Positions 1-64,000 of a DNA stretch of 64,000 nucleotides are shown here, piece by piece. Position 1 is the stretch's first letter; each line of letters starts with the position of its first letter. Under the pieces are notes generated by a model. That model searched no databases and was not told the DNA's origin. It saw only the letters and a list, made by a program, of their open reading frames with translations. Position numbers and translations under genes: made by a program. Origin of the DNA: Prostheceraeus crozeri (lineage: Eukaryota; Platyhelminthes; Polycladida; Euryleptidae); NCBI GenBank assembly GCA_907163375.1, contig CAJQUW010003059.1, forward strand, positions 62,001 to 126,000, in the 5' to 3' direction.

Positions 1-644
1 TTGGAAATACATTCTACTTTCAAACCTTGAATTATGGTGATGATGGCTTTTATCTTCAAGTTCCATTCTTCCACAGTAATGGTATGTCTACATCAGGGTA
101 TAGCAATATGAGACAAATGCGAGTGACTTTTCCAAAATGGCAACAGGTGATTCTTAAAACTATTGACTCTTTCGCGAAAGAATGTGTTGAGCTGCCTGAA
201 AGTGCTCCCACTCATTGGAGAAAGGCATTAGAGGAAGGAGTTGGTTATAAGGAATTGCCGGAATTCGATACACTGTTTTTAAAACTATCGGATCATTTTC
301 AAGCATTCGATCTCTTTACAAACGCGATGGAATGTGAGGATCTCAAACGGGGCCGCTATATGGGCTTAGTGCACGTTACCGGACTTTATATTGGCTCACA
401 TGGTTCGACTGGTAAAGTCGCATCTTTGCAAATGAAGGTTCTTCAACTAGTCTATGAACCACTACCAATTGATAAATGTTTAATTAACATTGATAAGACT
501 GCTTCAAGTGATGGGAAGGAAGAGAGCAAAAAGCGAGGGCGGAAATCTAAAGATGGGAATCCTAAATTGAAGTTGAAGCGCCAAGATGATGACTTGAAAA
601 CTTTCTATATTCCTAATTGTGATGAGGAAACACAAATGTTTTAA
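1..644 (+). CDS. Putative ssDNA-binding/PC4-like Polinton protein, 5' partial
   Basis: The frame is open from base 3 with no stop, so the N-terminus lies outside the window; the TTG at 27 is not a convincing start. About 213 codons are visible. The protein is clearly homologous to the spliced 235-aa protein at 48640-49415 and in both palindrome arms: they share a segment of the type V-x-GLYxGxH followed by K-x-ASL and Y-x-P-x-P. The tail is strongly basic (KKRGRKSK), like the KRKS tail of the relatives. A stretch with a W-x-x-hydrophobic-x-x-x-I pattern recalls PC4/p15 or an OB-fold, so ssDNA binding during element replication or transcription is an inference, not a recognised domain. An AATAAA lies 55 bases downstream, and the packaging ATPase follows on the same strand. 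Confidence 0.7.
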   Translation, partial: GNTFYFQTLNYGDDGFYLQVPFFHSNGMSTSGYSNMRQMRVTFPKWQQVILKTIDSFAKECVELPESAPTHWRKALEEGVGYKELPEFDTLFLKLSDHFQAFDLFTNAMECEDLKRGRYMGLVHVTGLYIGSHGSTGKVASLQMKVLQLVYEPLPIDKCLINIDKTASSDGKEESKKRGRKSKDGNPKLKLKRQDDDLKTFYIPNCDEETQMF

Positions 645-698
645 TTTGTAAATGTTTTAATTTGTAAATGTAACTTGAAAGTTTCTATTCTGAATGTA

Positions 699-704
699 AA
701 TAAA
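699..704 (+). terminator. Poly(A) signal AATAAA
   Basis: An AATAAA lies about 55 bases after the stop of the first gene. A GT-rich stretch (tgtgtctgttttgttgtt) follows about 15 bases later, which is the usual animal cleavage/polyadenylation arrangement. It would end the first transcript before the ATPase gene. Confidence 0.5.
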
Positions 705-785
705 CGTGATCTGGAACATGTGTCTGTTTTGTTGTTCCAAGCAAAATTAGCGGGATGATGAGTTTAATGTTAATGGGATTATAAG

Positions 786-1421
786 ATGACAGATTTTCGT
801 CTATTCACTGATCGCACAATGTGTGTCGCTGGACCAAGTCAGTCCGGTAAAAAAACATTTGTAACTGAATTGCTAAAATATAGAAATGAAATGTTTAACA
901 AGGAAATTAAGAGAGTCAAATGGTATTATGGAATATTTCAACCACAACTACATTCTGCACTTCACCAGAAAGGTTATGAGGTGAAGCAAGGGTTGCCATC
1001 AACTGAGGATATCAAAGCAGGTGACTTACTAGTATTAGATGATCTATTACGAGAAAGCAAATCTTCAAAGGATGTAACTGAAATGTTCATTCAAACTGCA
1101 CATCATAGGGAAGCTTTTATTATCTACATCACCCAAAACATCTTCGATGGAGGGAAAGAGCAAAGAACTAGAAGTTTGAATACACATTATTTGGCAATAT
1201 TTAAAAATCCAAGAGATAGCAGTCAGATACATCATCTCAGTAGACAGATATTACCTCAACAACCTAAAGTACTTTCAAAAATATATGAAGATGTAACAAA
1301 GAAACCACATGGTTATCTATTTATTGATCTAACCCAGGAATGTCCGGAACGACTTCGATTTCGAACAAATATCATACCTAATTTCGCTGAACCAATGACA
1401 GTTTTCTCGGTTCACAGTTAG
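786..1421 (+). CDS. Polinton A packaging ATPase (A32/FtsK-HerA type)
   Basis: 211 aa, the size expected for the Polinton genome-packaging ATPase that pumps DNA into capsids. The P-loop is at residues 16-23 (GPSQSGKK) and the Walker B segment LLVLDDLL at about 81-88. TQNIFDGGKEQRTRSLNTHY at about 118-137 matches the sensor/arginine region of the family. The intact copy in Polinton B (51421-52038) has GPSHAGKT. Here the P-loop Thr/Ser that coordinates magnesium is replaced by Lys, a change likely to impair catalysis and consistent with a decaying element. The ATG at 786 gives the MTDFRLF start that aligns with MDFRLQ of copy B. The conserved partner gene follows 39 bases downstream. Confidence 0.93.
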   Translation: MTDFRLFTDRTMCVAGPSQSGKKTFVTELLKYRNEMFNKEIKRVKWYYGIFQPQLHSALHQKGYEVKQGLPSTEDIKAGDLLVLDDLLRESKSSKDVTEMFIQTAHHREAFIIYITQNIFDGGKEQRTRSLNTHYLAIFKNPRDSSQIHHLSRQILPQQPKVLSKIYEDVTKKPHGYLFIDLTQECPERLRFRTNIIPNFAEPMTVFSVHS

Positions 1422-1460
1422 TTTTAAGCAATGTACTTTGTTGCCTTATTATTTTCAAAC

Positions 1461-2111
1461 ATGTCGTATTCAAAGATGGTAGTCATTCCTCAAGAGGAGT
1501 ATGTACAATTGACTACATTACAAAGTGCACAGGATGTCAAAAATATAGATCAACCTATTACGAATCAACTTAAGGAACTAACACAAAAGGATATGGAAAT
1601 TCAGAAGATTAAGGATCCCTATCGACGAATGCAGTTAGCAGCTGAAAACATTGACGAGAGGCGACAGATTCGTGACAAGTTGCGACGATTTATAACCTTG
1701 TCAACACCTCGACCATATCGTGTGCGCCCTGAGCGATTATTTGACTTCATTGATCCACATGTGAAGTTCAATGAGAGAGGGGATAAAATAGATGAAACAA
1801 CTGGTGATGTTATTAGAAATAGTCACATAGATGACCTTCTACAATATGCTGTCAGAGATGTAAGGCGAAAACTAGGTGCACCACAAGGGTGGTCATATTT
1901 TCAGAAAATTTTATCTGATCAAAATGTACCTCACAATATTATTGGAGGACCGACTGTGAATGAATTGGATAAGGGTCACTTACAAGATGGATCAAAGAGT
2001 AAAACACCCACGATGGCGGTCAAGCGAGAGCTTCATGATCCCGATGATCTGCAACCAAAAAGAGCTACTAGGCGTTCAATGCGTGTTGTGAAGGAGTATA
2101 GTAAATATTAA
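1461..2111 (+). CDS. Conserved Polinton protein between ATPase and integrase
   Basis: 216 aa from the ATG at 1461. The frame is open upstream to 1431, but the start MSYSKMVVIPQEEYVQL aligns exactly with the second copy at 52035 (MSSYSRMIVIPQDEYVQL), which fixes the start. Conserved blocks include a D-RG-I segment at about residues 105-110, a YA-RD-R stretch, and a P-GWSYF-ILx-NVP motif near 150. The C-terminus is basic and probably disordered. A family like this sits beside the ATPase in many Polintons. No enzymatic motif is visible and its role, perhaps virion assembly, is unknown. Confidence 0.8.
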   Translation: MSYSKMVVIPQEEYVQLTTLQSAQDVKNIDQPITNQLKELTQKDMEIQKIKDPYRRMQLAAENIDERRQIRDKLRRFITLSTPRPYRVRPERLFDFIDPHVKFNERGDKIDETTGDVIRNSHIDDLLQYAVRDVRRKLGAPQGWSYFQKILSDQNVPHNIIGGPTVNELDKGHLQDGSKSKTPTMAVKRELHDPDDLQPKRATRRSMRVVKEYSKY

Positions 2112-2145
2112 GCAAATATGAATTAAGCCTTGCCTCTCTCATATC

Positions 2146-2472
2146 ATGTCGTTACAAAAACTTTGCTGTTGTTTGAAATCTGCGCTCGAAGGTAAACGAG
2201 AAGAGGGCATAGAGGTTGATATCAATTGTGTTAGCAGTTGCTGTGCGAGTAATACGCGTGCAAATCAGAACAAAGACGATGAGTACAGCAGTGAAACTCA
2301 GAAAGATTTATTACGATTTAAATCATCCCACAAGTTTCAGTCGTCCGGAGGTTCTAGCTCGTGCAGCAGGTGTGGGAATAGAGAAAGTCAAGAAGTGGTT
2401 GAGGAGTCAACCGACTTACACTCTTTACAAAAATGCGAGAAAGCGGTTTCCAACAAGAAAATATGTTGTTAA
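2146..2472 (+). CDS. Small Cys-rich ORF overlapping the integrase 5' end
   Basis: 108 aa, with ATG 34 bases after the upstream stop. The N-terminal 40 residues are rich in cysteine (CCC, then C and CC clusters), while the rest, which overlaps the integrase frame for about 190 bases, is polar and Ser-rich. Polinton B has an ORF in the same place (52729-52944, 71 aa), also Cys-rich and also ending inside the integrase in the same relative frame. Position and cysteine content are conserved although the sequence is not, which argues for a real product, either a small zinc-binding protein or an N-terminal piece joined to the integrase by frameshifting or splicing. Function unknown. Confidence 0.5.
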   Translation: MSLQKLCCCLKSALEGKREEGIEVDINCVSSCCASNTRANQNKDDEYSSETQKDLLRFKSSHKFQSSGGSSSCSRCGNRESQEVVEESTDLHSLQKCEKAVSNKKICC

Positions 2473-3361
2473 CAATATATATAGTCAATGGCAAGCGGAC
2501 TTGGCTGACATGCAACAGATATCACAGTACAATGATGGCTACAAATACATCTTAACTGTAATAGATATTTTATCTCGCTATGCTTGGGCACGTGCGCTGA
2601 AATCTAATCGAGGACCAGAAGTTGAAGCGGCTTTTCAGAGCATTTTCGATGAGGGGCGTGTTCTGCAAAGAATACAGACCGATCAAGGGAAGGAATTCGA
2701 AAACTCTCATGTTCGAAGTCTCCTTAAAAGTGATAATGTGGAATTGTTTAGTGTCAAAAGTGCTTATAAAGCTGCCATGGTTGAGAGGTTCAATCGCACA
2801 CTGAAGACAAAAATATGGCGCTATTTCACTGCAAAAAATACACATGTTTGGGTAGGTGAGCTGCAGAAATTTGTTAAGAATTACAATGAAAGCTACCATC
2901 GAATCATTAAGATGAAACCAGTTGCTGTTACCCCAGATAATGCGATGGATGTATGGCTTCGATTGTATGATAAGAAAGCGAAAAACATCTCCAATGAAAA
3001 GAAAATTAATTTTGGTGATAGAGTTCGGATTTCAAAGGTTAAGTCTACATTTGAGAAGGGGTATCTACCTAATTGGACTGAAGAAGAGTTTTTTGTGGAT
3101 GAAGTAAATACAAAATGTAGACCCACCATGTATAAACTAATAGATGGCAATCCAATTGAAGGAAAATTTTACTCATATGAATTGCAAGTAGTAGACAGAA
3201 GTGAAGAGGTGTATATGATTGACAAAATAATTAGGTGGAAAGGTCATGGCAATCAAAGGAAATATCTAGTTAAATGGAAAGGATATCCTGATTCATTCAA
3301 TAGCTGGATAACGCACCAGGATCTACAAAATGTGGAGGTGGGAGACACTCGTAACTTTTAA
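2279..3361 (+). CDS. Polinton A integrase (RVE core plus chromodomain)
   Basis: 360 aa from the ATG at 2279 (MSTAVKLRKIYYD), chosen because it aligns with copy B; the frame is open further upstream. It has an N-terminal helical region (about 20-65) and then the RNase H-fold core with the catalytic triad D74 (WQAD), D135 (TDQGKEF) and E169 (VERFNRT). The spacing between the last two is 33 residues, as in Polinton integrases. An SH3-like segment (GDRVRISK) precedes a C-terminal chromodomain at about 310-350 (YLVKWKGYPDSFNSWI). Such integrases insert element ends and produce 6-bp target duplications; the chromodomain may bias insertion to marked chromatin. The frame is undamaged even though other genes of this element are broken. 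Confidence 0.95.
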   Translation: MSTAVKLRKIYYDLNHPTSFSRPEVLARAAGVGIEKVKKWLRSQPTYTLYKNARKRFPTRKYVVNNIYSQWQADLADMQQISQYNDGYKYILTVIDILSRYAWARALKSNRGPEVEAAFQSIFDEGRVLQRIQTDQGKEFENSHVRSLLKSDNVELFSVKSAYKAAMVERFNRTLKTKIWRYFTAKNTHVWVGELQKFVKNYNESYHRIIKMKPVAVTPDNAMDVWLRLYDKKAKNISNEKKINFGDRVRISKVKSTFEKGYLPNWTEEEFFVDEVNTKCRPTMYKLIDGNPIEGKFYSYELQVVDRSEEVYMIDKIIRWKGHGNQRKYLVKWKGYPDSFNSWITHQDLQNVEVGDTRNF

Positions 3362-3401
3362 GCTAATATAGCATGTGTCTTCTTCCATATATGAGTTTAA
3401 C

Positions 3402-4076
3402 ATGTCTACTAACTTCAACATCATTCTTCCAAGCAATAGCAACCCCAAGATATTCCCAAGTAACAAACTATCTCTCTACTCTGTTGAATTCGCTAATGCA
3501 ATTACTCTGCATGGACCCCATGAAGTTGCTTTAACTGAAATTACTTATTACAACGATATCAGTTTGCTAAAGAACAACTATTTTGAATTACATAAAGAAG
3601 TGCGAGAGAAGGATGATTGCTTTCGCATATTTCAAAATAGTCTACATGGTACATGGGCTTTTCATCATCTAACTTTACATCCTTTTTCAACATCTTTACC
3701 ATCTGTCCAAAACATGATTAAAATTCAAAAGGCATTTGCAACGTCAACTTTTGATTCTAAGGTTCCCACAATGAGCTTGCAAGATACAGAAAAGGAAATC
3801 GGTAGAATGTTTGAACGAATAAATGATCTCTTCAAGCTGACTTTGAATAAATTCCACAAACCAGTCATAAAGGGGTCAACAAAATTGATGAAGGAGGGGA
3901 AGCATGTTCTTTTTGTATTAGGTAAGGATTTGAGTCATACTTTTCGGTATTCCAGAACAACTTTCTCATCAAGGTATTGGTACAATGGACGTGGTGGAAT
4001 TCGGAGAGGAAAGTCACGGATTTTCAATGTAGAATTGTGCCATTGTATGCATTACAAAAAAGGAGCATCCGAGTAA
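3402..4076 (+). CDS. Penton/minor-capsid-like protein, N-terminal part (split gene)
   Basis: 224 aa from the ATG at 3402. It opens with the family hallmark FNIILPSNSNPKIFP and a segment ending HEVALTEITYY, equivalent to the L-x-G-x-WEVGL-x-E of Polinton penton-like proteins. Near the end, LGKDLSHTFRY matches the recurrent LS-x-x-L-x-x-x-LGF motif. The normal protein is about 500 residues. Here the frame stops at 4076 and resumes in another frame at 4085, so this is one gene broken by a frameshift, or less likely two cooperating ORFs. Two tandem relatives in Polinton B (57542-58929 and 58981-60501) are split as well. Confidence 0.7.
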   Translation: MSTNFNIILPSNSNPKIFPSNKLSLYSVEFANAITLHGPHEVALTEITYYNDISLLKNNYFELHKEVREKDDCFRIFQNSLHGTWAFHHLTLHPFSTSLPSVQNMIKIQKAFATSTFDSKVPTMSLQDTEKEIGRMFERINDLFKLTLNKFHKPVIKGSTKLMKEGKHVLFVLGKDLSHTFRYSRTTFSSRYWYNGRGGIRRGKSRIFNVELCHCMHYKKGASE

Positions 4077-4150
4077 AAAATTAATTTGAGGTCATTAGAA
4101 GTGTTGAAGACTTTGCAAGAAAGTTTCAAGGATCAGTGCCAGAAACGTTG

Positions 4151-4978
4151 ATGACTTGTGAATATAAGAAAGAGAAAGTAACTTTATTTACTGTCAAAAC
4201 GGAGGCAGAATTTATCGTTTTTACTAAAAAGACACCATTGGAAAAGTCTGATTACGCTGTTATTGAATTCGGACCTGAAATGATTGGGGTGTTTAAGGGC
4301 CTTGAAAGCGCACCTTGGTTGACAGAATTAAATGATACATTCAAGGTTCAATTGTCCTCTTCTAAACTCAAAGCATCAACAAATGCTTCATGGGATATCC
4401 ACGTATACAGCGAAGACATATTGGGTGATGAATTGTCTACTTCCAGTGAACTTGTAAAAAGAGTTAATTTGAACATTGAAAGCTTGAAAACGCCATCTGA
4501 ATTGTGTACAAAGTTAAATGAGTTTGGTGTAGATTACCTTGATGCAGATGAATATCACTTTTCTTATGACCCACATAAGAAACGCATGATTGTAAAGGTA
4601 GGGAAGAACTCTCTTATCAAGCTGGATAGCGTGTTAACGACCACATTGGGATTCTCAAAATCAACTATTTATGAAAGCACATCAATAGGTGATACAGCCC
4701 CATCACTAGAGCGTGATATAAGTAACTTATACGTCTATTGTAGCATTATTAAATATACAAGGGTTGGCGACATTGAGGCCCCACTTCTGCGCACATTTCC
4801 TCTCTCATCCGTAAGGAAGCAACTAATCAATCGAGAATTTTTTAACACAATGTATCTACCAATCAGCCGAAATTACATCAATAGAATTGACATATCAATT
4901 CATGATGACGCAGGAGAAGTAGTACCGTTCTGTGGTGGTGTTACTGTTTTGACCCTACATATTAGGTCACGAGAATAA
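4151..4978 (+). CDS. Penton/minor-capsid-like protein, C-terminal part (split gene)
   Basis: 275 aa from the first ATG at 4151, but the frame is open and homologous back to 4085, just after a TAA at 4082, so the true product was the continuation of the gene at 3402. It holds the second LS-x-x-L-type motif (LTTTLGF), then LYVYCSII, VGDIEAPLLRTF, and the C-terminal DISIHDDAGEVVPF block. These are typical of the C-terminal half of Polinton penton/minor capsid proteins. It stops 43 bases before the next gene. Role: capsid vertex or cement protein, inferred from the family. Confidence 0.7.
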   Translation: MTCEYKKEKVTLFTVKTEAEFIVFTKKTPLEKSDYAVIEFGPEMIGVFKGLESAPWLTELNDTFKVQLSSSKLKASTNASWDIHVYSEDILGDELSTSSELVKRVNLNIESLKTPSELCTKLNEFGVDYLDADEYHFSYDPHKKRMIVKVGKNSLIKLDSVLTTTLGFSKSTIYESTSIGDTAPSLERDISNLYVYCSIIKYTRVGDIEAPLLRTFPLSSVRKQLINREFFNTMYLPISRNYINRIDISIHDDAGEVVPFCGGVTVLTLHIRSRE

Positions 4979-5021
4979 GGCTTTACGCTATTATGCCTTC
5001 CATAGTTATTCAATAGTCATA

Positions 5022-5504
5022 ATGACAGGCATTTACAGTAGACCATCATATCAGAGCGGTTATCCCGTGTTTGTTGGAGGTAGACGACAAGTTGGAGGAG
5101 GCATATTTGGTGCACCAAGACGTATGGTTCTTCCAACACTCAAAAAGTATGGCGTACCAATCATGAAGCGTGTTGGAAGCAGGGCTTTATATTTTGGTGC
5201 AAATGTTGCAGCTGATGCGCTTCAAGGTGAGGATATCGGTGAATCTATGAAAATGCGCGCGCAGCAATCTGCCATAGACGCATTAGATGATTTAACAAAG
5301 ACGAGACGTTCAGTTCGGAAGAAGCGTAGGAAGTCAAGACAAGTTGGATCCGGTCGAGTTACTAAGCAAAGACGCAGGAAAAGTAAAAAGCCGACTAGAG
5401 CAGCACGTTCTAAATCTAGACGTTGTGTGAAAGCAAGAAAGCGCAAACGAAATTCCACAGCGACTAGAAACAAGTCAAAACGAAGGAAGACAACATATTT
5501 GTAG
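5022..5504 (+). CDS. Small basic virion-associated protein (GRRQ-GG family)
   Basis: 160 aa. The N-terminus IYSRPSYQSG, then GGRRQVGGGIFG, is shared with the gene at 54037 in Polinton B (FYSRPSYVSGGG, GARRQRGGSILG). A hydrophobic/amphipathic middle is followed by about 60 residues dominated by Lys and Arg, as expected for a DNA-condensing core or minor capsid protein. It sits immediately before the major capsid gene (11 bases), as in many Polintons. The comparison with adenoviral minor/core proteins such as pVI or pX is an analogy only. The start is ATG 5022. Confidence 0.7.
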   Translation: MTGIYSRPSYQSGYPVFVGGRRQVGGGIFGAPRRMVLPTLKKYGVPIMKRVGSRALYFGANVAADALQGEDIGESMKMRAQQSAIDALDDLTKTRRSVRKKRRKSRQVGSGRVTKQRRRKSKKPTRAARSKSRRCVKARKRKRNSTATRNKSKRRKTTYL

Positions 5505-5514
5505 AGCTAATACG

Positions 5515-6798
5515 ATGCAGAGTATCAATTCGGCTTTGTGTTTCTTCGATTCTCCCCCTCATCAGACAGACATCATCTCCTCAACAATTGTAGACATAGT
5601 CCCCACAACAAATATCGATGGTAACCAGCAGCCTATTCAGTTTGATATACCTGCCAATCCTCAAGATTATATTGACTGTCAATCCATTGATTTAGAGTTG
5701 TGTATACAAATTAAGAAGACTGATGGTACAAATATCGATTCATCCAAGGATAAAGTGGGATTAGCAAATCTTCCTATTGCCAGTCTGTTCTCAGATGTGT
5801 ATCTAATATTGAATGACAAACAGATTGAAGGAGGGGATCGAGCATATCCATATGGTGCATATATACATACAATGACTCAATTTCAAAAGCAAGCTAAACA
5901 GTCACACTTGCAAGTTTCTGGGTGGTATGATGATCAGCAAGGGAAATTTGATGATGTCTCAAATACAGGGTTGAAAAGACGAATGGATTTAACAGCGGAT
6001 TCAAAGGAATTATACTTGAAAGGACCCGTCTATCTTGATTTCCTTCGTCAATCTAGATATCTGCTATCACAGGTTAAAATGCAAATAAAATTTATTCGTG
6101 CAAATCCTGAGTTCGTGTTAATGGCTTTTGGAGCTACAAACTATCAAGTCAACATAAGTAATGCCGTGCTCAATGAAAGGCGAGTAACAATGAGCCCGTC
6201 AGTCATCAACGAGCATGCGACAGGATTGAGGAAAAACAATGCAATATATCCAGTTAATCACAGTGTGTTGACAAACTTCACAATTGGTGCGGGATCATCC
6301 TCACATGCCTACCCAAATCTTTTTCCCACTGAAATGCCAAAGGCGGTGTATATCACATTTGTGGAAAATGAGGCATTCATTGGTGCTTTTGAAAAGAATC
6401 CATTCAATTTCCAACACTTTAATGTTAGCAAACTAGCACTCTACCAGGATGGGAAATTTGTATCTTGCAAAGCATATGAGCCTAATTTCAAAGATGGTAA
6501 ATTCGCACGTGAATATGGTTCTACTTTCACCGCCCTCAACATGTTTAATACAGATGATTCAAATGGAATTACAATGGATATGTACAAGAATGGCTACTTC
6601 TTCATTATGTACAGCCTCACAGCAGATGCAGATCTAGGTGGTGAAAGCGTAGGAGTTACAAAGCCTGGAAATCTACGACTGGAGGTATCATTTGAGTCAC
6701 CTTTGAAGAAAACAATTACTTGTCTCATTTATGCTATCTATGATAGCAAAGTTGAGATAACAAGAATGAGAGACGTGACTGTCAGCTATCAGAGATGA
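5515..6798 (+). CDS. Polinton A major capsid protein (double jelly-roll)
   Basis: 427 aa from ATG 5515. It aligns along its whole length with the 425-aa protein at 54494: the start FFDSPPHQTDIISSTIVD matches LFDQQAIQTDILSSSIVD, and there are shared blocks around PIQFDIP, DYIDC, LDFLRQSRYLL, HATGLRKNNAIYPV, MFNTDDSNGITM and the C-terminal VEITRMRDV. This is the vertical double-jelly-roll capsid family of Polintons, the basis for regarding them as viruses. The gene is undamaged. The protease ATG overlaps its stop by four bases (ATGA), suggesting coupled translation or a shared late transcript. Confidence 0.92.
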   Translation: MQSINSALCFFDSPPHQTDIISSTIVDIVPTTNIDGNQQPIQFDIPANPQDYIDCQSIDLELCIQIKKTDGTNIDSSKDKVGLANLPIASLFSDVYLILNDKQIEGGDRAYPYGAYIHTMTQFQKQAKQSHLQVSGWYDDQQGKFDDVSNTGLKRRMDLTADSKELYLKGPVYLDFLRQSRYLLSQVKMQIKFIRANPEFVLMAFGATNYQVNISNAVLNERRVTMSPSVINEHATGLRKNNAIYPVNHSVLTNFTIGAGSSSHAYPNLFPTEMPKAVYITFVENEAFIGAFEKNPFNFQHFNVSKLALYQDGKFVSCKAYEPNFKDGKFAREYGSTFTALNMFNTDDSNGITMDMYKNGYFFIMYSLTADADLGGESVGVTKPGNLRLEVSFESPLKKTITCLIYAIYDSKVEITRMRDVTVSYQR

Positions 6799-7100
6799 GT
6801 AACTTAAGCAACATAGAAATCTTGAGGAAAATGAGGAAAGCTCATCCCTACTCCAAGACAATATTTCTCAATGTCTTTTCTAGAGATAATTTACCTGATT
6901 CAATTCCTTTCTATCCTTGTTCGCTTATCATCAATACGGATACCAACAATCTTCCCGGAAAACATTGGATTGCTGTATACATCAATCGTTATAAAGTGGC
7001 CGAATATTTTGACCCTCTTAATCAACCTCGTTTACATGATATCGCATTATGGATGAACAGGTTCTCCTGGACTGTTAGGAAAGTGACGAGAGACCATTGA
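6795..7100 (+). pseudogene. Adenain-like maturation protease, truncated
   Basis: 101 aa against 153 aa in Polinton B (55771-56232). It keeps the catalytic histidine (GKHW, H57) and the acidic residue (YFDPLNQP, D73) of the C5/Ulp1-like cysteine protease family. The reading frame ends before the segment with the oxyanion Gln and nucleophilic Cys (the ST-CG motif in copy B). After the stop, another frame around 7085-7190 still resembles the family's C-terminus, so a deletion with frameshift removed the active-site cysteine region. The protease would process capsid proteins; this copy should be inactive. Confidence 0.8.
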
Positions 7101-7303
7101 AAAATTACTGTAAAAGTGCTTTAGAATTATTTTCAAAAAACTGTGATAAAAATAATGTAATTCTTACTAAATATGTCGAAACAGTTTTGAAATAAAGTTT
7201 TATGTTGTATCATTAACTTGCTCTCTTTTTTTCCAAAACAAGGGTTTATAAGGAAAACAAAAGCATGTTCATATTTCATTATCTATTCACATATATACAA
7301 AAT

Positions 7304-8233
7304 CTACAATTTGGTTTTCATGAAACATTTTTTCAAATCACATATGATGGGAGGCACATCACTTATGTCTTTGATGCCGGTTATCACAATCTTTCCATTA
7401 TGGAACACATGGACATGATATGGATGCCAGTTAGTCATTTGAGCTGCTGGAAATAACTCCACTTCATAATTTAGATTATGTGATGATGTAACTTTACGGA
7501 AGTCATAGTGATAGTGCAATTCACATAACACGGTCATTGTCTTCACTTTCCAATCAGATACTGAATCACCAAGTAAATGTTCCAAAGTAAAGTGTAGATA
7601 TGAGAGATCACCCTCCATGACCCTTCCAATACATTGGATTGTTCCATTTGGAAAGAATAGGATAGTGAGAGATTTATCCTTCCTCTGAATCCTCCATGTT
7701 AACATTGAGGGTCTTCCAAGATGTAAGCTCGTTGTCGGCTTCAATTTGCGTTTTATCAGTAACCATTGTTTCGGTTGGGTATATTCCTCTCGATCTCTTG
7801 TAGATTGAGTTTTGACTTTGCTTTTGTAGTTAACATCCGATTTACAACTTCCAACCGTTTGATGTCCTCCATCTTTAATGAATGACGTTACCTGTGGTAG
7901 TATCTCCCTTGTAAAGGTTTCCCATGTGACGTCACTGAAACGAAAAAATCGATATTCAACATCTTCACGTTTTGGTGAACAGACGTATAGTTTGACTGAT
8001 GAATCACACTTTATCCATACCTTGTCATCGAGAGGAATCTTGATCCGAGTCTTATGGTTGTCAATGAGATCCGCAAAGTCTTTCAGTGAAGGCAATGAGT
8101 CAATACTAATGCAAACGCCACGATGTTTTCGATCACTATTTGCTATTGAATGACGAAATGCTATTCTTTTAGAATTTGTTATGTGAACGTTTTGAACGTC
8201 ACTAAGTTTCCATGTTCTAATGTAATGAGGCAT
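7304..8233 (-). CDS. TBP-like protein with N-terminal extra domain
   Basis: 309 aa from ATG 8233 (a TTG 21 bases upstream is also in frame). Residues about 1-120 form an N-domain of unknown fold shared with 57127 and 57506 of Polinton B. After a polar linker, residues about 155-300 show the two-repeat core of TATA-binding protein. Repeat 1 has GRPSML and then ILFFPNGTIQCIG (186-203). Repeat 2 has YEVELFPAA (256-264) and HVFHNGKIVITG (275-286). Three of the four DNA-intercalating Phe positions of TBP are kept (about F194, F261, F277); the first Phe of repeat 1 is replaced in the GRPS segment. It probably binds TATA elements, perhaps those of the element itself. It is convergent with the protease and divergent from none; its start faces the hairpin repeats at 8299-8463. 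Confidence 0.85.
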   Translation of the reverse strand: MPHYIRTWKLSDVQNVHITNSKRIAFRHSIANSDRKHRGVCISIDSLPSLKDFADLIDNHKTRIKIPLDDKVWIKCDSSVKLYVCSPKREDVEYRFFRFSDVTWETFTREILPQVTSFIKDGGHQTVGSCKSDVNYKSKVKTQSTRDREEYTQPKQWLLIKRKLKPTTSLHLGRPSMLTWRIQRKDKSLTILFFPNGTIQCIGRVMEGDLSYLHFTLEHLLGDSVSDWKVKTMTVLCELHYHYDFRKVTSSHNLNYEVELFPAAQMTNWHPYHVHVFHNGKIVITGIKDISDVPPIICDLKKCFMKTKL

Positions 8234-8298
8234 GTTCCGAAAGCTATGTTTCAAATTTAGGTTTAATGTTTGCCTAAAGTTTGTTATTTTATTAGCTC

Positions 8299-8463
8299 AA
8301 CATATCGGAATGATGTTCAGTACAAATTCTTCACATATTCATTCACATTAGGACTACCTATTTATTAGTAATCATTTCTACATATCGGAAAGATGTAGAA
8401 ATTTCAATTTTAGTAAGACTACTTATGTATTAGTAAGTGTTGCTACATGTCGGAAGATGCAGC
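8299..8463. repeat. Three hairpin motifs ACAT-atcggaa-ATGT upstream of TBP-like gene
   Basis: Imperfect inverted repeats recur at 8299-8317, 8378-8398 (CTACATATCGGAAAGATGTAG, six-base arms) and 8442-8463 (GCTACATGTCGG and then AAGATGCAGC), embedded in a degenerate direct repeat of about 65 bases (ATTAGTAA and TAGTAAGACTAC blocks). They lie between the start of the TBP-like gene and the end of the polymerase. They could be operator-like binding sites or transcript hairpins; the sequence does not say which. Confidence 0.5.
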
Positions 8464-8514
8464 AATCGCAAGATCTATTACAAGTGGAATATTGTATTGT
8501 TTTTTTATTTAGAC

Positions 8515-11500
8515 TTATTCTACATCACCTGCGACAGGAAGGCATCTCCTTCTCTTCGACGGTGGGGGAAGACCTAGGCTGTAGTGTCCATATGGTAATG
8601 ATAAATTTTTATCCAGCCAACAGCGCTTATCCTCCCAAAGTGAAAGACCTCGCTTCCTAAATGATTTTGTGCTAACTATGTGATTTTTTGAATTTAGAAT
8701 TGTCATATCTTCAGTTGTATCATTCTCACTATAATAGACACTCCTATAGTCATTATGTTTCAATTTTTTAACTGCTGCTCTCTGAATTCCTTTTCCACGT
8801 TTGATGCTATGATTCGTAGAGTCTATATATTTCATTGAATACATTTTCGGTTTTAGTAGGATCATTTCCTCAAGCAACTTTCCAGCACACTCATCCTTAA
8901 AACAACCTAATCTAGCTTTGTTTGTAGTTGAGTATAGTCGGTGATGACTGTCATAGTTTGAAGAGTCAAACTTTTCACCGAAGTATAGAAGTATATCTTC
9001 CAGACGGACAGATGGTGATGTGTATAAACATAGGAAGAAACAGTCGGTATCACCTCCACAAAGCCGCGTTCTATTTATCAGTGGACATCCTTTTAGATCA
9101 TTGTAATATAATTGATACATTTCCAACTTACTATAGTCAAGTACTGCTTGACCAACATATATTAATTTATTTAAAACTATTGAAGGTTTGTACATTTCCA
9201 TACCAACCAGATCTTCATCAAATATTTTGTGTTGAACATAGAGAGGATGATTTGACAATTTCAGTAGTTGTTTCTCATTGTTGACTAGTTTAAATTTTTT
9301 CCTTCTCCTTACATTCTCCATTGTTTTACCATATAAAGAATTATTTTTCAATTTGTAGAATGACTTTTCGAAGTCAGTGCTTGATTGAGCCCTCTTTTGA
9401 GAGTTAATATCAATGTATGTTTTTAACCAAGGCTTTTGTGTGAATTTTATGCCACTATGAATCTTCTTGATTCTCATGCCCATGGTCAAGTAAAATTTTA
9501 AAATTGAGTAGTGGACTACATAATTTTTCCTATCAAATTGATGGAGCAGAAGTTTCTTGATAGAAGAAAAATGTGTATTTGGTCTTACTTTTCATATAGA
9601 TTTTTCATATAGTGTGAAAACATTCTCTTTTCAATCATCTGCATTTCTGAAGCTAATGGGAAATCGGCAGTGTCATCATGAATGGCTGCAGAATACTCTA
9701 AATCTAAATAAAAAATGTAGCCGATTTCACCATCATCATCTATATTTTGAACATTTTCTTCATTTAAAAAATTATCTAATTCACTTTCATTCAACCATTT
9801 GAAATTTGAGTGGAGTAGATTCCTACTGGGTGAAGAACCGTAAAGGTCATTAACATCTAAGTAGGTCAAATGTCGACTTTCATGTGTATTATTTCCTAAT
9901 TCTTCAATGCGTGCACGCGCTCGGTGAATGTTGGTGAAAGTCATACCCCCTCTAATTTCTCGTTCAAATAGATTGTACATATTTTCATCTTGTATGTAGT
10001 GTGGGGGATCATTGGAAGAGAAATTTAGTGCTGAGGTAAAGCTAAGATGTGGGAGACTGACAAAATGTACAGGGTCGACTTCATCCTCACGTTAACTCAA
10101 TGCTCTAAACACTTCAAATATGTCTGCCAACAATAAAACATCTAACTTCAGATATGCCAGCATGTAATCACCAAATGTGCTACAATTAAATTCAATCCAT
10201 GCCTTGTTAGCGTGTTCATATTCACTATCGGAACAGTGCTCACGAGTAAGATCATTATAGAATTCAAATTGTGGTGGTAGACAGTCTTCCGTCAACGTGT
10301 TTAAGTTTTTGAAGTATGAATATGGAAACACTCCCTTCTGATATAAAACATTATCACTTAATTGTGGAAATTCTACCCTTAATGTCTCTACATGCTCATA
10401 CGTTTGCAAGCCCTTGGCTAATTCACTCAAGGATGCACTTAGAAATTGATATGAGTCTAAGAATTTTAGTTTAAAGTATACTGTCTTCCCTTTGTATTCA
10501 TTTACAGGGACACTGGCGGATGAAGTTATATATTTTTCAGCAGTTGCTGCTACAACATCTAATTTCCAAGATTTCATTCTTCCAATCGCTTTATAGCAAA
10601 CGATGTGACTATCATAATTTTTAAAATTGTGGAAAAATATGGGGAGCTCCCGTCTGTTAAGTCTTAACCGGAGATTGCATTTCCTACATAATGTTTGCCT
10701 ATATCGTCCGGTGATATGATCATGATCACGAACTTTTATGACTTCATCGCTGAATTTCGATTTACATTTGTTGCAACATTCTGCATTCTCATGACCTACT
10801 TTTTCATCCGCTGACAGTGACATTGGCTGCCTAGTTGTTGCACATTGGTTGTCATATAAGTCTTGGGCTACAGTTTCTAAGTGGTGCAAGAAACTAATAA
10901 TGCAATTTTCTCACTCAAAGAGGTAATGCTTGTTTTCAAATTTCGATTGAAGGGCATTATGCCAGACATGATAAGCTCCAATGGCCGAAGGTTTATGTAT
11001 TTTATTATCAATGTAGCACTCTATATCTGCATAAATTACTAAAGGAGGACTTAGTTGATATTCCATGCTACTTGTTAGTACTTTTAGATCTCTCGGCATT
11101 TTTTCTATTTGTGCTTTTCCTCGAATGCAAAACTGGAAGTGTCGTTCTAGTGTTGTCTTATATGTGAATGACTGAGTGCATCTTTCGCAGAAGTATTTAT
11201 GTCTTTTTAAAGTTCTCCTATACAATCTTGACGGCTTTGGAATTCCACAATAGTGTGCTGCTCCATTGTTTAGAATTAACAAAATATTAACCGTTTGCCT
11301 ACCAGTAAAGTTACTATTGTAACGAACACCTTTGAGTCCATTTTCATAAAAGTGAATGTTAATTTTAATATCATTATTTTTCTCAAATTTTGGAATATCT
11401 TTGATTGATACTGGTGTGGAAATGCCTTCCATATTCAGCTCAGATGTCCACTTACTATATGATTTACTTCATTCCTTGAATAAGGTATATAATGCAATAT

Positions 11501-12426
11501 ATTTAATATATAAATATATATTATATATATTTAATATATATTATAAAGCATTATAATGCAATATTGATAAAACTGCATATAGGAAGCAATCATTTGCATT
11601 TGAATTAACATTAATGACAGCTCTAGAGTTTCTTAACTTCTTTGGTAGAGGATATGATTGTCCACCTGACAGTATTGGACTTGTTATTACATTGAACTCT
11701 ATATTTTGTACATCATCTATAATCCAATTGCTACCCTTTTTTGTGAAGGCTTCAATATGATTTATCAGACTATTTAGATGATCCTGAAACCAAGCATCAT
11801 AGTCATAAATATAGTTTGAGGATGATGAGGTAAAGTGTGCGAGAAATGTTTCTTCTTCTTGAGGATTAGAACGGACATAACGAATTTGTGCAATCAGACG
11901 ACCGCGCAATTGATAGCTCCTTAGTAAGTCAGACACTAAATTCCCCAACATGGAACGCATGCTTTCTAAGAATGATGTTATGTCCAAATTAGGTGTTGTT
12001 GGCGTGATATCATACACACGTGCATGGCCATTGAGTGCGCTTTCGCTGAGACTAACAGTTCCATAGTTATTATGCATATTCATCTCACTATTTGTATTAC
12101 GTACATTCATATGCTGTCGAAATCTACTTATAGAGTTATACGTTTTGCCACACCGAGAGCAGTATTGCATGAAGTTTTGTATGTTAGTTGAAGCGCTGGT
12201 TGTTGGCTTCGAAGTAGATCTATTTTGATTATTTGAATTTGACTCTGTTATGCTATCATTCGGTTTATTATTGCATACAAGTTTATGCCTCTTAAGATTA
12301 TCCATCCTATTCGTCTTATGGACACTTGCTACATTGATACGTTTTTCCTAACTTACAAAATTTTTCATGACGTTGCAAATTGCCTATGAGAGTGAACACT
12401 TTTCCACACTTGGTACAGACAACCAT
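8515..12426 (-). pseudogene. Protein-primed family-B DNA polymerase, decayed (Polinton A)
   Basis: The gene reads leftward from ATG 12426. It starts with C2H2-type zinc fingers (CTKCGKVF to HEKFC), meets a stop near 12320, and continues in shifted frames at 12305-11541, 11432-10911, 10889-10092, 9980-9585 and 9489-8515. Together the pieces follow the intact polymerase at 60807-64000. Recognisable parts are the N-terminal LPKKLRN and AVLSILHYN block, Exo I (YADIECYID), an HNH-like zinc motif (CNKC to VRDHDHITGRYR), Exo II (FHNFKNYDSH), Exo III (YLKLDVLLLAD), motif A (DVNDLYG), motif B (KNNSLYGKT) and motif C (GGDTDCFF, with Ser changed to Cys). It would replicate the element from terminal-protein primers. 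At least four frame breaks, one at an AT-rich insertion, make it nonfunctional. Confidence 0.9.
11480..11562. repeat. AT-rich insertion in polymerase pseudogene
   Basis: A roughly 70-base tract of TATATTTAATATA-type sequence interrupts the polymerase between its N-terminal block and the following fragment. The same short word (TATAATGCAAT or its near-inverse TTGCATTATA) occurs at both edges, as if a small insertion or slippage event duplicated it. The corresponding part of the intact polymerase has no such tract. Confidence 0.6.
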
Positions 12427-12457
12427 GATTATTGATGAGGATTGAAATTAGCAAGCC

Positions 12458-12465
12458 CTTATATA
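12458..12465 (-). promoter_or_regulatory. TATA box of Polinton A polymerase gene
   Basis: On the minus strand the word TATATAAG lies about 32 bases before the ATG at 12426. Other early genes in the window have the same word at a similar place (22704, 39956, 18354). Confidence 0.6.
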
Positions 12466-12592
12466 CATCTATCATCCTATGACGTCAACGTTATCACTAG
12501 CCAATAGCTTATGTTCCCATCTGATGCAAAGAGAAAACATAAAATGTTTGATAATTTCTTTTTCCTAAATGAAGAAAGATAAAAGTTAAAAG

Positions 12593-15500
12593 TTAAAGTT
12601 TGTCACACTTTACAATTCCGCTGTGATTCAGCTTCAAATGACTGCATCCTTTTGTGCAGACGCTGAAATCGTTCATGTGAGTCAGTCTCACTTTTCTTAT
12701 TACATTGTTCATGCACTCAATGTGAATTAAAGTTTCCTTTTCATGAATACGGCTATTTGAAACCTGGGAGGCCAACAGGAGATTGCTCTGTGTTAGGTTC
12801 CTCACAGATTTAATCAAGCCTCTGTTCTCCTCCTTCATTTTCTTCTCCCGCTCCTCTGCCTGCTGTAGGCGCTCCTAGCAGAGACGCAACTTGGTCTGTA
12901 TATCCTCTTCTGTCGAGGTTGCGTCCAAGTCGACGTTATAATCCCGCACTGGGAGAGGAGCCGTCACATCCGACGTTGGTAGAGCTGCAACTGGGGGAGG
13001 TGTTGTGGGAAGTAGTACCGGGGAGGAAGGAGTTGCACCTGGCGTCGGTAATGGGTTCGGAGGAGATACCGGCGAGGGAAGACGCACAGGGGATGATGGA
13101 GCCAAGCAGATCATTGGGGACGGCGGCAGGCGGACACTCCAGTTCGGGGATGCCCGGATGTTACTGAAGGAGACCTCCTGTGATGCATGCATCACGGAGT
13201 CCTGTAATCGAAAAGAAACAATTGTTTATGAACTATTTGCAATTGTTAACATTTATCAAAATTAAAATTAACACTACGTAAATTCAATTACATAAATAAC
13301 TTCAAATATGGATTTCTCATACTTTCAGCTCGATTGTTCTTCGATTGGATCCACCTTCATCCTCCGAAAGAACCATCGAATCATTCTAGAAGATAAATTG
13401 ATCTATTGCAGATTAATAAATTTGTACTCAAGTGGGTTTCTAAATTACAATGGAAAAGTTCTCTGCTCATGCAGTCATCTAAGCATTATACTTACATTTG
13501 CAACCGAATTATCGTCATCGGATGAGGATGTTGGAGACGACGTGGTGGAGACGTCATCAGATGACGAGGAATCATCGGACATTGATGAATCGCCCGATGA
13601 TTCATGAATGGAGTAGGGCCTCTCCTCGTTATCCTCTATTGATGTGGTGGTCGCCGGCGTAGACAGAAAACTCCGCTGATGTCTCTTAAGGGACAAAGAT
13701 CGTACAGCCTGCAACGAAAATGTGATAATATTTTTATAACTAAATAGATATTAATGAGAATTAATATAGACATAGAATATATACATGTACAGTTTTTCCA
13801 GGTATTGTTGTCTGATATCGAATCGTAGACCATGAAAATCACACTTACAGGGCTTGAGATGGTTTTCTTTTCCGGCGAATTCAACCGAGGTATTGCAGGA
13901 TACCTTTGGACACTTGGAAACAGCTGAAAATAGAAATTCATGTTCAATTTCACATTAAGAAGTAACAAGCAAATTAATTTCTTACCTTTCGCAAGTTTTC
14001 CACCGCATTATTGTCTTCGAAACTGACTTTCGGCGGTCGAGGCACCTCACACTGAAATATTTATGAAATATTGATTTAATTTATGCACACGATTACTAAC
14101 CCAAGTAAATAGAATCTCACATCTTGAACGACCAGTTTCTTCTGCACCAACACCTTGGCTTTCTTCGGTGGGGGCATCACCATGTCCTGAAATGTGTTAA
14201 CAACAAATTTATTTTAGTCTAAAGGAAGTAGTACTTTTTGTCAACTCTGAGTCAGTTGTCCATTCAAGTTAGCATTTAGAATTGACTGCACTTACCTCAA
14301 AATCACTCAAAGTCTCATCAATAAATTCTCGATACTTGGGGACTTTCTTGGGTACTCGGGACTTGGGGGCTTTCTTTGCCTCAGGCTAGTCCACCTGTGA
14401 GAGCACGCCTTCAGTCGGCCTTTCCTTGACAAATAGCCTCTCCAATTTCTTTTTCTCTGCCTTGGAGGTAAGGTTGATGCCTTTCCGGCCATTCTGTTGG
14501 GCACAGGGAGTGTGTTTGGCAATGAAGGCCTTTGCTGAGTCGCTGTTTACCTTGTCGTTGCTCCTCTCATATGTCTTGCAGGTTAAGCAATAGAGGTACG
14601 TGAAATCCTCTTTGAATATGCAGTCTTTGTGACCACTCTTGTTGGCATGTCGAACAGGCAGTCGGCATGTTTCACAGTAGTGAAAGATCAGCCGTTGTCG
14701 CGCAATACTTTCATGTCGGACCATTTCTATATAGGAAAAAAATTTTGATTGTAATTTAATCTCTTGTTAAACGAGAACGCATTTATATACCATCAACAAA
14801 GCTCTATTAAGTGCTACTTTCATATTGGAGAAATCTGAGAAAGAAATAAAATTTTGAAGTTGAAACTGAAACCGAAAGTCGAAAATTAGATATTTATTCG
14901 AAAAGGGTTTGCTCATAAGAAGAGTTGAAATTTGGAAACAGCCGATTTACAATTATTTAATTTCGAAATTAACATGATAGAATGAAAGTGAAATTTCGAA
15001 AATATCAACCACTGCTCAATTTGTTTAATTAAACAAGCTTGAATTTTATGGAAGCTGCTGATTTATATTTATTTAATTTGAAATAAACATAATGGAATGA
15101 AAGTGAGATTTTGAAAAATTTAAACCGTTACTCAATTTGTTTAATTAAACAAATTTGAATTTTTTTCTTTAGAAACAATGTGTGAAAATACGGATGTCAA
15201 TTGCACTTTTATTTAGACTTATACTTTAGACTTATACTTCTTCTGGATGATTTAATATAGGAAGAGAATTAAAAAAAACATGGTTAATAATGTAACATAA
15301 AGTGTTCCTATCCTAAAACCCAAGCTTCTATATTTAAAGCTATTTGGTTATAAGAACTTAATGATGTTCCTACTCCCGAATATCCTATAAAGTAGCACAA
15401 CATGACAATGAAACTCACTTCAAAATTGTAATAAGAACCGGAGAACGGAGGAACGAAGAACGACGTCTGCTATGGACACTGAATAATTCAAAAATGAATG
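12593..15500 (-). pseudogene. Spliced zinc-binding/coiled-coil Polinton protein with two in-frame TAGs
   Basis: A TATA box (15522-15530) precedes a noncoding exon ending at 15419 (GTGAGT donor). A 5' UTR intron ends at 14727 and ATG 14724 follows. Coding exons with matching GT-AG borders, all phase 0, are 14724-14296, 14186-14121, 14051-13986, 13923-13849, 13708-13496 and 13200-12593. The N-terminus has paired cysteines (CETC, CLTC, then a C near residue 74) and H residues spaced as in the 391-aa protein of the palindrome arms (23423). The middle is basic, then Ser/Asp-rich, then Pro-rich, and the end is a coiled coil. TAG codons at about 14386 and 12875 interrupt the frame; both would be one transition from CAG (Gln). 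Likely an early regulatory or structural protein, now inactive in this copy unless the TAGs are read through. Confidence 0.65.
14950..15170. repeat. Tandem duplication, about 116-base period
   Basis: Two diverged copies of a block containing AACATRATRGAATGAAAGTGA, reduced here to its consensus, and TCAATTTGTTTAATTAAACAA start near 14971 and 15087. They lie in the long 5' UTR intron of the coiled-coil gene. No coding content. Confidence 0.55.
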
Positions 15501-15521
15501 AAGATCTGATGTGTGCAAGTT

Positions 15522-15530
15522 CTTTATATA
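15522..15530 (-). promoter_or_regulatory. TATA box of coiled-coil gene (Polinton A)
   Basis: Minus-strand TATATAAAG lies about 100 bases before the GTGAGT donor at 15418. A start site near 15495 would give a noncoding first exon. The palindrome arms have the same TATA, short exon and long 5' UTR intron arrangement for the homologous gene. Confidence 0.55.
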
Positions 15531-15950
15531 TGAAATTGACAAAGCAACTATGAACAAAGACTTTATGACATCGCATCATCGCATTAGTACAGTTAAACAA
15601 AATTAATAACTCAAACGAGAATTGGAACAGCTGGTTTATTTTTAACCTTAGAAATGGAAGTGCCATCATATGTGTTGAAAGATTTCTACATGTAAACAGC
15701 AGAGTGAATTCAAAGTAATATGAACTGATGGACTGATATATTATTTTAATATACATGTTATTATTGATAGTCATATAATGATTCATATTTGAAGATATAA
15801 AACGTGTGATTTGAATAGAACATTAAATTTGAATTAAGCGCTAAATTTCGAAAATTCAAATTTCGCGCCAAAATTCGAATAATAAAATTTAATGACTTTT
15901 TCGAAAATTCGAATTTCGCGCCAAAATTCAAATAATCAAACTAAAATACT

Positions 15951-15979
15951 AGGGTTAAGGGTTAAGGTTAGGGTTAGGG
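15951..15979. repeat. Interstitial telomere-like tract
   Basis: About 29 bases of AGGGTTA variants (GGGTTAAGGGTTAAGG and then TTAGGGTTAGGG) match the metazoan telomere repeat with added bases. It is too short and too internal to be a chromosome end. It directly follows the word AAAATACT, the kind of end (outward AGTA) expected of a Polinton right terminus, so it may mark the edge of Polinton A, but no matching left end is visible. Confidence 0.5.
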
Positions 15980-16016
15980 AAGCAAGAAGAGTATCCATGG
16001 CACCCGGAACCCATGG

Positions 16017-16063
16017 GTAAATAAATTTTCGAGTGCGCTTCGCGCACTCGAAAATTTATTTAC
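16017..16063. repeat. Perfect 21-bp hairpin, 5-base loop
   Basis: Left arm 16017-16037 (GTAAATAAATTTTCGAGTGCG, shown to 20 bases by dropping the first G if required) pairs exactly with 16043-16063 around the loop CTTCG. A second perfect palindrome with 10-base arms (CTCGGGCGCT, then A, then its complement) follows at 16083-16103. The pair may be the tip of a fold-back or MITE-type element or a site of recombination. Confidence 0.6.
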
Positions 16064-16103
16064 ACTATAATCCGAAAAATTTCTCGGGCGCTAAGCGCCC
16101 GAG

Positions 16104-17812
16104 TAATTTTGAGGCCCCCCCGCCGTGTAGAGGTGTATGAAGTGTATGAAGGTAAAAGGTCAAGGTCAAGTGTAGAGGTTTGTATATTATGGTCATTTTT
16201 AGTTGTAAAACTTTAACTTTGAAAATTTGTAAACTTAGTCATTTTTGTAAAATAAACTTGGAATTTTTCAAGTTGCATACAGATTAGTGATGCAAATGGA
16301 AAATTTTGAAATTTTTTTTCGGTAATTGACTTTTTTGCCATTGTTTTGGAGACTTGTTGCAGTCGTTTGAAAAGACTATGTAATATTCAAAGACCGAAAA
16401 CTTCTCTATCATCCCTGCATGTCAACTTTTGGAACCAACTGCACCCTCCATGTCTATTTCAGATCTTTCCAACTGAATATCAGACATCAAATGGATTTCA
16501 GATTTCTCTAATTGAATTTCAGATATCTGTCAGAAACTCAACTTTGAAAGGATCTTAGATTCAACTGGAGAATCTCCAATTCATCTGGAAATGTCTGAAA
16601 TTCATTTAAGTAGATCTGAAATCGATTTGGAACTATCTGAACCATCTGAGCTGGAAATGGAAGATGTGTGGTTTGTCCTCCACGAAGATATCGGACAATA
16701 CGCCAGAAGTTAGAAGCCATCATATAGATATTCTTCTACTCATCACAGATATCTTTAGTTTCCAAATATCTCACGAGTTTACAGTCTTTATATACAGTCT
16801 TCCAATGGTCGCTCATGTATAATGCTGTGTTGGACTGTGTGCTTGTGCCTCACATGTTCATCAACACATGAAGAATTTGTATCATTGCAATCAAGGCTGC
16901 ATATAATGAAGCTTAACTTTCAAGCCATAAAAAAACTTCCAAATAAAGTGCATTATTTTTGCTCCAGATCTTTCACAATGCATGAAATTATACCCCTATT
17001 GTAAAGGAAAATATTCACGCTGTCCCAAAAGATGTCTGTGCTATAATATTAAAAATGGCAACAAATTAGTGCAAGCCACTGGTGGCAAAGGAATACTCAA
17101 AAATCTGCGGACGGGATTCGTATTGCTACGATTGTTCTAATCGAAATGATATGATGAAATCAAGAGTTTTAGAACAATGATGTGTCTATGCCTCGGCTGT
17201 GATAGAAAACGCAAAAATTATATCACAAAAATTCAAATTTCTTCATTTTTCAAAATCGTTTTATTCAAAATAATGATCAAAATCACCAGTTTTATAGACC
17301 CATTCTATTGGTGTGTAGCTGCCTCGGCTGTAGAAGCGGTCAAAGCATAGGGCCTATCACAAAAAATCAGAACTTTCATATTTTCCATGGAAAATTTTTG
17401 TTCAAAATTTTCTGGAAAATTTTCATCACTAATACAGATGCATACAACTAGGATTTTTTTCATCAAATGGGTACATACAATATATCATTCGAATGCTCTT
17501 TTTCATTCTCATTCTTATGGTCTCGTGTATGACACATGTATGATATCATCCTGGATTGCTACAAGCATTTTAAAATTAACAACATAACTGTTTCTTTAAA
17601 AGTTATATGTTCCTATTTATTTCAAGTTGAAGTCTTCATATTTGATTTTTTTGTTTCAATTCAGTTATTGAACATCAGTAATTGTAGATAGTTATTCCCC
17701 TTTCCCATTCATACCTTAATTGAAGACCGATTTGTGAAATGATAAAACAAGTCTGTTCATATATACAAATGAATATTAAATGAAAAGATTAAAAAATACA
17801 CACTAAATGTCA
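16104..17812. other. No gene seen; A/T-rich flank
   Basis: Only short, unconvincing frames occur here. Around 16450-16650 there are dispersed direct and inverted copies of TCAGAT/ATCTGA words that could fold back. Otherwise this looks like host intergenic sequence. Confidence 0.5.
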
Positions 17813-18271
17813 TCAAGGCAAGGAAAGGGTACACGTTTTTTCAAGTCCACTTGTACATGGATCCTGGTCTTTTTTGGGCGCACAGGGACAGCGACGTGGT
17901 GTGTCAAGGTCAATGATTGAAAATTCGAGAGCGGTTGTGAGGTTCCGCTCGTTCGGCTCCATTCGCATGAAGACCCGTTTGGTGTGGTACTTTTTCGGCG
18001 CGTTCTTCACTTTGACAGTGACCCTTCCATATAGTAGCGTTCGCATGGACTTTTTATTCATGTGCCGCATCGTCTCGATTGATACGTCACTATCATCACT
18101 CGAGTAGTCGGGCGATGCAGGGGCTTGGGTGAACACCACCGGCTCGTTTGGTGTTGTCGATCGCTCCATCGGAGATTGGGGAGGTGTATTGGTACGTTCC
18201 ATTGGCGATTGAGGTGAAGTGGTACGATCAGCAGTACCGTTCTCAACTGCAGCTTCCTGTTTGCGATCCAT
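17813..18271 (-). CDS. Hypothetical 152-aa protein, TATA-driven
   Basis: ATG 18271, 152 aa. The N-terminal half is polar with two copies of a PQSPMER segment and an acidic SSDDSD stretch. The middle (RVTVKVKNAPKKYHTKRVFMRM) is basic, and the end has CPCAPKKDQDPC. I recognise no domain. A minus-strand TATATAAG lies about 85 bases upstream (near 18354-18361), and a divergent plus-strand TATATAA lies at about 18428. TATA-driven short genes like this are typical of the Polinton early regions in this window, so it may belong to Polinton A's right end or to another element fragment. Confidence 0.4.
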   Translation of the reverse strand: MDRKQEAAVENGTADRTTSPQSPMERTNTPPQSPMERSTTPNEPVVFTQAPASPDYSSDDSDVSIETMRHMNKKSMRTLLYGRVTVKVKNAPKKYHTKRVFMRMEPNERNLTTALEFSIIDLDTPRRCPCAPKKDQDPCTSGLEKTCTLSLP

Positions 18272-18339
18272 AATGACTTCTAGATTTAAAATAATTGTAA
18301 CTTGTAAACGTGAGGATTAGAACCTTTGATAAGAATTGG

Positions 18340-18440
18340 TACAAACCTCGGACTTATATACTTTTTGAACAAAGGAAATCCTAACAGCCAATCAGAGAGG
18401 TACCGAACTTCCTTAAAGACTATATAACTATATAAAGGAT
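18340..18440. promoter_or_regulatory. Divergent TATA promoter region
   Basis: A minus-strand TATATAAG faces the 152-aa ORF, and a plus-strand ACTATATAAAGG precedes the ATG near 18494, which opens only a short frame (about 34 codons). Downstream of a TTTTCAG at about 18543 another frame of about 60 codons, ending at 18710, is open, so a small spliced plus-strand gene is possible but unproven. Confidence 0.35.
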
Positions 18441-18984
18441 GTCATTGTTCCAAACTGTTAAGTACTTATCCTCAACGTTCCATAACAAGAAGCATGTCCT
18501 CAAAACCTTTATTCTATTTTCAAAATGACATAGCGCATATTTTCAGCACTTCAAAGGCGGAGTGGACTACCAGTGAAGTGTCCGGTACACGAGTCTGAGC
18601 ATGACTTCACCAACAATCAGACATTTCATGAATGGTGTGATGACTTCCTAAAGATCATGGAGTCGCCTGAGGGACGTGATCTGTACCCATCCTTTATTTT
18701 TAATGCTTAAATTAAACTTACATTGTAAATCTCTTGCCTTTTTCATTTTAAACATAGTTCTGGAATTGGTTTTCTTATTGGGGAACAACTAAATCATAAC
18801 TGCACATTAAAGTTTCACATCTAAATAGTGCTACATTTAAAATAATTGTCACAGTAGTCGCAATAGAGCAAACCCATTCAAAATCAAACAACGGACGTCT
18901 ATCGGCACGTACCCAAGTGCTCAGAACCAAGTCGCACAAGTTCGATCATAGACGTTCCGAAACGCAATGTACTCAACCCAGTCT

Positions 18985-19125
18985 ACCAAACACATGTACC
19001 TATCCAGTAATACAGAAGTCATGCATGTTCCTATTCATAACACTGAATTATACATGTACCTATCCATGTTCCTATTGATAACACTGCATTATACATGTAC
19101 CTATCCATGTACCTATCCCTCGCAA
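18985..19125. repeat. Minisatellite ACATGTACCTATCC
   Basis: Degenerate tandem copies of CATGTACCTATCCA alternate with CTATTGATAACACTG-type words, just upstream of the Tc1 relic. No coding role is apparent. Confidence 0.55.
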
Positions 19126-19158
19126 GTAGGGCACAGTTTTCACTACTCTCGTTAACTG

Positions 19159-20072
19159 AGATGGCTGCACTAGACTCGTCTATTTCTAAGTCCACTATTC
19201 GTAGAAGACTTATTGAGTAGAATTTCAAGAGCTGTAAGAGGCCCTCTCAGATCGAATTATCAGATCAGCATACAAAAAGACGTCTCAGATGGGCAATGAG
19301 TCATTGTCACTGGCGAAATCAATGGGATCGGGTTGTCTGGTCTGATGAGGCATCAGTCCGTCTGAAGGATAGTGATGGTCGATTGAGATTATGGATAAAA
19401 TCTGATTAGGAAATTCCGAGACATTTACATCGTCCCCGGGTACAAGGTGGTGCGACTCTACTGATTTGGGCTGGCATTTAGACCAATGGCCGCTCTGAAC
19501 TTCACATACAGCAAGGAACCATGAATTCTGAACGCTATGTGAATGTTTTACGAATGAACATTGGCCAAATGACAGATCAAGTTGGTGATCCATCGACTTG
19601 GTTATTTATGGATGATAATGCTACGTGTCACAGGAGTAGTAGAGTCAACTTATGCAAGTCTCAATTAGGGCTTAGGACATTATCTTGGCCAGCTCGTTCT
19701 CCTGATCTGAATCCCATAGAAAATGTATGGAGTATTCTAAAACGTAACGTTCGTCGTTCACTGCTACCTACAGATGGCGTATCACAACTTACGTCACTGT
19801 TAAAAAGAGAGTGGAGAAAGTTAGATCAGTCAAAAATTACGATATCATCGAATCAATACCTAGACGAATTGGTAATGTCATTGACAATAAGGGTATGGCC
19901 ACAAAATAGTAGCTTCTTAAGAGCCGCTGCTGTATCATGGCTTATCAGATTATATAAGGACATTTAAATATATTAGGGACATGAAATAACATGAAAAATG
20001 CTTTCTGTATCATACTTATGTTTTATTTAGTCAACTTTTAGGATGATCCACTTTTTATGAAACGGACTGTAT
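19159..20072 (+). pseudogene. Tc1-like transposase relic
   Basis: Fragments in several frames follow a Tc1 DD34E transposase. An N-terminal helix-turn-helix piece (SKSTIRRRL) near 19185 is followed by WSDEASVRL around 19340. A longer open frame to 19967 carries MDDNATCHRS and LSWPARSPDLNPIENVWSIL, the second Asp and the final Asp/Glu region. Stops separate the pieces. The end near 20033-20072 (ATGATCCACTTTTTATGAAA, then CGGACTGTA) looks like the Tc1 inverted terminal repeat. No matching left end was found, so the element is 5' truncated. Confidence 0.8.
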
Positions 20073-20359
20073 GCTGAATTATCATTCCGAGTCATGAACA
20101 TCGAATTCAACACCTTTTCATTATGAATAATTGATGTACTGTATAATTTTGTGCATGAAATGGGGTTCATTTTAATCAGCATCATCTTCTGGTTCTCGAT
20201 ATGACATAAGAATTTAGAATGGACTAATTTTGTAAGTTACAGTCTATATAACTCTTAGTGAATGAAAAAGTATTAGGTACTTCCATTCTCCTCCTCCCCT
20301 CACATTTCCAATTTTTCCAAATTCATCAAATTTCGCCAAACTTCGTCATGTCCGGTTTA

Positions 20360-20505
20360 AGTGTAAGTGTTAGTGTTTACTCCGTTTACCCGAACCCACA
20401 GTTAACCCCGGAGTAAACTCCAGAGTTAAGTCCGGAGTTTACTCTGGGGTTAACTCCGGAGTTAACTCCAGCGTCGGTGTAAACTCCGGGGTTAAACCGG
20501 TTATG
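20360..20505. repeat. GTTAACTCCGG-type simple repeat
   Basis: Alternating TTAACTCCGG, GTTTACTCC and their complements form a degenerate short-period repeat. The same repeat occurs at 43500-43790, on the other side of the palindromic element. A host interspersed repeat is the simplest reading. Confidence 0.55.
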
Positions 20506-20509
20506 TTTG

Positions 20510-21806
20510 AACGAACGACATTTGGCAGCGCTTTCATAAAATCGAAATTTTTATTCAGTCACCCCGAAAGTAGACTGAAATCAGACAAATTCCATCAGAA
20601 AACAAAAGACAAATGATTTGGGTGCATTTTTCATCATTCTCATTACGATTCCGCGGAGAAAACTGAACAAACGAAGGATGTTAAAGCAAGAGCATCGTTC
20701 ATGCAGTTTAATAAAGGAAAGATTAGTAATTTCTTAGACGGACGAGCTTGAAGAGCTGTGTATCTTCCTAAATTTTATTGCCAATTTGCTAAATTTCTCC
20801 GACTGTTCCCTTGCATGCCAATGCTGAGATGTCATTTCGAGGAAGTCCCTCTTACGTGGGACATCTGCATGCAACGTTATAGTTTCGGTTAATCGTGTCA
20901 ACGATTGTGCGATTGATCCCAGAGTTGTCGCTGAAAAGGCTCAAAGAAGAGGAAATGCATTGAATCGGTGATTCCAATTTGTGCCCTGTCCTTTGATAGC
21001 ACTGGAGCTATGACGGAGACAGACGTAGGAAAACGAACGAAAGTCGCCATACCATGTGACTCTTTCTAAGACTGCGTTGCCAGAGTCCACTTGAATGCCA
21101 CCGTCCACATGGGCGCTGTTTTCTGTGCATCTTGTTGCTTCTTATGCGATTAATGATTGATTTTTAATTTCATTCTAATTTTGATTCGCATATCTGTATC
21201 GTCGAGCGATATTTGTTCACAATAAATACAATTGACTGTAATTTTATTCATCTTTTCACTATTTGCTATAAAAATTCCGATGTATCAAAGGAAAATGCAG
21301 AAGTACAGAATGTGCATAAGGCACATGCGGGATCATACAGCTATCTTGTTGGAAGTACAGACTTACATTAAAACCTAAAAAGTCTACTTGCATCCGATAA
21401 TACAATATGGTCACGATATATCGAAGTTGATGAACATTATGGTTGAGCAAAGTTGTCAATTTCTTATATAGTGGATCATGTGAGGAAGGACCAGTATCTG
21501 AGGACAATGATGAATTAAGTAGGCCTAATCTGCTTTCCAAATGCCTTAATGTAAATACCGGTATAAATACTGGTATGTCATTCAGATTACTCGTCTTGGC
21601 AAACAGGTAATTTTATAATTGTAAATGGGATAAATATCAAATAAGTTAAAATCATAGACAGCGGATATCAGCACTGAGGTCTACAAAATATTCAATGTAA
21701 AATTAAGGGGTAATCAACCAAGTTACTGATGACGTGTGCGGTGACACCGTCCATCAGGTCCTAGGTTGCAATTAACCATCTTCATGCGAGCATATGGCAG
21801 TCAATC
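20510..21806. other. No gene seen; host flank
   Basis: Only short frames without recognisable motifs. This is the flank into which the palindromic element inserted; its last six bases are the target-site duplication. Confidence 0.5.
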
Positions 21807-21812
21807 TCCAAG
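21807..21812. repeat. Target-site duplication TCCAAG (left)
   Basis: TCCAAG directly precedes the terminus AGTAGTAAG at 21813 and is repeated at 40857-40862 directly after the opposite terminus. Six bases is the size expected of Polinton integrase. Confidence 0.8.
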
Positions 21813-22200
21813 AGTAGTAAGAAAACGGCGAACACCCGACCGGCGCGCCCCCCCTCTGGAACGACAGAGTGTCGTGGTGTGCCGGCCAGGTGGGTCCAGG
21901 TTCGCTGACGTCCCCCCCCCTCTGGAACGACAGAGTGTCGTGGTGGACTTGGGCGACCGCCAGGTTTTGTCTTGAGGCTATAGTGTGTGATGTTTTTCGT
22001 GAAATCTGATGAATGTTGGATTGTAAAATGGACTGTTTCGAGTGGAAGCAGTGCTCGGATGTGAAAACGGAGGCCAGATTTGGATTCAGCGTGAAATTCT
22101 GCATCGGTATGGTGAATTTGAAAGCAATCGGAGAGAAAAATTTTCGCTGACGTCCCCCCCCCCCCGGCACCGACCTTCCAACTTTGCTTCCAGTGGACGG
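21813..22200. repeat. Polinton terminal region with C-tracts (left)
   Basis: C homopolymers of 7-10 bases follow CTGACGTC or GCG, and each is followed by TCTGGAACGACAGAGTGTCGTGG. Within this, ACGACAGAGTGTCGT is an inverted repeat with six-base arms. The same blocks are in the right terminus (40490-40856) and at the start of Polinton B (46750-46960). They are candidate sites for terminal-protein or transcription-factor binding. Confidence 0.65.
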
Positions 22201-22703
22201 ATTTTCTCGTGCAATAGCTCGTTTGAAAGCTAAGAGTGAGACAAATTCACTGAAAGAAACGGCTTGTTCATATCTGTCTTCGTTTAGATGTGAGACGCCA
22301 TTTAAGATTTTGGGAGATTGGCGAAAAACGACAGAGTTAGAATTTTGGACGTTTTGGGCTCTAGCGTCAAAACGAAGCATCGGATGGGAAAACGGATTTC
22401 AGATTTGGAATCAGCATGAAATTCTCTATCAACATGGTGAGTTTAAAGTCAATCGGAAAGAAAAAATTTTTCTTCACGAAATATTTTCGAGAAAACGACA
22501 GAGTTAGAATTTTTGCGATGGCTGTGGGCTGTAGAGCCAAAACGAAGCATCGGATGGGAAAACGGAGGCCAGATTCGGATTCAGCGTCCAATTCTACATG
22601 GAAATGGTGTATTTCCAGCTCAATCGGACCTCTAGAATCGGCGATAGAAGCGTTTTAAGTTTTTGGATGATGGGTATTACGTCATCAGCTGATCGCCACA
22701 AAC

Positions 22704-22711
22704 TATATAAG
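22704..22711 (+). promoter_or_regulatory. TATA box of coiled-coil gene (left arm)
   Basis: TATATAAG lies about 47 bases before a perfect donor (ACG/GTAAGT, 22757/22758). A start near 22735 gives a short noncoding exon. The same word stands at 39956-39963 on the other arm. Confidence 0.65.
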
Positions 22712-23422
22712 CTGGGAACCGACAGAGACTTGACATTAATACGAGAGATTGTCAACGGTAAGTCGTCTCTCTGAGCTCCGATGATAGCTTCGGACATTCC
22801 AAATTCCGGGTTTCTGTAAGAAACCGACTTAGAAAATTTCATTGCTGATATCAGCTAAGGCGTCAGACTTAGAGGTTAGCCAGGAGATGGCCTTCGTCTC
22901 CAGGCCATAAAAGACTCCAAAACTTTAAAGGCTTGTAACTTTGCTTCTACAAGTCCGTTTGACTTGATTCAAAAAAGGTTCGGTCGCTATTGACCTGCCC
23001 TAAGTGATACACTACTTATAAAATTTCATAAGTAGTGCTAAAAAGTTGAAAAATTAAAATTCACTAGTTTTGGAGGTTTTCTGGGGTTTTCGACCCTGCT
23101 GAATTCAACTAAGACATTTATAAAGTTGTGGGAGGCGAGCTTCGGCTTGGAATTTGCAACCTTTGTAAACAATCCACTGGTTTTCATGTCAAAATCGGGG
23201 TCCGGATACCAACACAGTGATATGACACACGCTCTGTCCGCGGGAGGTTGGATTTGTGGGCCGAGGCCTTGGAGTTGGGATAACATCCCCTCTGAGTAAT
23301 GCCTGTAACGGATTCAAAGGTTCGACACTTTCCACCAATCTCACAATTTAGCTGTATGATTATAAGAATGACTGCCAATGTCGCCTGTCAGTAATTCCAT
23401 TTTATCTTTCCTTCTTCAGATA

Positions 23423-24598
23423 ATGGGAGGCAACTCAAAATTTTTGATCAAGAAGTGTCTATGTGGTGAAATAAAGAGGGGTGCTGAGTTCAAGCGCCAT
23501 TTGAATAAGTATAAGGATGCTCCAAATGAGCATAAGGAATTAGCTGAAATATCTGGCTGTATTCATTGCTTAAAATTTACCAAAGGCAAGCAGAATGAGG
23601 AATTTTACGCTACTCACTTAGCATGTCCAACCACAAAGGTTGCCAATTACACGACATCGGACGTTGGCAAAATGATAGTCAGATACTTCAACGAAACATC
23701 CGACGATGTAGAAACGGATCTAGATAAAGTGATACAGTCAATCATAGGGTCCGATCACAGTGCAGCATGCAATGATAAAAACGTTGATACTGAATCTGAG
23801 GAAGGAGTCGCCACAAACAAAGCTGTCGAGAAGCCAATACTCGACGATGTAGAAACGGATCTAGATAAAGCGATACAGTCAATCATAGGGTCCGATCACA
23901 GTGCAGCAGGCAATGATGAAAACGATGATAGTGAATCTGAGGAAGTAGTCGTCACAAACAAAGCTATCAAGAAGCCAATACTTCACTCCTCCCCCAAAAC
24001 AACAAAGGGGATTAAAAAACAGACTGAGCAGTGGTGTAAAGACAGTGAGATCGCAAAAGTCAGTCAGGAATTTGCTATAAGGAAGATAAAAGACGAACTC
24101 ACCCGATATAAGAATGAGTGCGCTGCGCTCAAGGATGAAAATTTCAGCTTCAAAGCCCAAGTGTCGGAAATACGTAGTTTGAAGACACAGGTAAAAAACC
24201 TAGAGCCCTACCAACAGAGGGCAATCACCAGCGAGAAGCGGGTAGATGAGCAGGTGAAACTCATTAAAAGTTTGAGGGTCAAGGAAGAGACGCTCCAACT
24301 TCAACTTGAGCAGACAAAATTGAGTCTGGTTGAGGCTAGAAACGTCACTATGAAGGAGAAGCGAACAACACTTCACCTTCCCATTACGTCTAGCAGAATT
24401 GTCGATGATATTCTGATTCAGAAAGAGGAGTTAGATTGGTCCTTTGAGTGCTACGAAGGGGCAATGCCAGACATACGTTGTCTTTATATCTCCATAACAC
24501 ATGATGGAGAAATTAAGGAATTAAGCCACCGCAAGCGAAAGTTGCCGGCAAAGTACCTGCCTCAGCCACCACCATCAAAGGTTCAACGAACCGGTTGA
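23423..24598 (+). CDS. Zinc-binding/coiled-coil early protein, left arm
   Basis: 391 aa. The ATG at 23423 lies four bases after a splice acceptor (TTCTTCAG, 23419). With the donor at 22758 this makes a 5' UTR intron, so the in-frame upstream start is rejected. The N-terminus has CLCG, then CIHC, then H-x-x-C, a likely zinc site. Residues about 95-190 contain two copies of a 47-residue acidic segment (DDVETDLDK, ESEE). From about 200 to 310 the pattern is coiled coil, and the tail is basic/proline-rich. The Polinton A homologue is the spliced gene at 12593-14724. A second small intron (24610-24671) follows the stop. Probably an early regulatory or scaffold protein; no enzyme motif. Confidence 0.75.
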   Translation: MGGNSKFLIKKCLCGEIKRGAEFKRHLNKYKDAPNEHKELAEISGCIHCLKFTKGKQNEEFYATHLACPTTKVANYTTSDVGKMIVRYFNETSDDVETDLDKVIQSIIGSDHSAACNDKNVDTESEEGVATNKAVEKPILDDVETDLDKAIQSIIGSDHSAAGNDENDDSESEEVVVTNKAIKKPILHSSPKTTKGIKKQTEQWCKDSEIAKVSQEFAIRKIKDELTRYKNECAALKDENFSFKAQVSEIRSLKTQVKNLEPYQQRAITSEKRVDEQVKLIKSLRVKEETLQLQLEQTKLSLVEARNVTMKEKRTTLHLPITSSRIVDDILIQKEELDWSFECYEGAMPDIRCLYISITHDGEIKELSHRKRKLPAKYLPQPPPSKVQRTG

Positions 24599-24671
24599 AT
24601 TGATTTATGGTAAGTTAATATCATCTCTATCACTTGAATATAATTTCATCTATTTTTCCTTCTATTTTCAG

Positions 24672-24830
24672 ATAAGACGAGAACGAACCAAAGGCTCTCA
24701 TAAGGGCCACCATGGGGCAAGACATGATAGAACCTCCACGCGGTTTGCCCTGGGCAGTCTTTAGACTGGCGAATACTATCATTAAGTTGAATCTGCTATC
24801 TGTCAACTTGAACGTTGCGTCGCGTTAGAG
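24672..24830. repeat. Partial duplicate of the 135-aa gene's C-terminal part
   Basis: This block repeats 25160-25300 closely (GGGCCACCATGGGGCAAGAC and neighbouring words). On the minus strand it encodes a degraded version of the end of the 135-aa ORF. It lies after the 3' UTR intron of the coiled-coil gene and before the next TATA box. Confidence 0.65.
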
Positions 24831-24833
24831 AGG

Positions 24834-24840
24834 TATATAA
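24834..24840 (+). promoter_or_regulatory. TATA box of 88-aa gene (left arm)
   Basis: TATATAA stands 33 bases before ATG 24873, with a repeated CATTT leader between. The mirror copy is at 37823-37829. Confidence 0.6.
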
Positions 24841-24872
24841 ACCACTACCTCTCATTTCATTTCATTTCAATC

Positions 24873-25139
24873 ATGCAGACGACGAACAGTCAAGTCAGCT
24901 CTCCTCGCGGACCGCAGTTAAGACTGCGAAATTTATTTAACGAATTTGTTAGACTAGAGGAGCAAGACAGAGCCCACAACAATGTTGCTCGGATTGGCAA
25001 TCCGATGACAGCAAGTGTTGTCAATCCAATGGAATGGCGGTACATTCCACTTTTCACTCACATGCCAACTAGCATGGAAGTCGACACTGCTGAGGTTGAA
25101 CGGTTTCGACTCTCTCTCAGCAGAATCGGTATGGAGTAA
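24873..25139 (+). CDS. Hypothetical 88-aa protein, left arm
   Basis: 88 aa with its own TATA box. The sequence is helical in the middle (LRNLFNEFVRLEEQDRAHNN) with an aromatic MEWRYIPLF block; it has no cysteine pairs and no signal or membrane segment. The right-arm copy (37529-37795) differs by a Met to Val and a few silent bases. Its 3' end overlaps the oppositely transcribed 135-aa ORF by about 20 bases. Function unknown. Confidence 0.55.
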   Translation: MQTTNSQVSSPRGPQLRLRNLFNEFVRLEEQDRAHNNVARIGNPMTASVVNPMEWRYIPLFTHMPTSMEVDTAEVERFRLSLSRIGME

Positions 25140-25524
25140 GATTGCTGATGACGACTCCCGAGAACGAACCACCGGCTCTCTTAAGGGCCACCATGGGGCA
25201 AGACATGATAGAACCTCCACGCGGTCTGCCCTGGGCAGTCTTCGGACTGGCGAATACTATCATTAAGTTGAATTTGCTATCAGTCAACTTGAACGTTGCA
25301 AATGAAGTTCGGTGTAATACTTCCTTTCGACGGGCGTTCCTGTAAAGGGCGGCGGTGAAACCCGTAGCTATGTATACCGCAAGGGACATTCGGCAATGGT
25401 CAATCTTGTTAAACCTCTCTGCGTCATGTTTGCAAGTGATTGCCTCTGTCTCAACGTAGTATGCATTCGCGCCAGGGCGACATTTAGCCAACTGTCGAAG
25501 GTTGCCTAAAACTTTCCATTGCAT
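25117..25524 (-). CDS. Hypothetical 135-aa protein, left arm
   Basis: 135 aa from ATG 25524. It contains YYVETEAITCKHDAERF, an alanine-rich AVYIATGFTAALYRNARR stretch and a Gly-rich end. The right-arm copy (37144-37551) differs at one Lys/Arg. An upstream frame in phase (25546-25743) encodes a segment repeated in the tandem 208-bp units and is separated from this ORF by two stops, so a longer ancestral or spliced protein is possible. No recognised domain. Confidence 0.45.
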   Translation of the reverse strand: MQWKVLGNLRQLAKCRPGANAYYVETEAITCKHDAERFNKIDHCRMSLAVYIATGFTAALYRNARRKEVLHRTSFATFKLTDSKFNLMIVFASPKTAQGRPRGGSIMSCPMVALKRAGGSFSGVVISNLTPYRFC

Positions 25525-25639
25525 ACGTTATGAGAACCATGAGTTCTACCTGTCTCTGTCAATGAGACGAATTGATGAATGGAATGAAATGGGAGGACAC
25601 TCACGCGCCACACGCAACATAACACACTTCTCTCTTCCG

Positions 25640-26050
25640 TAGTCTAACAAGCTCTTTACACATGGATCGCAGTCGATTGCTATCCCTGTATTAGAAGTGT
25701 AAGATATCTTGATTTTATTTAACACTATTTCAACTACCATCATCGCCCATATGAAATGTTTTAAGATTTACAAGTTAGACTAAGCGTGCTACTATTTCCA
25801 AATGAAAAAGTATACATGGTTAAATCATCCACTTAAGCCCATCCGTAGTCTAACAAGCTCTTTACACATGGATCGCAGTCGATTGCTATCCCTGTATCAG
25901 AAGTGTAAGCTATCTTAATTTTATTTAACACTATTTCATCTACCATCATCGCCCATATGAAATGTTATAAGATTTACAAGTTAGACTAAGCGTGTTACTA
26001 TTTCCAAATGAAAAAGTATACATGGTTAAATCATCCACTGAAGCCCCATT
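25640..26050. repeat. 208-bp tandem repeat, two copies (left arm)
   Basis: Two units begin at CCGTAGTCTAACAAGCTC (about 25640 and 25846) and end in the ACTTAAGCCCAT-type junction. Each holds the shared motif AAGTTAGACTAAGCGT. The right arm has three units (36423-37030), so copy number differs between the arms. Confidence 0.75.
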
Positions 26051-26096
26051 CAAGTAAGTCAGTATGAAAGCAAAGATAATACGAAATAAAAATTTA

Positions 26097-26309
26097 TTAT
26101 GGCATGTATTTCAAAAGGTCTTCATCGTCAATATCGTCCCAGAGTCTGGCTTCACATAGATAACAAAAACAGTTCACTTGCTTTAATCGTTCTTCTACTG
26201 CGAGCCTCACTTTGTCGATATACTCCCACTCCGCCATAGTTCGTGGCTGGGAGTTGGGGGTGTACCATTCCCATAATTGGTGGAGGAATTTGGTGCTGGC
26301 GATCTCCAT
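26097..26309 (-). CDS. Hypothetical 70-aa protein with CxxC, left arm
   Basis: 70 aa from ATG 26309. It is rich in Trp (LHQLWEWYTP, AEWEYID) and has CFCYLCEARLWDDIDDEDLL near the end. AATAAA follows the stop on the minus strand (ATGCCATAATAAATTT). The copy at 36153-36365 encodes the same protein. Function unknown; the acidic tail and single CxxC could fit a small adaptor. Confidence 0.5.
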   Translation of the reverse strand: MEIASTKFLHQLWEWYTPNSQPRTMAEWEYIDKVRLAVEERLKQVNCFCYLCEARLWDDIDDEDLLKYMP

Positions 26310-27180
26310 CACTATTCGTGAGTGTCGTTAGAAAGTGTATCATGGTTTGTAAAAGTTTTACTGCAACACAGGTTGATGCATAGTTAGAAAAGTTTGATCA
26401 TCAACGTTGTATTCGTAAGTCTAGTCGGAAACTGTATCATGGTTTGTAAAAGCAAAGTTAGTGTAGTCAGAAACTTTATCATGTTGTACAAAAGTTTTAT
26501 TGCAACACAGGTTGATGTATAGTTAGAAAGTTTGATCATCAACGTTTTATTTGTAAGTCTAGTCAGAAAGTGTATCATGGTTTGCAAAGTTAGTGTAGTC
26601 AAATAATTTTACTGTGACACCCGTTTGAGAAAGTAAAGTCTGATCATCGAAGTTGTATTCGTGAGTGTCGTTAGAAAGTGTATCATGGTTTGTAAAAGTT
26701 TTACTGCAACACAGGTTGATGTATAGTTAGAAAAGTTTGATCATGACGTTTTATGAAACACACATGTCATGAAATGTAAGCGTTAGTGTAGTCAAATAAT
26801 TTACCGCGACGCACGTTTGTGAAAATAAAGTTTGATCATTGACGTTGTATGACTGACCGAACTCATCACAGCACTAGAAAGTTTTAGAAGGTTTTACTGC
26901 ACAGTGTAGATTGTCTTGTAACTTACTTTCACAGTGTTAGAAATTTTTATTGGAGATAGTTGCCAAATGTTTCCCTATTAGAAATTCAAACTTCATGACT
27001 GTTAGATTAGCTTCATCAGGTTTAGTAAAAGCAGTTTTCTACTGCAGTAAGACTGCGAGTTTAGAATGTTATATGAAAACAGTGTTCATCACAGCGCTAG
27101 AAAGTTTTACTGCGCTGTGTAGATTGTTTCACACAAGGTCTTATAGTCAGCGTTGAATGTTTTATAAACCAGATGTTGTC
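26310..27180. repeat. Repeat field upstream of the spliced gene (left arm)
   Basis: Words such as GTATCATGGTTTGTAAAAG, TTTTACTGCAACACAGGTTG and TTTGATCATCAACGTT recur at irregular spacing. No gene is convincing within it. The mirror image is at about 35290-36150. Confidence 0.6.
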
Positions 27181-27505
27181 ACACACGTTGAGTGTGTGAG
27201 AGCTAGTTCCATGACATTGAATCGCATGGGTTGTAAAGTTCATAATCCAAGGCTAGGCTCCTCTACGGTTGGATTTAGGGTTTTATATTACATGCGTTAA
27301 CCGTTCGTGTAGAATATGTGAAGCACATGTTCGCTTAAATGCAAATGTTGAAATAAGTTTGTAAGAAGTCTTTGACAGGTTGTTGTGAAACGTAGCGAAC
27401 GTTGAAGAAATGTTTCTGCAGTCACACTCGTCAGCGTGCCAGCTTTACTAAATGTGTTCTATTCTCCAATGAGGATTTTTGTCTAATGAGAATCAAGCAT
27501 TCCTT

Positions 27506-27513
27506 TATAAATA
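27506..27513 (+). promoter_or_regulatory. TATA box TATAAATA (left arm)
   Basis: It stands about 100 bases before the start codon of the spliced gene and about 30 before the initiator-like TCATTCC at 27536. The same words occur at 48534 in Polinton B and, complemented, at 34948-34955. Confidence 0.65.
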
Positions 27514-27611
27514 GAGAGCCTTCCACAGTGAGAATCATTCCATCGTTGAATCGTACAAGTGACGGACGCACATTCTCTCTCTCTACATCCCTGTTATATT
27601 ATCCAACTAAA

Positions 27612-28386
27612 ATGGTAAGTCGCTACTTTCCTCCCTCTCCTCCCTTGAACGTAAACTTGATAGAATCTTTTTTATTTTCATGCATCTTCTACATCTACTA
27701 CACTGGCAGGACAAAATGGTGGCCAGACGTTACAAGGTTCGCTACGATCAGATCATCTACAACTGAGGCCAGTGGAAGAAACAACCAAGGTACATAATCC
27801 TACACCGCTACAGCGTAAATTTAAACAAGTCTTGCGTTATGACGATCATAGCGTAGTACTCCGAACGGGAATGCTCCCTTCCACGGATGTCAAGATAATG
27901 CGCAATCAGTATGGGAACTACATACTGATCCCCGTGAGTCCGTACATTCGCCACCAACTTGATATTATTGAAGAGTACGTGACATTAAATATGGACATTC
28001 CTACTCCTCTTGCTCAAGAGTGGAAGGCGAGAGATGACAAGGATACTCCCTATAGAAAGATTTGGGATGGTAATCACATTTGCCTACCGGTATCACATTG
28101 GTGTACTTACTATAAGAAGGAGGGAGATCAATCAATGCCCATCAGATGTGATGAGCTCGGAGAAGGTAGTTGGGATATCCTTTTCAAAGTGAATGGGCTA
28201 TATTATGGTCAGCACAAAGATAACAAAATAGCCTCTCTCTCGATATACACTGAATCCATCCTATATATTCCAAAGCCACCCAACGTAGATGACATAATTG
28301 ATCAAATCCTTAACAGCAGTGGTACGAAACGCAAGTCGGACAAGAATGCTGCCTCAAAACGCAAATCAAATAAGGAGAATTACTAG
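27612..28386 (+). CDS. Spliced ssDNA-binding-like protein, left arm, acceptor lost
   Basis: The ATG (27612-27614) is followed at once by a GTAAGT donor, as in the other two copies. Where they have TTTTCAG/GCATC, this copy reads TTTTCATGCATC: the acceptor G at 27681 is T. The next AG would put the reading into an early stop. The body of the gene (27772-28386, 204 codons from a GTG) is otherwise intact and matches the copies at 34075 and 48711. It is homologous to the first gene of the window, with a V-x-GLYYGQH segment and a KRKS-rich tail. Likely inactive unless another start or splice is used. Confidence 0.65.
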
Positions 28387-28420
28387 TCCTTTCCTAACTC
28401 TACCCTATGACAATTCGCTT

Positions 28421-28546
28421 ATGTGCTTTGAGTGTCGTAGGCGTGGTCTTATTAGATACATTTTACTTCTTTGTTGCCATCATATCATTTGTGTATTTTG
28501 TCGTGAAAAGCATCGATGTAATTCTTCTTTTTGTAATATGATATAG
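28421..28546 (+). CDS. Mini-RING zinc protein, left arm
   Basis: 41 aa. Ligand spacing is C2-x2-C5-x13-C19-x-H21-x2-C24-x2-C27-x5-C33-x4-C38. The first six positions are exactly those of the RING in the 107-aa protein at 50658. Between this copy and Polinton B the RING frame has one change next to a ligand (C18 to R) that spares the site, whereas the alternative frame (44 hydrophobic residues) loses its stop, so the RING frame is preferred. A first exon upstream is possible. It could act as a ubiquitin-ligase adaptor. Confidence 0.5.
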   Translation: MCFECRRRGLIRYILLLCCHHIICVFCREKHRCNSSFCNMI

Positions 28547-28598
28547 AACGTTTCCTTAGATGTGTAAATTTCCGTTTTAGGCTTCTATCATCATTTTT

Positions 28599-29129
28599 AT
28601 GGATTGTGAGGGTGAACCTGTACAGGAGCTCAGTGCTATTGCTATGAACAATTGGACATATCAGATTGTTAGTGTCTATCATCAACATGCCAACTGCGAT
28701 CCCAATGTTGATCAATGGGCGAGAAAGCACAATCATGGACTTAATCTGAAATATTTGCAAGACTATGGCTTTTCTTGTGAGAGTGCTCTTCTTATTGACT
28801 TTAAACGATGGTTAGCTGCTTTCAATGTTATACGCATCTTTTGTAATAATCCTGGTAAGGAGAGGAAAGTATTTCCCAATCTAGTCATTAATGATATTTT
28901 GCTCCCACCTTGGGATAGTAGAGTGAATCAACACTATCATGAAGTCACGAAACGTTTTAAGGATTTGTGTGTTCCTATTTTGTCTGTTCGTTGTAGTAGC
29001 TACGTTCATAACCAATGCTTCTTTCCTCCTTACCTCAACACTGCCAAAGTCCTGTATGGTTATCATTGCTCGCTATATGACAGTTACCAGCTGTATCTAT
29101 TTTATCTGTTTCAAACCATTGATTTGTAA
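28599..29129 (+). CDS. DEDDh exonuclease-like protein, left arm
   Basis: 176 aa from ATG 28599. Residues 2-5 (DCEG) fit the Exo I D-x-E motif, and HCSLYDSYQLYLF (H156 and D161) fits Exo III H-x4-D. FCNNPGK near 81-87 lies where a middle motif would be. This suggests an RNase H-fold 3'-5' exonuclease, separate from the polymerase's own exonuclease. A TTTTAG acceptor-like word 18 bases upstream hints at a 5' UTR intron. Nearly identical copies are at 33332-33862 and 49627-50157. Fold assignment is by motif only. Confidence 0.55.
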   Translation: MDCEGEPVQELSAIAMNNWTYQIVSVYHQHANCDPNVDQWARKHNHGLNLKYLQDYGFSCESALLIDFKRWLAAFNVIRIFCNNPGKERKVFPNLVINDILLPPWDSRVNQHYHEVTKRFKDLCVPILSVRCSSYVHNQCFFPPYLNTAKVLYGYHCSLYDSYQLYLFYLFQTIDL

Positions 29130-29282
29130 TGCATGCTTGCTACAGTTATTCAATAAATGTTATTATGCTAGGAGTTGTTATCATGCAACGGATGGCTTAG
29201 ACGAAGGGTGATCATATCTTTTTCAAATGACTGTGGAACATTGATTTCCATGATGAAGATTTAAACAGTTAGATTCGATGAC

Positions 29283-30717
29283 GAATAAGATTTACTAGTT
29301 TGCAAGTTAGACTAAGCGTTCTATTATTTGTAAATGAAAGATATAGTTTCAACAGTTTACAGATTACAAAATAAAGTTTCAATAGTGTTTATGTTAAAAA
29401 TAAAGTTTAAGCTGTTTGTGTGTTAGAAATAGAATTAAGTTTCAACAGTTTGTCGATTAAAAATGAAGTTTCAACAGTGTGTACGTTAGAAATAAAGTTT
29501 TATCTGTTTGTAAAATGAGATTGTAGGATTTACTAGTTTGCAAGTTAGACTAAGCGTTCTACTATTTGTAAACGAAAGATATAGTTTCAACAGTTTACAG
29601 ATTAAAAATAAAGTTTCAACAGTGTGTACGTTAGAAATAAAGTTTTAGTCGTTTGTGCGTTAGAAATAGAATAAAGTTTCAACAATTTGTCGATTAAAAA
29701 TAAAGTTTCAATATTGTGTATGTTAAGAATAAAGTTATATCTGTTTATATGTTAGAAATAAAAATAAAGTTTCACCAGTTTAAAAGTTAAAAATAAAGTT
29801 TCAATAATGTGTACATTAGAAACAAAGTTTCAACCTTACCGTTTACAAGTTAAAAATAAAGTTTCAATAGTGTGTATGTTAAGAATAAAGTTCTATCTGT
29901 TTGTATGTTAGAAATAAAATGAAGTTTCATCAGTTTACAAGTTAAGAATAAAGTTTTATCTGTTTTTATGTTAGAAATAAAACAAAGTTTCAACCGTCAA
30001 CAAGTTAAAAATTAAGTTTCAATAGTTTGCAAGTTAAAACTAATGTTTCAATAGTGCGTAAGTTAAGAATAAAGTTTTATCAGCTTGTATGTTAGAAATA
30101 AAATGAAGTTTCACCAGTTTACAAATTAAAAATAAAGTTTCAATAGTGTGTTTGTTAGAAATAAAGTTTCAACCGTTTACAATTTAAAAATAAAGTTTCA
30201 ACAGTGTCTACGTTAGAAATAAAGTTTGATCTGTTTGTAAAGTACGATCGTAGGATTTACAGATAAAAATAAAGTTTCAATAGTGTGTATGATGGAAATA
30301 AAGTTTAAGCGCTTTATGCGTTCGAAATAAAGTTTCAGCCGTTTACAAGTTAAAAATAAAGTTTCAACAGTGTGTACGTTAGAAATAAATGAAAGTAAGA
30401 ACTTCATCGTATGAGTATTCAAAGCATGTTTTGTAAATCAAATGTGTGTAGTACTGACAAGATAGAATCGCATTAGAAATAAAGTTTCAGCCGTTTACAA
30501 GTTAAAAATAGAGTTTCAACAGTGCGCACGTTAGAAATAAAGTTTTAGCTGTTTATATGTTAGAAACAAAATAAAGTTTCAACAGTTTACAAGTTGAAAA
30601 ATAAAGTTTCAACAGTGTGTACGTTAGAAATAAATGAAAGTAAGAACTTCATCGTATGAGTATTCAAAGCATGTTTTGTGAGTCAAATGTGTGTAGTACT
30701 GACATGATAGAATCAAG
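29283..30717. repeat. AATAAA repeat array, left half
   Basis: Degenerate units of about 28-32 bases of the form AATAAAGTTTCAACAGTGTG followed by TACGTTAGA or TACAAGTTA repeat dozens of times. Each offers AATAAA with a GT-rich word 10-15 bases on, in the direction of the left-arm genes. Longer units include AAGTTAGACTAAGCGT. No ORF. A block terminator or origin-associated array is possible. Confidence 0.85.
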
Positions 30718-30739
30718 CTTGACAAACGCGTTTGTCAAG
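30718..30739. repeat. Centre of the palindrome
   Basis: CTTGACAAACG followed by CGTTTGTCAAG is a perfect 22-bp palindrome. Outside it the two arms are complementary after a few unpaired bases (ATTAAATGAA on the right side only). The join without a spacer is what a hairpin or snap-back replication intermediate would leave. Confidence 0.85.
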
Positions 30740-33178
30740 TTCATTTAATTCTATCATGTCAGTACTACACACATTTGATTCACAAAACATGCTTTGAATA
30801 CCCATACGATAAAGTTCTTACTTTCATTTATTTCTAACGTACACACTGTTGAAACTTTATTTTTCAACTTGTAAACTGTTGAAACTTTATTTTGTTTCTA
30901 ACATATAAACAGCTAAAACTTTATTTCTAACGTACACACTATTGAAACTTTATTTTTAACTTGTAAATGGCTGAAACTTTATTTCTAACGCACAAAGCGC
31001 TTAAATTTTATTTCCATCATACAGACTATTGAAACTTTATTTTAATCTGTAAATTGTTGAAACGATATTTTTCATTTACAACTAGTAGAATGCTGAGTCT
31101 AACTTGCAAACTAGTAAATCCTACGATCGTACTTTACAAACAGATAAAACTTTATTTCTAACGTAGACACTGTTGAAACTTTATTTTTAAATTGTAAACG
31201 GCTGAAACTTTGTTTCTAACGTACACACTATTGAAACTTTATTTTTAATTTGTAAACTGGTGAAACTTCAGTTTATTTCTAACATACAAGCTGATAAAAC
31301 TTTATTCTTAACTTGTACACTGGTGAAGCTTCATTTTATTTCTAACATACAAGCTGATAAAACTTTATTCTTAACATACGCACTATTGAAACATTAGTTT
31401 TAACTTGCAAACTATTGAAACTTAATTTTTAACTTGTTAACGGTTGAAACTTTATTTTATTTCTAACATACAAACAGATAGAACTTTATTCTTAACATAC
31501 ACACTATTGAAACTTTATTTTTAACGTGTTAACTATTGAAACTTTAATTTTAACTTGTAAACTGGTGAAGCTTCATTTTATTTCTAACATACAAACAGAT
31601 AGAACTTTATTCTTAACATACACACTATTGAAAGTTTATTTTTAACGTGTTAACTATTGAAACTTTATTTTTAACTTGTAAACGGTTGAAACTTTGTTTT
31701 ATTTCTAACATACAAACAGATAAAACTTTATTCTTAACATACACACTATTGAAACTTTATTTCTAACGTACACACTATTGAAACTTTATTTTTAATTTGT
31801 AAACTGGTGAAATTTCATTTTATTTCTAACATACAAGCTGATAAAACTTTATTCTTAACATACGCACTATTGAAACATTAGTTTTAACTTTCAAACTATT
31901 GAAACTTTATTTTTAACTTGTTAACGGTTGAAACTTTGTTTTATTTCTAACATACAAACAGATAAAACTTTATTCTTAACTTGTAAACGGATGAAACTTC
32001 ATTTTATTTCTAACATACAAACAGATAGAACTTTATTCTTAACATACACACTATTGAAGCTTTATTTTTAACTTGTAAACGGTAACGGTTGAAACTTTGT
32101 TTCTAACGTACACATTATTGAAACTTTATTTTTAACTTTTAAACTGGTGAAACTTTATTTCATTTCTGACATACAAGCAGATAAAACTTTATTCTTAACC
32201 TGTAAACTGGTGAACCTTCATTTTTATTTCTAACATATAGACAGATAGAACTTTATTCTTAACATACACACTATTGAAACTTCATTTTTAACTTGTAAAC
32301 GGTTGAAATTTTATTTTATTTCTAACACACAAACGACTAAAACTTTATTTCTAACGTACACACTGTTGAAACTTTATTTTTAATCTGAAAACTGTTGAAA
32401 CTATATCTTTCGTTTACAAATAGTAGAACGCTTAGTCTAACTTGCAAACTAGTAAATCCTACAATCTCATTTTACAAACAGATAAAACTTTATTTCTAGC
32501 GTACACACTGCTGAAACTTTATTTTTAATCGACAAACTGTTGAAACTTTATTCTATTTCTAACACACAAACAGCTTAAACTTTATTTTTAACATAAACAC
32601 TATTGAAACTTTATTTTGTAATCTGTAAACTGTTGAAACTATATCTTTCATTTACAAATAGTAGAACGCTTAGTCTAACTTGCAAACTAGTAAATCCTAC
32701 AATCTCATTTTACAAACAGATAAAACTTTATTTCTAGCGTACACACTGTTGAAACTTTATTTTTAATCGACAAATTGTTGAAACTTTATTCTATTTCTAA
32801 CACACAAACAGCTTAAATTTTATTTTTAACATAAACACTATTGAAACTTTATTTTGTAATCTGTAAACTGTTGAAACTATATCTTTCATTTACAAATAGT
32901 AGAACGCTTAGTCTAACTTGCAAACTAGTAAATCCTACAATCTCATTTTACAAACAGATAAAACTTTATTTCTAACGTACACACTGTTGAAACTTCATTT
33001 TTAATCGACAAACTGTTGAAACTTTATTCTATTTCTAACACACAAACAGCTTAAACTTTATTTTTAACATAAACACTATTGAAACCTTATTTTGTAATCT
33101 GTAAACTGTTGAAACTATATCTTTCATTTACAAATAATAGAACGCTTAGTCTAACTTGCAAACTAGTAAATCTTATTC
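30740..33178. repeat. AATAAA repeat array, right half
   Basis: This is the complement of the left array (TTTATTTCTAACGTACACAC, TTGAAACTTTATTTTTAACT), but about 1 kb longer. Near its outer end a higher-order unit of about 239 bases, marked by TAGAACGCTTAGTCTAAC, repeats at 32421, 32659, 32898 and 33136. The length difference from the left half shows expansion or contraction after the palindrome formed. Confidence 0.85.
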
Positions 33179-33331
33179 GTCATCGAATCTAACTGTTTAA
33201 ATCTTCATCATGGAAATCAATGTTCCACAGTCATTTGAAAAAGATATGATCACCCTTCGTCTAACCCATCCGTTGCATGATAACAACTCCTAGCATAATA
33301 ACATTTATTGAATAACTGTAGCAAGCATGCA

Positions 33332-33862
33332 TTACAAATCAATGGTTTGAAACAGATAAAATAGATACAGCTGGTAACTGTCATATAGCGAGCAATGATA
33401 ACCATACAGGACTTTGGCAGTGTTGAGGTAAGGAGGAAAGAAGCATTGGTTATGAACGTAGCTACTACAACGAACAGACAAAATAGGAACACACAAATCC
33501 TTAAAACGTTTCGTGACTTCATGATAGTGTTGATTCACTCTACTATCCCAAGGTGGGAGCAAAATATCATTAATGACTAGATTGGGAAATACTTTCCTCT
33601 CCTTACCAGGATTATTACAAAAGATGCGTATAACATTGAAAGCAGCTAACCATCGTTTAAAGTCAATAAGAAGAGCACTCTCACAAGAAAAGCCATAGTC
33701 TTGCAAATATTTCAGATTAAGTCCATGAATGTGCTTTCTCGCCCATTGATCAACATTGGGATCGCAGTTCGCATGTTGATGATAGACACTAACAATCTGA
33801 TATGTCCAATTGTTCATAGCAATAGCACTGAGATCCTGTACAGGTTCACCCTCACAATCCAT
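33332..33862 (-). CDS. DEDDh exonuclease-like protein, right arm
   Basis: 176 aa from ATG 33862. This is the inverted copy of 28599-29129, with the same D-x-E start and H-x4-D end. It differs at a few positions (for example Asp for Glu at residue 10, and Ile for Asn in the KHIHG segment, where Polinton B also has Ile). The frame is intact. Confidence 0.55.
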   Translation of the reverse strand: MDCEGEPVQDLSAIAMNNWTYQIVSVYHQHANCDPNVDQWARKHIHGLNLKYLQDYGFSCESALLIDFKRWLAAFNVIRIFCNNPGKERKVFPNLVINDILLPPWDSRVNQHYHEVTKRFKDLCVPILSVRCSSYVHNQCFFPPYLNTAKVLYGYHCSLYDSYQLYLFYLFQTIDL

Positions 33863-33914
33863 AAAAATGATGATAGAAGCCTAAAACGGAAATTTACACA
33901 TCTAAGGAAACGTT

Positions 33915-34040
33915 CTATATCATATTACAAAAAGAAGAATTACATCGATGCTTTTCACGACAAAATACACAAATGATATGATGGCAACAAAGAAGTAAAA
34001 TGTATCTAATAAGACCACGCCTACGACACTCAAAGCACAT
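33915..34040 (-). CDS. Mini-RING zinc protein, right arm
   Basis: 41 aa, inverted copy of 28421-28546, with all eight presumed zinc ligands present. It lies between the spliced gene and the exonuclease-like gene, as in the other two copies. Confidence 0.5.
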   Translation of the reverse strand: MCFECRRRGLIRYILLLCCHHIICVFCREKHRCNSSFCNMI

Positions 34041-34074
34041 AAGCGAATTGTCATAGGGTAGAGTTAGGAAAGGA

Positions 34075-34849
34075 CTAGTAATTCTCCTTATTTGATTTGC
34101 GTTTTGAAGCAGCATTCTTGTCCGACTTGCGTTTCGTACCACTGCTGTTAAGGATTTGATCAATTATGTCATCTACGTTGGGTGGCTTTGGAATATATAG
34201 GATGGATTCAGTGTATATCGAGAGAGAGGCTATTTTGTTATCTTTGTGCTGACCATAATATAGCCCATTCACTTTGAAAAGGATATCCCAACTACCTTCT
34301 CCGAGCTCATCACATCTGATGGGCATTGATTGATCTCCCTCCTTCTTATAGTAAGTACACCAATGTGATACCGGTAGGCAAATGTGATTACCATCCCAAA
34401 TCTTTCTATAGGGAGTATCCTTGTCATCTCTCGCCTTCCACTCTTGAGCAAGAGGAGTAGGAATGTCCATATTTAATGTCACGTACTCTTCAATAATATC
34501 AAGTTGGTGGCGAATGTACGGACTCACGGGGATCAGTATGTAGTTCCCATACTGATTGCGCATTATCTTGACATCCGTGGAAGGGAGCATTCCCGTTCGG
34601 AGTACTACGCTATGATCGTCATAACGCAAGACTTGTTTAAATTTACGCTGTAGCGGTGTAGGATTATGTACCTTGGTTGTTTCTTCCACTGGCCTCAGTT
34701 GTAGATGATCTGATCGTAGCGAACCTTGTAACGTCTGGCCACCATTTTGTCCTGCCAGTGTAGCAGATGGAGTAGATGCCTGAAAATAAAAAAGATTCTA
34801 TCAAGGTTACGTTCAAGGGAGGAGAGGGAGGAAAGTAGCGACTTACCAT
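34075..34849 (-). CDS. Spliced ssDNA-binding-like protein, right arm (intact splice sites)
   Basis: Exon 1 is only the ATG (34849-34847). The GTAAGT donor follows at 34846 and the TTTTCAG acceptor ends at 34780. Exon 2 is 34779-34075, giving 235 aa. The frame stays open through the splice. This copy kept the acceptor that the left arm lost. The protein has a conserved V-x-GLYYGQH to YIPKPP segment, homologous to the first gene of the window, and a basic tail with two KRKS motifs. The role is inferred as nucleic-acid binding. Confidence 0.75.
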
Positions 34850-34947
34850 TTTAGTTGGATAATATAACAGGGATGTAGAGAGAGAGAATGTGCGTCCGTC
34901 ACTTGTACGATTCAACGATGGAATGATTCTCACTGTGGAAGGCTCTC

Positions 34948-34955
34948 TATTTATA
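34948..34955 (-). promoter_or_regulatory. TATA box TATAAATA (right arm)
   Basis: The minus-strand mirror of 27506-27513, about 100 bases before the ATG of the spliced gene. Confidence 0.65.
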
Positions 34956-35289
34956 AAGGAATGCTTGATTCTCATTAGACAAAAATCCTCATTGGAGAAT
35001 AGAACACATTTAGTAAAGCTGGCACGCTGACGAGTGTGACTGCAGAAACATTTCTTCAACGTTCGCTACGTTTCACAACAACCTGTCAAAGACTTCTTAC
35101 AAACTTATTTCAACATTTGCATTTAAGCGAACATGTGCTTCACATATTCTACACGAACGGTTAACGCATGTAATATAAAACCCTAAATCCAACCGTAGAG
35201 GAGCCTAGCCTTGGATTATGAACTTTACAACCCATGCGATTCAATGTCATGGAACTAGCTCTCACACACTCAACGTGTGTGACAACATC

Positions 35290-36150
35290 TGGTTTTATAA
35301 AACATTCAATGCTGACTATAAGACCTTGTGTGAAACAATCTACACAGCGCAGTAAAACTTTCTATCGCTGTGATGAACACTGTTTTCATATAACATTCTA
35401 AACTCGCAGTCTTACTGCAGTAGAAAACTGCTTTTACTAAACCTGATGAAGCTAATCTAACAGTCATGAAGTTTGAATTTCTAATAGGGAAACATTTGGC
35501 AACTATCTCCAATAAAAATTTCTAACACTGTGAAAGTAAGTTACAAGACAATCTACACTGTGCAGTAAAACCTTCTAAAACTTTCTAGTGCTGTGATGAG
35601 TTCGGTCAGTCATACAACGTCAATGATCAAACTTTATTTTCACAAACGTGCGTCGCGGTAAATTATTTGACTACACTAACGCTTACATTTCATGACATGT
35701 GTGTTTCATAAAACGTCATGATCAAACTTTTCTAACTATACATCAACCTGTGTTGCAGTAAAACTTTTACAAACCATGATACACTTTCTAACGACACTCA
35801 CGAATACAACTTCGATGATCAGACTTTACTTTCTCAAACGGGTGTCACAGTAAAATTATTTGACTACACTAACTTTGCAAACCATGATACACTTTCTGAC
35901 TAGACTTACAAATAAAACGTTGATGATCAAACTTTCTAACTATACATCAACCTGTGTTGCAATAAAACTTTTGTACAACATGATAAAGTTTCTGACTACA
36001 CTAACTTTGCTTTTACAAACCATGATACAGTTTCCGACTAGACTTACGAATACAACGTTGATGATCAAACTTTTCTAACTATGCATCAACCTGTGTTGCA
36101 GTAAAACTTTTACAAACCATGATACACTTTCTAACGACACTCACGAATAG
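35290..36150. repeat. Repeat field upstream of the spliced gene (right arm)
   Basis: Complement of 26310-27180, with recurring CAACCTGTGTTGCAGTAAAA and AACCATGATACACTTTCT words. No gene seen. Confidence 0.6.
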
Positions 36151-36152
36151 TG

Positions 36153-36365
36153 ATGGAGATCGCCAGCACCAAATTCCTCCACCAATTATGGGAATGGTAC
36201 ACCCCCAACTCCCAGCCACGAACTATGGCGGAGTGGGAGTATATCGACAAAGTGAGGCTCGCAGTAGAAGAACGATTAAAGCAAGTGAACTGTTTTTGTT
36301 ATCTATGTGAAGCCAGACTCTGGGACGATATTGACGATGAAGACCTTTTGAAATACATGCCATAA
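36153..36365 (+). CDS. Hypothetical 70-aa protein with CxxC, right arm
   Basis: Inverted copy of 26097-26309 encoding the same Trp-rich protein with an acidic tail. AATAAA follows the stop directly. Confidence 0.5.
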   Translation: MEIASTKFLHQLWEWYTPNSQPRTMAEWEYIDKVRLAVEERLKQVNCFCYLCEARLWDDIDDEDLLKYMP

Positions 36366-36422
36366 TAAATTTTTATTTCGTATTATCTTTGCTTTCATAC
36401 TGACTTACTTGAATGGGGCTTC

Positions 36423-37030
36423 AGTGGATGATTTAACCATGCATACTTTTTCATTTGGAAATAGTAGCACGCTTAGTCTAACTTGTAAATCTTATAACAT
36501 TTCATATGGGCGATGATGGTAGCTGAAATAGTGTTAAATAAAATTAAGATGGCTTACACTTCTGATACAGGGATAGCAATCGACTGCGATCCATGTGTAA
36601 AGAGCTTGTTAGACTACGGATGGGCTTAAGTGGATGATTTAACCATGTATACTTTTTCATTTGGAAATAGTAGCACGCTTAGTCTAACTTGTAAATCTTA
36701 TAACATTTCATATGGGCGATGATGGTAGATGAAATAGTGTTAAATAAAATTAAGATAGCTTACACTTCTGATACAGGGATAGCAATCGACTGCGATCCAT
36801 GTGTAAAGAGCTTGTTAGACTACGGATGGGCTTAAGTGGATGATTTAACCATGTATACTTTTTCATTTGGAAATAGTAGCACGCTTAGTCTAACTTGTAA
36901 ATCTTAAAACATTTCATATGGGCGATGATGGTAGTTGAAATAGTGTTAAATAAAATCAAGATAGCTTACACTTCTAATACAGGGATAGCAATCGACTGCG
37001 ATCCATGTGTAAAGAGCTTGTTAGACTACG
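36423..37030. repeat. 208-bp tandem repeat, three copies (right arm)
   Basis: Units start at GGATGATTTAACCATG (about 36426, 36631 and 36838). Each contains GCTTAGTCTAACTTGTAAAT and a short frame ending LLDYG. Only two units are present in the left arm. The third unit runs into the frame 36925-37122. Confidence 0.75.
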
Positions 37031-37143
37031 GAAGAGAGAAGTGTGTTATGTTGCGTGTGGCGCGTGAGTGTCCTCCCATTTCATTCCATTCATCAATTCG
37101 TCTCATTGACAGAGACAGGTAGAACTCATGGTTCTCATAACGT

Positions 37144-37551
37144 ATGCAATGGAAAGTTTTAGGTAACCTTCGACAGTTGGCTAAATGTCGCCCTGGCGCG
37201 AATGCATACTACGTTGAGACAGAGGCAATCACTTGCAAACATGACGCAGAGAGGTTTAACAAGATTGACCATTGCCGAATGTCCCTTGCGGTATACATAG
37301 CTACGGGTTTCACCGCCGCCCTTTACAGGAACGCCCGTCGAAAGGAAGTATTACACCGAACTTCATTTGCAACGTTCAAGTTGACTGATAGCAGATTCAA
37401 CTTAATGATAGTATTCGCCAGTCCGAAGACTGCCCAGGGCAGACCGCGTGGAGGTTCTATCATGTCTTGCCCCATGGTGGCCCTTAAGAGAGCCGGTGGT
37501 TCGTTCTCGGGAGTCGTCATCAGCAATCTTACTCCATACCGATTCTGCTGA
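37144..37551 (+). CDS. Hypothetical 135-aa protein, right arm
   Basis: Inverted copy of 25117-25524. The frame upstream (36925-37122) is in the same phase but separated by TAG and TAA. If these are removed by splicing, a longer protein of about 210 residues would result; no convincing donor/acceptor pair was found. Function unknown. Confidence 0.45.
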   Translation: MQWKVLGNLRQLAKCRPGANAYYVETEAITCKHDAERFNKIDHCRMSLAVYIATGFTAALYRNARRKEVLHRTSFATFKLTDSRFNLMIVFASPKTAQGRPRGGSIMSCPMVALKRAGGSFSGVVISNLTPYRFC

Positions 37552-37795
37552 GAGAGAGTCGAAACCGTTCAACCTCAGCAGTGTCGACTTCCATGCTAGT
37601 TGGCATGTGAGTGAAAAGTGGAATGTAGCGCCATTCCATTGGATTGACAACACTTGCTGTCACCGGATTGCCAATCCGAGCAACATTGTTGTGGGCTCTG
37701 TCTTGCTCCTCTAGTCTAACAAATTCGTTAAATAAATTTCGCAGTCTTAACTGCGGTCCGCGAGGAGAGCTGACTTGACTGTTCGTCGTCTGCAT
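37529..37795 (-). CDS. Hypothetical 88-aa protein, right arm
   Basis: Inverted copy of 24873-25139, with a TATA box at 37823-37829. It overlaps the 135-aa ORF tail to tail. Confidence 0.55.
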   Translation of the reverse strand: MQTTNSQVSSPRGPQLRLRNLFNEFVRLEEQDRAHNNVARIGNPVTASVVNPMEWRYIPLFTHMPTSMEVDTAEVERFRLSLSRIGME

Positions 37796-38069
37796 GATTG
37801 AAATGAAATGAAATGAGAGGTAGTGGTTTATATACCCCTCTAACGCGACGCAACGTTCAAGTTGACAGATAGCAGATTCAACTTAATGATAGTATTCGCC
37901 AGTCTAAAGACTGCCCAGGGCAAACCGCGTGGAGGTTCTATCATGTCTTGCCCCATGGTGGCCCTTATGAGAGCCGTTGGTTCGTTCTCGTCGTATCTGA
38001 AAATAGAAGGAAAAATAGATGAAATTATATTCAAGTGATAGAGATGATATTAACTTACCATAAATCAAT

Positions 38070-39245
38070 TCAACCGGTTCGTTGAACCTTTGATGGTGGT
38101 GGCTGAGGCAGGTACTTTGCCGGCAACTTTCGCTTGCGGTGGCTTAATTCCTTAATTTCTCCATCATGTGTTATGGAGATATGAAGACAACGTATGTCTG
38201 GTATTGCCCCTTCGTAGCACTCAAAGGACCAATCTAACTCCTCTTTCTGAATCAGAATATCATCGACAATTCTGCTAGACGTAATGGGAAGGTGAAGTGT
38301 TGTTCGCTTCTCCTTCATAGTGACGTTTCTAGCCTCAACCAGACTCAATTTTGTCTGCTCAAGTTGAAGTTGGAGCGTCTCTTCCTTGACCCTCAAACTT
38401 TTAATGAGTTTCACCTGCTCATCTACCCGCTTCTCGCTGGTGATTGCCCTCTGTTGGTAGGGCTCTAGGTTTTTTACCTGTGTCTTCAAACTACGTATTT
38501 CCGACACTTGGGCTTTGAAGCTGAAATTTTCATCCTTGAGCGCAGCGCACTCATTCTTATATCGGGTGAGTTCGTCTTTTATCTTCCTTATAGCAAATTC
38601 CTGACTGACTTTTGCGATCTCACTGTCTTTACACCACTGCTCAGTCTGTTTTTTAATCCCCTTTGTTGTTTTGGGGGAGGAGTGAAGTATTGGCTTCTTG
38701 ATAGCTTTGTTTGTGACGACTACTTCCTCAGATTCACTATCATCGTTTTCATCATTGCCTGCTGCACTGTGATCGGACCCTATGATTGACTGTATCGCTT
38801 TATCTAGATCCGTTTCTACATCGTCGAGTATTGGCTTCTCGACAGCTTTGTTTGTGGCGACTCCTTCCTCAGATTCAGTATCAACGTTTTTATCATTGCA
38901 TGCTGCACTGTGATCGGACCCTATGATTGACTGTATCACTTTATCTAGATCCGTTTCTACATCGTCGGATGTTTCGTTGAAGTATCTGACTATCATTTTG
39001 CCAACGTCCGATGTCGTGTAATTGGCAACCTTTGTGGTTGGACATGCTAAGTGAGTAGCGTAAAATTCCTCATTCTGCTTGCCTTTGGTAAATTTTAAGC
39101 AATGAATACAGCCAGATATTACAGCTATTTCTTTATGCTCATTGGGAGCATCCTTATACTTATTCAAATGGCGCTTGAACTCAGCACCCCTCTTTATTTC
39201 ACCACATAGACACTTCTTGATCAAAAATTTTGAGTTGCCTCCCAT
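38070..39245 (-). CDS. Zinc-binding/coiled-coil early protein, right arm
   Basis: 391 aa from ATG 39245, four bases after an acceptor (TTTCTACAG). Inverted copy of 23423-24598 with a handful of substitutions. It keeps the N-terminal cysteines, the duplicated 47-residue acidic segment, the coiled coil and the basic tail. The promoter TATATAAG is at 39956-39963 on the minus strand. Confidence 0.75.
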   Translation of the reverse strand: MGGNSKFLIKKCLCGEIKRGAEFKRHLNKYKDAPNEHKEIAVISGCIHCLKFTKGKQNEEFYATHLACPTTKVANYTTSDVGKMIVRYFNETSDDVETDLDKVIQSIIGSDHSAACNDKNVDTESEEGVATNKAVEKPILDDVETDLDKAIQSIIGSDHSAAGNDENDDSESEEVVVTNKAIKKPILHSSPKTTKGIKKQTEQWCKDSEIAKVSQEFAIRKIKDELTRYKNECAALKDENFSFKAQVSEIRSLKTQVKNLEPYQQRAITSEKRVDEQVKLIKSLRVKEETLQLQLEQTKLSLVEARNVTMKEKRTTLHLPITSSRIVDDILIQKEELDWSFECYEGAIPDIRCLHISITHDGEIKELSHRKRKLPAKYLPQPPPSKVQRTG

Positions 39246-39955
39246 TATCTGTAGAAAGAAAGATAAAATGGAATTACTGACAGGCGACATTGGCAGTCAT
39301 TCTTATAATCATACAGCTAAATTGTGAGATTGGTGGAAAGTGTCGAACCTTTGAATCCGTTACAGGCATTACTCAGAGGGGATGTTATCCCAACTCCAAG
39401 GCCTCGGCCCACAAATCCAACCTCCCGCGGACAGAGCGTGCGTCATATCACTGTGTTGGTATCCGGACCCCGATTTTGACATGAAAACCAGTGGATTGTT
39501 TACAAAGGTTGCAAATTCCAAGCCGAAGCTCGCCTCCCACAACTTTATAAATGTCTTAGTTGAATTCAGCAGGGTCGAAAACCCCAGAAAACCTCCAAAA
39601 CTAGTGAATTTTAATTTTTCAACTTTTTAGCACTACTTATGAAATTTTATAAGTAGTCTATCACTTAGGGCAGGTCAATAGCGACCGAACCTTTTTAGAA
39701 TCAAGTCAAACGGACTTGTAGAAGCAAAGTTACAAGCCTTTAAAGTTTTGGAGTCCTTTATGGCCTGGAGACGAAGGCCATCTCCTGGCGAACCTCTAAG
39801 TCTGACGCCTTAGCTGATATCAGCATGAAATTTTCTAAGTCGGTTTCTTACAGAAACCCGGAATTTGGAATGTCCGAAGCTATCATCGGAGCTCAGAGAG
39901 ACGACTTACCGTTGACAATCTCTCGTATTAATGTCAAGTCTCTGTCGGTTCCCAG

Positions 39956-39963
39956 CTTATATA
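39956..39963 (-). promoter_or_regulatory. TATA box of coiled-coil gene (right arm)
   Basis: CTTATATA on the plus strand is TATATAAG on the coding strand. A GTAAGT donor lies about 47 bases downstream, as in the left arm. Confidence 0.65.
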
Positions 39964-40489
39964 GTTTGTGGCGATCAGCTGATGACGTAATACCCATCAT
40001 CCAAAAACTTAAAACGCTTCTATCGCCGATTCTAGAGGTCCGATTGAGCTGGAAATTCACCATTTCCATGTAGAATTGGACGCTGAATCCGAATCTGGCC
40101 TCCGTTTTCCCATCCGATGCTTCGTTTTGGCTCTACAGCCCACAGCCATCGCAAAAATTCTAACTCTGTCGTTTTCTCGAAAATATTTCGTGAAGAAAAA
40201 TTTTTTCTCTCCGATTGACTTGAAACTCACCATGTTGATAGAGAATTTCATGCTGATTCCAAATCTGAAATCCGTTTTCCCATCCGATGCTTCGTTTTGA
40301 CGCTAGAGCCCAAAACGTCCAAAATTCTAACTCTGTCGTTTTTCGCCAATCTCCCAAAATCTTAAATGGCGTCTCACATCTAAACGAAGACAGATATGAA
40401 CAAGCCGTTTCTTTCAGTGAATTTGTCTCACTCTTAGCTTTCAAACGAGCTATTGCACGAGAACATCCGTCCACTGGAAGCAAAGTTGG

Positions 40490-40856
40490 AAGGTCGGTGC
40501 CGAGGGGGGGGAGGGGGACGTCAGCGAAAATTTTTCTCTCCGATTGCTTTCAAATTCACCATACCGATGCAGAATTTCACGCTGAATCCAAATCTGGCCT
40601 CCGTTTTCACATCCGAGCACTGCTTCCACTCGAAACAGTCCATTTTACAATCCAACATTCATCAGATTTCACGAAAAACATCACACACTATAGCCTCAAG
40701 ACAAAACCTGGCGGTCGCCCAAGTCCACCACGACACTCTGTCGTTCCAGAGGGGGGGGGACGTCAGCGAACCTGGACCCACCTGGCCGGCACACCACGAC
40801 ACTCTGTCGTTCCAGAGGGGGGGCGCCGGTCGGGTGTTCGCCGTTTTCTTACTACA
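40490..40856. repeat. Polinton terminal region with G-tracts (right)
   Basis: Complement of 21813-22200: ACGACACTCTGTCGT palindromes followed by G runs, ending CTTACTACA. The outermost base differs from the left terminus. Confidence 0.65.
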
Positions 40857-40862
40857 TCCAAG
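40857..40862. repeat. Target-site duplication TCCAAG (right)
   Basis: Direct repeat of 21807-21812, immediately outside the terminus. Confidence 0.8.
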
Positions 40863-41617
40863 CTACAGTTTTAAGATGACACGTGCCACACAGATGCATT
40901 TGAAATGAATGTACGTATACTGGCTCCCCCACGCGCGGTTCATACACTTCTAGAAGACTGAATTAGGTTTGCAATAATTTTCATCGCATAACTTCACTCA
41001 GCTTTATGCTATCTTTGGCTAAATAAAAGCAAATAGGTTATGCCATAGCTTCGGTTGAATTCGCTTAAAAATTTCGTATGTAGCTGATAGCTAACTCATG
41101 AGCAACCGGCTCCGGGCACAAGTGCCAGTAGGACCCCTACGCAGGTGGGCAGGACCGAGTAGGTCAACACGATGTTAACTTTCGGATACAGGGCGGGGTG
41201 CAGGAAGATATGTACATTTAGACAGCATTATGAATGAGCTGATGCGACGAGTATAGACAGGCCTACACAAAGACAATGGACAGGTGGGGGGACCTATTTC
41301 TAGTTTTTTGCAAGTCTAGCTCCTTGATTGCCCGCAGCATTTCTCATAGAATCAAGGCTTGAAGTTTCCGATTTCATCATTTCAGATAAGAAAATTAGCA
41401 AGGGTTCAAGAAATTAATTAGAAATTATGTCACGCACACGTACGATTCAAAATTGTACAAAGTTTCTTTATTATTGAGGGTTCTTTCCATAGAACAGGAG
41501 CGAAAATCTCAATTCATTTATTCACCATGCACAATTTTCATGAAAAAAGCAATATTCAATGATATTTTGGTGGTTGTGAAATATGATAGCGCTTTATAAT
41601 TTCATTATGTTGACATA
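40863..41617. other. No gene seen; host flank
   Basis: No open frame with recognisable content between the palindromic element and the mariner-like element. Confidence 0.5.
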
Positions 41618-43219
41618 CAGGGTGAATTTTTAGTAGCGCAATGTTTAAGTCAATCAGAAAATCAACAAATTTCAAGATACATGCACTTTTTTGTATTCGG
41701 CATGTAATATACACGTTGGGATTTATGTGTGGGTGGTTAAAATTGTTCGTATGTTTCGATAAATTATTAAAAATTTCCTTTGTATTAAGTACTGAAATTT
41801 GCGCTTATATTTTCGTGGTTTTCGCACATTATCATTAAAAGAGTTTAAATTGAATCCCATATTCCAACCATTTAACATTTCATATATTATCCTAATCAAT
41901 AAAATTAAATAACGGGGCGATCAAAATGAAAAACACATGCAATTCTCGAATAACAATTTCATATTAAATTTCAATAAATGCCTTCAACAAATGTTCAAAA
42001 TGACCGCCATTATTCTCTTGCAAGCAAAGCAAACGATCAATGAGGGAGTCATGAACCGATTGTAACGTTGCATGCAGAAGATATTGAACTAACCGCAGAA
42101 TTGATCCTTTCTTTCAGATGACTGACATCTGCAATTGTGTCTTGATACACAGAATCTTTAATGGCACCCCACAAGAAAAAATCACATGGGCTGATATCTG
42201 GTGAACGTGGTGTCCATTTGTTATCAAAATGAAGGCCGATCAGTCTGTTGTGAAATTGCCCTTGTAAAGTTTTGCGAGAGTTTAAGGCAGCATGTGGAGT
42301 AGCACCATCTTGTTGAAAGATGGTGCTGCTAAATTTTCTCATCTTTTTCAGTTCTGGAACAACATGATTCAAAATCATATTGCAGTAATTTGTTTGGTTT
42401 ACATTTTCTTCGAAGAAGAAGATTGGGAGAAGGAATTTAGCCGCAAAACCTGTCCAAACTGTTACTTTTGGTGAATTCAACGGCAACTGAATTGGATTTG
42501 GTGAGCGGCGACGATCCCCAAACAATGCTGTTGTGTGTATTTACATGACCATGTAAATGAAACACGCATTCATTGGTCCAGTGAACATTTCGTGAAAATT
42601 CTTCATCCTCATCAACTTTCAGAAGAAGCCAATCAACAAATTCCTTTCGAGCAACCTTGTCACGTGCATACAATTGATGTACAGTTCGTAATTTGTATGG
42701 ATACAGTTGAAGACGATGTCGGAAGATCTTGCAAACTGACGTCTGCGATATATTCCCACAGTTCCAGTAATTCGTTGAAACTGCAATTTGTCTATTTGTT
42801 GAAGATAATTGCAGCTGTGAAGCATCTTTTGTTGAGTCAATGACATCTTTAACTTCTTCCACCATATCGCTTTCATAGGAAGGGCGACCGTTTTTTGGTA
42901 GGTCAAAGACTGACCCCATTGTCTCAAATATAGTTCGCATTGCAGTTGACTCACTGAATTGTTAATGTGTGTCTTTTTAAATGTTTGGAACTTGCGTACT
43001 AGTTCTTTTGGACTTCTGTTATTTTTGTAATGTAACTGAATTATAAGGATCCTATCTTCCGTCGACAAGCTTGACATTTCATCAATTTAACAGAATATCA
43101 ATGCAGCATCATAAATCCCAGTGCATATAGAGCAATGTGACGTCAAATTTCATCAGCATTGTTGTGATTGGTCGATTTACTGACCGTGTCAAACATTGCG
43201 TTACTAAAAACTCACCCTG
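41618..43219 (-). mobile_element. Tc1/mariner-family element with broken transposase
   Basis: Inverted terminal repeats CAGGGTGAATTTTTAGTAGC (41618 on) and its close complement ending CTCACCCTG (43219) bound 1602 bases. A TA precedes the left end; the right flank is TTA. The minus-strand transposase is spread over overlapping frames 43077-42619, 42940-42437 and 42525-42049: an N-terminal HTH part, a WTNE region, and QQDGATPHA with WTPRSPDISPCDFFLWG. The frameshifts make it inactive. It is younger-looking than the Tc1 relic because both ends survive. Confidence 0.85.
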
Positions 43220-43499
43220 TTACATCTTTGTTGTGCAACCAATGGAAAAATTTCATCAATATGCAGAACTTAATACTTTACACTTTACACCGGGCATGAA
43301 CTCGACAAGGAGTTAGCCTCTAGGGGTTAACTTTTGCATGGTCCAAGTTATCTATGTAGCAGTAGGATTTGATGCTGGAAAGATGTATTTTCATATAATT
43401 CGGTAAATGACTTAAATTTTAAGACTTTTATCCCGTTGTGAAATTCAGCTGCTATCACATACTTTGCATTTGAAAAAGAGTTCGATTCTTTTAGTTCAG

Positions 43500-43790
43500 G
43501 TTAACTCTACACCGGGAGTTTACTCCGGGGTTAACTCTAGAGTTTACTCCGGTGTATGTGTTTACTCGACCTGAGTTCATGTTCGGTGTTAGGGTAACAC
43601 TTACACTTACACCGGAGTTAACTCTACACCGAGAGTTTACTCCGGGTTACACCTACACTTACACTGGAGTTAGTGTTTACTCCGGAGTTAACTCCAGGGT
43701 AAGTGTAAACTCAACCCGAGTTCATGTCCGGTGTTAAGTTTACACTTACCCCGCAGTTAACTCCGGAGTAAACTATAACACTTACAACGA
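43500..43790. repeat. GTTAACTCCGG-type simple repeat, second locus
   Basis: TTACTCCGG and TTAACTCTACACC words repeat degenerately, as at 20360-20505. They are separated here by one mariner-like element from the palindromic insertion. Confidence 0.55.
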
Positions 43791-44576
43791 ATGTGAACTC
43801 ACATAATGGATTTAAAACAGACTTATGTCACTGAGTACGAGTGATAGTGCAACACCACTGAGAAGTCTTACTTGAGTGCTGGGGTAAAGGAGTGGTACCT
43901 TCCCTAGAAAGCAAGATATAGCTCTGAGGGGGAAATTCTCGCCCATTCCTGATCTCCCAAGCCAATTCTGCCGAACCACACATCAATCGAAGAGGCATTG
44001 AAAGGGGATTCAGAAAAACAGCATCAGTTTTATTTCTAAAGTCATCCCTGGGCGGAGGTGAAGGTAAAAAACCGTCAGTTTTTAACAGATGGTGTTTATA
44101 GCGTCAATTTCCATTAGTATTTGAAATGGAAAATGACAACAAAAACTAATAAACCATGCACTATTCGCAAGATCTGATTAAGATGGTTAATAAAACGATG
44201 ATTACTAATCGCTCTGAAATTGCATAATTGCATCAGATGAAGTCAAAGGTCAAATAATTGAAGGTTTAGTTCAAATCAAATATCACTAAGATCGCACATT
44301 TTAATATTTAGTTTCTGCAAGTGAAATAAATAATCAACTTCGGTGACTTTTATCGAGACACTGAGGCTAAAAGCAACATGATTCCGAAAAATTCAATAAT
44401 TGATCATCAGATACAGAAATAAAAGTAAAAAATTAAAAAATGTATTCGAAATTTCAAACATGCACACATAATAAGCAGATAATTTCAAATTCAAAGATTT
44501 TGCATTTGTGAATATCTCTGTATGGATAGGTGGAATCCTTTATATCAATTCAACTTATTTCGGCTAATAATTTTTT

Positions 44577-45143
44577 ACTGTAGAGCCAAGACAAATAACA
44601 TCACGACAAAAAGAACACATCGAGCCAAAAGGCGTCTGCGCATCTTTGCGGAAAACGCAATAGAGCCAAACTTAAGCTCTACAGTACCTCACTCACGATC
44701 AAGTGAAGTTTCATCAAAATCCATGCAATACTCTATCCTACACAGCATTCACAAGTTTGAAATATGGCCTATTCAGCCACATTTCAATTCTTCATGGAAG
44801 TTGAAAACGCAATGTGTGTTTGAAAAGTTGAAATGTCACTTGAAGGTGAGTGAGACTGTAGAGCTTAAGTTTAGCTCTAATGCGTTTTCCGCAAAGATGC
44901 GCAGAAGTTGTGGCTCGATGTGTGTTTGAAAAGTTGAAATGTGGCTGAATAGACATATTTTCAAACTTGTGAATGCTGTGTAGGACAAAGTATTGCATGG
45001 ATTTTGATGAAACTTTACTTGAAAGGTGAGTGAGGTACTGTAGAGCTTAAGTTTGGCTCTACTGCGTTTTCCGCAAAGATGCGCAGAAGTTTTGGCTTGA
45101 TGTGTTCTTTTTGTCGTGATGTTGTTTATTTTGGCTCTATAGT
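44577..45143. repeat. Fold-back/MITE-like inverted repeat
   Basis: Arms of about 210 bases (44577-44790 and 44930-45143) are inverted copies, with outer ends TGTAGAGCCAA and TTGGCTCTATAG. Both carry GCGCATCTTTGCGGAAAACG or its complement. The middle repeats part of the arm sequence. No transposase. This is likely a nonautonomous DNA element; the frames inside are by-products of the inverted repeat. Confidence 0.7.
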
Positions 45144-45543
45144 GAAAACTCATTAACCCTTATTTCACCAAGAATTGATGCCGCAAAATATATTAGAACT
45201 GAATATATAGCGAAATCAGCCAAAATGATGCAGACTTTCAAATTGAAAAATAGCTCTCACGAAGAAAGTATTGTGCCAAATTTATTATCCTTCTGTCAAA
45301 AGTTGCATAATACACAAAAAGTAAAATACTAAAAATCTGGTGGCCATGATTGCTTGGATTAAAAGATATTCAAAAACTTCGCATAAGGGGAGGTTGCTAC
45401 TCAGAGAACAATATCAAGATCATTATCTCAAAAAATAACGGGATCAATACCAGCATCATAGTCGCCGGCACCAAAATTCACTAGCTAAAAAGAAGATAAA
45501 AGTCAGTAATTCGAATCATTTTCAGAAATCTCCAGCAAAAATA

Positions 45544-45860
45544 ATGAAACTGATAATGTGGATGTGGACTGGTGTGCTGAGCTTAAGTTTGGCTTTTTTG
45601 GGTAATCGGTGCAGTAGCGCAGAATATTTTGGATTTGAGTAGCGAAATGTGGACTGATTTTGTGGATGTGAATTGCTGTGGAGGAGTTGCATCGATACCT
45701 ATGGTAATGAAACTGATAGTGTGGATGTAGAGTGGTGTGCTGAGCTTAAGTCTGGCTTTTGTGGGTAATCGGCTGAATTCTGTGGCTTTTTTGGATCATT
45801 TTTGGCTCTTTTGGAAATGATCATTAACCCAGTTTGTCTGTAGGTATCGGTGAATGAATT
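45544..45860. repeat. Tandem repeat, about 162-base period
   Basis: TAATGAAACTGATARTGTGG (consensus of two copies), followed by GTGTGCTGAGCTTAAGT, occurs at 45543 and 45705. The GAGCTTAAGTYTGGCTTTT words resemble the fold-back element just upstream, so this may be a degraded relative. Confidence 0.5.
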
Positions 45861-46733
45861 GACCAACAATTCATGCTTTTATGTTTGCTGACCACAATTG
45901 ACCAGACACAACCTAATCGCTCTGCCAAATCAAACTACTAAACACATCCTTTCACATGGCATAAAGATTATTGAAACTGAGCACCTTCATCAATGAAAAA
46001 ATCATGTCAACGAACATTCAACGAATCCTAAAATCTTCACAACATGATGAAGTTGAATGACAGCTCACACTGTCTGTCAATTTTAATCAAAAAATTCTGT
46101 CGTCTTCATATTAAAATCCTTCATCAAAGAAAACGCTCAATTTTCTTTTGGAAGGCATGCTGACCACAACTGACCACTTAAGAAAGCAAAATATATGCTC
46201 GAATAAGGTGTGGAACATAAGGTTTCATATGGTACATCGTTTATGAAAATTGAAGCAGGACTTCAAAACGAAAATTACATTTGAAAATATGTTAACTTTC
46301 TTGTGCAATTATTTATGAAACGGTCTGATTGGCATAAAGAGGACATAATGCTGAACCATAGGACACAACATCAATTTGGCGAAAAAGTTTGCCATTTCAG
46401 AGATAGATTACCTCAGCTGAGGTATCATTCGCAACGAACCGGAGAAGAGCCCTAACGCACTTGTAGCACACACTATTTCAAAGGTGATGCTGAAAAATAT
46501 TGTGCAAAAGACATGCGCAAGACAACTAGATTGTGGTGGAAAATGATATGAAGCTGTGTGAAATATGTAGAATCTCTTTCAATAACAGATAAATGACTTA
46601 TAAATTACCATGATCATCATGAGTTAGCATCGAAAGATCCTTAATGCAGGAAATGCATTTTTGATTACATCAATCAATAAGTAAACCTCAAATTGAAAAC
46701 AACAGGCCAATCGATATTTTAGTATCATGATAT
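45861..46733. other. No gene seen; host flank of Polinton B
   Basis: A/T-rich, only short frames. The six bases before the Polinton B terminus are TGATAT, which should be repeated at its right end outside this window. Confidence 0.5.
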
Positions 46734-47039
46734 AGTAGTAAGCAAGTGACAAACACTCGACCGGCGCCCCCCCCTCTGGAACGGCAGAGTGTCGTGGTCG
46801 GCCGCCGTGGTGCTTCGGGTCTGAGTCCCCCCCCCTCTGGAACGACAGAGGTTGTGGTCTGTCGTGGTGTGCCGGCCAGGTTGGTTCACGTTCACAACAT
46901 GTTCGCTGACTCCCCCCCCCCTCGAAAACGACAGAGTGTGAGACTCGGGTGAGTTGGTCCGACCGCCTGATTGACGTGGCCGGCCGCCTAGGTTGACGCG
47001 GGCGACCGTCTAGGTTGACGTGGGCGACCGTCTAGGTTG

Positions 47040-48480
47040 TCGTGGATGGTGAAATGGTTGCCAGATTCGGATTCAGCGTAAAATTCTGCATCGGTAGGGT
47101 GAGTTTCAAGGCAATCGGCGAGAAAAAATTTTTCTTCAAAATTTTAACAGAGTTAGAATTTGGGACGTTTTGGTGTGTAGCGCCCAAACGAAGCATCGGA
47201 TGAGAAAACGGAGGCCAGATTCGGATTCAGCGTGAAATTCTGCATCGGTATGGTGAGTTTCAAGTCAATCGGAGAGAAAAATTTTCGCTGACGTCCCCCC
47301 CCCCTCTGGACAGCTTGCTTCGATTTTGGCTTCCAGTGGACGGATTTTGTCGTGCGATAGCTCGTTTGAAAGCTAAGAGTGAGACAAATTCAGTGAAAGA
47401 ATCGGCTTGTTCCTATCTGTCTTTGTTCAAAAGTTAGAGCGGTTACAAGATTTTAGGTCGGAGCTCGCTCACCTGAAAAAATCCTAAGTGTCAGAGTGGC
47501 TTTGTATGGGTAAAATTTTGAAAATTTTCCAAAGTGTGGAATTTCGAATTTCGACCTGGGACCGTCACCAAAACATTTTTCATCAAATTTCACTGACCTC
47601 CCCCCCCCTGGACAGCTTGCTTCGATTTTGGCTTCCAGTGGACGGATTTTGTCGTGCGATAGCTCGTTTGAAAGCTAAGAGTGAGACAAATTCAGTGAAA
47701 GAATCGGCTTGTTCCTATCTGTCTTCGTTCAAAAGTTAGAGCGGTTACAAGATTTTAGGTCGGAGCTCGCTCACCTGAAAAAATCCTAAGTGTCAGAGTG
47801 GCTTTGTATGGGTAAAATTTTGAAAATTTTCCAAAGTGTGGAATTTCGACCTGGGACCGTCACCAAAACATTTTTCATCAAATTTCACTGACCTCCCCCC
47901 CCTCTGGACAGCTTGCTTCGATTTTGCCTTCCAGTGGACGGATTTTGTCGTGCGATAGCTCGTTTGAAAGCTAAGAGTGAGACAAATTCACTGAAAGAAT
48001 CGGCTTGTTCCTATCTGTCTTCGTTTAGATGTGAGACGCCATTTAAGATTTTGGGACATTGGCGAAAAACGACAGAGTTAGAATTTGGCACGTTTTGGTG
48101 TGTAGCGCCCAAACGAAGCATCGGATGAGAAAACGGAGGCCAGATTCGGATTCAGCGTGAAATTCTGCATCGGTATGGTGAGTTTCAAGTCAATCGGCGA
48201 GAAAAAGTTTCGCTGACTCCCCCCCCTCTGGACAGCTTGCTTCGATTTTGGCTTCCAGTGAACGGATTTAGTCGTGCCATAGCTCGTTTGAAAGCTAAGA
48301 GTGAGACAAATTCACTGAAAGAATCGGCTTGTTCCTATCTGTCTTCGTTTAGATGTGAGACGCCAGTTAAGATTTTGGGACATTGGCGAAAAACGACAGA
48401 GTTAGAATTTGGGACGTTTTGGGCTCTAGCTTCAAAACGAAGCATCGGATTGGAAAACGGATTTCAGATTTGGAATCAAC
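47040..48480. repeat. Tandem terminal repeats of about 300 bp
   Basis: Units beginning CTGGACAGCTTGCTTCGATT, followed by CCAGTGGACGGATTT, recur at about 47309, 47610, 47907 and 48231, each preceded by a C-tract and CTGACC or CTGACG. The same block occurs once in each palindrome arm (near 22150-22420). Frames inside are repeat artefacts. Confidence 0.75.
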
Positions 48481-48533
48481 TTGATGTTATTGTCCAATGA
48501 GGATCATCATCCAATGAGAATCAAGCATTTCTG

Positions 48534-48541
48534 TATAAATA
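48534..48541 (+). promoter_or_regulatory. TATA box TATAAATA (Polinton B)
   Basis: About 100 bases before the ATG of the spliced gene, with the initiator-like TCATTCC about 30 bases downstream. Identical in layout to 27506. Confidence 0.7.
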
Positions 48542-48639
48542 GCGAGCCTTCCACAGTGAGAATCATTCCATCGTTGAATCATACGAGTGACGGACGCACA
48601 TTTTCTCTCTCTAGTTCCCTGTTCTATTATCCAACTAAA

Positions 48640-49415
48640 ATGGTAAGTCGCTACTTTCCTCCCTCTCCTCCCTTGAACGTAAACTTAATACAATCTTTTT
48701 TCATTTTCAGGCATCTACTCCATCTGCTGCACTAGTAGGACAAAATGGCGGTCAAACGTTACAAGGTTCGCTACGGTCAGATCATCTACAACTGAGGCCA
48801 GTGGAAGAAACAACCAAGGTACATAATCCTACACCGCTACAGCGTAAATTTAAACAAGTCTTGCGTTATGACGATCATAGCGTAGTACTCCAAACGGGAA
48901 TGCTCCCTTCCACGGATGTCAAGATAATGCGCAATCAGTATGGGGACTACATACTGATCCCCGTGAGTCCGTACATTCGCCACCAACTTGATATTATTGA
49001 AGAGTACGTGACATTAAATATGGACATTCCTACTCCTCTTGCTCAAGAGTGGAAGGCGAGAGATGACAAGGATACTCCCTATAGAAAGATTTGGGATGGT
49101 AATCACATTTGCCTACCGGTATCACATTGGTGTACTTACTATAAGAAGGAGGGAGATCAATCAATAGCCATCAGATGTGATGAGCTCGGAGAAGGTACTT
49201 GGGATATCCTTTTCAAAGTGAATGGGCTATATTATGGTCAACACAAGGATAATAAAATAGCCTCTCTCTCCATGCATATGGAATCCATCCTATATATTCC
49301 AAAACCACCCAACGTGGACGACATAATTGATCAAATCCTTAACAGCAGTGGTACGAAGCGCAAGTCGGAGAAGAATGCTACATCAAAACGCAAATCAAAG
49401 AAGGAGAATTACTAG
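48640..49415 (+). CDS. Spliced ssDNA-binding-like protein (Polinton B)
   Basis: Exon 1 contributes only the start codon (48640-48642). The intron runs 48643-48710 (GTAAGT to TTTTCAG), and exon 2 is 48711-49415, giving 235 aa. The splice keeps the frame through codons that read straight into the homologous body; without splicing the nearest in-frame start is a GTG at 48801. Conserved features are a VKIMRNQYG segment, V-x-GLYYGQH to YIPKPP, and a KRKS-rich basic tail. The first gene of the window is the Polinton A version. It is the first gene after the terminal repeats here. A nucleic-acid-binding role, OB-fold or PC4-like, is inferred. Confidence 0.78.
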
Positions 49416-49449
49416 TCCTTTCCTAACTCTACCCTATGACAATTCGCTT

Positions 49450-49575
49450 ATGTGCTTTGAGTGTCGTAGACGTGGTCTTATTAGATACATTTTACTTCTT
49501 CGTTGCCATCATATCATTTGTGTATTTTGTCGTGAAAAGCATCGATGTAATTCTTCATTTTGTAATATGTTATAG
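49450..49575 (+). CDS. Mini-RING zinc protein (Polinton B)
   Basis: 41 aa with the RING-like ligands C2, C5, C19, H21, C24, C27, C33 and C38. Compared with the palindrome arms, position 18 is Arg rather than Cys, so the RCHH context here fits a RING better. It lies between the spliced gene and the exonuclease-like gene. Confidence 0.5.
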   Translation: MCFECRRRGLIRYILLLRCHHIICVFCREKHRCNSSFCNML

Positions 49576-49626
49576 AACGCTTCCTTAGATGTGTAATTTC
49601 CGTTTTAGGCTTCTATCATCATTTTT

Positions 49627-50157
49627 ATGGATTGTGAGGGTGAACCTGTACAGGAGCTCAGTGCTATTGCTATGAACAATTGGACATATCAGATTGTTAG
49701 TGTCTATCATCAACATGCCAACTGCGATCCCAATGTTGATCAATGGGCGAGAAAACACATTCATGGACTTAATCTGAAATATTTGCAAGACTATGGCTTT
49801 TCTTGTGAGAGTGCTCTTCTTATTGACTTTAAACGATGGTTAGCTGCTTTCAATGTTATACGCATCTTTTGTAATAATCCTGGTAAGGAGAGGAAAGTAT
49901 TTCCCAATCTAATCATTGATGATATTTTGCTCCCGCCTTGGGATAGTAGAGTGAATCAACATTATCATGAAGTCACGAAACGTTTTAAGGATTTGTGTGT
50001 TCCTATTTTGTCTGTTCGTTGTAGTAGCTACGTTCATAACCAATGCTTCTTTCCTCCTTACCTCAACACTGCCAAAGTCCTGTATGGTTATCATTGCTCG
50101 CTGTATGATAGTTACCAGCTGTATCTATTTTATCTCTTTCAAACCATTGATTTATAA
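49627..50157 (+). CDS. DEDDh exonuclease-like protein (Polinton B)
   Basis: 176 aa with DCEG at 2-5 and HCSLYD at 156-161, as in the two palindrome copies; substitutions are few and conservative (for example Ile for Val, Asp for Asn near residue 97). Three maintained frames argue for a functional protein. It may trim or repair element DNA ends, or act on RNA; substrate unknown. Confidence 0.57.
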   Translation: MDCEGEPVQELSAIAMNNWTYQIVSVYHQHANCDPNVDQWARKHIHGLNLKYLQDYGFSCESALLIDFKRWLAAFNVIRIFCNNPGKERKVFPNLIIDDILLPPWDSRVNQHYHEVTKRFKDLCVPILSVRCSSYVHNQCFFPPYLNTAKVLYGYHCSLYDSYQLYLFYLFQTIDL

Positions 50158-50244
50158 TGCATGCTTGTTACCGTTATTCAATAAATGTTACTATGAGAAG
50201 AGTTGTTGTTTTCATGCAATGGATGGGTTAGATAAAGGGCGATC

Positions 50245-50655
50245 ATGTCTTTCTCAAACGACTGCGGAACATTACGTTTTCATAGGCAAAGTTTAAAAGG
50301 AGCTGTTCAAGATTATGTGATAAAATTTCATAAAGATGAGACCGACATCGAAGCAGTGGTTGATGATGCTAGCACTCTATTTCTAGAGTTAATGAATACA
50401 TTCTCTGATAGCATTATCATGGCGCGATTAGTTGCGAAAATTAAGTTTAGTCATTTTGGAAAGGAAGAGGTGGAAAGTCGCTCTTTCCATTTTGCTTCTT
50501 ATTCAATGGAAGTGGCAGATCACCCCCAAGAATTTTTTAAAAGACATATGATAAAAATTGCCGAACGCCTTAACGCATTTAACCATCATGGTAGCAGTCT
50601 AGTGATTGAAGCGATTTCAGATATTCACATTCAACTTTCCATAAAGAAAAATTGA
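50245..50655 (+). CDS. Stand-alone copy of the polymerase N-terminal domain
   Basis: 136 aa from ATG 50245. It parallels the polymerase N-terminus of Polinton A (12100-11700): LKGAV with an alternating pattern, then an ARLVAKIKF block matching GRLIAQIRY, and finally FNHHGSSLVIEAISDIHIQL matching FTKKGSNWIIDDVQNIEFNV. The polymerase of Polinton B also retains the end of this domain at the window edge, so this is a duplicate, not a relocation. In the palindrome arms a decayed start of this gene (from about 29211) runs into the AATAAA array. The domain's function is unknown; it may bind the terminal protein, DNA or a helper. Confidence 0.7.
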   Translation: MSFSNDCGTLRFHRQSLKGAVQDYVIKFHKDETDIEAVVDDASTLFLELMNTFSDSIIMARLVAKIKFSHFGKEEVESRSFHFASYSMEVADHPQEFFKRHMIKIAERLNAFNHHGSSLVIEAISDIHIQLSIKKN

Positions 50656-50657
50656 AA

Positions 50658-50981
50658 ATGCAGTGGTACTTGATTGTAGCACAACTGGTTTTCGAGCTAT
50701 GTCTGCTCACTCTCGAAGTATATTCCTTCTGTACATGCGTCTATTATTTAGAAAAGGCTAGCAAATTCATATCTTCAAAAAGACTTGCTATAGACATCAG
50801 TAACGGTGAAACTATGTGTTGCGATGTATGTAAGCGAAAGGATGGAAATGAAAATCGCATCTTCAAGAGATGTAGGCATGCTTTTTGTCAACGCTGTTTC
50901 ATACGTAATTGCATTCAACTTTGCCAATGTAACCACTGTGATATTGCTCATTTCGAGTGTCACTTATGTCGCAATAGTTAG
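50658..50981 (+). CDS. Membrane-anchored RING protein
   Basis: 107 aa from ATG 50658 (in frame with a TTG at 50652), three bases after the previous stop. A hydrophobic N-terminal segment (residues 4-30) could span a membrane. It is followed by a RING: C55-x2-C58-x13-C72-x-H74-x2-C77-x2-C80-x10-C91-x2-C94. Small membrane RING proteins of viruses act as E3 ubiquitin ligases against host factors, which is a possible role here. The mini-RING upstream has the same spacing for its first six ligands and may be a relative. Confidence 0.65.
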   Translation: MQWYLIVAQLVFELCLLTLEVYSFCTCVYYLEKASKFISSKRLAIDISNGETMCCDVCKRKDGNENRIFKRCRHAFCQRCFIRNCIQLCQCNHCDIAHFECHLCRNS

Positions 50982-51032
50982 TACCTATGCAAATGTGGTA
51001 AAGATAGGTTTTAGCAAAGACTAACACGGAAA

Positions 51033-51389
51033 ATGGCGAAACGTAAAATGACGAAACGTAAAAGTCAAAAGTTTTCTTCAGCCATTCAAGCTCTCCGACG
51101 AATGAAAGCAAATCAGCGATACAATGCTATACGACATGCTAACGATAAATTCATTTGTGAAATTATTTCTCATGTGAGGAAGTTGAGGACGAAGAAATTA
51201 GCGCCAAAACAACGAAAGTTACTTAAGCGATATGCTACGAAATTGCGTTTCATCTCCAATCCTAAAGTCGCCCTTCAAAGAAAGAGGAAAACTCTAACAC
51301 AAAAGGGCGGTTTCCTTTCAGCAATACTTCCAATGATAGCTCCTGCCGTGGGCAACCTATTGGGTAATATCTTTGGCTCTAAGCGTTAA
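51033..51389 (+). CDS. Small basic protein with hydrophobic C-terminus
   Basis: 118 aa. Lys/Arg-rich for about 85 residues (start MAKRKMTKRKS), then QKGGFLSAILPMIAPAVGNL, a Gly-bounded hydrophobic/amphipathic end. A protein of this shape, with a QKGGFL-type motif, is common in Polintons upstream of the ATPase. It may condense DNA and disturb membranes, but that is inference. Polinton A has no visible counterpart in its first 800 bases. Confidence 0.7.
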   Translation: MAKRKMTKRKSQKFSSAIQALRRMKANQRYNAIRHANDKFICEIISHVRKLRTKKLAPKQRKLLKRYATKLRFISNPKVALQRKRKTLTQKGGFLSAILPMIAPAVGNLLGNIFGSKR

Positions 51390-51420
51390 TTATGCAAATG
51401 TTGAATCTCAAAGTAATAAA

Positions 51421-52038
51421 ATGGATTTCAGACTTCAATGTGATAAAGTTCTGACTGTATCAGGTCCATCTCATGCAGGTAAAACTGTTTTCACGCTGAA
51501 TTTATTGGATAAAAGAAGGGAGTTGTTTAAGGAACCTATCAATCGAGTGATTTGGTGTTATGGTATTTATCAACCGTCGCTGTTTCAGGAATTGCAAAGT
51601 CGCAACTTTATTCGACATGAAGGAATTATTCCAGTGGATAAACTTCAGTCTAATGATGTTGTTGTATTGGATGATTTATTAAAAGAAAGTAAGAATTCAA
51701 AAGATGTTACAGATATGTTCACTCGCGCAGCACACCATAAAGGGTGCTTTATCATCTATATCACACAAAATTTGTTTCCTGATGGAAAAGAAGCTCGTAC
51801 ACGAAACCTGAATACACACTATTATGCTATTTTCAAGAATCCGCGAGATAAAAGTCAATTTGAAATTTTAGCGCGACAAGTTGCACCCAGAGGATCAAAA
51901 GCCTTAATTGAAATTTTTCAAGCAGCTACTGAAAAACCATACGGTTACTTATTCATTGACTTTACGCAAGAGTGTCCGGAAGAATTTAGATTTCGAAGTG
52001 ATATTTTGAAAACTCCCATGATTATCTACAAACTATGA
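51421..52038 (+). CDS. Polinton B packaging ATPase (A32/FtsK-HerA type)
   Basis: 205 aa from ATG 51421, chosen by alignment with copy A (the frame extends upstream to 51373 inside the previous gene). The intact P-loop GPSHAGKT is at 15-22, Walker B VVVLDDLL at 80-87, and TQNLFPDGKEARTRNLNTHY downstream. It should package element DNA into capsids. The stop overlaps the next ATG (ATGA), a sign of translational coupling or a shared transcript. Confidence 0.95.
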   Translation: MDFRLQCDKVLTVSGPSHAGKTVFTLNLLDKRRELFKEPINRVIWCYGIYQPSLFQELQSRNFIRHEGIIPVDKLQSNDVVVLDDLLKESKNSKDVTDMFTRAAHHKGCFIIYITQNLFPDGKEARTRNLNTHYYAIFKNPRDKSQFEILARQVAPRGSKALIEIFQAATEKPYGYLFIDFTQECPEEFRFRSDILKTPMIIYKL

Positions 52039-52727
52039 GTTCTTATTCTCGCATGATTGTTATTCCTCAGGATGAATATGTACAATTGACTGCCATGCAG
52101 CAAGTAAAGCAACCTCTTGCAAATCAAATGTATAGGAAAGAAATAGATTATCAGCAAAATGTTCACATCAAAGATCCACATCGTGCTGTATTATTACAAT
52201 CGGAAACTGTTGAGCAATTGAAAAACTTGAAGAATAAGATGCGTGACTCTGTATCGACTGCTACACCTTTAGCATCTCGCGCACATGCCATATCTCTTTT
52301 CAACAGTATTGAGCCCCATCTCAATGTAAATGATAGAGGAGAAATCATTACAGATGAAAATAAAGTGATTGATGCTTCACGTTATGAAGACTTGATTCAG
52401 TATGCGACACGTAGAAAGCGCCGTCAGGGCTATGTTCCACCTGGTTGGTCATACTTTCTTAAACTATTGAAAAAGCATAATGTGCCAAAATTTGCTTTAA
52501 ATAATGAGACATTGAAAGAACTTGATTCAACAGTGGCTACTACTCCAATGCCTCAGGCGATGAAAATGCCAACAAATTGGTTTAAGACGTCACCTGCTAC
52601 ATCCCCTCCCACACTCACTAAGCAAACAAGAGGAAGAACTCGACGTAGATCTACATCGCCACTAAAACTGGTAAAAGGAAAACGTAAAACAGCTCCTCCT
52701 AGGAAATACATGTTCTCAGACTATTAA
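52035..52727 (+). CDS. Conserved Polinton protein between ATPase and integrase (copy B)
   Basis: 230 aa. It shares with 1461-2111 the start MIVIPQDEYVQLTAM, an N-DRGEI segment, an LIQYATRRKR block and PPGWSYFLKLLKKHNVP. The C-terminus is Pro/Thr-rich and then basic. Function unknown; constant position suggests virion assembly or a partner of the ATPase. Confidence 0.8.
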   Translation: MSSYSRMIVIPQDEYVQLTAMQQVKQPLANQMYRKEIDYQQNVHIKDPHRAVLLQSETVEQLKNLKNKMRDSVSTATPLASRAHAISLFNSIEPHLNVNDRGEIITDENKVIDASRYEDLIQYATRRKRRQGYVPPGWSYFLKLLKKHNVPKFALNNETLKELDSTVATTPMPQAMKMPTNWFKTSPATSPPTLTKQTRGRTRRRSTSPLKLVKGKRKTAPPRKYMFSDY

Positions 52728-52728
52728 T

Positions 52729-52944
52729 ATGAAGCAGATGTGTTGCTTGCCATGTAATGAGCCGCCAGAGGTGAATGTCGTTGTCACTTGCACTTGCTGC
52801 GCCAGCTCTCATAATGAAACCCCTAAGCAATGTGAACACGATCGCAAAACCGCTAAAGCTAAATGCTGCAGTTGTTGTAAATGTAGAAAGGCAAGAAAAC
52901 AAAAAGATGAGAAGGAGGAAAAAGAGTCAGCCGTCATCGACTGA
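52729..52944 (+). CDS. Small Cys-rich ORF overlapping the integrase 5' end (copy B)
   Basis: 71 aa, ATG one base after the preceding stop. About 14 cysteines, several in CC and CxxC arrangements (CCSCCKC), then a charged tail. It overlaps the integrase ATG by 38 bases in the same relative frame as in Polinton A. A small zinc-cluster protein, or a frameshift-joined N-terminus of the integrase, are the two readings. Confidence 0.55.
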   Translation: MKQMCCLPCNEPPEVNVVVTCTCCASSHNETPKQCEHDRKTAKAKCCSCCKCRKARKQKDEKEEKESAVID

Positions 52945-53995
52945 ACGTTTGAAGTCAATCTATTATGATGTAAAACATCCGGCAGGATTTGCATCTATCA
53001 AGAAATTATCAAAAGCGAGTGGTCTTCCATTATCACAAGTGAAACGATGGTTAAAGGGTCAGGCTACCTATACACTCCACAAACAAGCGAAAAAGAAGTA
53101 CCGCACCCGCCATTATATTGCTCATGACATCGATGAACAGTGGCAAGCAGATTTGTGTGATGTTGCCTCCATTTCAAAACATAACTCGGGCAATAATTTT
53201 ATTTTAACCGTCATTGATATTTTCTCGCGTTATGCGTGGGCTCAACCTTTAAAAACTAAAGAAGGGAAAGGAGTAGCAAAAGCATTCCAAACAATTTTTC
53301 GAGAAGGTCGCATTCCAAAAAGAATTCAGAGTGATCAAGGAAAAGAGTTTGAAAATCAGCATGTGACAAGATTATTTGAGAGGCATGACATTGAGTTGTT
53401 TAGTGTAAAGAGCGCTTATAAAGCTGCACTCGTTGAACGTTTTAATCGCACATTAAAAAATCGCTTGTGGCGACATTTTACTGCCAACTTGACACAAAAT
53501 TGGACAAAGGTTCTACAAGATACACTCCATGCCTACAATCACTCTATCCATCGTTCTATTGGACTCAGACCAGTAGATGTAAATGCTGACAATGTAGATA
53601 AAGTGCGCGAATCATTCCAACGTAAACGCACTCATGTGAAAAGTGATGTGAAAATTGGCGATAAAGTTCGTATCTCAAAAGTGAAAAGTGTTTTTGCTAA
53701 AGGGTACCTCCCGAATTGGACAGAGGAGGTATTTACAGTATCAAGGATTAATCAAAAAGACTCTCCGACCACCTACAAGTTGAAAGATTACGATAATGAA
53801 GAAATTGAGGGTAGCTTTTACCGCGATGAGATTGAGGTAGTCACTGAAAGTGAAACATATTTGGTAGAGAAAATCATTCGATGTAAAAAACGGCAAGGTG
53901 AAGAATGGTGTCTTGTTAAATGGACTGGTTATCCTTCAAGTATGAACTCTTGGATGCGTCGTGCCGACATCTTTCATCTAAGTGATCGACAGTGA
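52907..53995 (+). CDS. Polinton B integrase (RVE core plus chromodomain)
   Basis: 362 aa from ATG 52907 (MRRRKKS). Helical N-region at about 25-65, catalytic D82, D143 and E177 (33 residues between the last two), an SH3-like GDKVRISK at about 251-258, and a chromodomain at 317-357 (YLVEKI, LVKWTGYPSSMNSW). The intact frame suggests it could be the enzyme that mobilised the palindromic derivative, which shares its ends. The frame is open upstream to 52775, but that region is already used by the Cys-rich ORF. Confidence 0.96.
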   Translation: MRRRKKSQPSSTERLKSIYYDVKHPAGFASIKKLSKASGLPLSQVKRWLKGQATYTLHKQAKKKYRTRHYIAHDIDEQWQADLCDVASISKHNSGNNFILTVIDIFSRYAWAQPLKTKEGKGVAKAFQTIFREGRIPKRIQSDQGKEFENQHVTRLFERHDIELFSVKSAYKAALVERFNRTLKNRLWRHFTANLTQNWTKVLQDTLHAYNHSIHRSIGLRPVDVNADNVDKVRESFQRKRTHVKSDVKIGDKVRISKVKSVFAKGYLPNWTEEVFTVSRINQKDSPTTYKLKDYDNEEIEGSFYRDEIEVVTESETYLVEKIIRCKKRQGEEWCLVKWTGYPSSMNSWMRRADIFHLSDRQ

Positions 53996-54036
53996 TTCAT
54001 GCAAAGTTGTAACTAACAATGTTTAGGGTTTGAGCT

Positions 54037-54504
54037 ATGAATCCAACTGCCTCATTTTATTCACGACCCTCCTATGTAAGTGGCGGAGGACAAATTTACA
54101 TCGGTGCTCGCCGCCAACGTGGAGGTAGCATACTTGGTGCACTGAAATCTGTTGTAGCACCTCTCATATCCAATGTCGGTAGATCTTTAAAACGAAATGT
54201 TTTAAGTAATGCCGTTGGCTTTGCTGGTGATGTTGCTAGTGATCTTTCCAGAGGTAGAAGTTTTAAGAGCAGTTTGTTGAATCGTGGGAAGGAACGCGGT
54301 TTAAAAACATTGAAGCAGACCATTGCTGGTGTTACTCAAGGAAAGAAATCACCTAAACGAATGAAAAAGGAAGGAGGAAACATCGCGGAGCTGGTAAGGT
54401 GCGATCTTCAGTCAAAAGGCATTCACGCAAACGTCGCAGAGGCTCTAATCATTCATCAGGCGCTAAACGACGACGCTGCTATAACTTCTAATCATGGAGT
54501 GTAA
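54037..54504 (+). CDS. Small basic virion-associated protein (GRRQ-GG family), frameshifted tail
   Basis: 155 aa. The N-terminus FYSRPSYVSGGG, then GARRQRGGSILG, and the amphipathic middle match 5022-5504. From about residue 112 the frame becomes nondescript, while the +1 frame from about 54380 to the stop at 54489-54491 is dense in Arg/Lys, as the family tail should be, and ends just before the capsid ATG. A one-base indel in the purine run AAAAAGGAAGGAGGAAA (54363-54380) would explain this; recoding there is possible but less likely. Confidence 0.7.
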   Translation: MNPTASFYSRPSYVSGGGQIYIGARRQRGGSILGALKSVVAPLISNVGRSLKRNVLSNAVGFAGDVASDLSRGRSFKSSLLNRGKERGLKTLKQTIAGVTQGKKSPKRMKKEGGNIAELVRCDLQSKGIHANVAEALIIHQALNDDAAITSNHGV

Positions 54505-55771
54505 AACTTCCGGTTTTTGTTTATTCGATCAACAAGCCATACAGACAGATATTCTTAGTTCAAGTATTGTAGATTATCATCCTCGAACAGCTGAGAATGC
54601 TGGCCCCATTGAATTTGTTATTCCTGGTGGTAGTGATGACTACATAGATTTGAGTTATGCGATGCTTGATTTGAGGTTTAGAATTCAGCAAGCAGATGGA
54701 ACTGCTATTGACGATACACATAAAGTTGGACTGAACAATTTACCATTGACTACATTACTTCGCGATGTTTCTCTAACGATTGGAGAGCAGCAGGTGGAAG
54801 GTGGTCAAAGCGATTATCCCTATAAATCATATTTCAATCATGTATCACAGTTTCATCCAGCAGCACAAAAAAGTCATATGGAAGCCATGGGATGGTATAG
54901 AGATGAAGCAGGAAAATTTGATGTTGAAACAAACAGTGGCTTTGTAAAGCGATCTGCTATGATTAAAGATAGTAAAGTATGTCAGCTATATGGTCCGCTG
55001 AATTTAGACTTCTTTAGACAGTCAAAGTTTTTACTCTGTAATACCAGCATGCGACTCAAGCTGACATTGAATAAGCCTGAATTTGCGCTGAATGCATTTG
55101 CTAAAGTTGACAATTTTAGAATTCATGTGGAAGATATTGCACTTTACATTCGTCGAGTAGTACCGAATCCAAGTGTCATTAGAGGGCATGCTGAAGGCCT
55201 TAACCGCCAAAATGCCATTTACCCCGTTCAGCATACAAAGCTTCTCACCTTTACAATTCCGAAAGATCAAAAGAGTTTCATGAAAGTTGGCCTCTTTCCA
55301 TCGGAAGCACCGAAGCTCCTCATGGTGGCAATGGTTGAAAATGATGCATTTAATGGTAATATAAAGAAGAATCCTTTCAATTTTAAACACAATCAGTTAA
55401 GTGAAATTGCTTTACGTGTAAATGGTGTGAGTCATCCTGGTCCACCCTACAAACCAGATTTTGCTTCGGATCAATTTATGCGCAGTTATGTTGATTTTAT
55501 GGATGTCTTTGGCTTTTACAATACGGATGACACCAACGGACTTACTATGAAAGAGTTTAAGAGTGGATATACTATTTATGCATTTGATTTGACTGCTGAC
55601 AGCGATATTAGTGCACCCTATCGTCAAGCGAACGTGCCTCATAATATTCGTTTGGATTTGACGTTCAAAAGAACACTACCTGAGACGATCAATGTATTAA
55701 TTTATGCAGTCTTCGATTCAAATATTGAAATTACAAAGTATCGTGACGTGATTCTTCAGTATAATCGTTAA
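54494..55771 (+). CDS. Polinton B major capsid protein (double jelly-roll)
   Basis: 425 aa. It aligns throughout with 5515-6798: an N-terminal QTDILSSSIVD, PIEFVIPGGSDDYIDL, LNLDFFRQSKFLL, GHAEGLNRQNAIYPVQH and a C-terminal FDSNIEITKYRDVILQY. Undamaged. Its stop TAA overlaps the protease ATG (TAATGA). Forms the hexameric shell units by family analogy. Confidence 0.94.
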   Translation: MECKTSGFCLFDQQAIQTDILSSSIVDYHPRTAENAGPIEFVIPGGSDDYIDLSYAMLDLRFRIQQADGTAIDDTHKVGLNNLPLTTLLRDVSLTIGEQQVEGGQSDYPYKSYFNHVSQFHPAAQKSHMEAMGWYRDEAGKFDVETNSGFVKRSAMIKDSKVCQLYGPLNLDFFRQSKFLLCNTSMRLKLTLNKPEFALNAFAKVDNFRIHVEDIALYIRRVVPNPSVIRGHAEGLNRQNAIYPVQHTKLLTFTIPKDQKSFMKVGLFPSEAPKLLMVAMVENDAFNGNIKKNPFNFKHNQLSEIALRVNGVSHPGPPYKPDFASDQFMRSYVDFMDVFGFYNTDDTNGLTMKEFKSGYTIYAFDLTADSDISAPYRQANVPHNIRLDLTFKRTLPETINVLIYAVFDSNIEITKYRDVILQYNR

Positions 55772-56232
55772 TGAGTTGGTTGACTGCTGACGATATTAAG
55801 ACTAAAGTGCAGCGTAATGCAGACGAAGCGACGTTGAAAGCTTTCGATAATGTCTATTCACTCGATACCTTACCACCTGCAGTAAATCACTATCCCATCT
55901 TTATTGTGCTAAACACTCATTCAAAGAATTTAGGCGGTGAGCATTGGAAAGCGATCTTTATTGGAGAAGACCGACGTGGTGAACTATTTGACTCTCTTGC
56001 TCAACCTCCAAATATACCAACACAGCAGTGGTTGAGAAAACATACGCGTCAATATCAGCGAAATGAACGCATACTACAACATCCACTTTCATCAACGTGT
56101 GGTGCTTTTGTACTGTACTTCATCTTAAGACGTTTACATGTATCTCGATTTGCATCTGTTATTCAAAACTTTTCATGTAATCCATCCTCTAATGAAAAAA
56201 TGATTTGTAAGTTCTATCATGATTTGAAATAA
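55771..56232 (+). CDS. Adenain-like cysteine protease (Polinton B)
   Basis: 153 aa. The catalytic set is complete: H58 (GGEHW), D74 (LFDSLAQPP), Q103 and C110 (QHPLSSTCGAF). Family C5/Ulp1-type fold; it should cleave capsid and core proteins during maturation. Starts inside the capsid stop codon. An AATAAA follows the stop (TGAAATAAAAAC) and meets the end of the oppositely transcribed TBP-like gene. Confidence 0.93.
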   Translation: MSWLTADDIKTKVQRNADEATLKAFDNVYSLDTLPPAVNHYPIFIVLNTHSKNLGGEHWKAIFIGEDRRGELFDSLAQPPNIPTQQWLRKHTRQYQRNERILQHPLSSTCGAFVLYFILRRLHVSRFASVIQNFSCNPSSNEKMICKFYHDLK

Positions 56233-56289
56233 AAACATCATGTTGGAAAAATTGTTTTTTATTTTACAATCCGCTGGGTACGTACATAC

Positions 56290-56805
56290 TCAATGAGATA
56301 GTCTACGATCATATTTGCTTTGTACATGAGATTCTAGTCCAGTAATGATCACTTTACTATTATGAAAGATTGCCACATGCACAGGTAACCAACAACTAAT
56401 GAGAGCTGCAGGAAAAAGTTCGGGTTCATAACACAAACTGTAACTGCTGGTACGAATCTTCAAAAATGATACACTTTCACTCAATTGAGTAGAGATCACC
56501 ATATTGTCCACAGTCAGATTCGACATCACACACCTCTCCCTCTTCCATATCCGACGTAGTAGTCTTTGTAGCTCTAAGCGCATTGACTGCGCCGATGAAT
56601 GAGAAAGGGCGCCGAGAATCTGTACAGTCCCATTTGGGAAGAGTTGAAGATTCCGTGAATTGTTCATCTTCACCACTAACATTTGAGGACGGCCCGGGTA
56701 ATACTTGCTGTTTGGAAGCTGTTGGTGTAATGTTGTGAGATCGATTTTGGTGTAGAGTCTGAAGCGACGGAGAATGTTGACGATGGTGTAGCGATGGCGC
56801 TTCAT
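56290..56805 (-). CDS. TBP-like protein, core only (Polinton B)
   Basis: 171 aa from ATG 56805; the frame is open to 56949. It is almost exactly one TBP core. Repeat 1 has KIDLTTL, KYYPGRPQML and LQLFPNGTVQILGA. The linker/second repeat opens LTVDNMVIS, then YEPELFPAALI (126-136) and VAIFHNSKVIITG (144-156). Phe at 56, 131 and 147 match three of the four DNA-kinking Phe of TBP; the fourth is replaced (GRPQ). The N-domain that is fused in Polinton A lies upstream here in a different frame (56477-57127). TATA-box recognition, perhaps of the element's own promoters, is the inferred role. Confidence 0.86.
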   Translation of the reverse strand: MKRHRYTIVNILRRFRLYTKIDLTTLHQQLPNSKYYPGRPQMLVVKMNNSRNLQLFPNGTVQILGALSHSSAQSMRLELQRLLRRIWKRERCVMSNLTVDNMVISTQLSESVSFLKIRTSSYSLCYEPELFPAALISCWLPVHVAIFHNSKVIITGLESHVQSKYDRRLSH

Positions 56806-57127
56806 GATGAAAGAATGAGTAAATTGAGCGATGTACCTTCCTTTTATACTTTTCCCAACTACCTTGATGAAATGTGAAGTTAGTATGAAGTTGGGAATGA
56901 TAGAGTTGAATTCGCCGATTGTTGACGCGCAGCCAGATGCGATTTCCAATACGTGAATGTCTTTTCATATAGAAGTATTTCAAGTCCTTCATGATATGAT
57001 GTAGAGATTGAAAATGACGATAAGATAAAGCAAACTCTCTTCTCACATTTCCAGTTGAATCTTTGAAATAGACGTTTCGATCATGATCCGTTTCAATACG
57101 TTGTAGGGAATCTAATTTCCAACTCAT
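56477..57127 (-). CDS. N-domain protein upstream of/overlapping the TBP-like ORF
   Basis: The first 115 or so residues from ATG 57127 (MSWKLDSLQRIETD) match the N-terminal domain of the Polinton A TBP-like protein and the separate 118-aa protein at 57506: W-LDSL, a LSYRHFQSLHHIM block, IGNRIWLRV, IQLYHS, FTFHQGSWEKYKRKVHRSI. The remaining 100 residues have no counterpart and overlap the TBP core in another frame, so they are probably a by-product of a frame break that separated N-domain and core. Alternatively a frameshift during translation could join them. The two-half pattern with a W near the end of each half loosely recalls PC4; unproven. Confidence 0.6.
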   Translation of the reverse strand: MSWKLDSLQRIETDHDRNVYFKDSTGNVRREFALSYRHFQSLHHIMKDLKYFYMKRHSRIGNRIWLRVNNRRIQLYHSQLHTNFTFHQGSWEKYKRKVHRSIYSFFHHEAPSLHHRQHSPSLQTLHQNRSHNITPTASKQQVLPGPSSNVSGEDEQFTESSTLPKWDCTDSRRPFSFIGAVNALRATKTTTSDMEEGEVCDVESDCGQYGDLYSIE

Positions 57128-57149
57128 GATGTGTGGTAGTCATGTCTGA

Positions 57150-57506
57150 TTAAGATTTGCATAGTAGGGCGATGAACTCACGACGAATAAATGTCATGAT
57201 GGAGCGATGTATGTATCTTCTATACTTCTCCCAATTGTATTTGCGAAATGAGAAACAGTTTGCGGAATGAGAATGGTAGATTTGAATTTCATTTCTGTAA
57301 TGTTGAAGCCAAACTTGATCACCCAAGGAGATGAATCTTAATGTTTCAAAATATTCCAAATCCCTCATGATATCATTGAGGTTGACAAATTGTCGCCATG
57401 TTAATGTAATTCCTCTTGATGTATGACCATGAGAATTTTTGAAATGTACGTTTCCATCACGATCAACTCTGATATATTGTAGAGAGTCCAAAATCCAAGT
57501 CTTCAT
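57150..57506 (-). CDS. Stand-alone N-domain protein
   Basis: 118 aa from ATG 57506. A tandem paralogue of the N-domain at 57127, sharing WILDSLQYIRVDRDGNV, the ITLTWRQFVNLNDIMRDLEYF block, SLGDQVWLQ and YNWEKYRRYIHRSI. It has no TBP part. Its existence shows the domain can work alone. It starts back to back with the penton-like gene at 57542, 35 bases away, so the interval 57507-57541 must hold both 5' ends. Confidence 0.65.
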   Translation of the reverse strand: MKTWILDSLQYIRVDRDGNVHFKNSHGHTSRGITLTWRQFVNLNDIMRDLEYFETLRFISLGDQVWLQHYRNEIQIYHSHSANCFSFRKYNWEKYRRYIHRSIMTFIRREFIALLCKS

Positions 57507-57541
57507 GATGTTATGCAAAGTTGCAGATTAGCAATATAAAA

Positions 57542-58402
57542 ATGTCGTTTTATCATATTTTGCTTAGCAATGCGGCTACAAAGAGATTTACTAGTAATCG
57601 AGCCGCACTCTTTTCTACTCCCATTGATCATGCACAACAGCTAAATGGAAATTGGGAAGTGGGTGTCACTCAACTTGTTTATAGCAACTGTGTCTATACT
57701 TTTGATCATGAGGTGATGACTATTAATATGAGGCGTACAGCTGCTTATCAATGTGAAAAGGGGTGCCGAGTATACATTCCACAGTGGCCAAAGAAAGATC
57801 TCTTATCATGTAAGAAGTTTATATATGATTTCTTGAATAAAGCGAGTAAACATATTGTCCAATTTACTCCGCACAATGATGATTATAATTATGTACATCA
57901 TGTAGTTGAGAAAGATTGGATTGTTGGTTTAAGTCCAAGTTTAAGAAATGATTTAGGTTACCTCGCTAGCGCCTTAACAAGCTATGATAATTTTAACGTT
58001 AATTACCACATAAGTGGTCATAAACAGTTAATATATCGAGAGGAAGCTTATTATGTAGATCTTATTCCAAGAAATGAGAAGACGTTGGTGAAGAAGATTG
58101 TGATTAAGCCAAGAAAGACAAACATGACTCCTGAAACATTATTGAAGAAATTTAATTATCTCCTTCGAGTTGATGGCAAACAAGTGGCAACATTGACTTA
58201 TATTAAATCATCTAATCATATTGCAATAAGCAAATTAAATGATGATGATCTAGTATTAGTTTGTTCAAAAGATTTTCATCAGTTCTTACGACATCGTTCT
58301 GCAGCTGTTCATGGAAAATCTGATATGCAACATTTACCATGTGAAAAAAGTCAAATCAATTTGATACAGAATGGACCGTATCTTTATACAGAAAGTGTGT
58401 AG
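57542..58402 (+). CDS. Penton/minor-capsid-like protein 1, N-terminal part
   Basis: 286 aa from ATG 57542. It opens FYHILLSNAATKRF and LNGNWEVGVTQLVYSN, the family hallmark. The LSPSLRNDLGY motif and a later LVCSKDFHQFL are the repeated LS-x-x-L elements. It stops at 58402, and homology continues in another frame from about 58402 to 58929, so the gene is split by a frameshift. Confidence 0.7.
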   Translation: MSFYHILLSNAATKRFTSNRAALFSTPIDHAQQLNGNWEVGVTQLVYSNCVYTFDHEVMTINMRRTAAYQCEKGCRVYIPQWPKKDLLSCKKFIYDFLNKASKHIVQFTPHNDDYNYVHHVVEKDWIVGLSPSLRNDLGYLASALTSYDNFNVNYHISGHKQLIYREEAYYVDLIPRNEKTLVKKIVIKPRKTNMTPETLLKKFNYLLRVDGKQVATLTYIKSSNHIAISKLNDDDLVLVCSKDFHQFLRHRSAAVHGKSDMQHLPCEKSQINLIQNGPYLYTESV

Positions 58403-58440
58403 AGCCTTTAGGTGGTATCTTACATGAAACAAGAGTGTTG

Positions 58441-58929
58441 ATGCCTCGCATTATTACTTCGGTTAAATTGGTTGTAGATTATTTAAATGAAGTGATTAAT
58501 GACCAACATATTTCATTTTCTGAAAAAGAAGGTACTTTGTCTCTCACTATAAGTGGAAAAGGTATTGAACTAATTATGGATAAAACTCTAATGGACATTT
58601 TGGGTTTTGATCAAAATATCTTTAAAAGTGGTACTGTAACCAAAGCTAGCGCAGACATGTCGCTATCGCGTCGTATTAACTATTTTCAGATATATTCCAA
58701 TATTGGTGAAGATGTACGTGTGGGAGATGTTGAAGCTCCATTGCTAGCAATGATACCATACCAGCCAAAAAGCTGCAGTATTTTATCTGAGCATACTTTC
58801 AAGAAAGTGCATTATACAAAGCTGAAATCAAACTACATCCCACAAATTGATATTGCCATTTATGACGATGCTGGTGCGTTGATTCCTTTTCATAAAGATG
58901 CTGTGACAAGTATCACACTCCATTTCTGA
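58441..58929 (+). CDS. Penton/minor-capsid-like protein 1, C-terminal part
   Basis: 162 aa from ATG 58441, with the frame open upstream to about 58399. It has MDKTLMDILGF, YFQIYSNI, VGDVEAPLLAMIP and IDIAIYDDAGALIPF, the C-terminal half of the family, close to the Polinton A part at 4151-4978. Confidence 0.7.
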   Translation: MPRIITSVKLVVDYLNEVINDQHISFSEKEGTLSLTISGKGIELIMDKTLMDILGFDQNIFKSGTVTKASADMSLSRRINYFQIYSNIGEDVRVGDVEAPLLAMIPYQPKSCSILSEHTFKKVHYTKLKSNYIPQIDIAIYDDAGALIPFHKDAVTSITLHF

Positions 58930-58980
58930 ATGAAGAGTTAATGCAAACGTATGCTAATATATTTTTCCAATGTGAATAAT

Positions 58981-59700
58981 ATGGAAAGTGAAAATAAGGA
59001 CTCGTTTCTAATCTACTTGCCCAGTAATGCTTCTATGAATAAATTTCCCAAAAATAAACCATCAGACTATCGAGTAGAATTAAATCGGCCACTGCATTTA
59101 GAAGGTGAATGGGAGGTTGGCGTTTCTAGTATTTGCTATGATAGCAATATTCAGAATGTGAATGATTTGGAAGAAATGATATTGACTCCTCGCACCCACG
59201 ATGGAATAACGATGAATAATGCATTTCAGTTCCCATACAATTTAACATCAGATGGAAAGTGGAACTATGAATGGATTCAGATAAAATCAGATTCTTATGA
59301 GCCATTTGGGAATGAGAAAATTATTAAGGCATTCAACAGTGGTAATACTTCCATCATGAAGAATAAAAATCAGAAAGCTTATGAGTTTACTATCTATCAT
59401 TGGAGTGGGAGACAGTTCCTCCGCTTTCATTCTTTTACTAAAGGTCTTACGCTGAGGTTGGATAGTGAATTCTATCCACATCTTGGTTTTGGTCATGGAC
59501 TACATCTAACGTCAATTGCTACTGCAAATGTTAAAAAAGTTTATTCAAATCGAATCAACAAATTTCATTATAGATTTAAAATATTTGATGAAGATGTTGT
59601 AGAATGCGAAGAACGCATCATTTTGAAAAAGCGTGGTGTTCAACCTTTATCACTTATTGAGTTAGTAAAACGATGGAATGAGACTGTGGGTAAGAAGTAA
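58981..59700 (+). CDS. Penton/minor-capsid-like protein 2, N-terminal part
   Basis: 239 aa from ATG 58981 (MESENKDSF); an ATG at 58951 is also in frame, but the start near the FLIYLPSNASMNKFPKN hallmark fits Polinton A better. It has LEGEWEVGVSSICYDS and LTLRLDSEFYPHLGF. Ends at TAA 59698, and the next ORF begins four codons later in the same frame, so a single stop separates the halves. Confidence 0.7.
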   Translation: MESENKDSFLIYLPSNASMNKFPKNKPSDYRVELNRPLHLEGEWEVGVSSICYDSNIQNVNDLEEMILTPRTHDGITMNNAFQFPYNLTSDGKWNYEWIQIKSDSYEPFGNEKIIKAFNSGNTSIMKNKNQKAYEFTIYHWSGRQFLRFHSFTKGLTLRLDSEFYPHLGFGHGLHLTSIATANVKKVYSNRINKFHYRFKIFDEDVVECEERIILKKRGVQPLSLIELVKRWNETVGKK

Positions 59701-59712
59701 GGAGAGAAAATT

Positions 59713-60300
59713 ATGGCGGACAAAAATAAGTTGGTTATTCAGAAATATAATGACAAACTTACAGTTTATTTCTCTCCAACCTTGCGTCATTTTGTAAGAC
59801 ATTATACACCTATTATTGGAAGCGGTGTGGTGTATGCTTCTCATGAATATCACACTAAAGCTGATTCAGTTAATGATGAATGGTGGGTGGACATCTATGG
59901 CGATCGCATCAAGAAAATTTACCAGTCTTATGAAGAATCTAAAGTTGCTATCAATATAATGCCGCGTCTATATCATACAGTTGAAAGCTTCATTCATGTA
60001 GTAAATCCTTATATACAACAGAAGTTGAAGCATGTGATGAAAAGTAAATATGATGTAAAGACACACCACATTTCGTTTTCAATTGAAAATCAACGCGTTG
60101 TTCTGAGACTGGGTGATGACATTCAATGTCAATTGAGTAAAAATTTGAAAAAACTCTTTGGTTTTTCAATGCTACAAACAGTGTTTGCTGCTGCGCATAC
60201 GATTGGTATAGAAACACCAATGACACTTGATAAACATGAACAGCACCTTTACATTCAAAGTGATTTGATTCTACCTATTTCTGTTGGTGAGAAAAAATAA
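59713..60300 (+). CDS. Penton/minor-capsid-like protein 2, middle/C-terminal part
   Basis: 195 aa from ATG 59713, in frame with the preceding part. It contains YFSPTLRHFVRHY and LSKNLKKLFGF, then HLYIQSDLI and a GEKK end where other copies have VGD-APLLR. After the TAA at 60298 the same frame stays open to 60501 and encodes a sequence resembling the usual C-terminus (FYHPVIKQTIPSIAIKITNG). So this paralogue carries two in-frame TAA codons and is probably a pseudogene, unless it is made in pieces. Confidence 0.65.
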   Translation: MADKNKLVIQKYNDKLTVYFSPTLRHFVRHYTPIIGSGVVYASHEYHTKADSVNDEWWVDIYGDRIKKIYQSYEESKVAINIMPRLYHTVESFIHVVNPYIQQKLKHVMKSKYDVKTHHISFSIENQRVVLRLGDDIQCQLSKNLKKLFGFSMLQTVFAAAHTIGIETPMTLDKHEQHLYIQSDLILPISVGEKK

Positions 60301-60501
60301 TACATTTTACGCGATTTCATTCATGATAAAGACGCTTCATATGGAATAGTCGAGAAGATGTTTGAATCTATTTTCTATCATCCCGTCATCAAACAAACTA
60401 TACCCTCTATTGCTATCAAAATTACCAATGGTTTACAAGAGTGCATCCACGTGAAAGATACTAAATCCCTCATAACGTTAGTGTTTCGGAAAACAAAGTG
60501 A

Positions 60502-60806
60502 AGTCTTTATACAACATTTATTGAAATATGTACATGAATGTGAAGCAATAGACTTTATACAACATCCACTGAAAATATATACATGAGTGTACTTCAATAA
60601 ACATTGCTATATACAAAAAGTCTTTTTACTTCGTGAAGGGTGGAAATATACAGGGATAGGAAAAATGTCTTTCAGTGGAAAAGTCATCACATGGGGAATG
60701 TACAGATGTGGACACATATTCACAAGGAAAAAACAATCTCATGCGATACATAAAACAACAATGTTTATCTACAGAAATCAACATCAAAATACTAAGTTAA
60801 GGATGA
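60502..60806. other. Convergent intergenic region with repeated ACTTTATACAACA words
   Basis: Two copies of a block with CTTTATACAACAT, then TGAAAATATATACATGA or similar, occur at about 60512 and 60550. An AATAAA at about 60595 would end the plus-strand transcripts. No gene seen. Confidence 0.5.
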
Positions 60807-63800
60807 TTATGCTAAGACGTCTCCTGAATGTGGTAGTGTGAGTTTAATTCTTTTGGGTGGTGGTATGTTTGTGTCAGGATGTCCATGTGGAAGAGATATG
60901 TTGTGTTCTAACCAGCACCTCTTATCCTCCCATGCTGAAAGCGCCCGTTTCCTAAAAGTATGAGTTTTGATCTCATGCGACTTAGATTTTAAGATTGTCA
61001 TATTGACAAACGTTATATTTTTATTTCTATAGGCTTTCCTGAAATTCTTATGTTTCATATTAGAGACCAATGATTTTGATATGCCTTTAGCGCGCTTAAT
61101 GCTATCATCACTATCCTTTAATTTCATAGAATACATTTTTGGACGGAGGAGAATCATTTCATCTATTTCCTTCCCTGCTGTCTCATCCTTAAAGCAGCCA
61201 AGTTTTGCCTTATTTTTGATGGAGTAGAGTGGGTGATCAGTAGGATAATTTGATGTATCAAAATATCTTTCTAAAGATTTTCCTACTTCATTGAAATTTA
61301 AATCTTTTTGAGTGGTAATACCTAAGAAGAAACTATCTGTATCACCACCCAACAAACGAACCTCTTTTACGAGAGGACATGGTTTTAGTATTTTATAAAA
61401 GAGTTGGTACATTTCAAGCTTAGAGTAATCTAGTACAGCTTGACCAATATAGATGGGTTTGCACAACTCAACTTCAGATTTTATCATTTTAACACCTACA
61501 AGGTCCTCATCGATTATGTCTCTATCGATGAATAGAGGTGATGAGACCAATTTGTGATACTTTTGATCATCATTAACTAGTTTATAGTTTACACGTTTTC
61601 TAACATCCTCCATCGTCTTACCAAATAGACTATTATTCTTATATTTATAAAAATCTTTTTCAAAATTATTTTGGGCTAGTGCACGTTTCTGGCTGTTGCT
61701 ATCAATATATGGTTTGAGGAAGGCTTTCTGTCTAAATTTAATAATGCGGTGAACTCTTTTTAAAATCATACCCATTTCTAAATAAAATTTTAAGATGCTA
61801 AAGTGGACTAGATAGTTTTCTTTATCATACTGGGTGAGTAAAAGTTTGCGGCAAGGCTTATAGTCGGGTTGACCGCATGATTCTAAATCTTTATGAAATT
61901 GTTTCATAAAGTCGGAAAACATATCTTGGGTCACTTCACCTGATTCGGGTGCGAGTGGAAAATCTACGGTTTTATGTTTAATATTATTTGGATAGATTAG
62001 ATCTATCTCAAAATAATATCCCCAATCACCTTCATCTGGAATTGCTAGTATGTTAGAAGGGTTGGAGAAATGTTGAATATCACTATCATCCAACCAGCTA
62101 AACTCAGAGTGAGGTAGCGGTTTGGATAATGAACTACCATACAAATTATTTTGGTCATAATACTTAAGATGAGTCTGATCATCGCCTACTATTTTTGATT
62201 TTAACCTATGTTTATTTACAAATGTGAGACCACCGCGAATTCCTCGCTCAAATAAATTATACATCTCTGGATCTTGTAAGAGATGAATGGTCTCACCAGT
62301 CATTTTAAAAGCAGACTTAAATGACATGGCTGGTAGACTGACAAAGTGGACGGGATCTAACTTATCTTCTTCTAATGCCACTCGTCGAAACTCCTGAAAT
62401 ACATCAGCCAGCAAAAATACATCTAACTTAAGGTAGGCAATCATATATTCACCAAATGTATGGCAGTCAAATTTTATCCATGCATCTTGTGCATGATCAT
62501 AATCTTCGGTCTTACATTCTGCGCCGGTCAAATCATTTTTAAATTTATCTATGGGCGGAAGAGAAGTCTCGCCGAGTTTACTAATCGCATCAAAATATGC
62601 ATATGGAAAGACTCCTTTCCGTGTGATGACTTCATCGGTTAGATTTGGGTATTGTTTCTTAAGATTTTGTGTTAGTGGAAGAGACTTTAGATTTTGCACG
62701 AGAGAGGCCAGTGATGCAGTCATAAATTGGTAGGAATCTAAAAATTTTATATCAAAATAGACCGTCTTATTTTCTTTAGTTTTATCGACAGGCACTTTTG
62801 CTGTCATGGCCATAAACTTCTCTCTCGTTTGCGCTATTACATCAAGCTTCCACTCTTTCATTTGACCTAAACCTCCTTTTATTATCATATGGCTGTCGTA
62901 GCCCTTGAAATTATGGAAAATGACGGGTAATGTACGCCGTTTCATCCTAAGTGAAAAATTGCATTTTGAACATAGTGCGTTTCTAAATTTACCATTGATG
63001 TGATCATGGTCGCGCACTTTCTTAATCTTATCATCATCAAATGTTTTCCTACATTTGGGGCAAATGTTGCAACTATCAAATTTTGCTTGATCATCTGCTG
63101 TCATATGCAATGATCTGCGATAGAGTTCACCATCATGTTTTTGTTGAAATTTTACAGCCTGTTCGAGGAATTGTAGGAATTGGTAAATACAATCCTCACC
63201 TTGCCAGACGCGCATTTTATTTTGCCTACTCCTAAAGTGATCATGCCATACTTCATAGCAGGAAATGGCTGCTGGTCGATGGATGTTATCATCGATATAA
63301 CATTCGATGTCAGCATAGATGACACGAAGAGGACTTAGTTCATCACCATTCTCTCTATATGAAAACTCCTTATCTTTGGGCATGCGCTCCATTTGCAGTT
63401 TACCTCGCTTACACCATTCGTAATGAGTTTCAAATTTAGTTTTCCTCCTAAAGTGGCGAATACATCTGTCGCAGTAATATAACTCTCTACTAGAGTTTTC
63501 TAAGTGGTGGTATAAGCGAGGGATTTTGGGAATACCGCAGTAGTGCCATTCCTCACTATCATCCTGTTTTACTAATAACAGGTTTACTGTACGTTCATAA
63601 CAACTCGAACGCGAGTTGTAGCGCACACCCTTCAATCCCTTTTCCCAAACATGGAGAACTATTTTGATGTTGTTCAATTTTTCAAATTTTTCTATATCTT
63701 TAATTTTCATATCGTCACTATTACAGTCATCGAAGTTTAATTCATTCTCCCACTGTTGATACTTACTCTTGCGGTATCGACTATTCTGCACATCATTATA

Positions 63801-64000
63801 GTGGAGAATGGAGAGGACGGCATACTTAAAACATTGCGATTCGCAATCTACAGAAATGACTGCTGCTTTATTTCTTAAATTTTTCGGAAGTTTAAAGGAG
63901 CCTCGACCACTATGATTTCCTAATAAACTGATTTTAATCATGGCGGTCTCAATACCATCAAAAACGAGTCCACTATCACGCTCGTTAAATTTATCTATAT
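60807..64000 (-). CDS. Protein-primed family-B DNA polymerase (Polinton B), 5' partial
   Basis: 1044 codons from ATG 63941, but the frame is open to the window end with homologous residues, so the true start is outside. Numbering from that ATG: the N-terminal LPKNLRN and FKYAVLSILHYND block; a CCHC finger at 157-177; Exo I D211/E213 (YADIECY); an HNH-like zinc region CPKC to VRDHDHINGKFR at 294-327; Exo II N344/D349; Exo III Y503/D507; motif A D596-QNNLYG; motif B around K767-K775 (KNNSLFGKT); motif C D867-T-D869. All catalytic residues are present. It replicates the linear element from its protein-bound ends. Its last codons lie about 300 bases from the penton-like genes, which it faces. Confidence 0.96.
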   Translation of the reverse strand, partial: IDKFNERDSGLVFDGIETAMIKISLLGNHSGRGSFKLPKNLRNKAAVISVDCESQCFKYAVLSILHYNDVQNSRYRKSKYQQWENELNFDDCNSDDMKIKDIEKFEKLNNIKIVLHVWEKGLKGVRYNSRSSCYERTVNLLLVKQDDSEEWHYCGIPKIPRLYHHLENSSRELYYCDRCIRHFRRKTKFETHYEWCKRGKLQMERMPKDKEFSYRENGDELSPLRVIYADIECYIDDNIHRPAAISCYEVWHDHFRSRQNKMRVWQGEDCIYQFLQFLEQAVKFQQKHDGELYRRSLHMTADDQAKFDSCNICPKCRKTFDDDKIKKVRDHDHINGKFRNALCSKCNFSLRMKRRTLPVIFHNFKGYDSHMIIKGGLGQMKEWKLDVIAQTREKFMAMTAKVPVDKTKENKTVYFDIKFLDSYQFMTASLASLVQNLKSLPLTQNLKKQYPNLTDEVITRKGVFPYAYFDAISKLGETSLPPIDKFKNDLTGAECKTEDYDHAQDAWIKFDCHTFGEYMIAYLKLDVFLLADVFQEFRRVALEEDKLDPVHFVSLPAMSFKSAFKMTGETIHLLQDPEMYNLFERGIRGGLTFVNKHRLKSKIVGDDQTHLKYYDQNNLYGSSLSKPLPHSEFSWLDDSDIQHFSNPSNILAIPDEGDWGYYFEIDLIYPNNIKHKTVDFPLAPESGEVTQDMFSDFMKQFHKDLESCGQPDYKPCRKLLLTQYDKENYLVHFSILKFYLEMGMILKRVHRIIKFRQKAFLKPYIDSNSQKRALAQNNFEKDFYKYKNNSLFGKTMEDVRKRVNYKLVNDDQKYHKLVSSPLFIDRDIIDEDLVGVKMIKSEVELCKPIYIGQAVLDYSKLEMYQLFYKILKPCPLVKEVRLLGGDTDSFFLGITTQKDLNFNEVGKSLERYFDTSNYPTDHPLYSIKNKAKLGCFKDETAGKEIDEMILLRPKMYSMKLKDSDDSIKRAKGISKSLVSNMKHKNFRKAYRNKNITFVNMTILKSKSHEIKTHTFRKRALSAWEDKRCWLEHNISLPHGHPDTNIPPPKRIKLTLPHSGDVLA

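What the first reader, a model, noticed from the sequence alone, without database searches (positions are those of the whole stretch)
7304..8233. Polinton A encodes a TATA-binding-protein-like factor
The second half of this 309-aa protein follows the two-repeat TBP core: a GRPS-to-FFPNG-to-CIG block in repeat 1, and YEVELFPAA then HVFHNGKIVITG in repeat 2. Three of four DNA-intercalating Phe positions are retained. TBP homologues are known from cells and from some large DNA viruses, but I know of none described for Polintons. An element-encoded TBP would allow promoter choice independent of host supply.
Basis: partly seen in the sequence, partly recalled or inferred. Interest (0 to 1): 0.95.

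Follow-up and report, generated by a model that had tools for sequence, protein, structure and literature searches.

The report
Transposon-virus carries its own TBP
A virus-like jumping element (a Polinton), repeated thousands of times in one probably animal genome, carries its own altered version of TBP, the protein that marks where genes start being read, which suggests it brings its own gene-switching part instead of relying wholly on its host's.

The parts
7304..8233 (-). The 309-aa frame of the finding: a fusion of the start of ORF1-A with the end of TBP-A in a frame-disrupted Polinton copy
7304..7740 (-). TBP-A, later part (rest of repeat 1 and repeat 2); upper end approximate
   Evidence: Pfam TBP 4.3e-11; homologue P0005
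7759..7872 (-). TBP-A, first part (start of repeat 1) in a different frame, overlapping ORF1-A
   Evidence: 19 of 31 identical to P0016
7800..8233 (-). ORF1-A, N-terminal part; lower end approximate
   Evidence: relatives P0002-P0004, P0006-P0009
56290..56805 (-). TBP-B: stand-alone two-lobe TBP, 171 aa here (8 loci: 171, 210, 171 and five of 181 aa; they differ at the C-terminus)
   Evidence: (E 1.9e-18)
56477..57127 (-). ORF1-B, 216 aa: predicted tandem bbbba (PUR/Whirly-like) plus a low-confidence acidic tail; its last 329 nt overlap TBP-B in another frame
   Evidence: relative P0123 99% identical
57150..57518 (-). ORF1b-B: a second, tail-less ORF1 relative next to ORF1-B
56841..56848 (-). 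TATAAAAG 43 nt upstream of the TBP-B start, inside ORF1-B: candidate own core promoter (lead only)
6795..7100 (+). Polinton A protease-like frame, short (convergent neighbour of TBP-A)
   Evidence: 39% identical over 79 aa to the B protease
55771..56232 (+). Polinton B cysteine protease (Peptidase_C48/C5-like), convergent neighbour of TBP-B
   Evidence: PF02902 E 0.001, 19.4 bits, just under its cut-off of 20.7
2216..3361 (+). Polinton A integrase (rve + chromodomain)
52775..53995 (+). Polinton B integrase (rve + chromodomain)
786..1421 (+). Polinton A packaging-ATPase-like gene
   Evidence: 52% identical to B; weak AAA hit
51373..52038 (+). Polinton B packaging-ATPase-like gene
   Evidence: weak Pox_A32 hit, E 0.052
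5515..6798 (+). Polinton A putative major capsid protein (called from recall)
   Evidence: 43% identical to B over 428 aa; no Pfam hit
54494..55771 (+). Polinton B putative major capsid protein (called from recall)
   Evidence: no Pfam hit
8515..12305 (-). Polinton A DNA polymerase B, in several broken frames
   Evidence: (DNA_pol_B_2 5.7e-10)
60807..63941 (-). Polinton B DNA polymerase B, 1044 aa open
   Evidence: 46-56% identical to four of the A pieces

Best explanation
Both Polintons in the window carry a small module on the minus strand beside the protease: ORF1, a protein with a predicted PUR/Whirly/PC4-like (single-strand-nucleic-acid-binding) fold and an acidic tail, and a TBP whose gene begins inside ORF1 in the +1 frame. 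SHOWN: the TBP is a two-lobe TBP homologue with a confidently predicted saddle fold; its family has Pro (GRPxML motif) for one intercalating Phe of the N-terminal lobe and keeps the C-terminal lobe with its TFIIB-contact residues; the two genes overlap in both lineages; sister copies are open, with dN/dS well under 1, and lie beside Polinton genes in the loci read. INFERRED: it is an element-specific promoter factor. It binds and bends element promoters with altered, probably not TATA-type, preference, docks host TFIIB through the C-terminal stirrup and so recruits host RNA polymerase II, while its changed N-terminal lobe escapes host TFIIA/Mot1/TAF1 control. ORF1 is its likely partner, perhaps holding the opened strand or acting as a PC4-like cofactor (weakest step). 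In the finding's own copy both genes are broken by a frame disruption; intact copies exist elsewhere in the same genome.
Confidence: 0.62

Rival explanations
1. Decoy or shut-off factor: the Polinton TBP binds host TFIIB (or host promoters) without building productive complexes and so dampens host transcription or defence.
For: TFIIB-contact residues kept (101 and 102 of 106) while one DNA-intercalating Phe and N-lobe contact residues are changed.
Against: Three of four Phe are kept, and the lobe Asn (70 of 70 in lobe 1; 83 of 105 in lobe 2), which points to retained DNA binding. Thousands of copies of a host-poisoning gene would be costly (6,790 motif matches; the cost is inference).
Confidence: 0.13
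2. The TBP fold was recruited for another DNA task: guiding integration to promoters, marking origins or packaging the genome.
For: The element has its own integrase with a chromodomain, and ORF1's predicted fold is that of single-strand nucleic-acid binders that can serve replication as well as transcription (role recalled).
Against: The conserved TFIIB-contact stirrup has no evident use in such roles. A link to the integrase was not tested.
Confidence: 0.12
3. Passenger: a captured host TBP copy without function.
For: Mobile elements capture host genes (recalled); the window's own TBP-A is broken, and some other copies are too.
Against: The family is a separate, deep clade (36 rows, P0120 included, against 9; support 98/97; branch 1.30 in all), 28% identical over 68 aa to the host's own TBP exon, with dN/dS 0.09-0.30 in intact copies, and present in both Polinton lineages beside the protease.
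Confidence: 0.04
4. The resemblance is chance, or the 309-aa fusion is a real single protein with an added N-terminal domain.
For: The 309-aa frame is uninterrupted in the window.
Against: Profile and fold evidence; 8 of 8 proteins found with the fusion hold only one of its halves; overlapping frames in both lineages. One 95-aa fragment, P0117, looks like another frame-mixed piece.
Confidence: 0.02

Closest known systems
Cellular TBP (PF00352; e.g. 1ytb yeast, 1cdw human, 2z8u M. jannaschii)
   Same: Two-lobe saddle fold; C-lobe Phe pair, TFIIB-contact YExELFP stirrup and lobe Asn kept
   Different: 19-27% identity in the structural alignments; Phe1 is Pro in a GRPxML motif; N-lobe TFIIA-side residues and the lobe-1 Thr changed; encoded by a mobile element
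Viral TBPs of large DNA viruses (survey PMC7221094; mirusviruses PMC10132985)
   Same: Element-encoded TBP of two lobes; N-lobe regulatory signature not conserved in either (passages)
   Different: In those viruses one TFIIB-contact position is conserved at only ~40% and a viral TFIIB is present in almost all (passages); the Polinton family keeps the Glu pair and no TFIIB or RNA polymerase was detected in the ORFs scanned
KSHV ORF24, a herpesvirus TBP mimic (PMC12529657)
   Same: Viral TBP-like protein working with host Pol II (abstract)
   Different: ORF24 lacks the TFIIB-contact residues, keeps both N-lobe Phe and is judged incompatible with TFIIB (section 16); here the reverse pattern, in a stand-alone two-lobe protein of about 170-195 aa
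TBP-related factors TRF2/TBPL1 and TRF3/TBPL2
   Same: Diverged TBPs used at other promoters (recalled; search listing)
   Different: Host genes; the host here has its own second TBP relative (L014), which matches the two Polinton TBPs only weakly (E 0.016 and 0.052)
Polintons/Mavericks and adintoviruses
   Same: PolB, rve integrase with chromodomain, ATPase-like, protease-like and putative capsid genes, flanking inverted repeats
   Different: No TBP or overlapping PUR-like gene was found described for them in the papers searched
PUR-alpha, Whirly and PC4 (for ORF1)
   Different: 8% identity to PUR-alpha; no Pfam match above cut-off; acidic low-confidence tail encoded inside the TBP overlap

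Membership tests
TBP family (PF00352) | Profile match above the curated cut-off | tested here: met
   TBP-B 66.5 bits against 22.9; C-terminal part of the finding 42.9; 82 of the 82 members chosen for A4 at E <= 0.001
TBP family (PF00352) | Two lobes forming the saddle fold | tested here: met
   Two Pfam stretches; AF2 model and fold searches of TBP-B. TBP-A was not modelled, being broken
Canonical TATA-box TBP | Four intercalating Phe | tested here: not met
   Phe1 is Pro in 83 of 84 (Gln in P0053); the other three are kept in 105, 105 and 106 of 106
Canonical TATA-box TBP | TATA-box binding | not testable with these tools
   Indirect only: TATA[AT]A in 1 of 28 upstream regions, no enrichment
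Polinton/Maverick | Family-B DNA polymerase of the viral/organellar (protein-primed, recalled) type | tested here: met
   DNA_pol_B_2 5.7e-10 in A; B's 1044-aa frame has no such Pfam hit itself but is 46-56% identical to four of the A pieces
Polinton/Maverick | Retroviral-type integrase | tested here: met
   rve 2e-11 and 1.2e-10, both with chromodomain
Polinton/Maverick | A32-like packaging ATPase and adenain-like protease | tested here: inconclusive
   A and B copies homologous but Pfam hits below cut-off: Pox_A32 0.052 in B, Peptidase_C48 0.001 in B
Polinton/Maverick | Double jelly-roll major capsid protein | tested here: inconclusive
   A candidate of 425-427 aa in both; no Pfam hit; identified by recall only
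Polinton/Maverick | Terminal inverted repeats | tested here: inconclusive
   Inverted matches flank Polinton B: L011 4778-5000 to window 48201-47979 (91%) and L011 4825-5000 to 48478-48303 (98%); these repeats are also tandem and occur elsewhere in the window, and the ends were not traced
Polinton/Maverick | 6-bp target-site duplication | not tested
   Element ends not traced to the base
PUR-alpha family (for ORF1) | Tandem PUR-repeat fold | tested here: inconclusive
PUR-alpha family (for ORF1) | Sequence profile match | tested here: not met
   No PUR match at E <= 1 for any of the 6 ORF1-type proteins scanned; the one weak hit was Nudix_hydro, E 0.06, below cut-off

The most novel reading that the evidence does not exclude
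A very successful Polinton family of an animal carries a two-gene transcription-initiation cassette: a TBP lacking one of the four Phe that plugs into host TFIIB/Pol II, and a PUR-like strand-binding partner, written over each other in two frames. With about 6,800 copies of a TBP motif in one genome it would be a case of a mobile element supplying its own core-promoter recognition, with promoter specificity diverged from the host's.
Probability: 0.5. Interest if true: 0.92.

Novelty: new variant of a known kind. Interest (0 to 1): 0.86.

Why it matters
TBP is among the most conserved parts of eukaryotic transcription initiation. A small transposon-virus that carries its own version, keeps the TFIIB-docking face and alters the other lobe would be a natural experiment in separating what TBP must keep to call Pol II from what can be changed to escape host control. 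It could help explain how Polintons express a full virion gene set from within host chromatin and reach thousands of copies, and it predicts a core promoter code that host transcription-start maps could reveal. The overlapping ORF1/TBP pair is also a clear case of overprinting, with both frames supported by relatives.

Tried and rejected
Rejected: the 309-aa frame as one protein. Searched without finding relatives: IMG/VR, 5 scans with P0001, A2, A4, A5 and A6 (patterns matched 0, 18, 19, 38 and 5 stretches, none a relative); phage records. Plasmids gave one archaeal TBP. The one genome-contig scan gave 1 relative in 63 pattern matches: L001, a 3352-bp contig in a bacterial MAG, which I read as a mis-binned Polinton-like fragment with a canonical-looking TBP. 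TATA-like and TATT-like motifs upstream of element genes: not enriched. AGCTAATA is enriched (3 of 28, shuffle mean 0.12) but was picked from a k-mer list and, of the three window segments scanned, occurs only in Polinton A: a lead only. Rfam at gathering thresholds: nothing. NCBIfam gave archaeal-TBP models for the TBPs, below their curated cut-offs; PHROGs gave endonuclease VII for PolB; the other hits of both were weak, best E 0.0059. PolB-B against PDB sequences: nothing at E <= 0.1. Fold search of ORF1: the first Foldseek rows are unrelated enzymes at E > 0.001. The first dual-coding script timed out and was rewritten; one search left out 2 of the 19 ORF1-type proteins (P0012, P0126), one search has all 19. 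Script 105 read several loci in the wrong orientation; its counts are discarded. The site tally takes 106 of the 109 TBPs; P0118-P0120 were left out as nearer to cellular TBPs or of unsure place; P0117, a frame-mixed fragment, was left in. Rows with a gap at a site were set aside, so totals run from 70 to 106. The tree used 35 of those 106 plus P0118-P0120, L001 and 6 cellular TBPs, chosen by me for length and spread. The dN/dS pairs were chosen among copies with open frames, which favours low values.

Full report
CHECKING THE OBSERVATION. The frame at 7304-8233 is on the minus strand. Its C-terminal half matches Pfam TBP at 4.3e-11 and PDB TBPs at about 1e-4. A homology search returned 8 proteins: 7 match only the N-terminal half and are another protein (ORF1); one, P0005, matches only the C-terminal half and is a 193-aa two-lobe TBP. 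The missing first part of repeat 1 lies in the window in another frame (19 of 31 identical to P0016). The 309-aa protein is therefore a fusion caused by a frame disruption. The same copy has a short protease frame and a polymerase in several frames, so it is a decayed copy.

THE UNBROKEN ARRANGEMENT. Polinton B, right side of the window, has both genes open on the minus strand: ORF1-B 56477-57127 and TBP-B 56290-56805, sharing 329 nt. In 8 loci of this type (one is the window itself) the TBP frame is open in 8 of 8, with lengths 171, 210, 171 and five of 181 aa, and the full ORF1 with its start is present in 6 of 8; L004 has an interrupted ORF1 and L005 lacks the start at that place. In 4 more diverged B-type loci the TBP is 181 aa in 2 and cut at 138 aa in 2 (L015, L018), and the ORF1 frame counted from its first Met is 171, 198 and 222 aa in three and not listed at 100 aa or more in L018. 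In 6 loci of the A type the TBP frame is open in 6 of 6 (184-189 aa), and the ORF1 frame reaches at least 186 aa in 5 of 6; L024 has 132 aa. These loci are the best-scoring ones of their searches, not a random sample.

OVERLAP TESTED FROM PROTEINS ALONE. For every ORF1 and TBP protein pair I asked how long a run of TBP residues could be read from a DNA that also encodes ORF1. The window's own B pair gives 108 by construction, being one DNA. The informative pairs in the +1 phase are P0007 with P0005, 71 residues (two database proteins listed on contigs of different length, 5093 and 2082), and P0123 with TBP-B, 79 (P0123 is 99% identical to ORF1-B). 680 shuffled controls reach 8 at most. Over all 19 x 109 = 2071 pairs the +1 phase has 67 pairs of 12 or more, the other phase none (maximum 9), and the swapped order reaches 9. 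Five ORF1 proteins (P0002, P0003, P0004, P0129, P0130) found no TBP in the set above 11. So the overlap is a property of both lineages, though not shown for every relative.

WHAT IT SITS IN. A and B share homologues of the ATPase-like, integrase, putative capsid, protease-like and polymerase genes and others. rve plus chromodomain is clear in both, PolB in A. Inverted repeats flank B, ends not traced. In 18 of 18 own-genome loci read (one is the window) the TBP is next to the convergent protease and the capsid-like gene; the 6 A-type loci have PolB on the other side, and the 12 B-type loci another Polinton gene. L001 shows a further Polinton-like fragment (Pox_A32 ATPase 2.7e-5, above cut-off) with a different, canonical-looking TBP (Pfam 2.5e-38), so TBP carriage may not be confined to this family.

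GENOME. The window lies in a 2.05-Gb assembly of 14,165 contigs. A degenerate pattern for the FHN[S/G]K...ITG block has 3,531 + 3,259 = 6,790 exact matches, against 0 for the pattern read backwards; these are motif matches, not proven whole genes. The 150 best-scored TBP-B hits are all free of stops, and 149 of 150 for the A-type query; with a distant query, 22 of 150 rows have stops inside. The intact fraction is not known. The host has a canonical TBP: an exon 79% identical to A. thaliana TBP over 117 aa and 28% to TBP-B over 68 aa, and a second TBP relative (L014) that looks like TRF2/TBPL1 (recalled), which would make the host an animal. dN/dS in the TBP-only part is 0.09-0.30 in 7 overlapping pairs of intact copies; two of the pairs have dS above 1 and are rough.

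MECHANISM. The asymmetry is the clue: the C-terminal lobe, which carries the TFIIB site, is kept, while the N-terminal lobe, which carries TFIIA/Mot1/TAF1 contacts, has drifted. The survey of viral TBPs found ~40% conservation at one of the TFIIB positions, a viral TFIIB in almost all cases, and a lost N-lobe signature (passages). Among the Polinton ORFs scanned with Pfam no TFIIB or RNA polymerase appeared; both elements run off the window at one end and those ends were not scanned. Hence the inference that the Polinton TBP is a host-TFIIB-dependent, host-regulation-evading promoter factor. Against a simple TATA box: TATA[AT]A occurs in 1 of 28 upstream regions (dinucleotide-shuffle mean 4.0; 22 of 300 shuffles as low); many of these regions are coding, which may bias the count. 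That one is TATAAAAG, 43 nt before the TBP-B start and inside ORF1, seen in 8 of 8 near-identical B loci: a possible own promoter for the inner gene, but a lead only.

LITERATURE. Ten searches of the held library turned up no paper describing a TBP in a Polinton or Maverick. Opened at passages: PMC10675990 (TBP genes in mirus-like repeats of Cymbomonas), PMC10132985 (mirusvirus TBP), PMC11464507 (Megavirus TBP), PMC7221094 (viral TBPs), PMC12085832 (TBP of the large virus CpV-BQ1), and PMC12220804, PMC7786948, PMC12638062, PMC13037468 and PMC10741620, whose matching passages do not report a Polinton TBP. PMC12529657 was seen at abstract, outline and section 16. The other listed papers were seen in listings only. 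Most subscription papers are not in that library, so this is absence from these searches, not proof of novelty.

Noticed in passing
window 21814-40855: A near-perfect ~19-kb inverted repeat (arms up to 99% alike) with tandem repeats of 29/63-nt spacing at its centre; it carries two mirror copies of Polinton-B left-end genes, with sequence that also occurs in the right flank of Polinton B. Real rearrangement or assembly artefact not decided.
   Followed up: partly
L001:914-3351: A 3352-bp contig filed in a Zixiibacteriota MAG holds a Pox_A32-type ATPase and a cut, canonical-looking TBP on the other strand: probably a mis-binned Polinton-like element with a different TBP.
   Followed up: partly
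window 57150-57518: A second, tail-less ORF1 relative directly upstream of ORF1-B, suggesting duplication of the PUR-like gene.
   Followed up: no
window 3361 (+), 5505 (+), 8297 (-): AGCTAATA occurs 3 times in the three window segments scanned, all in Polinton A and all shortly upstream of genes: a possible promoter-like motif, picked after the fact.
   Followed up: no
window 19521-19967: Fragment with a DDE_3 transposase match (8e-12).
   Followed up: no
L014: Host gene fragment resembling TRF2/TBPL1 (by recall), a second host TBP relative.
   Followed up: no
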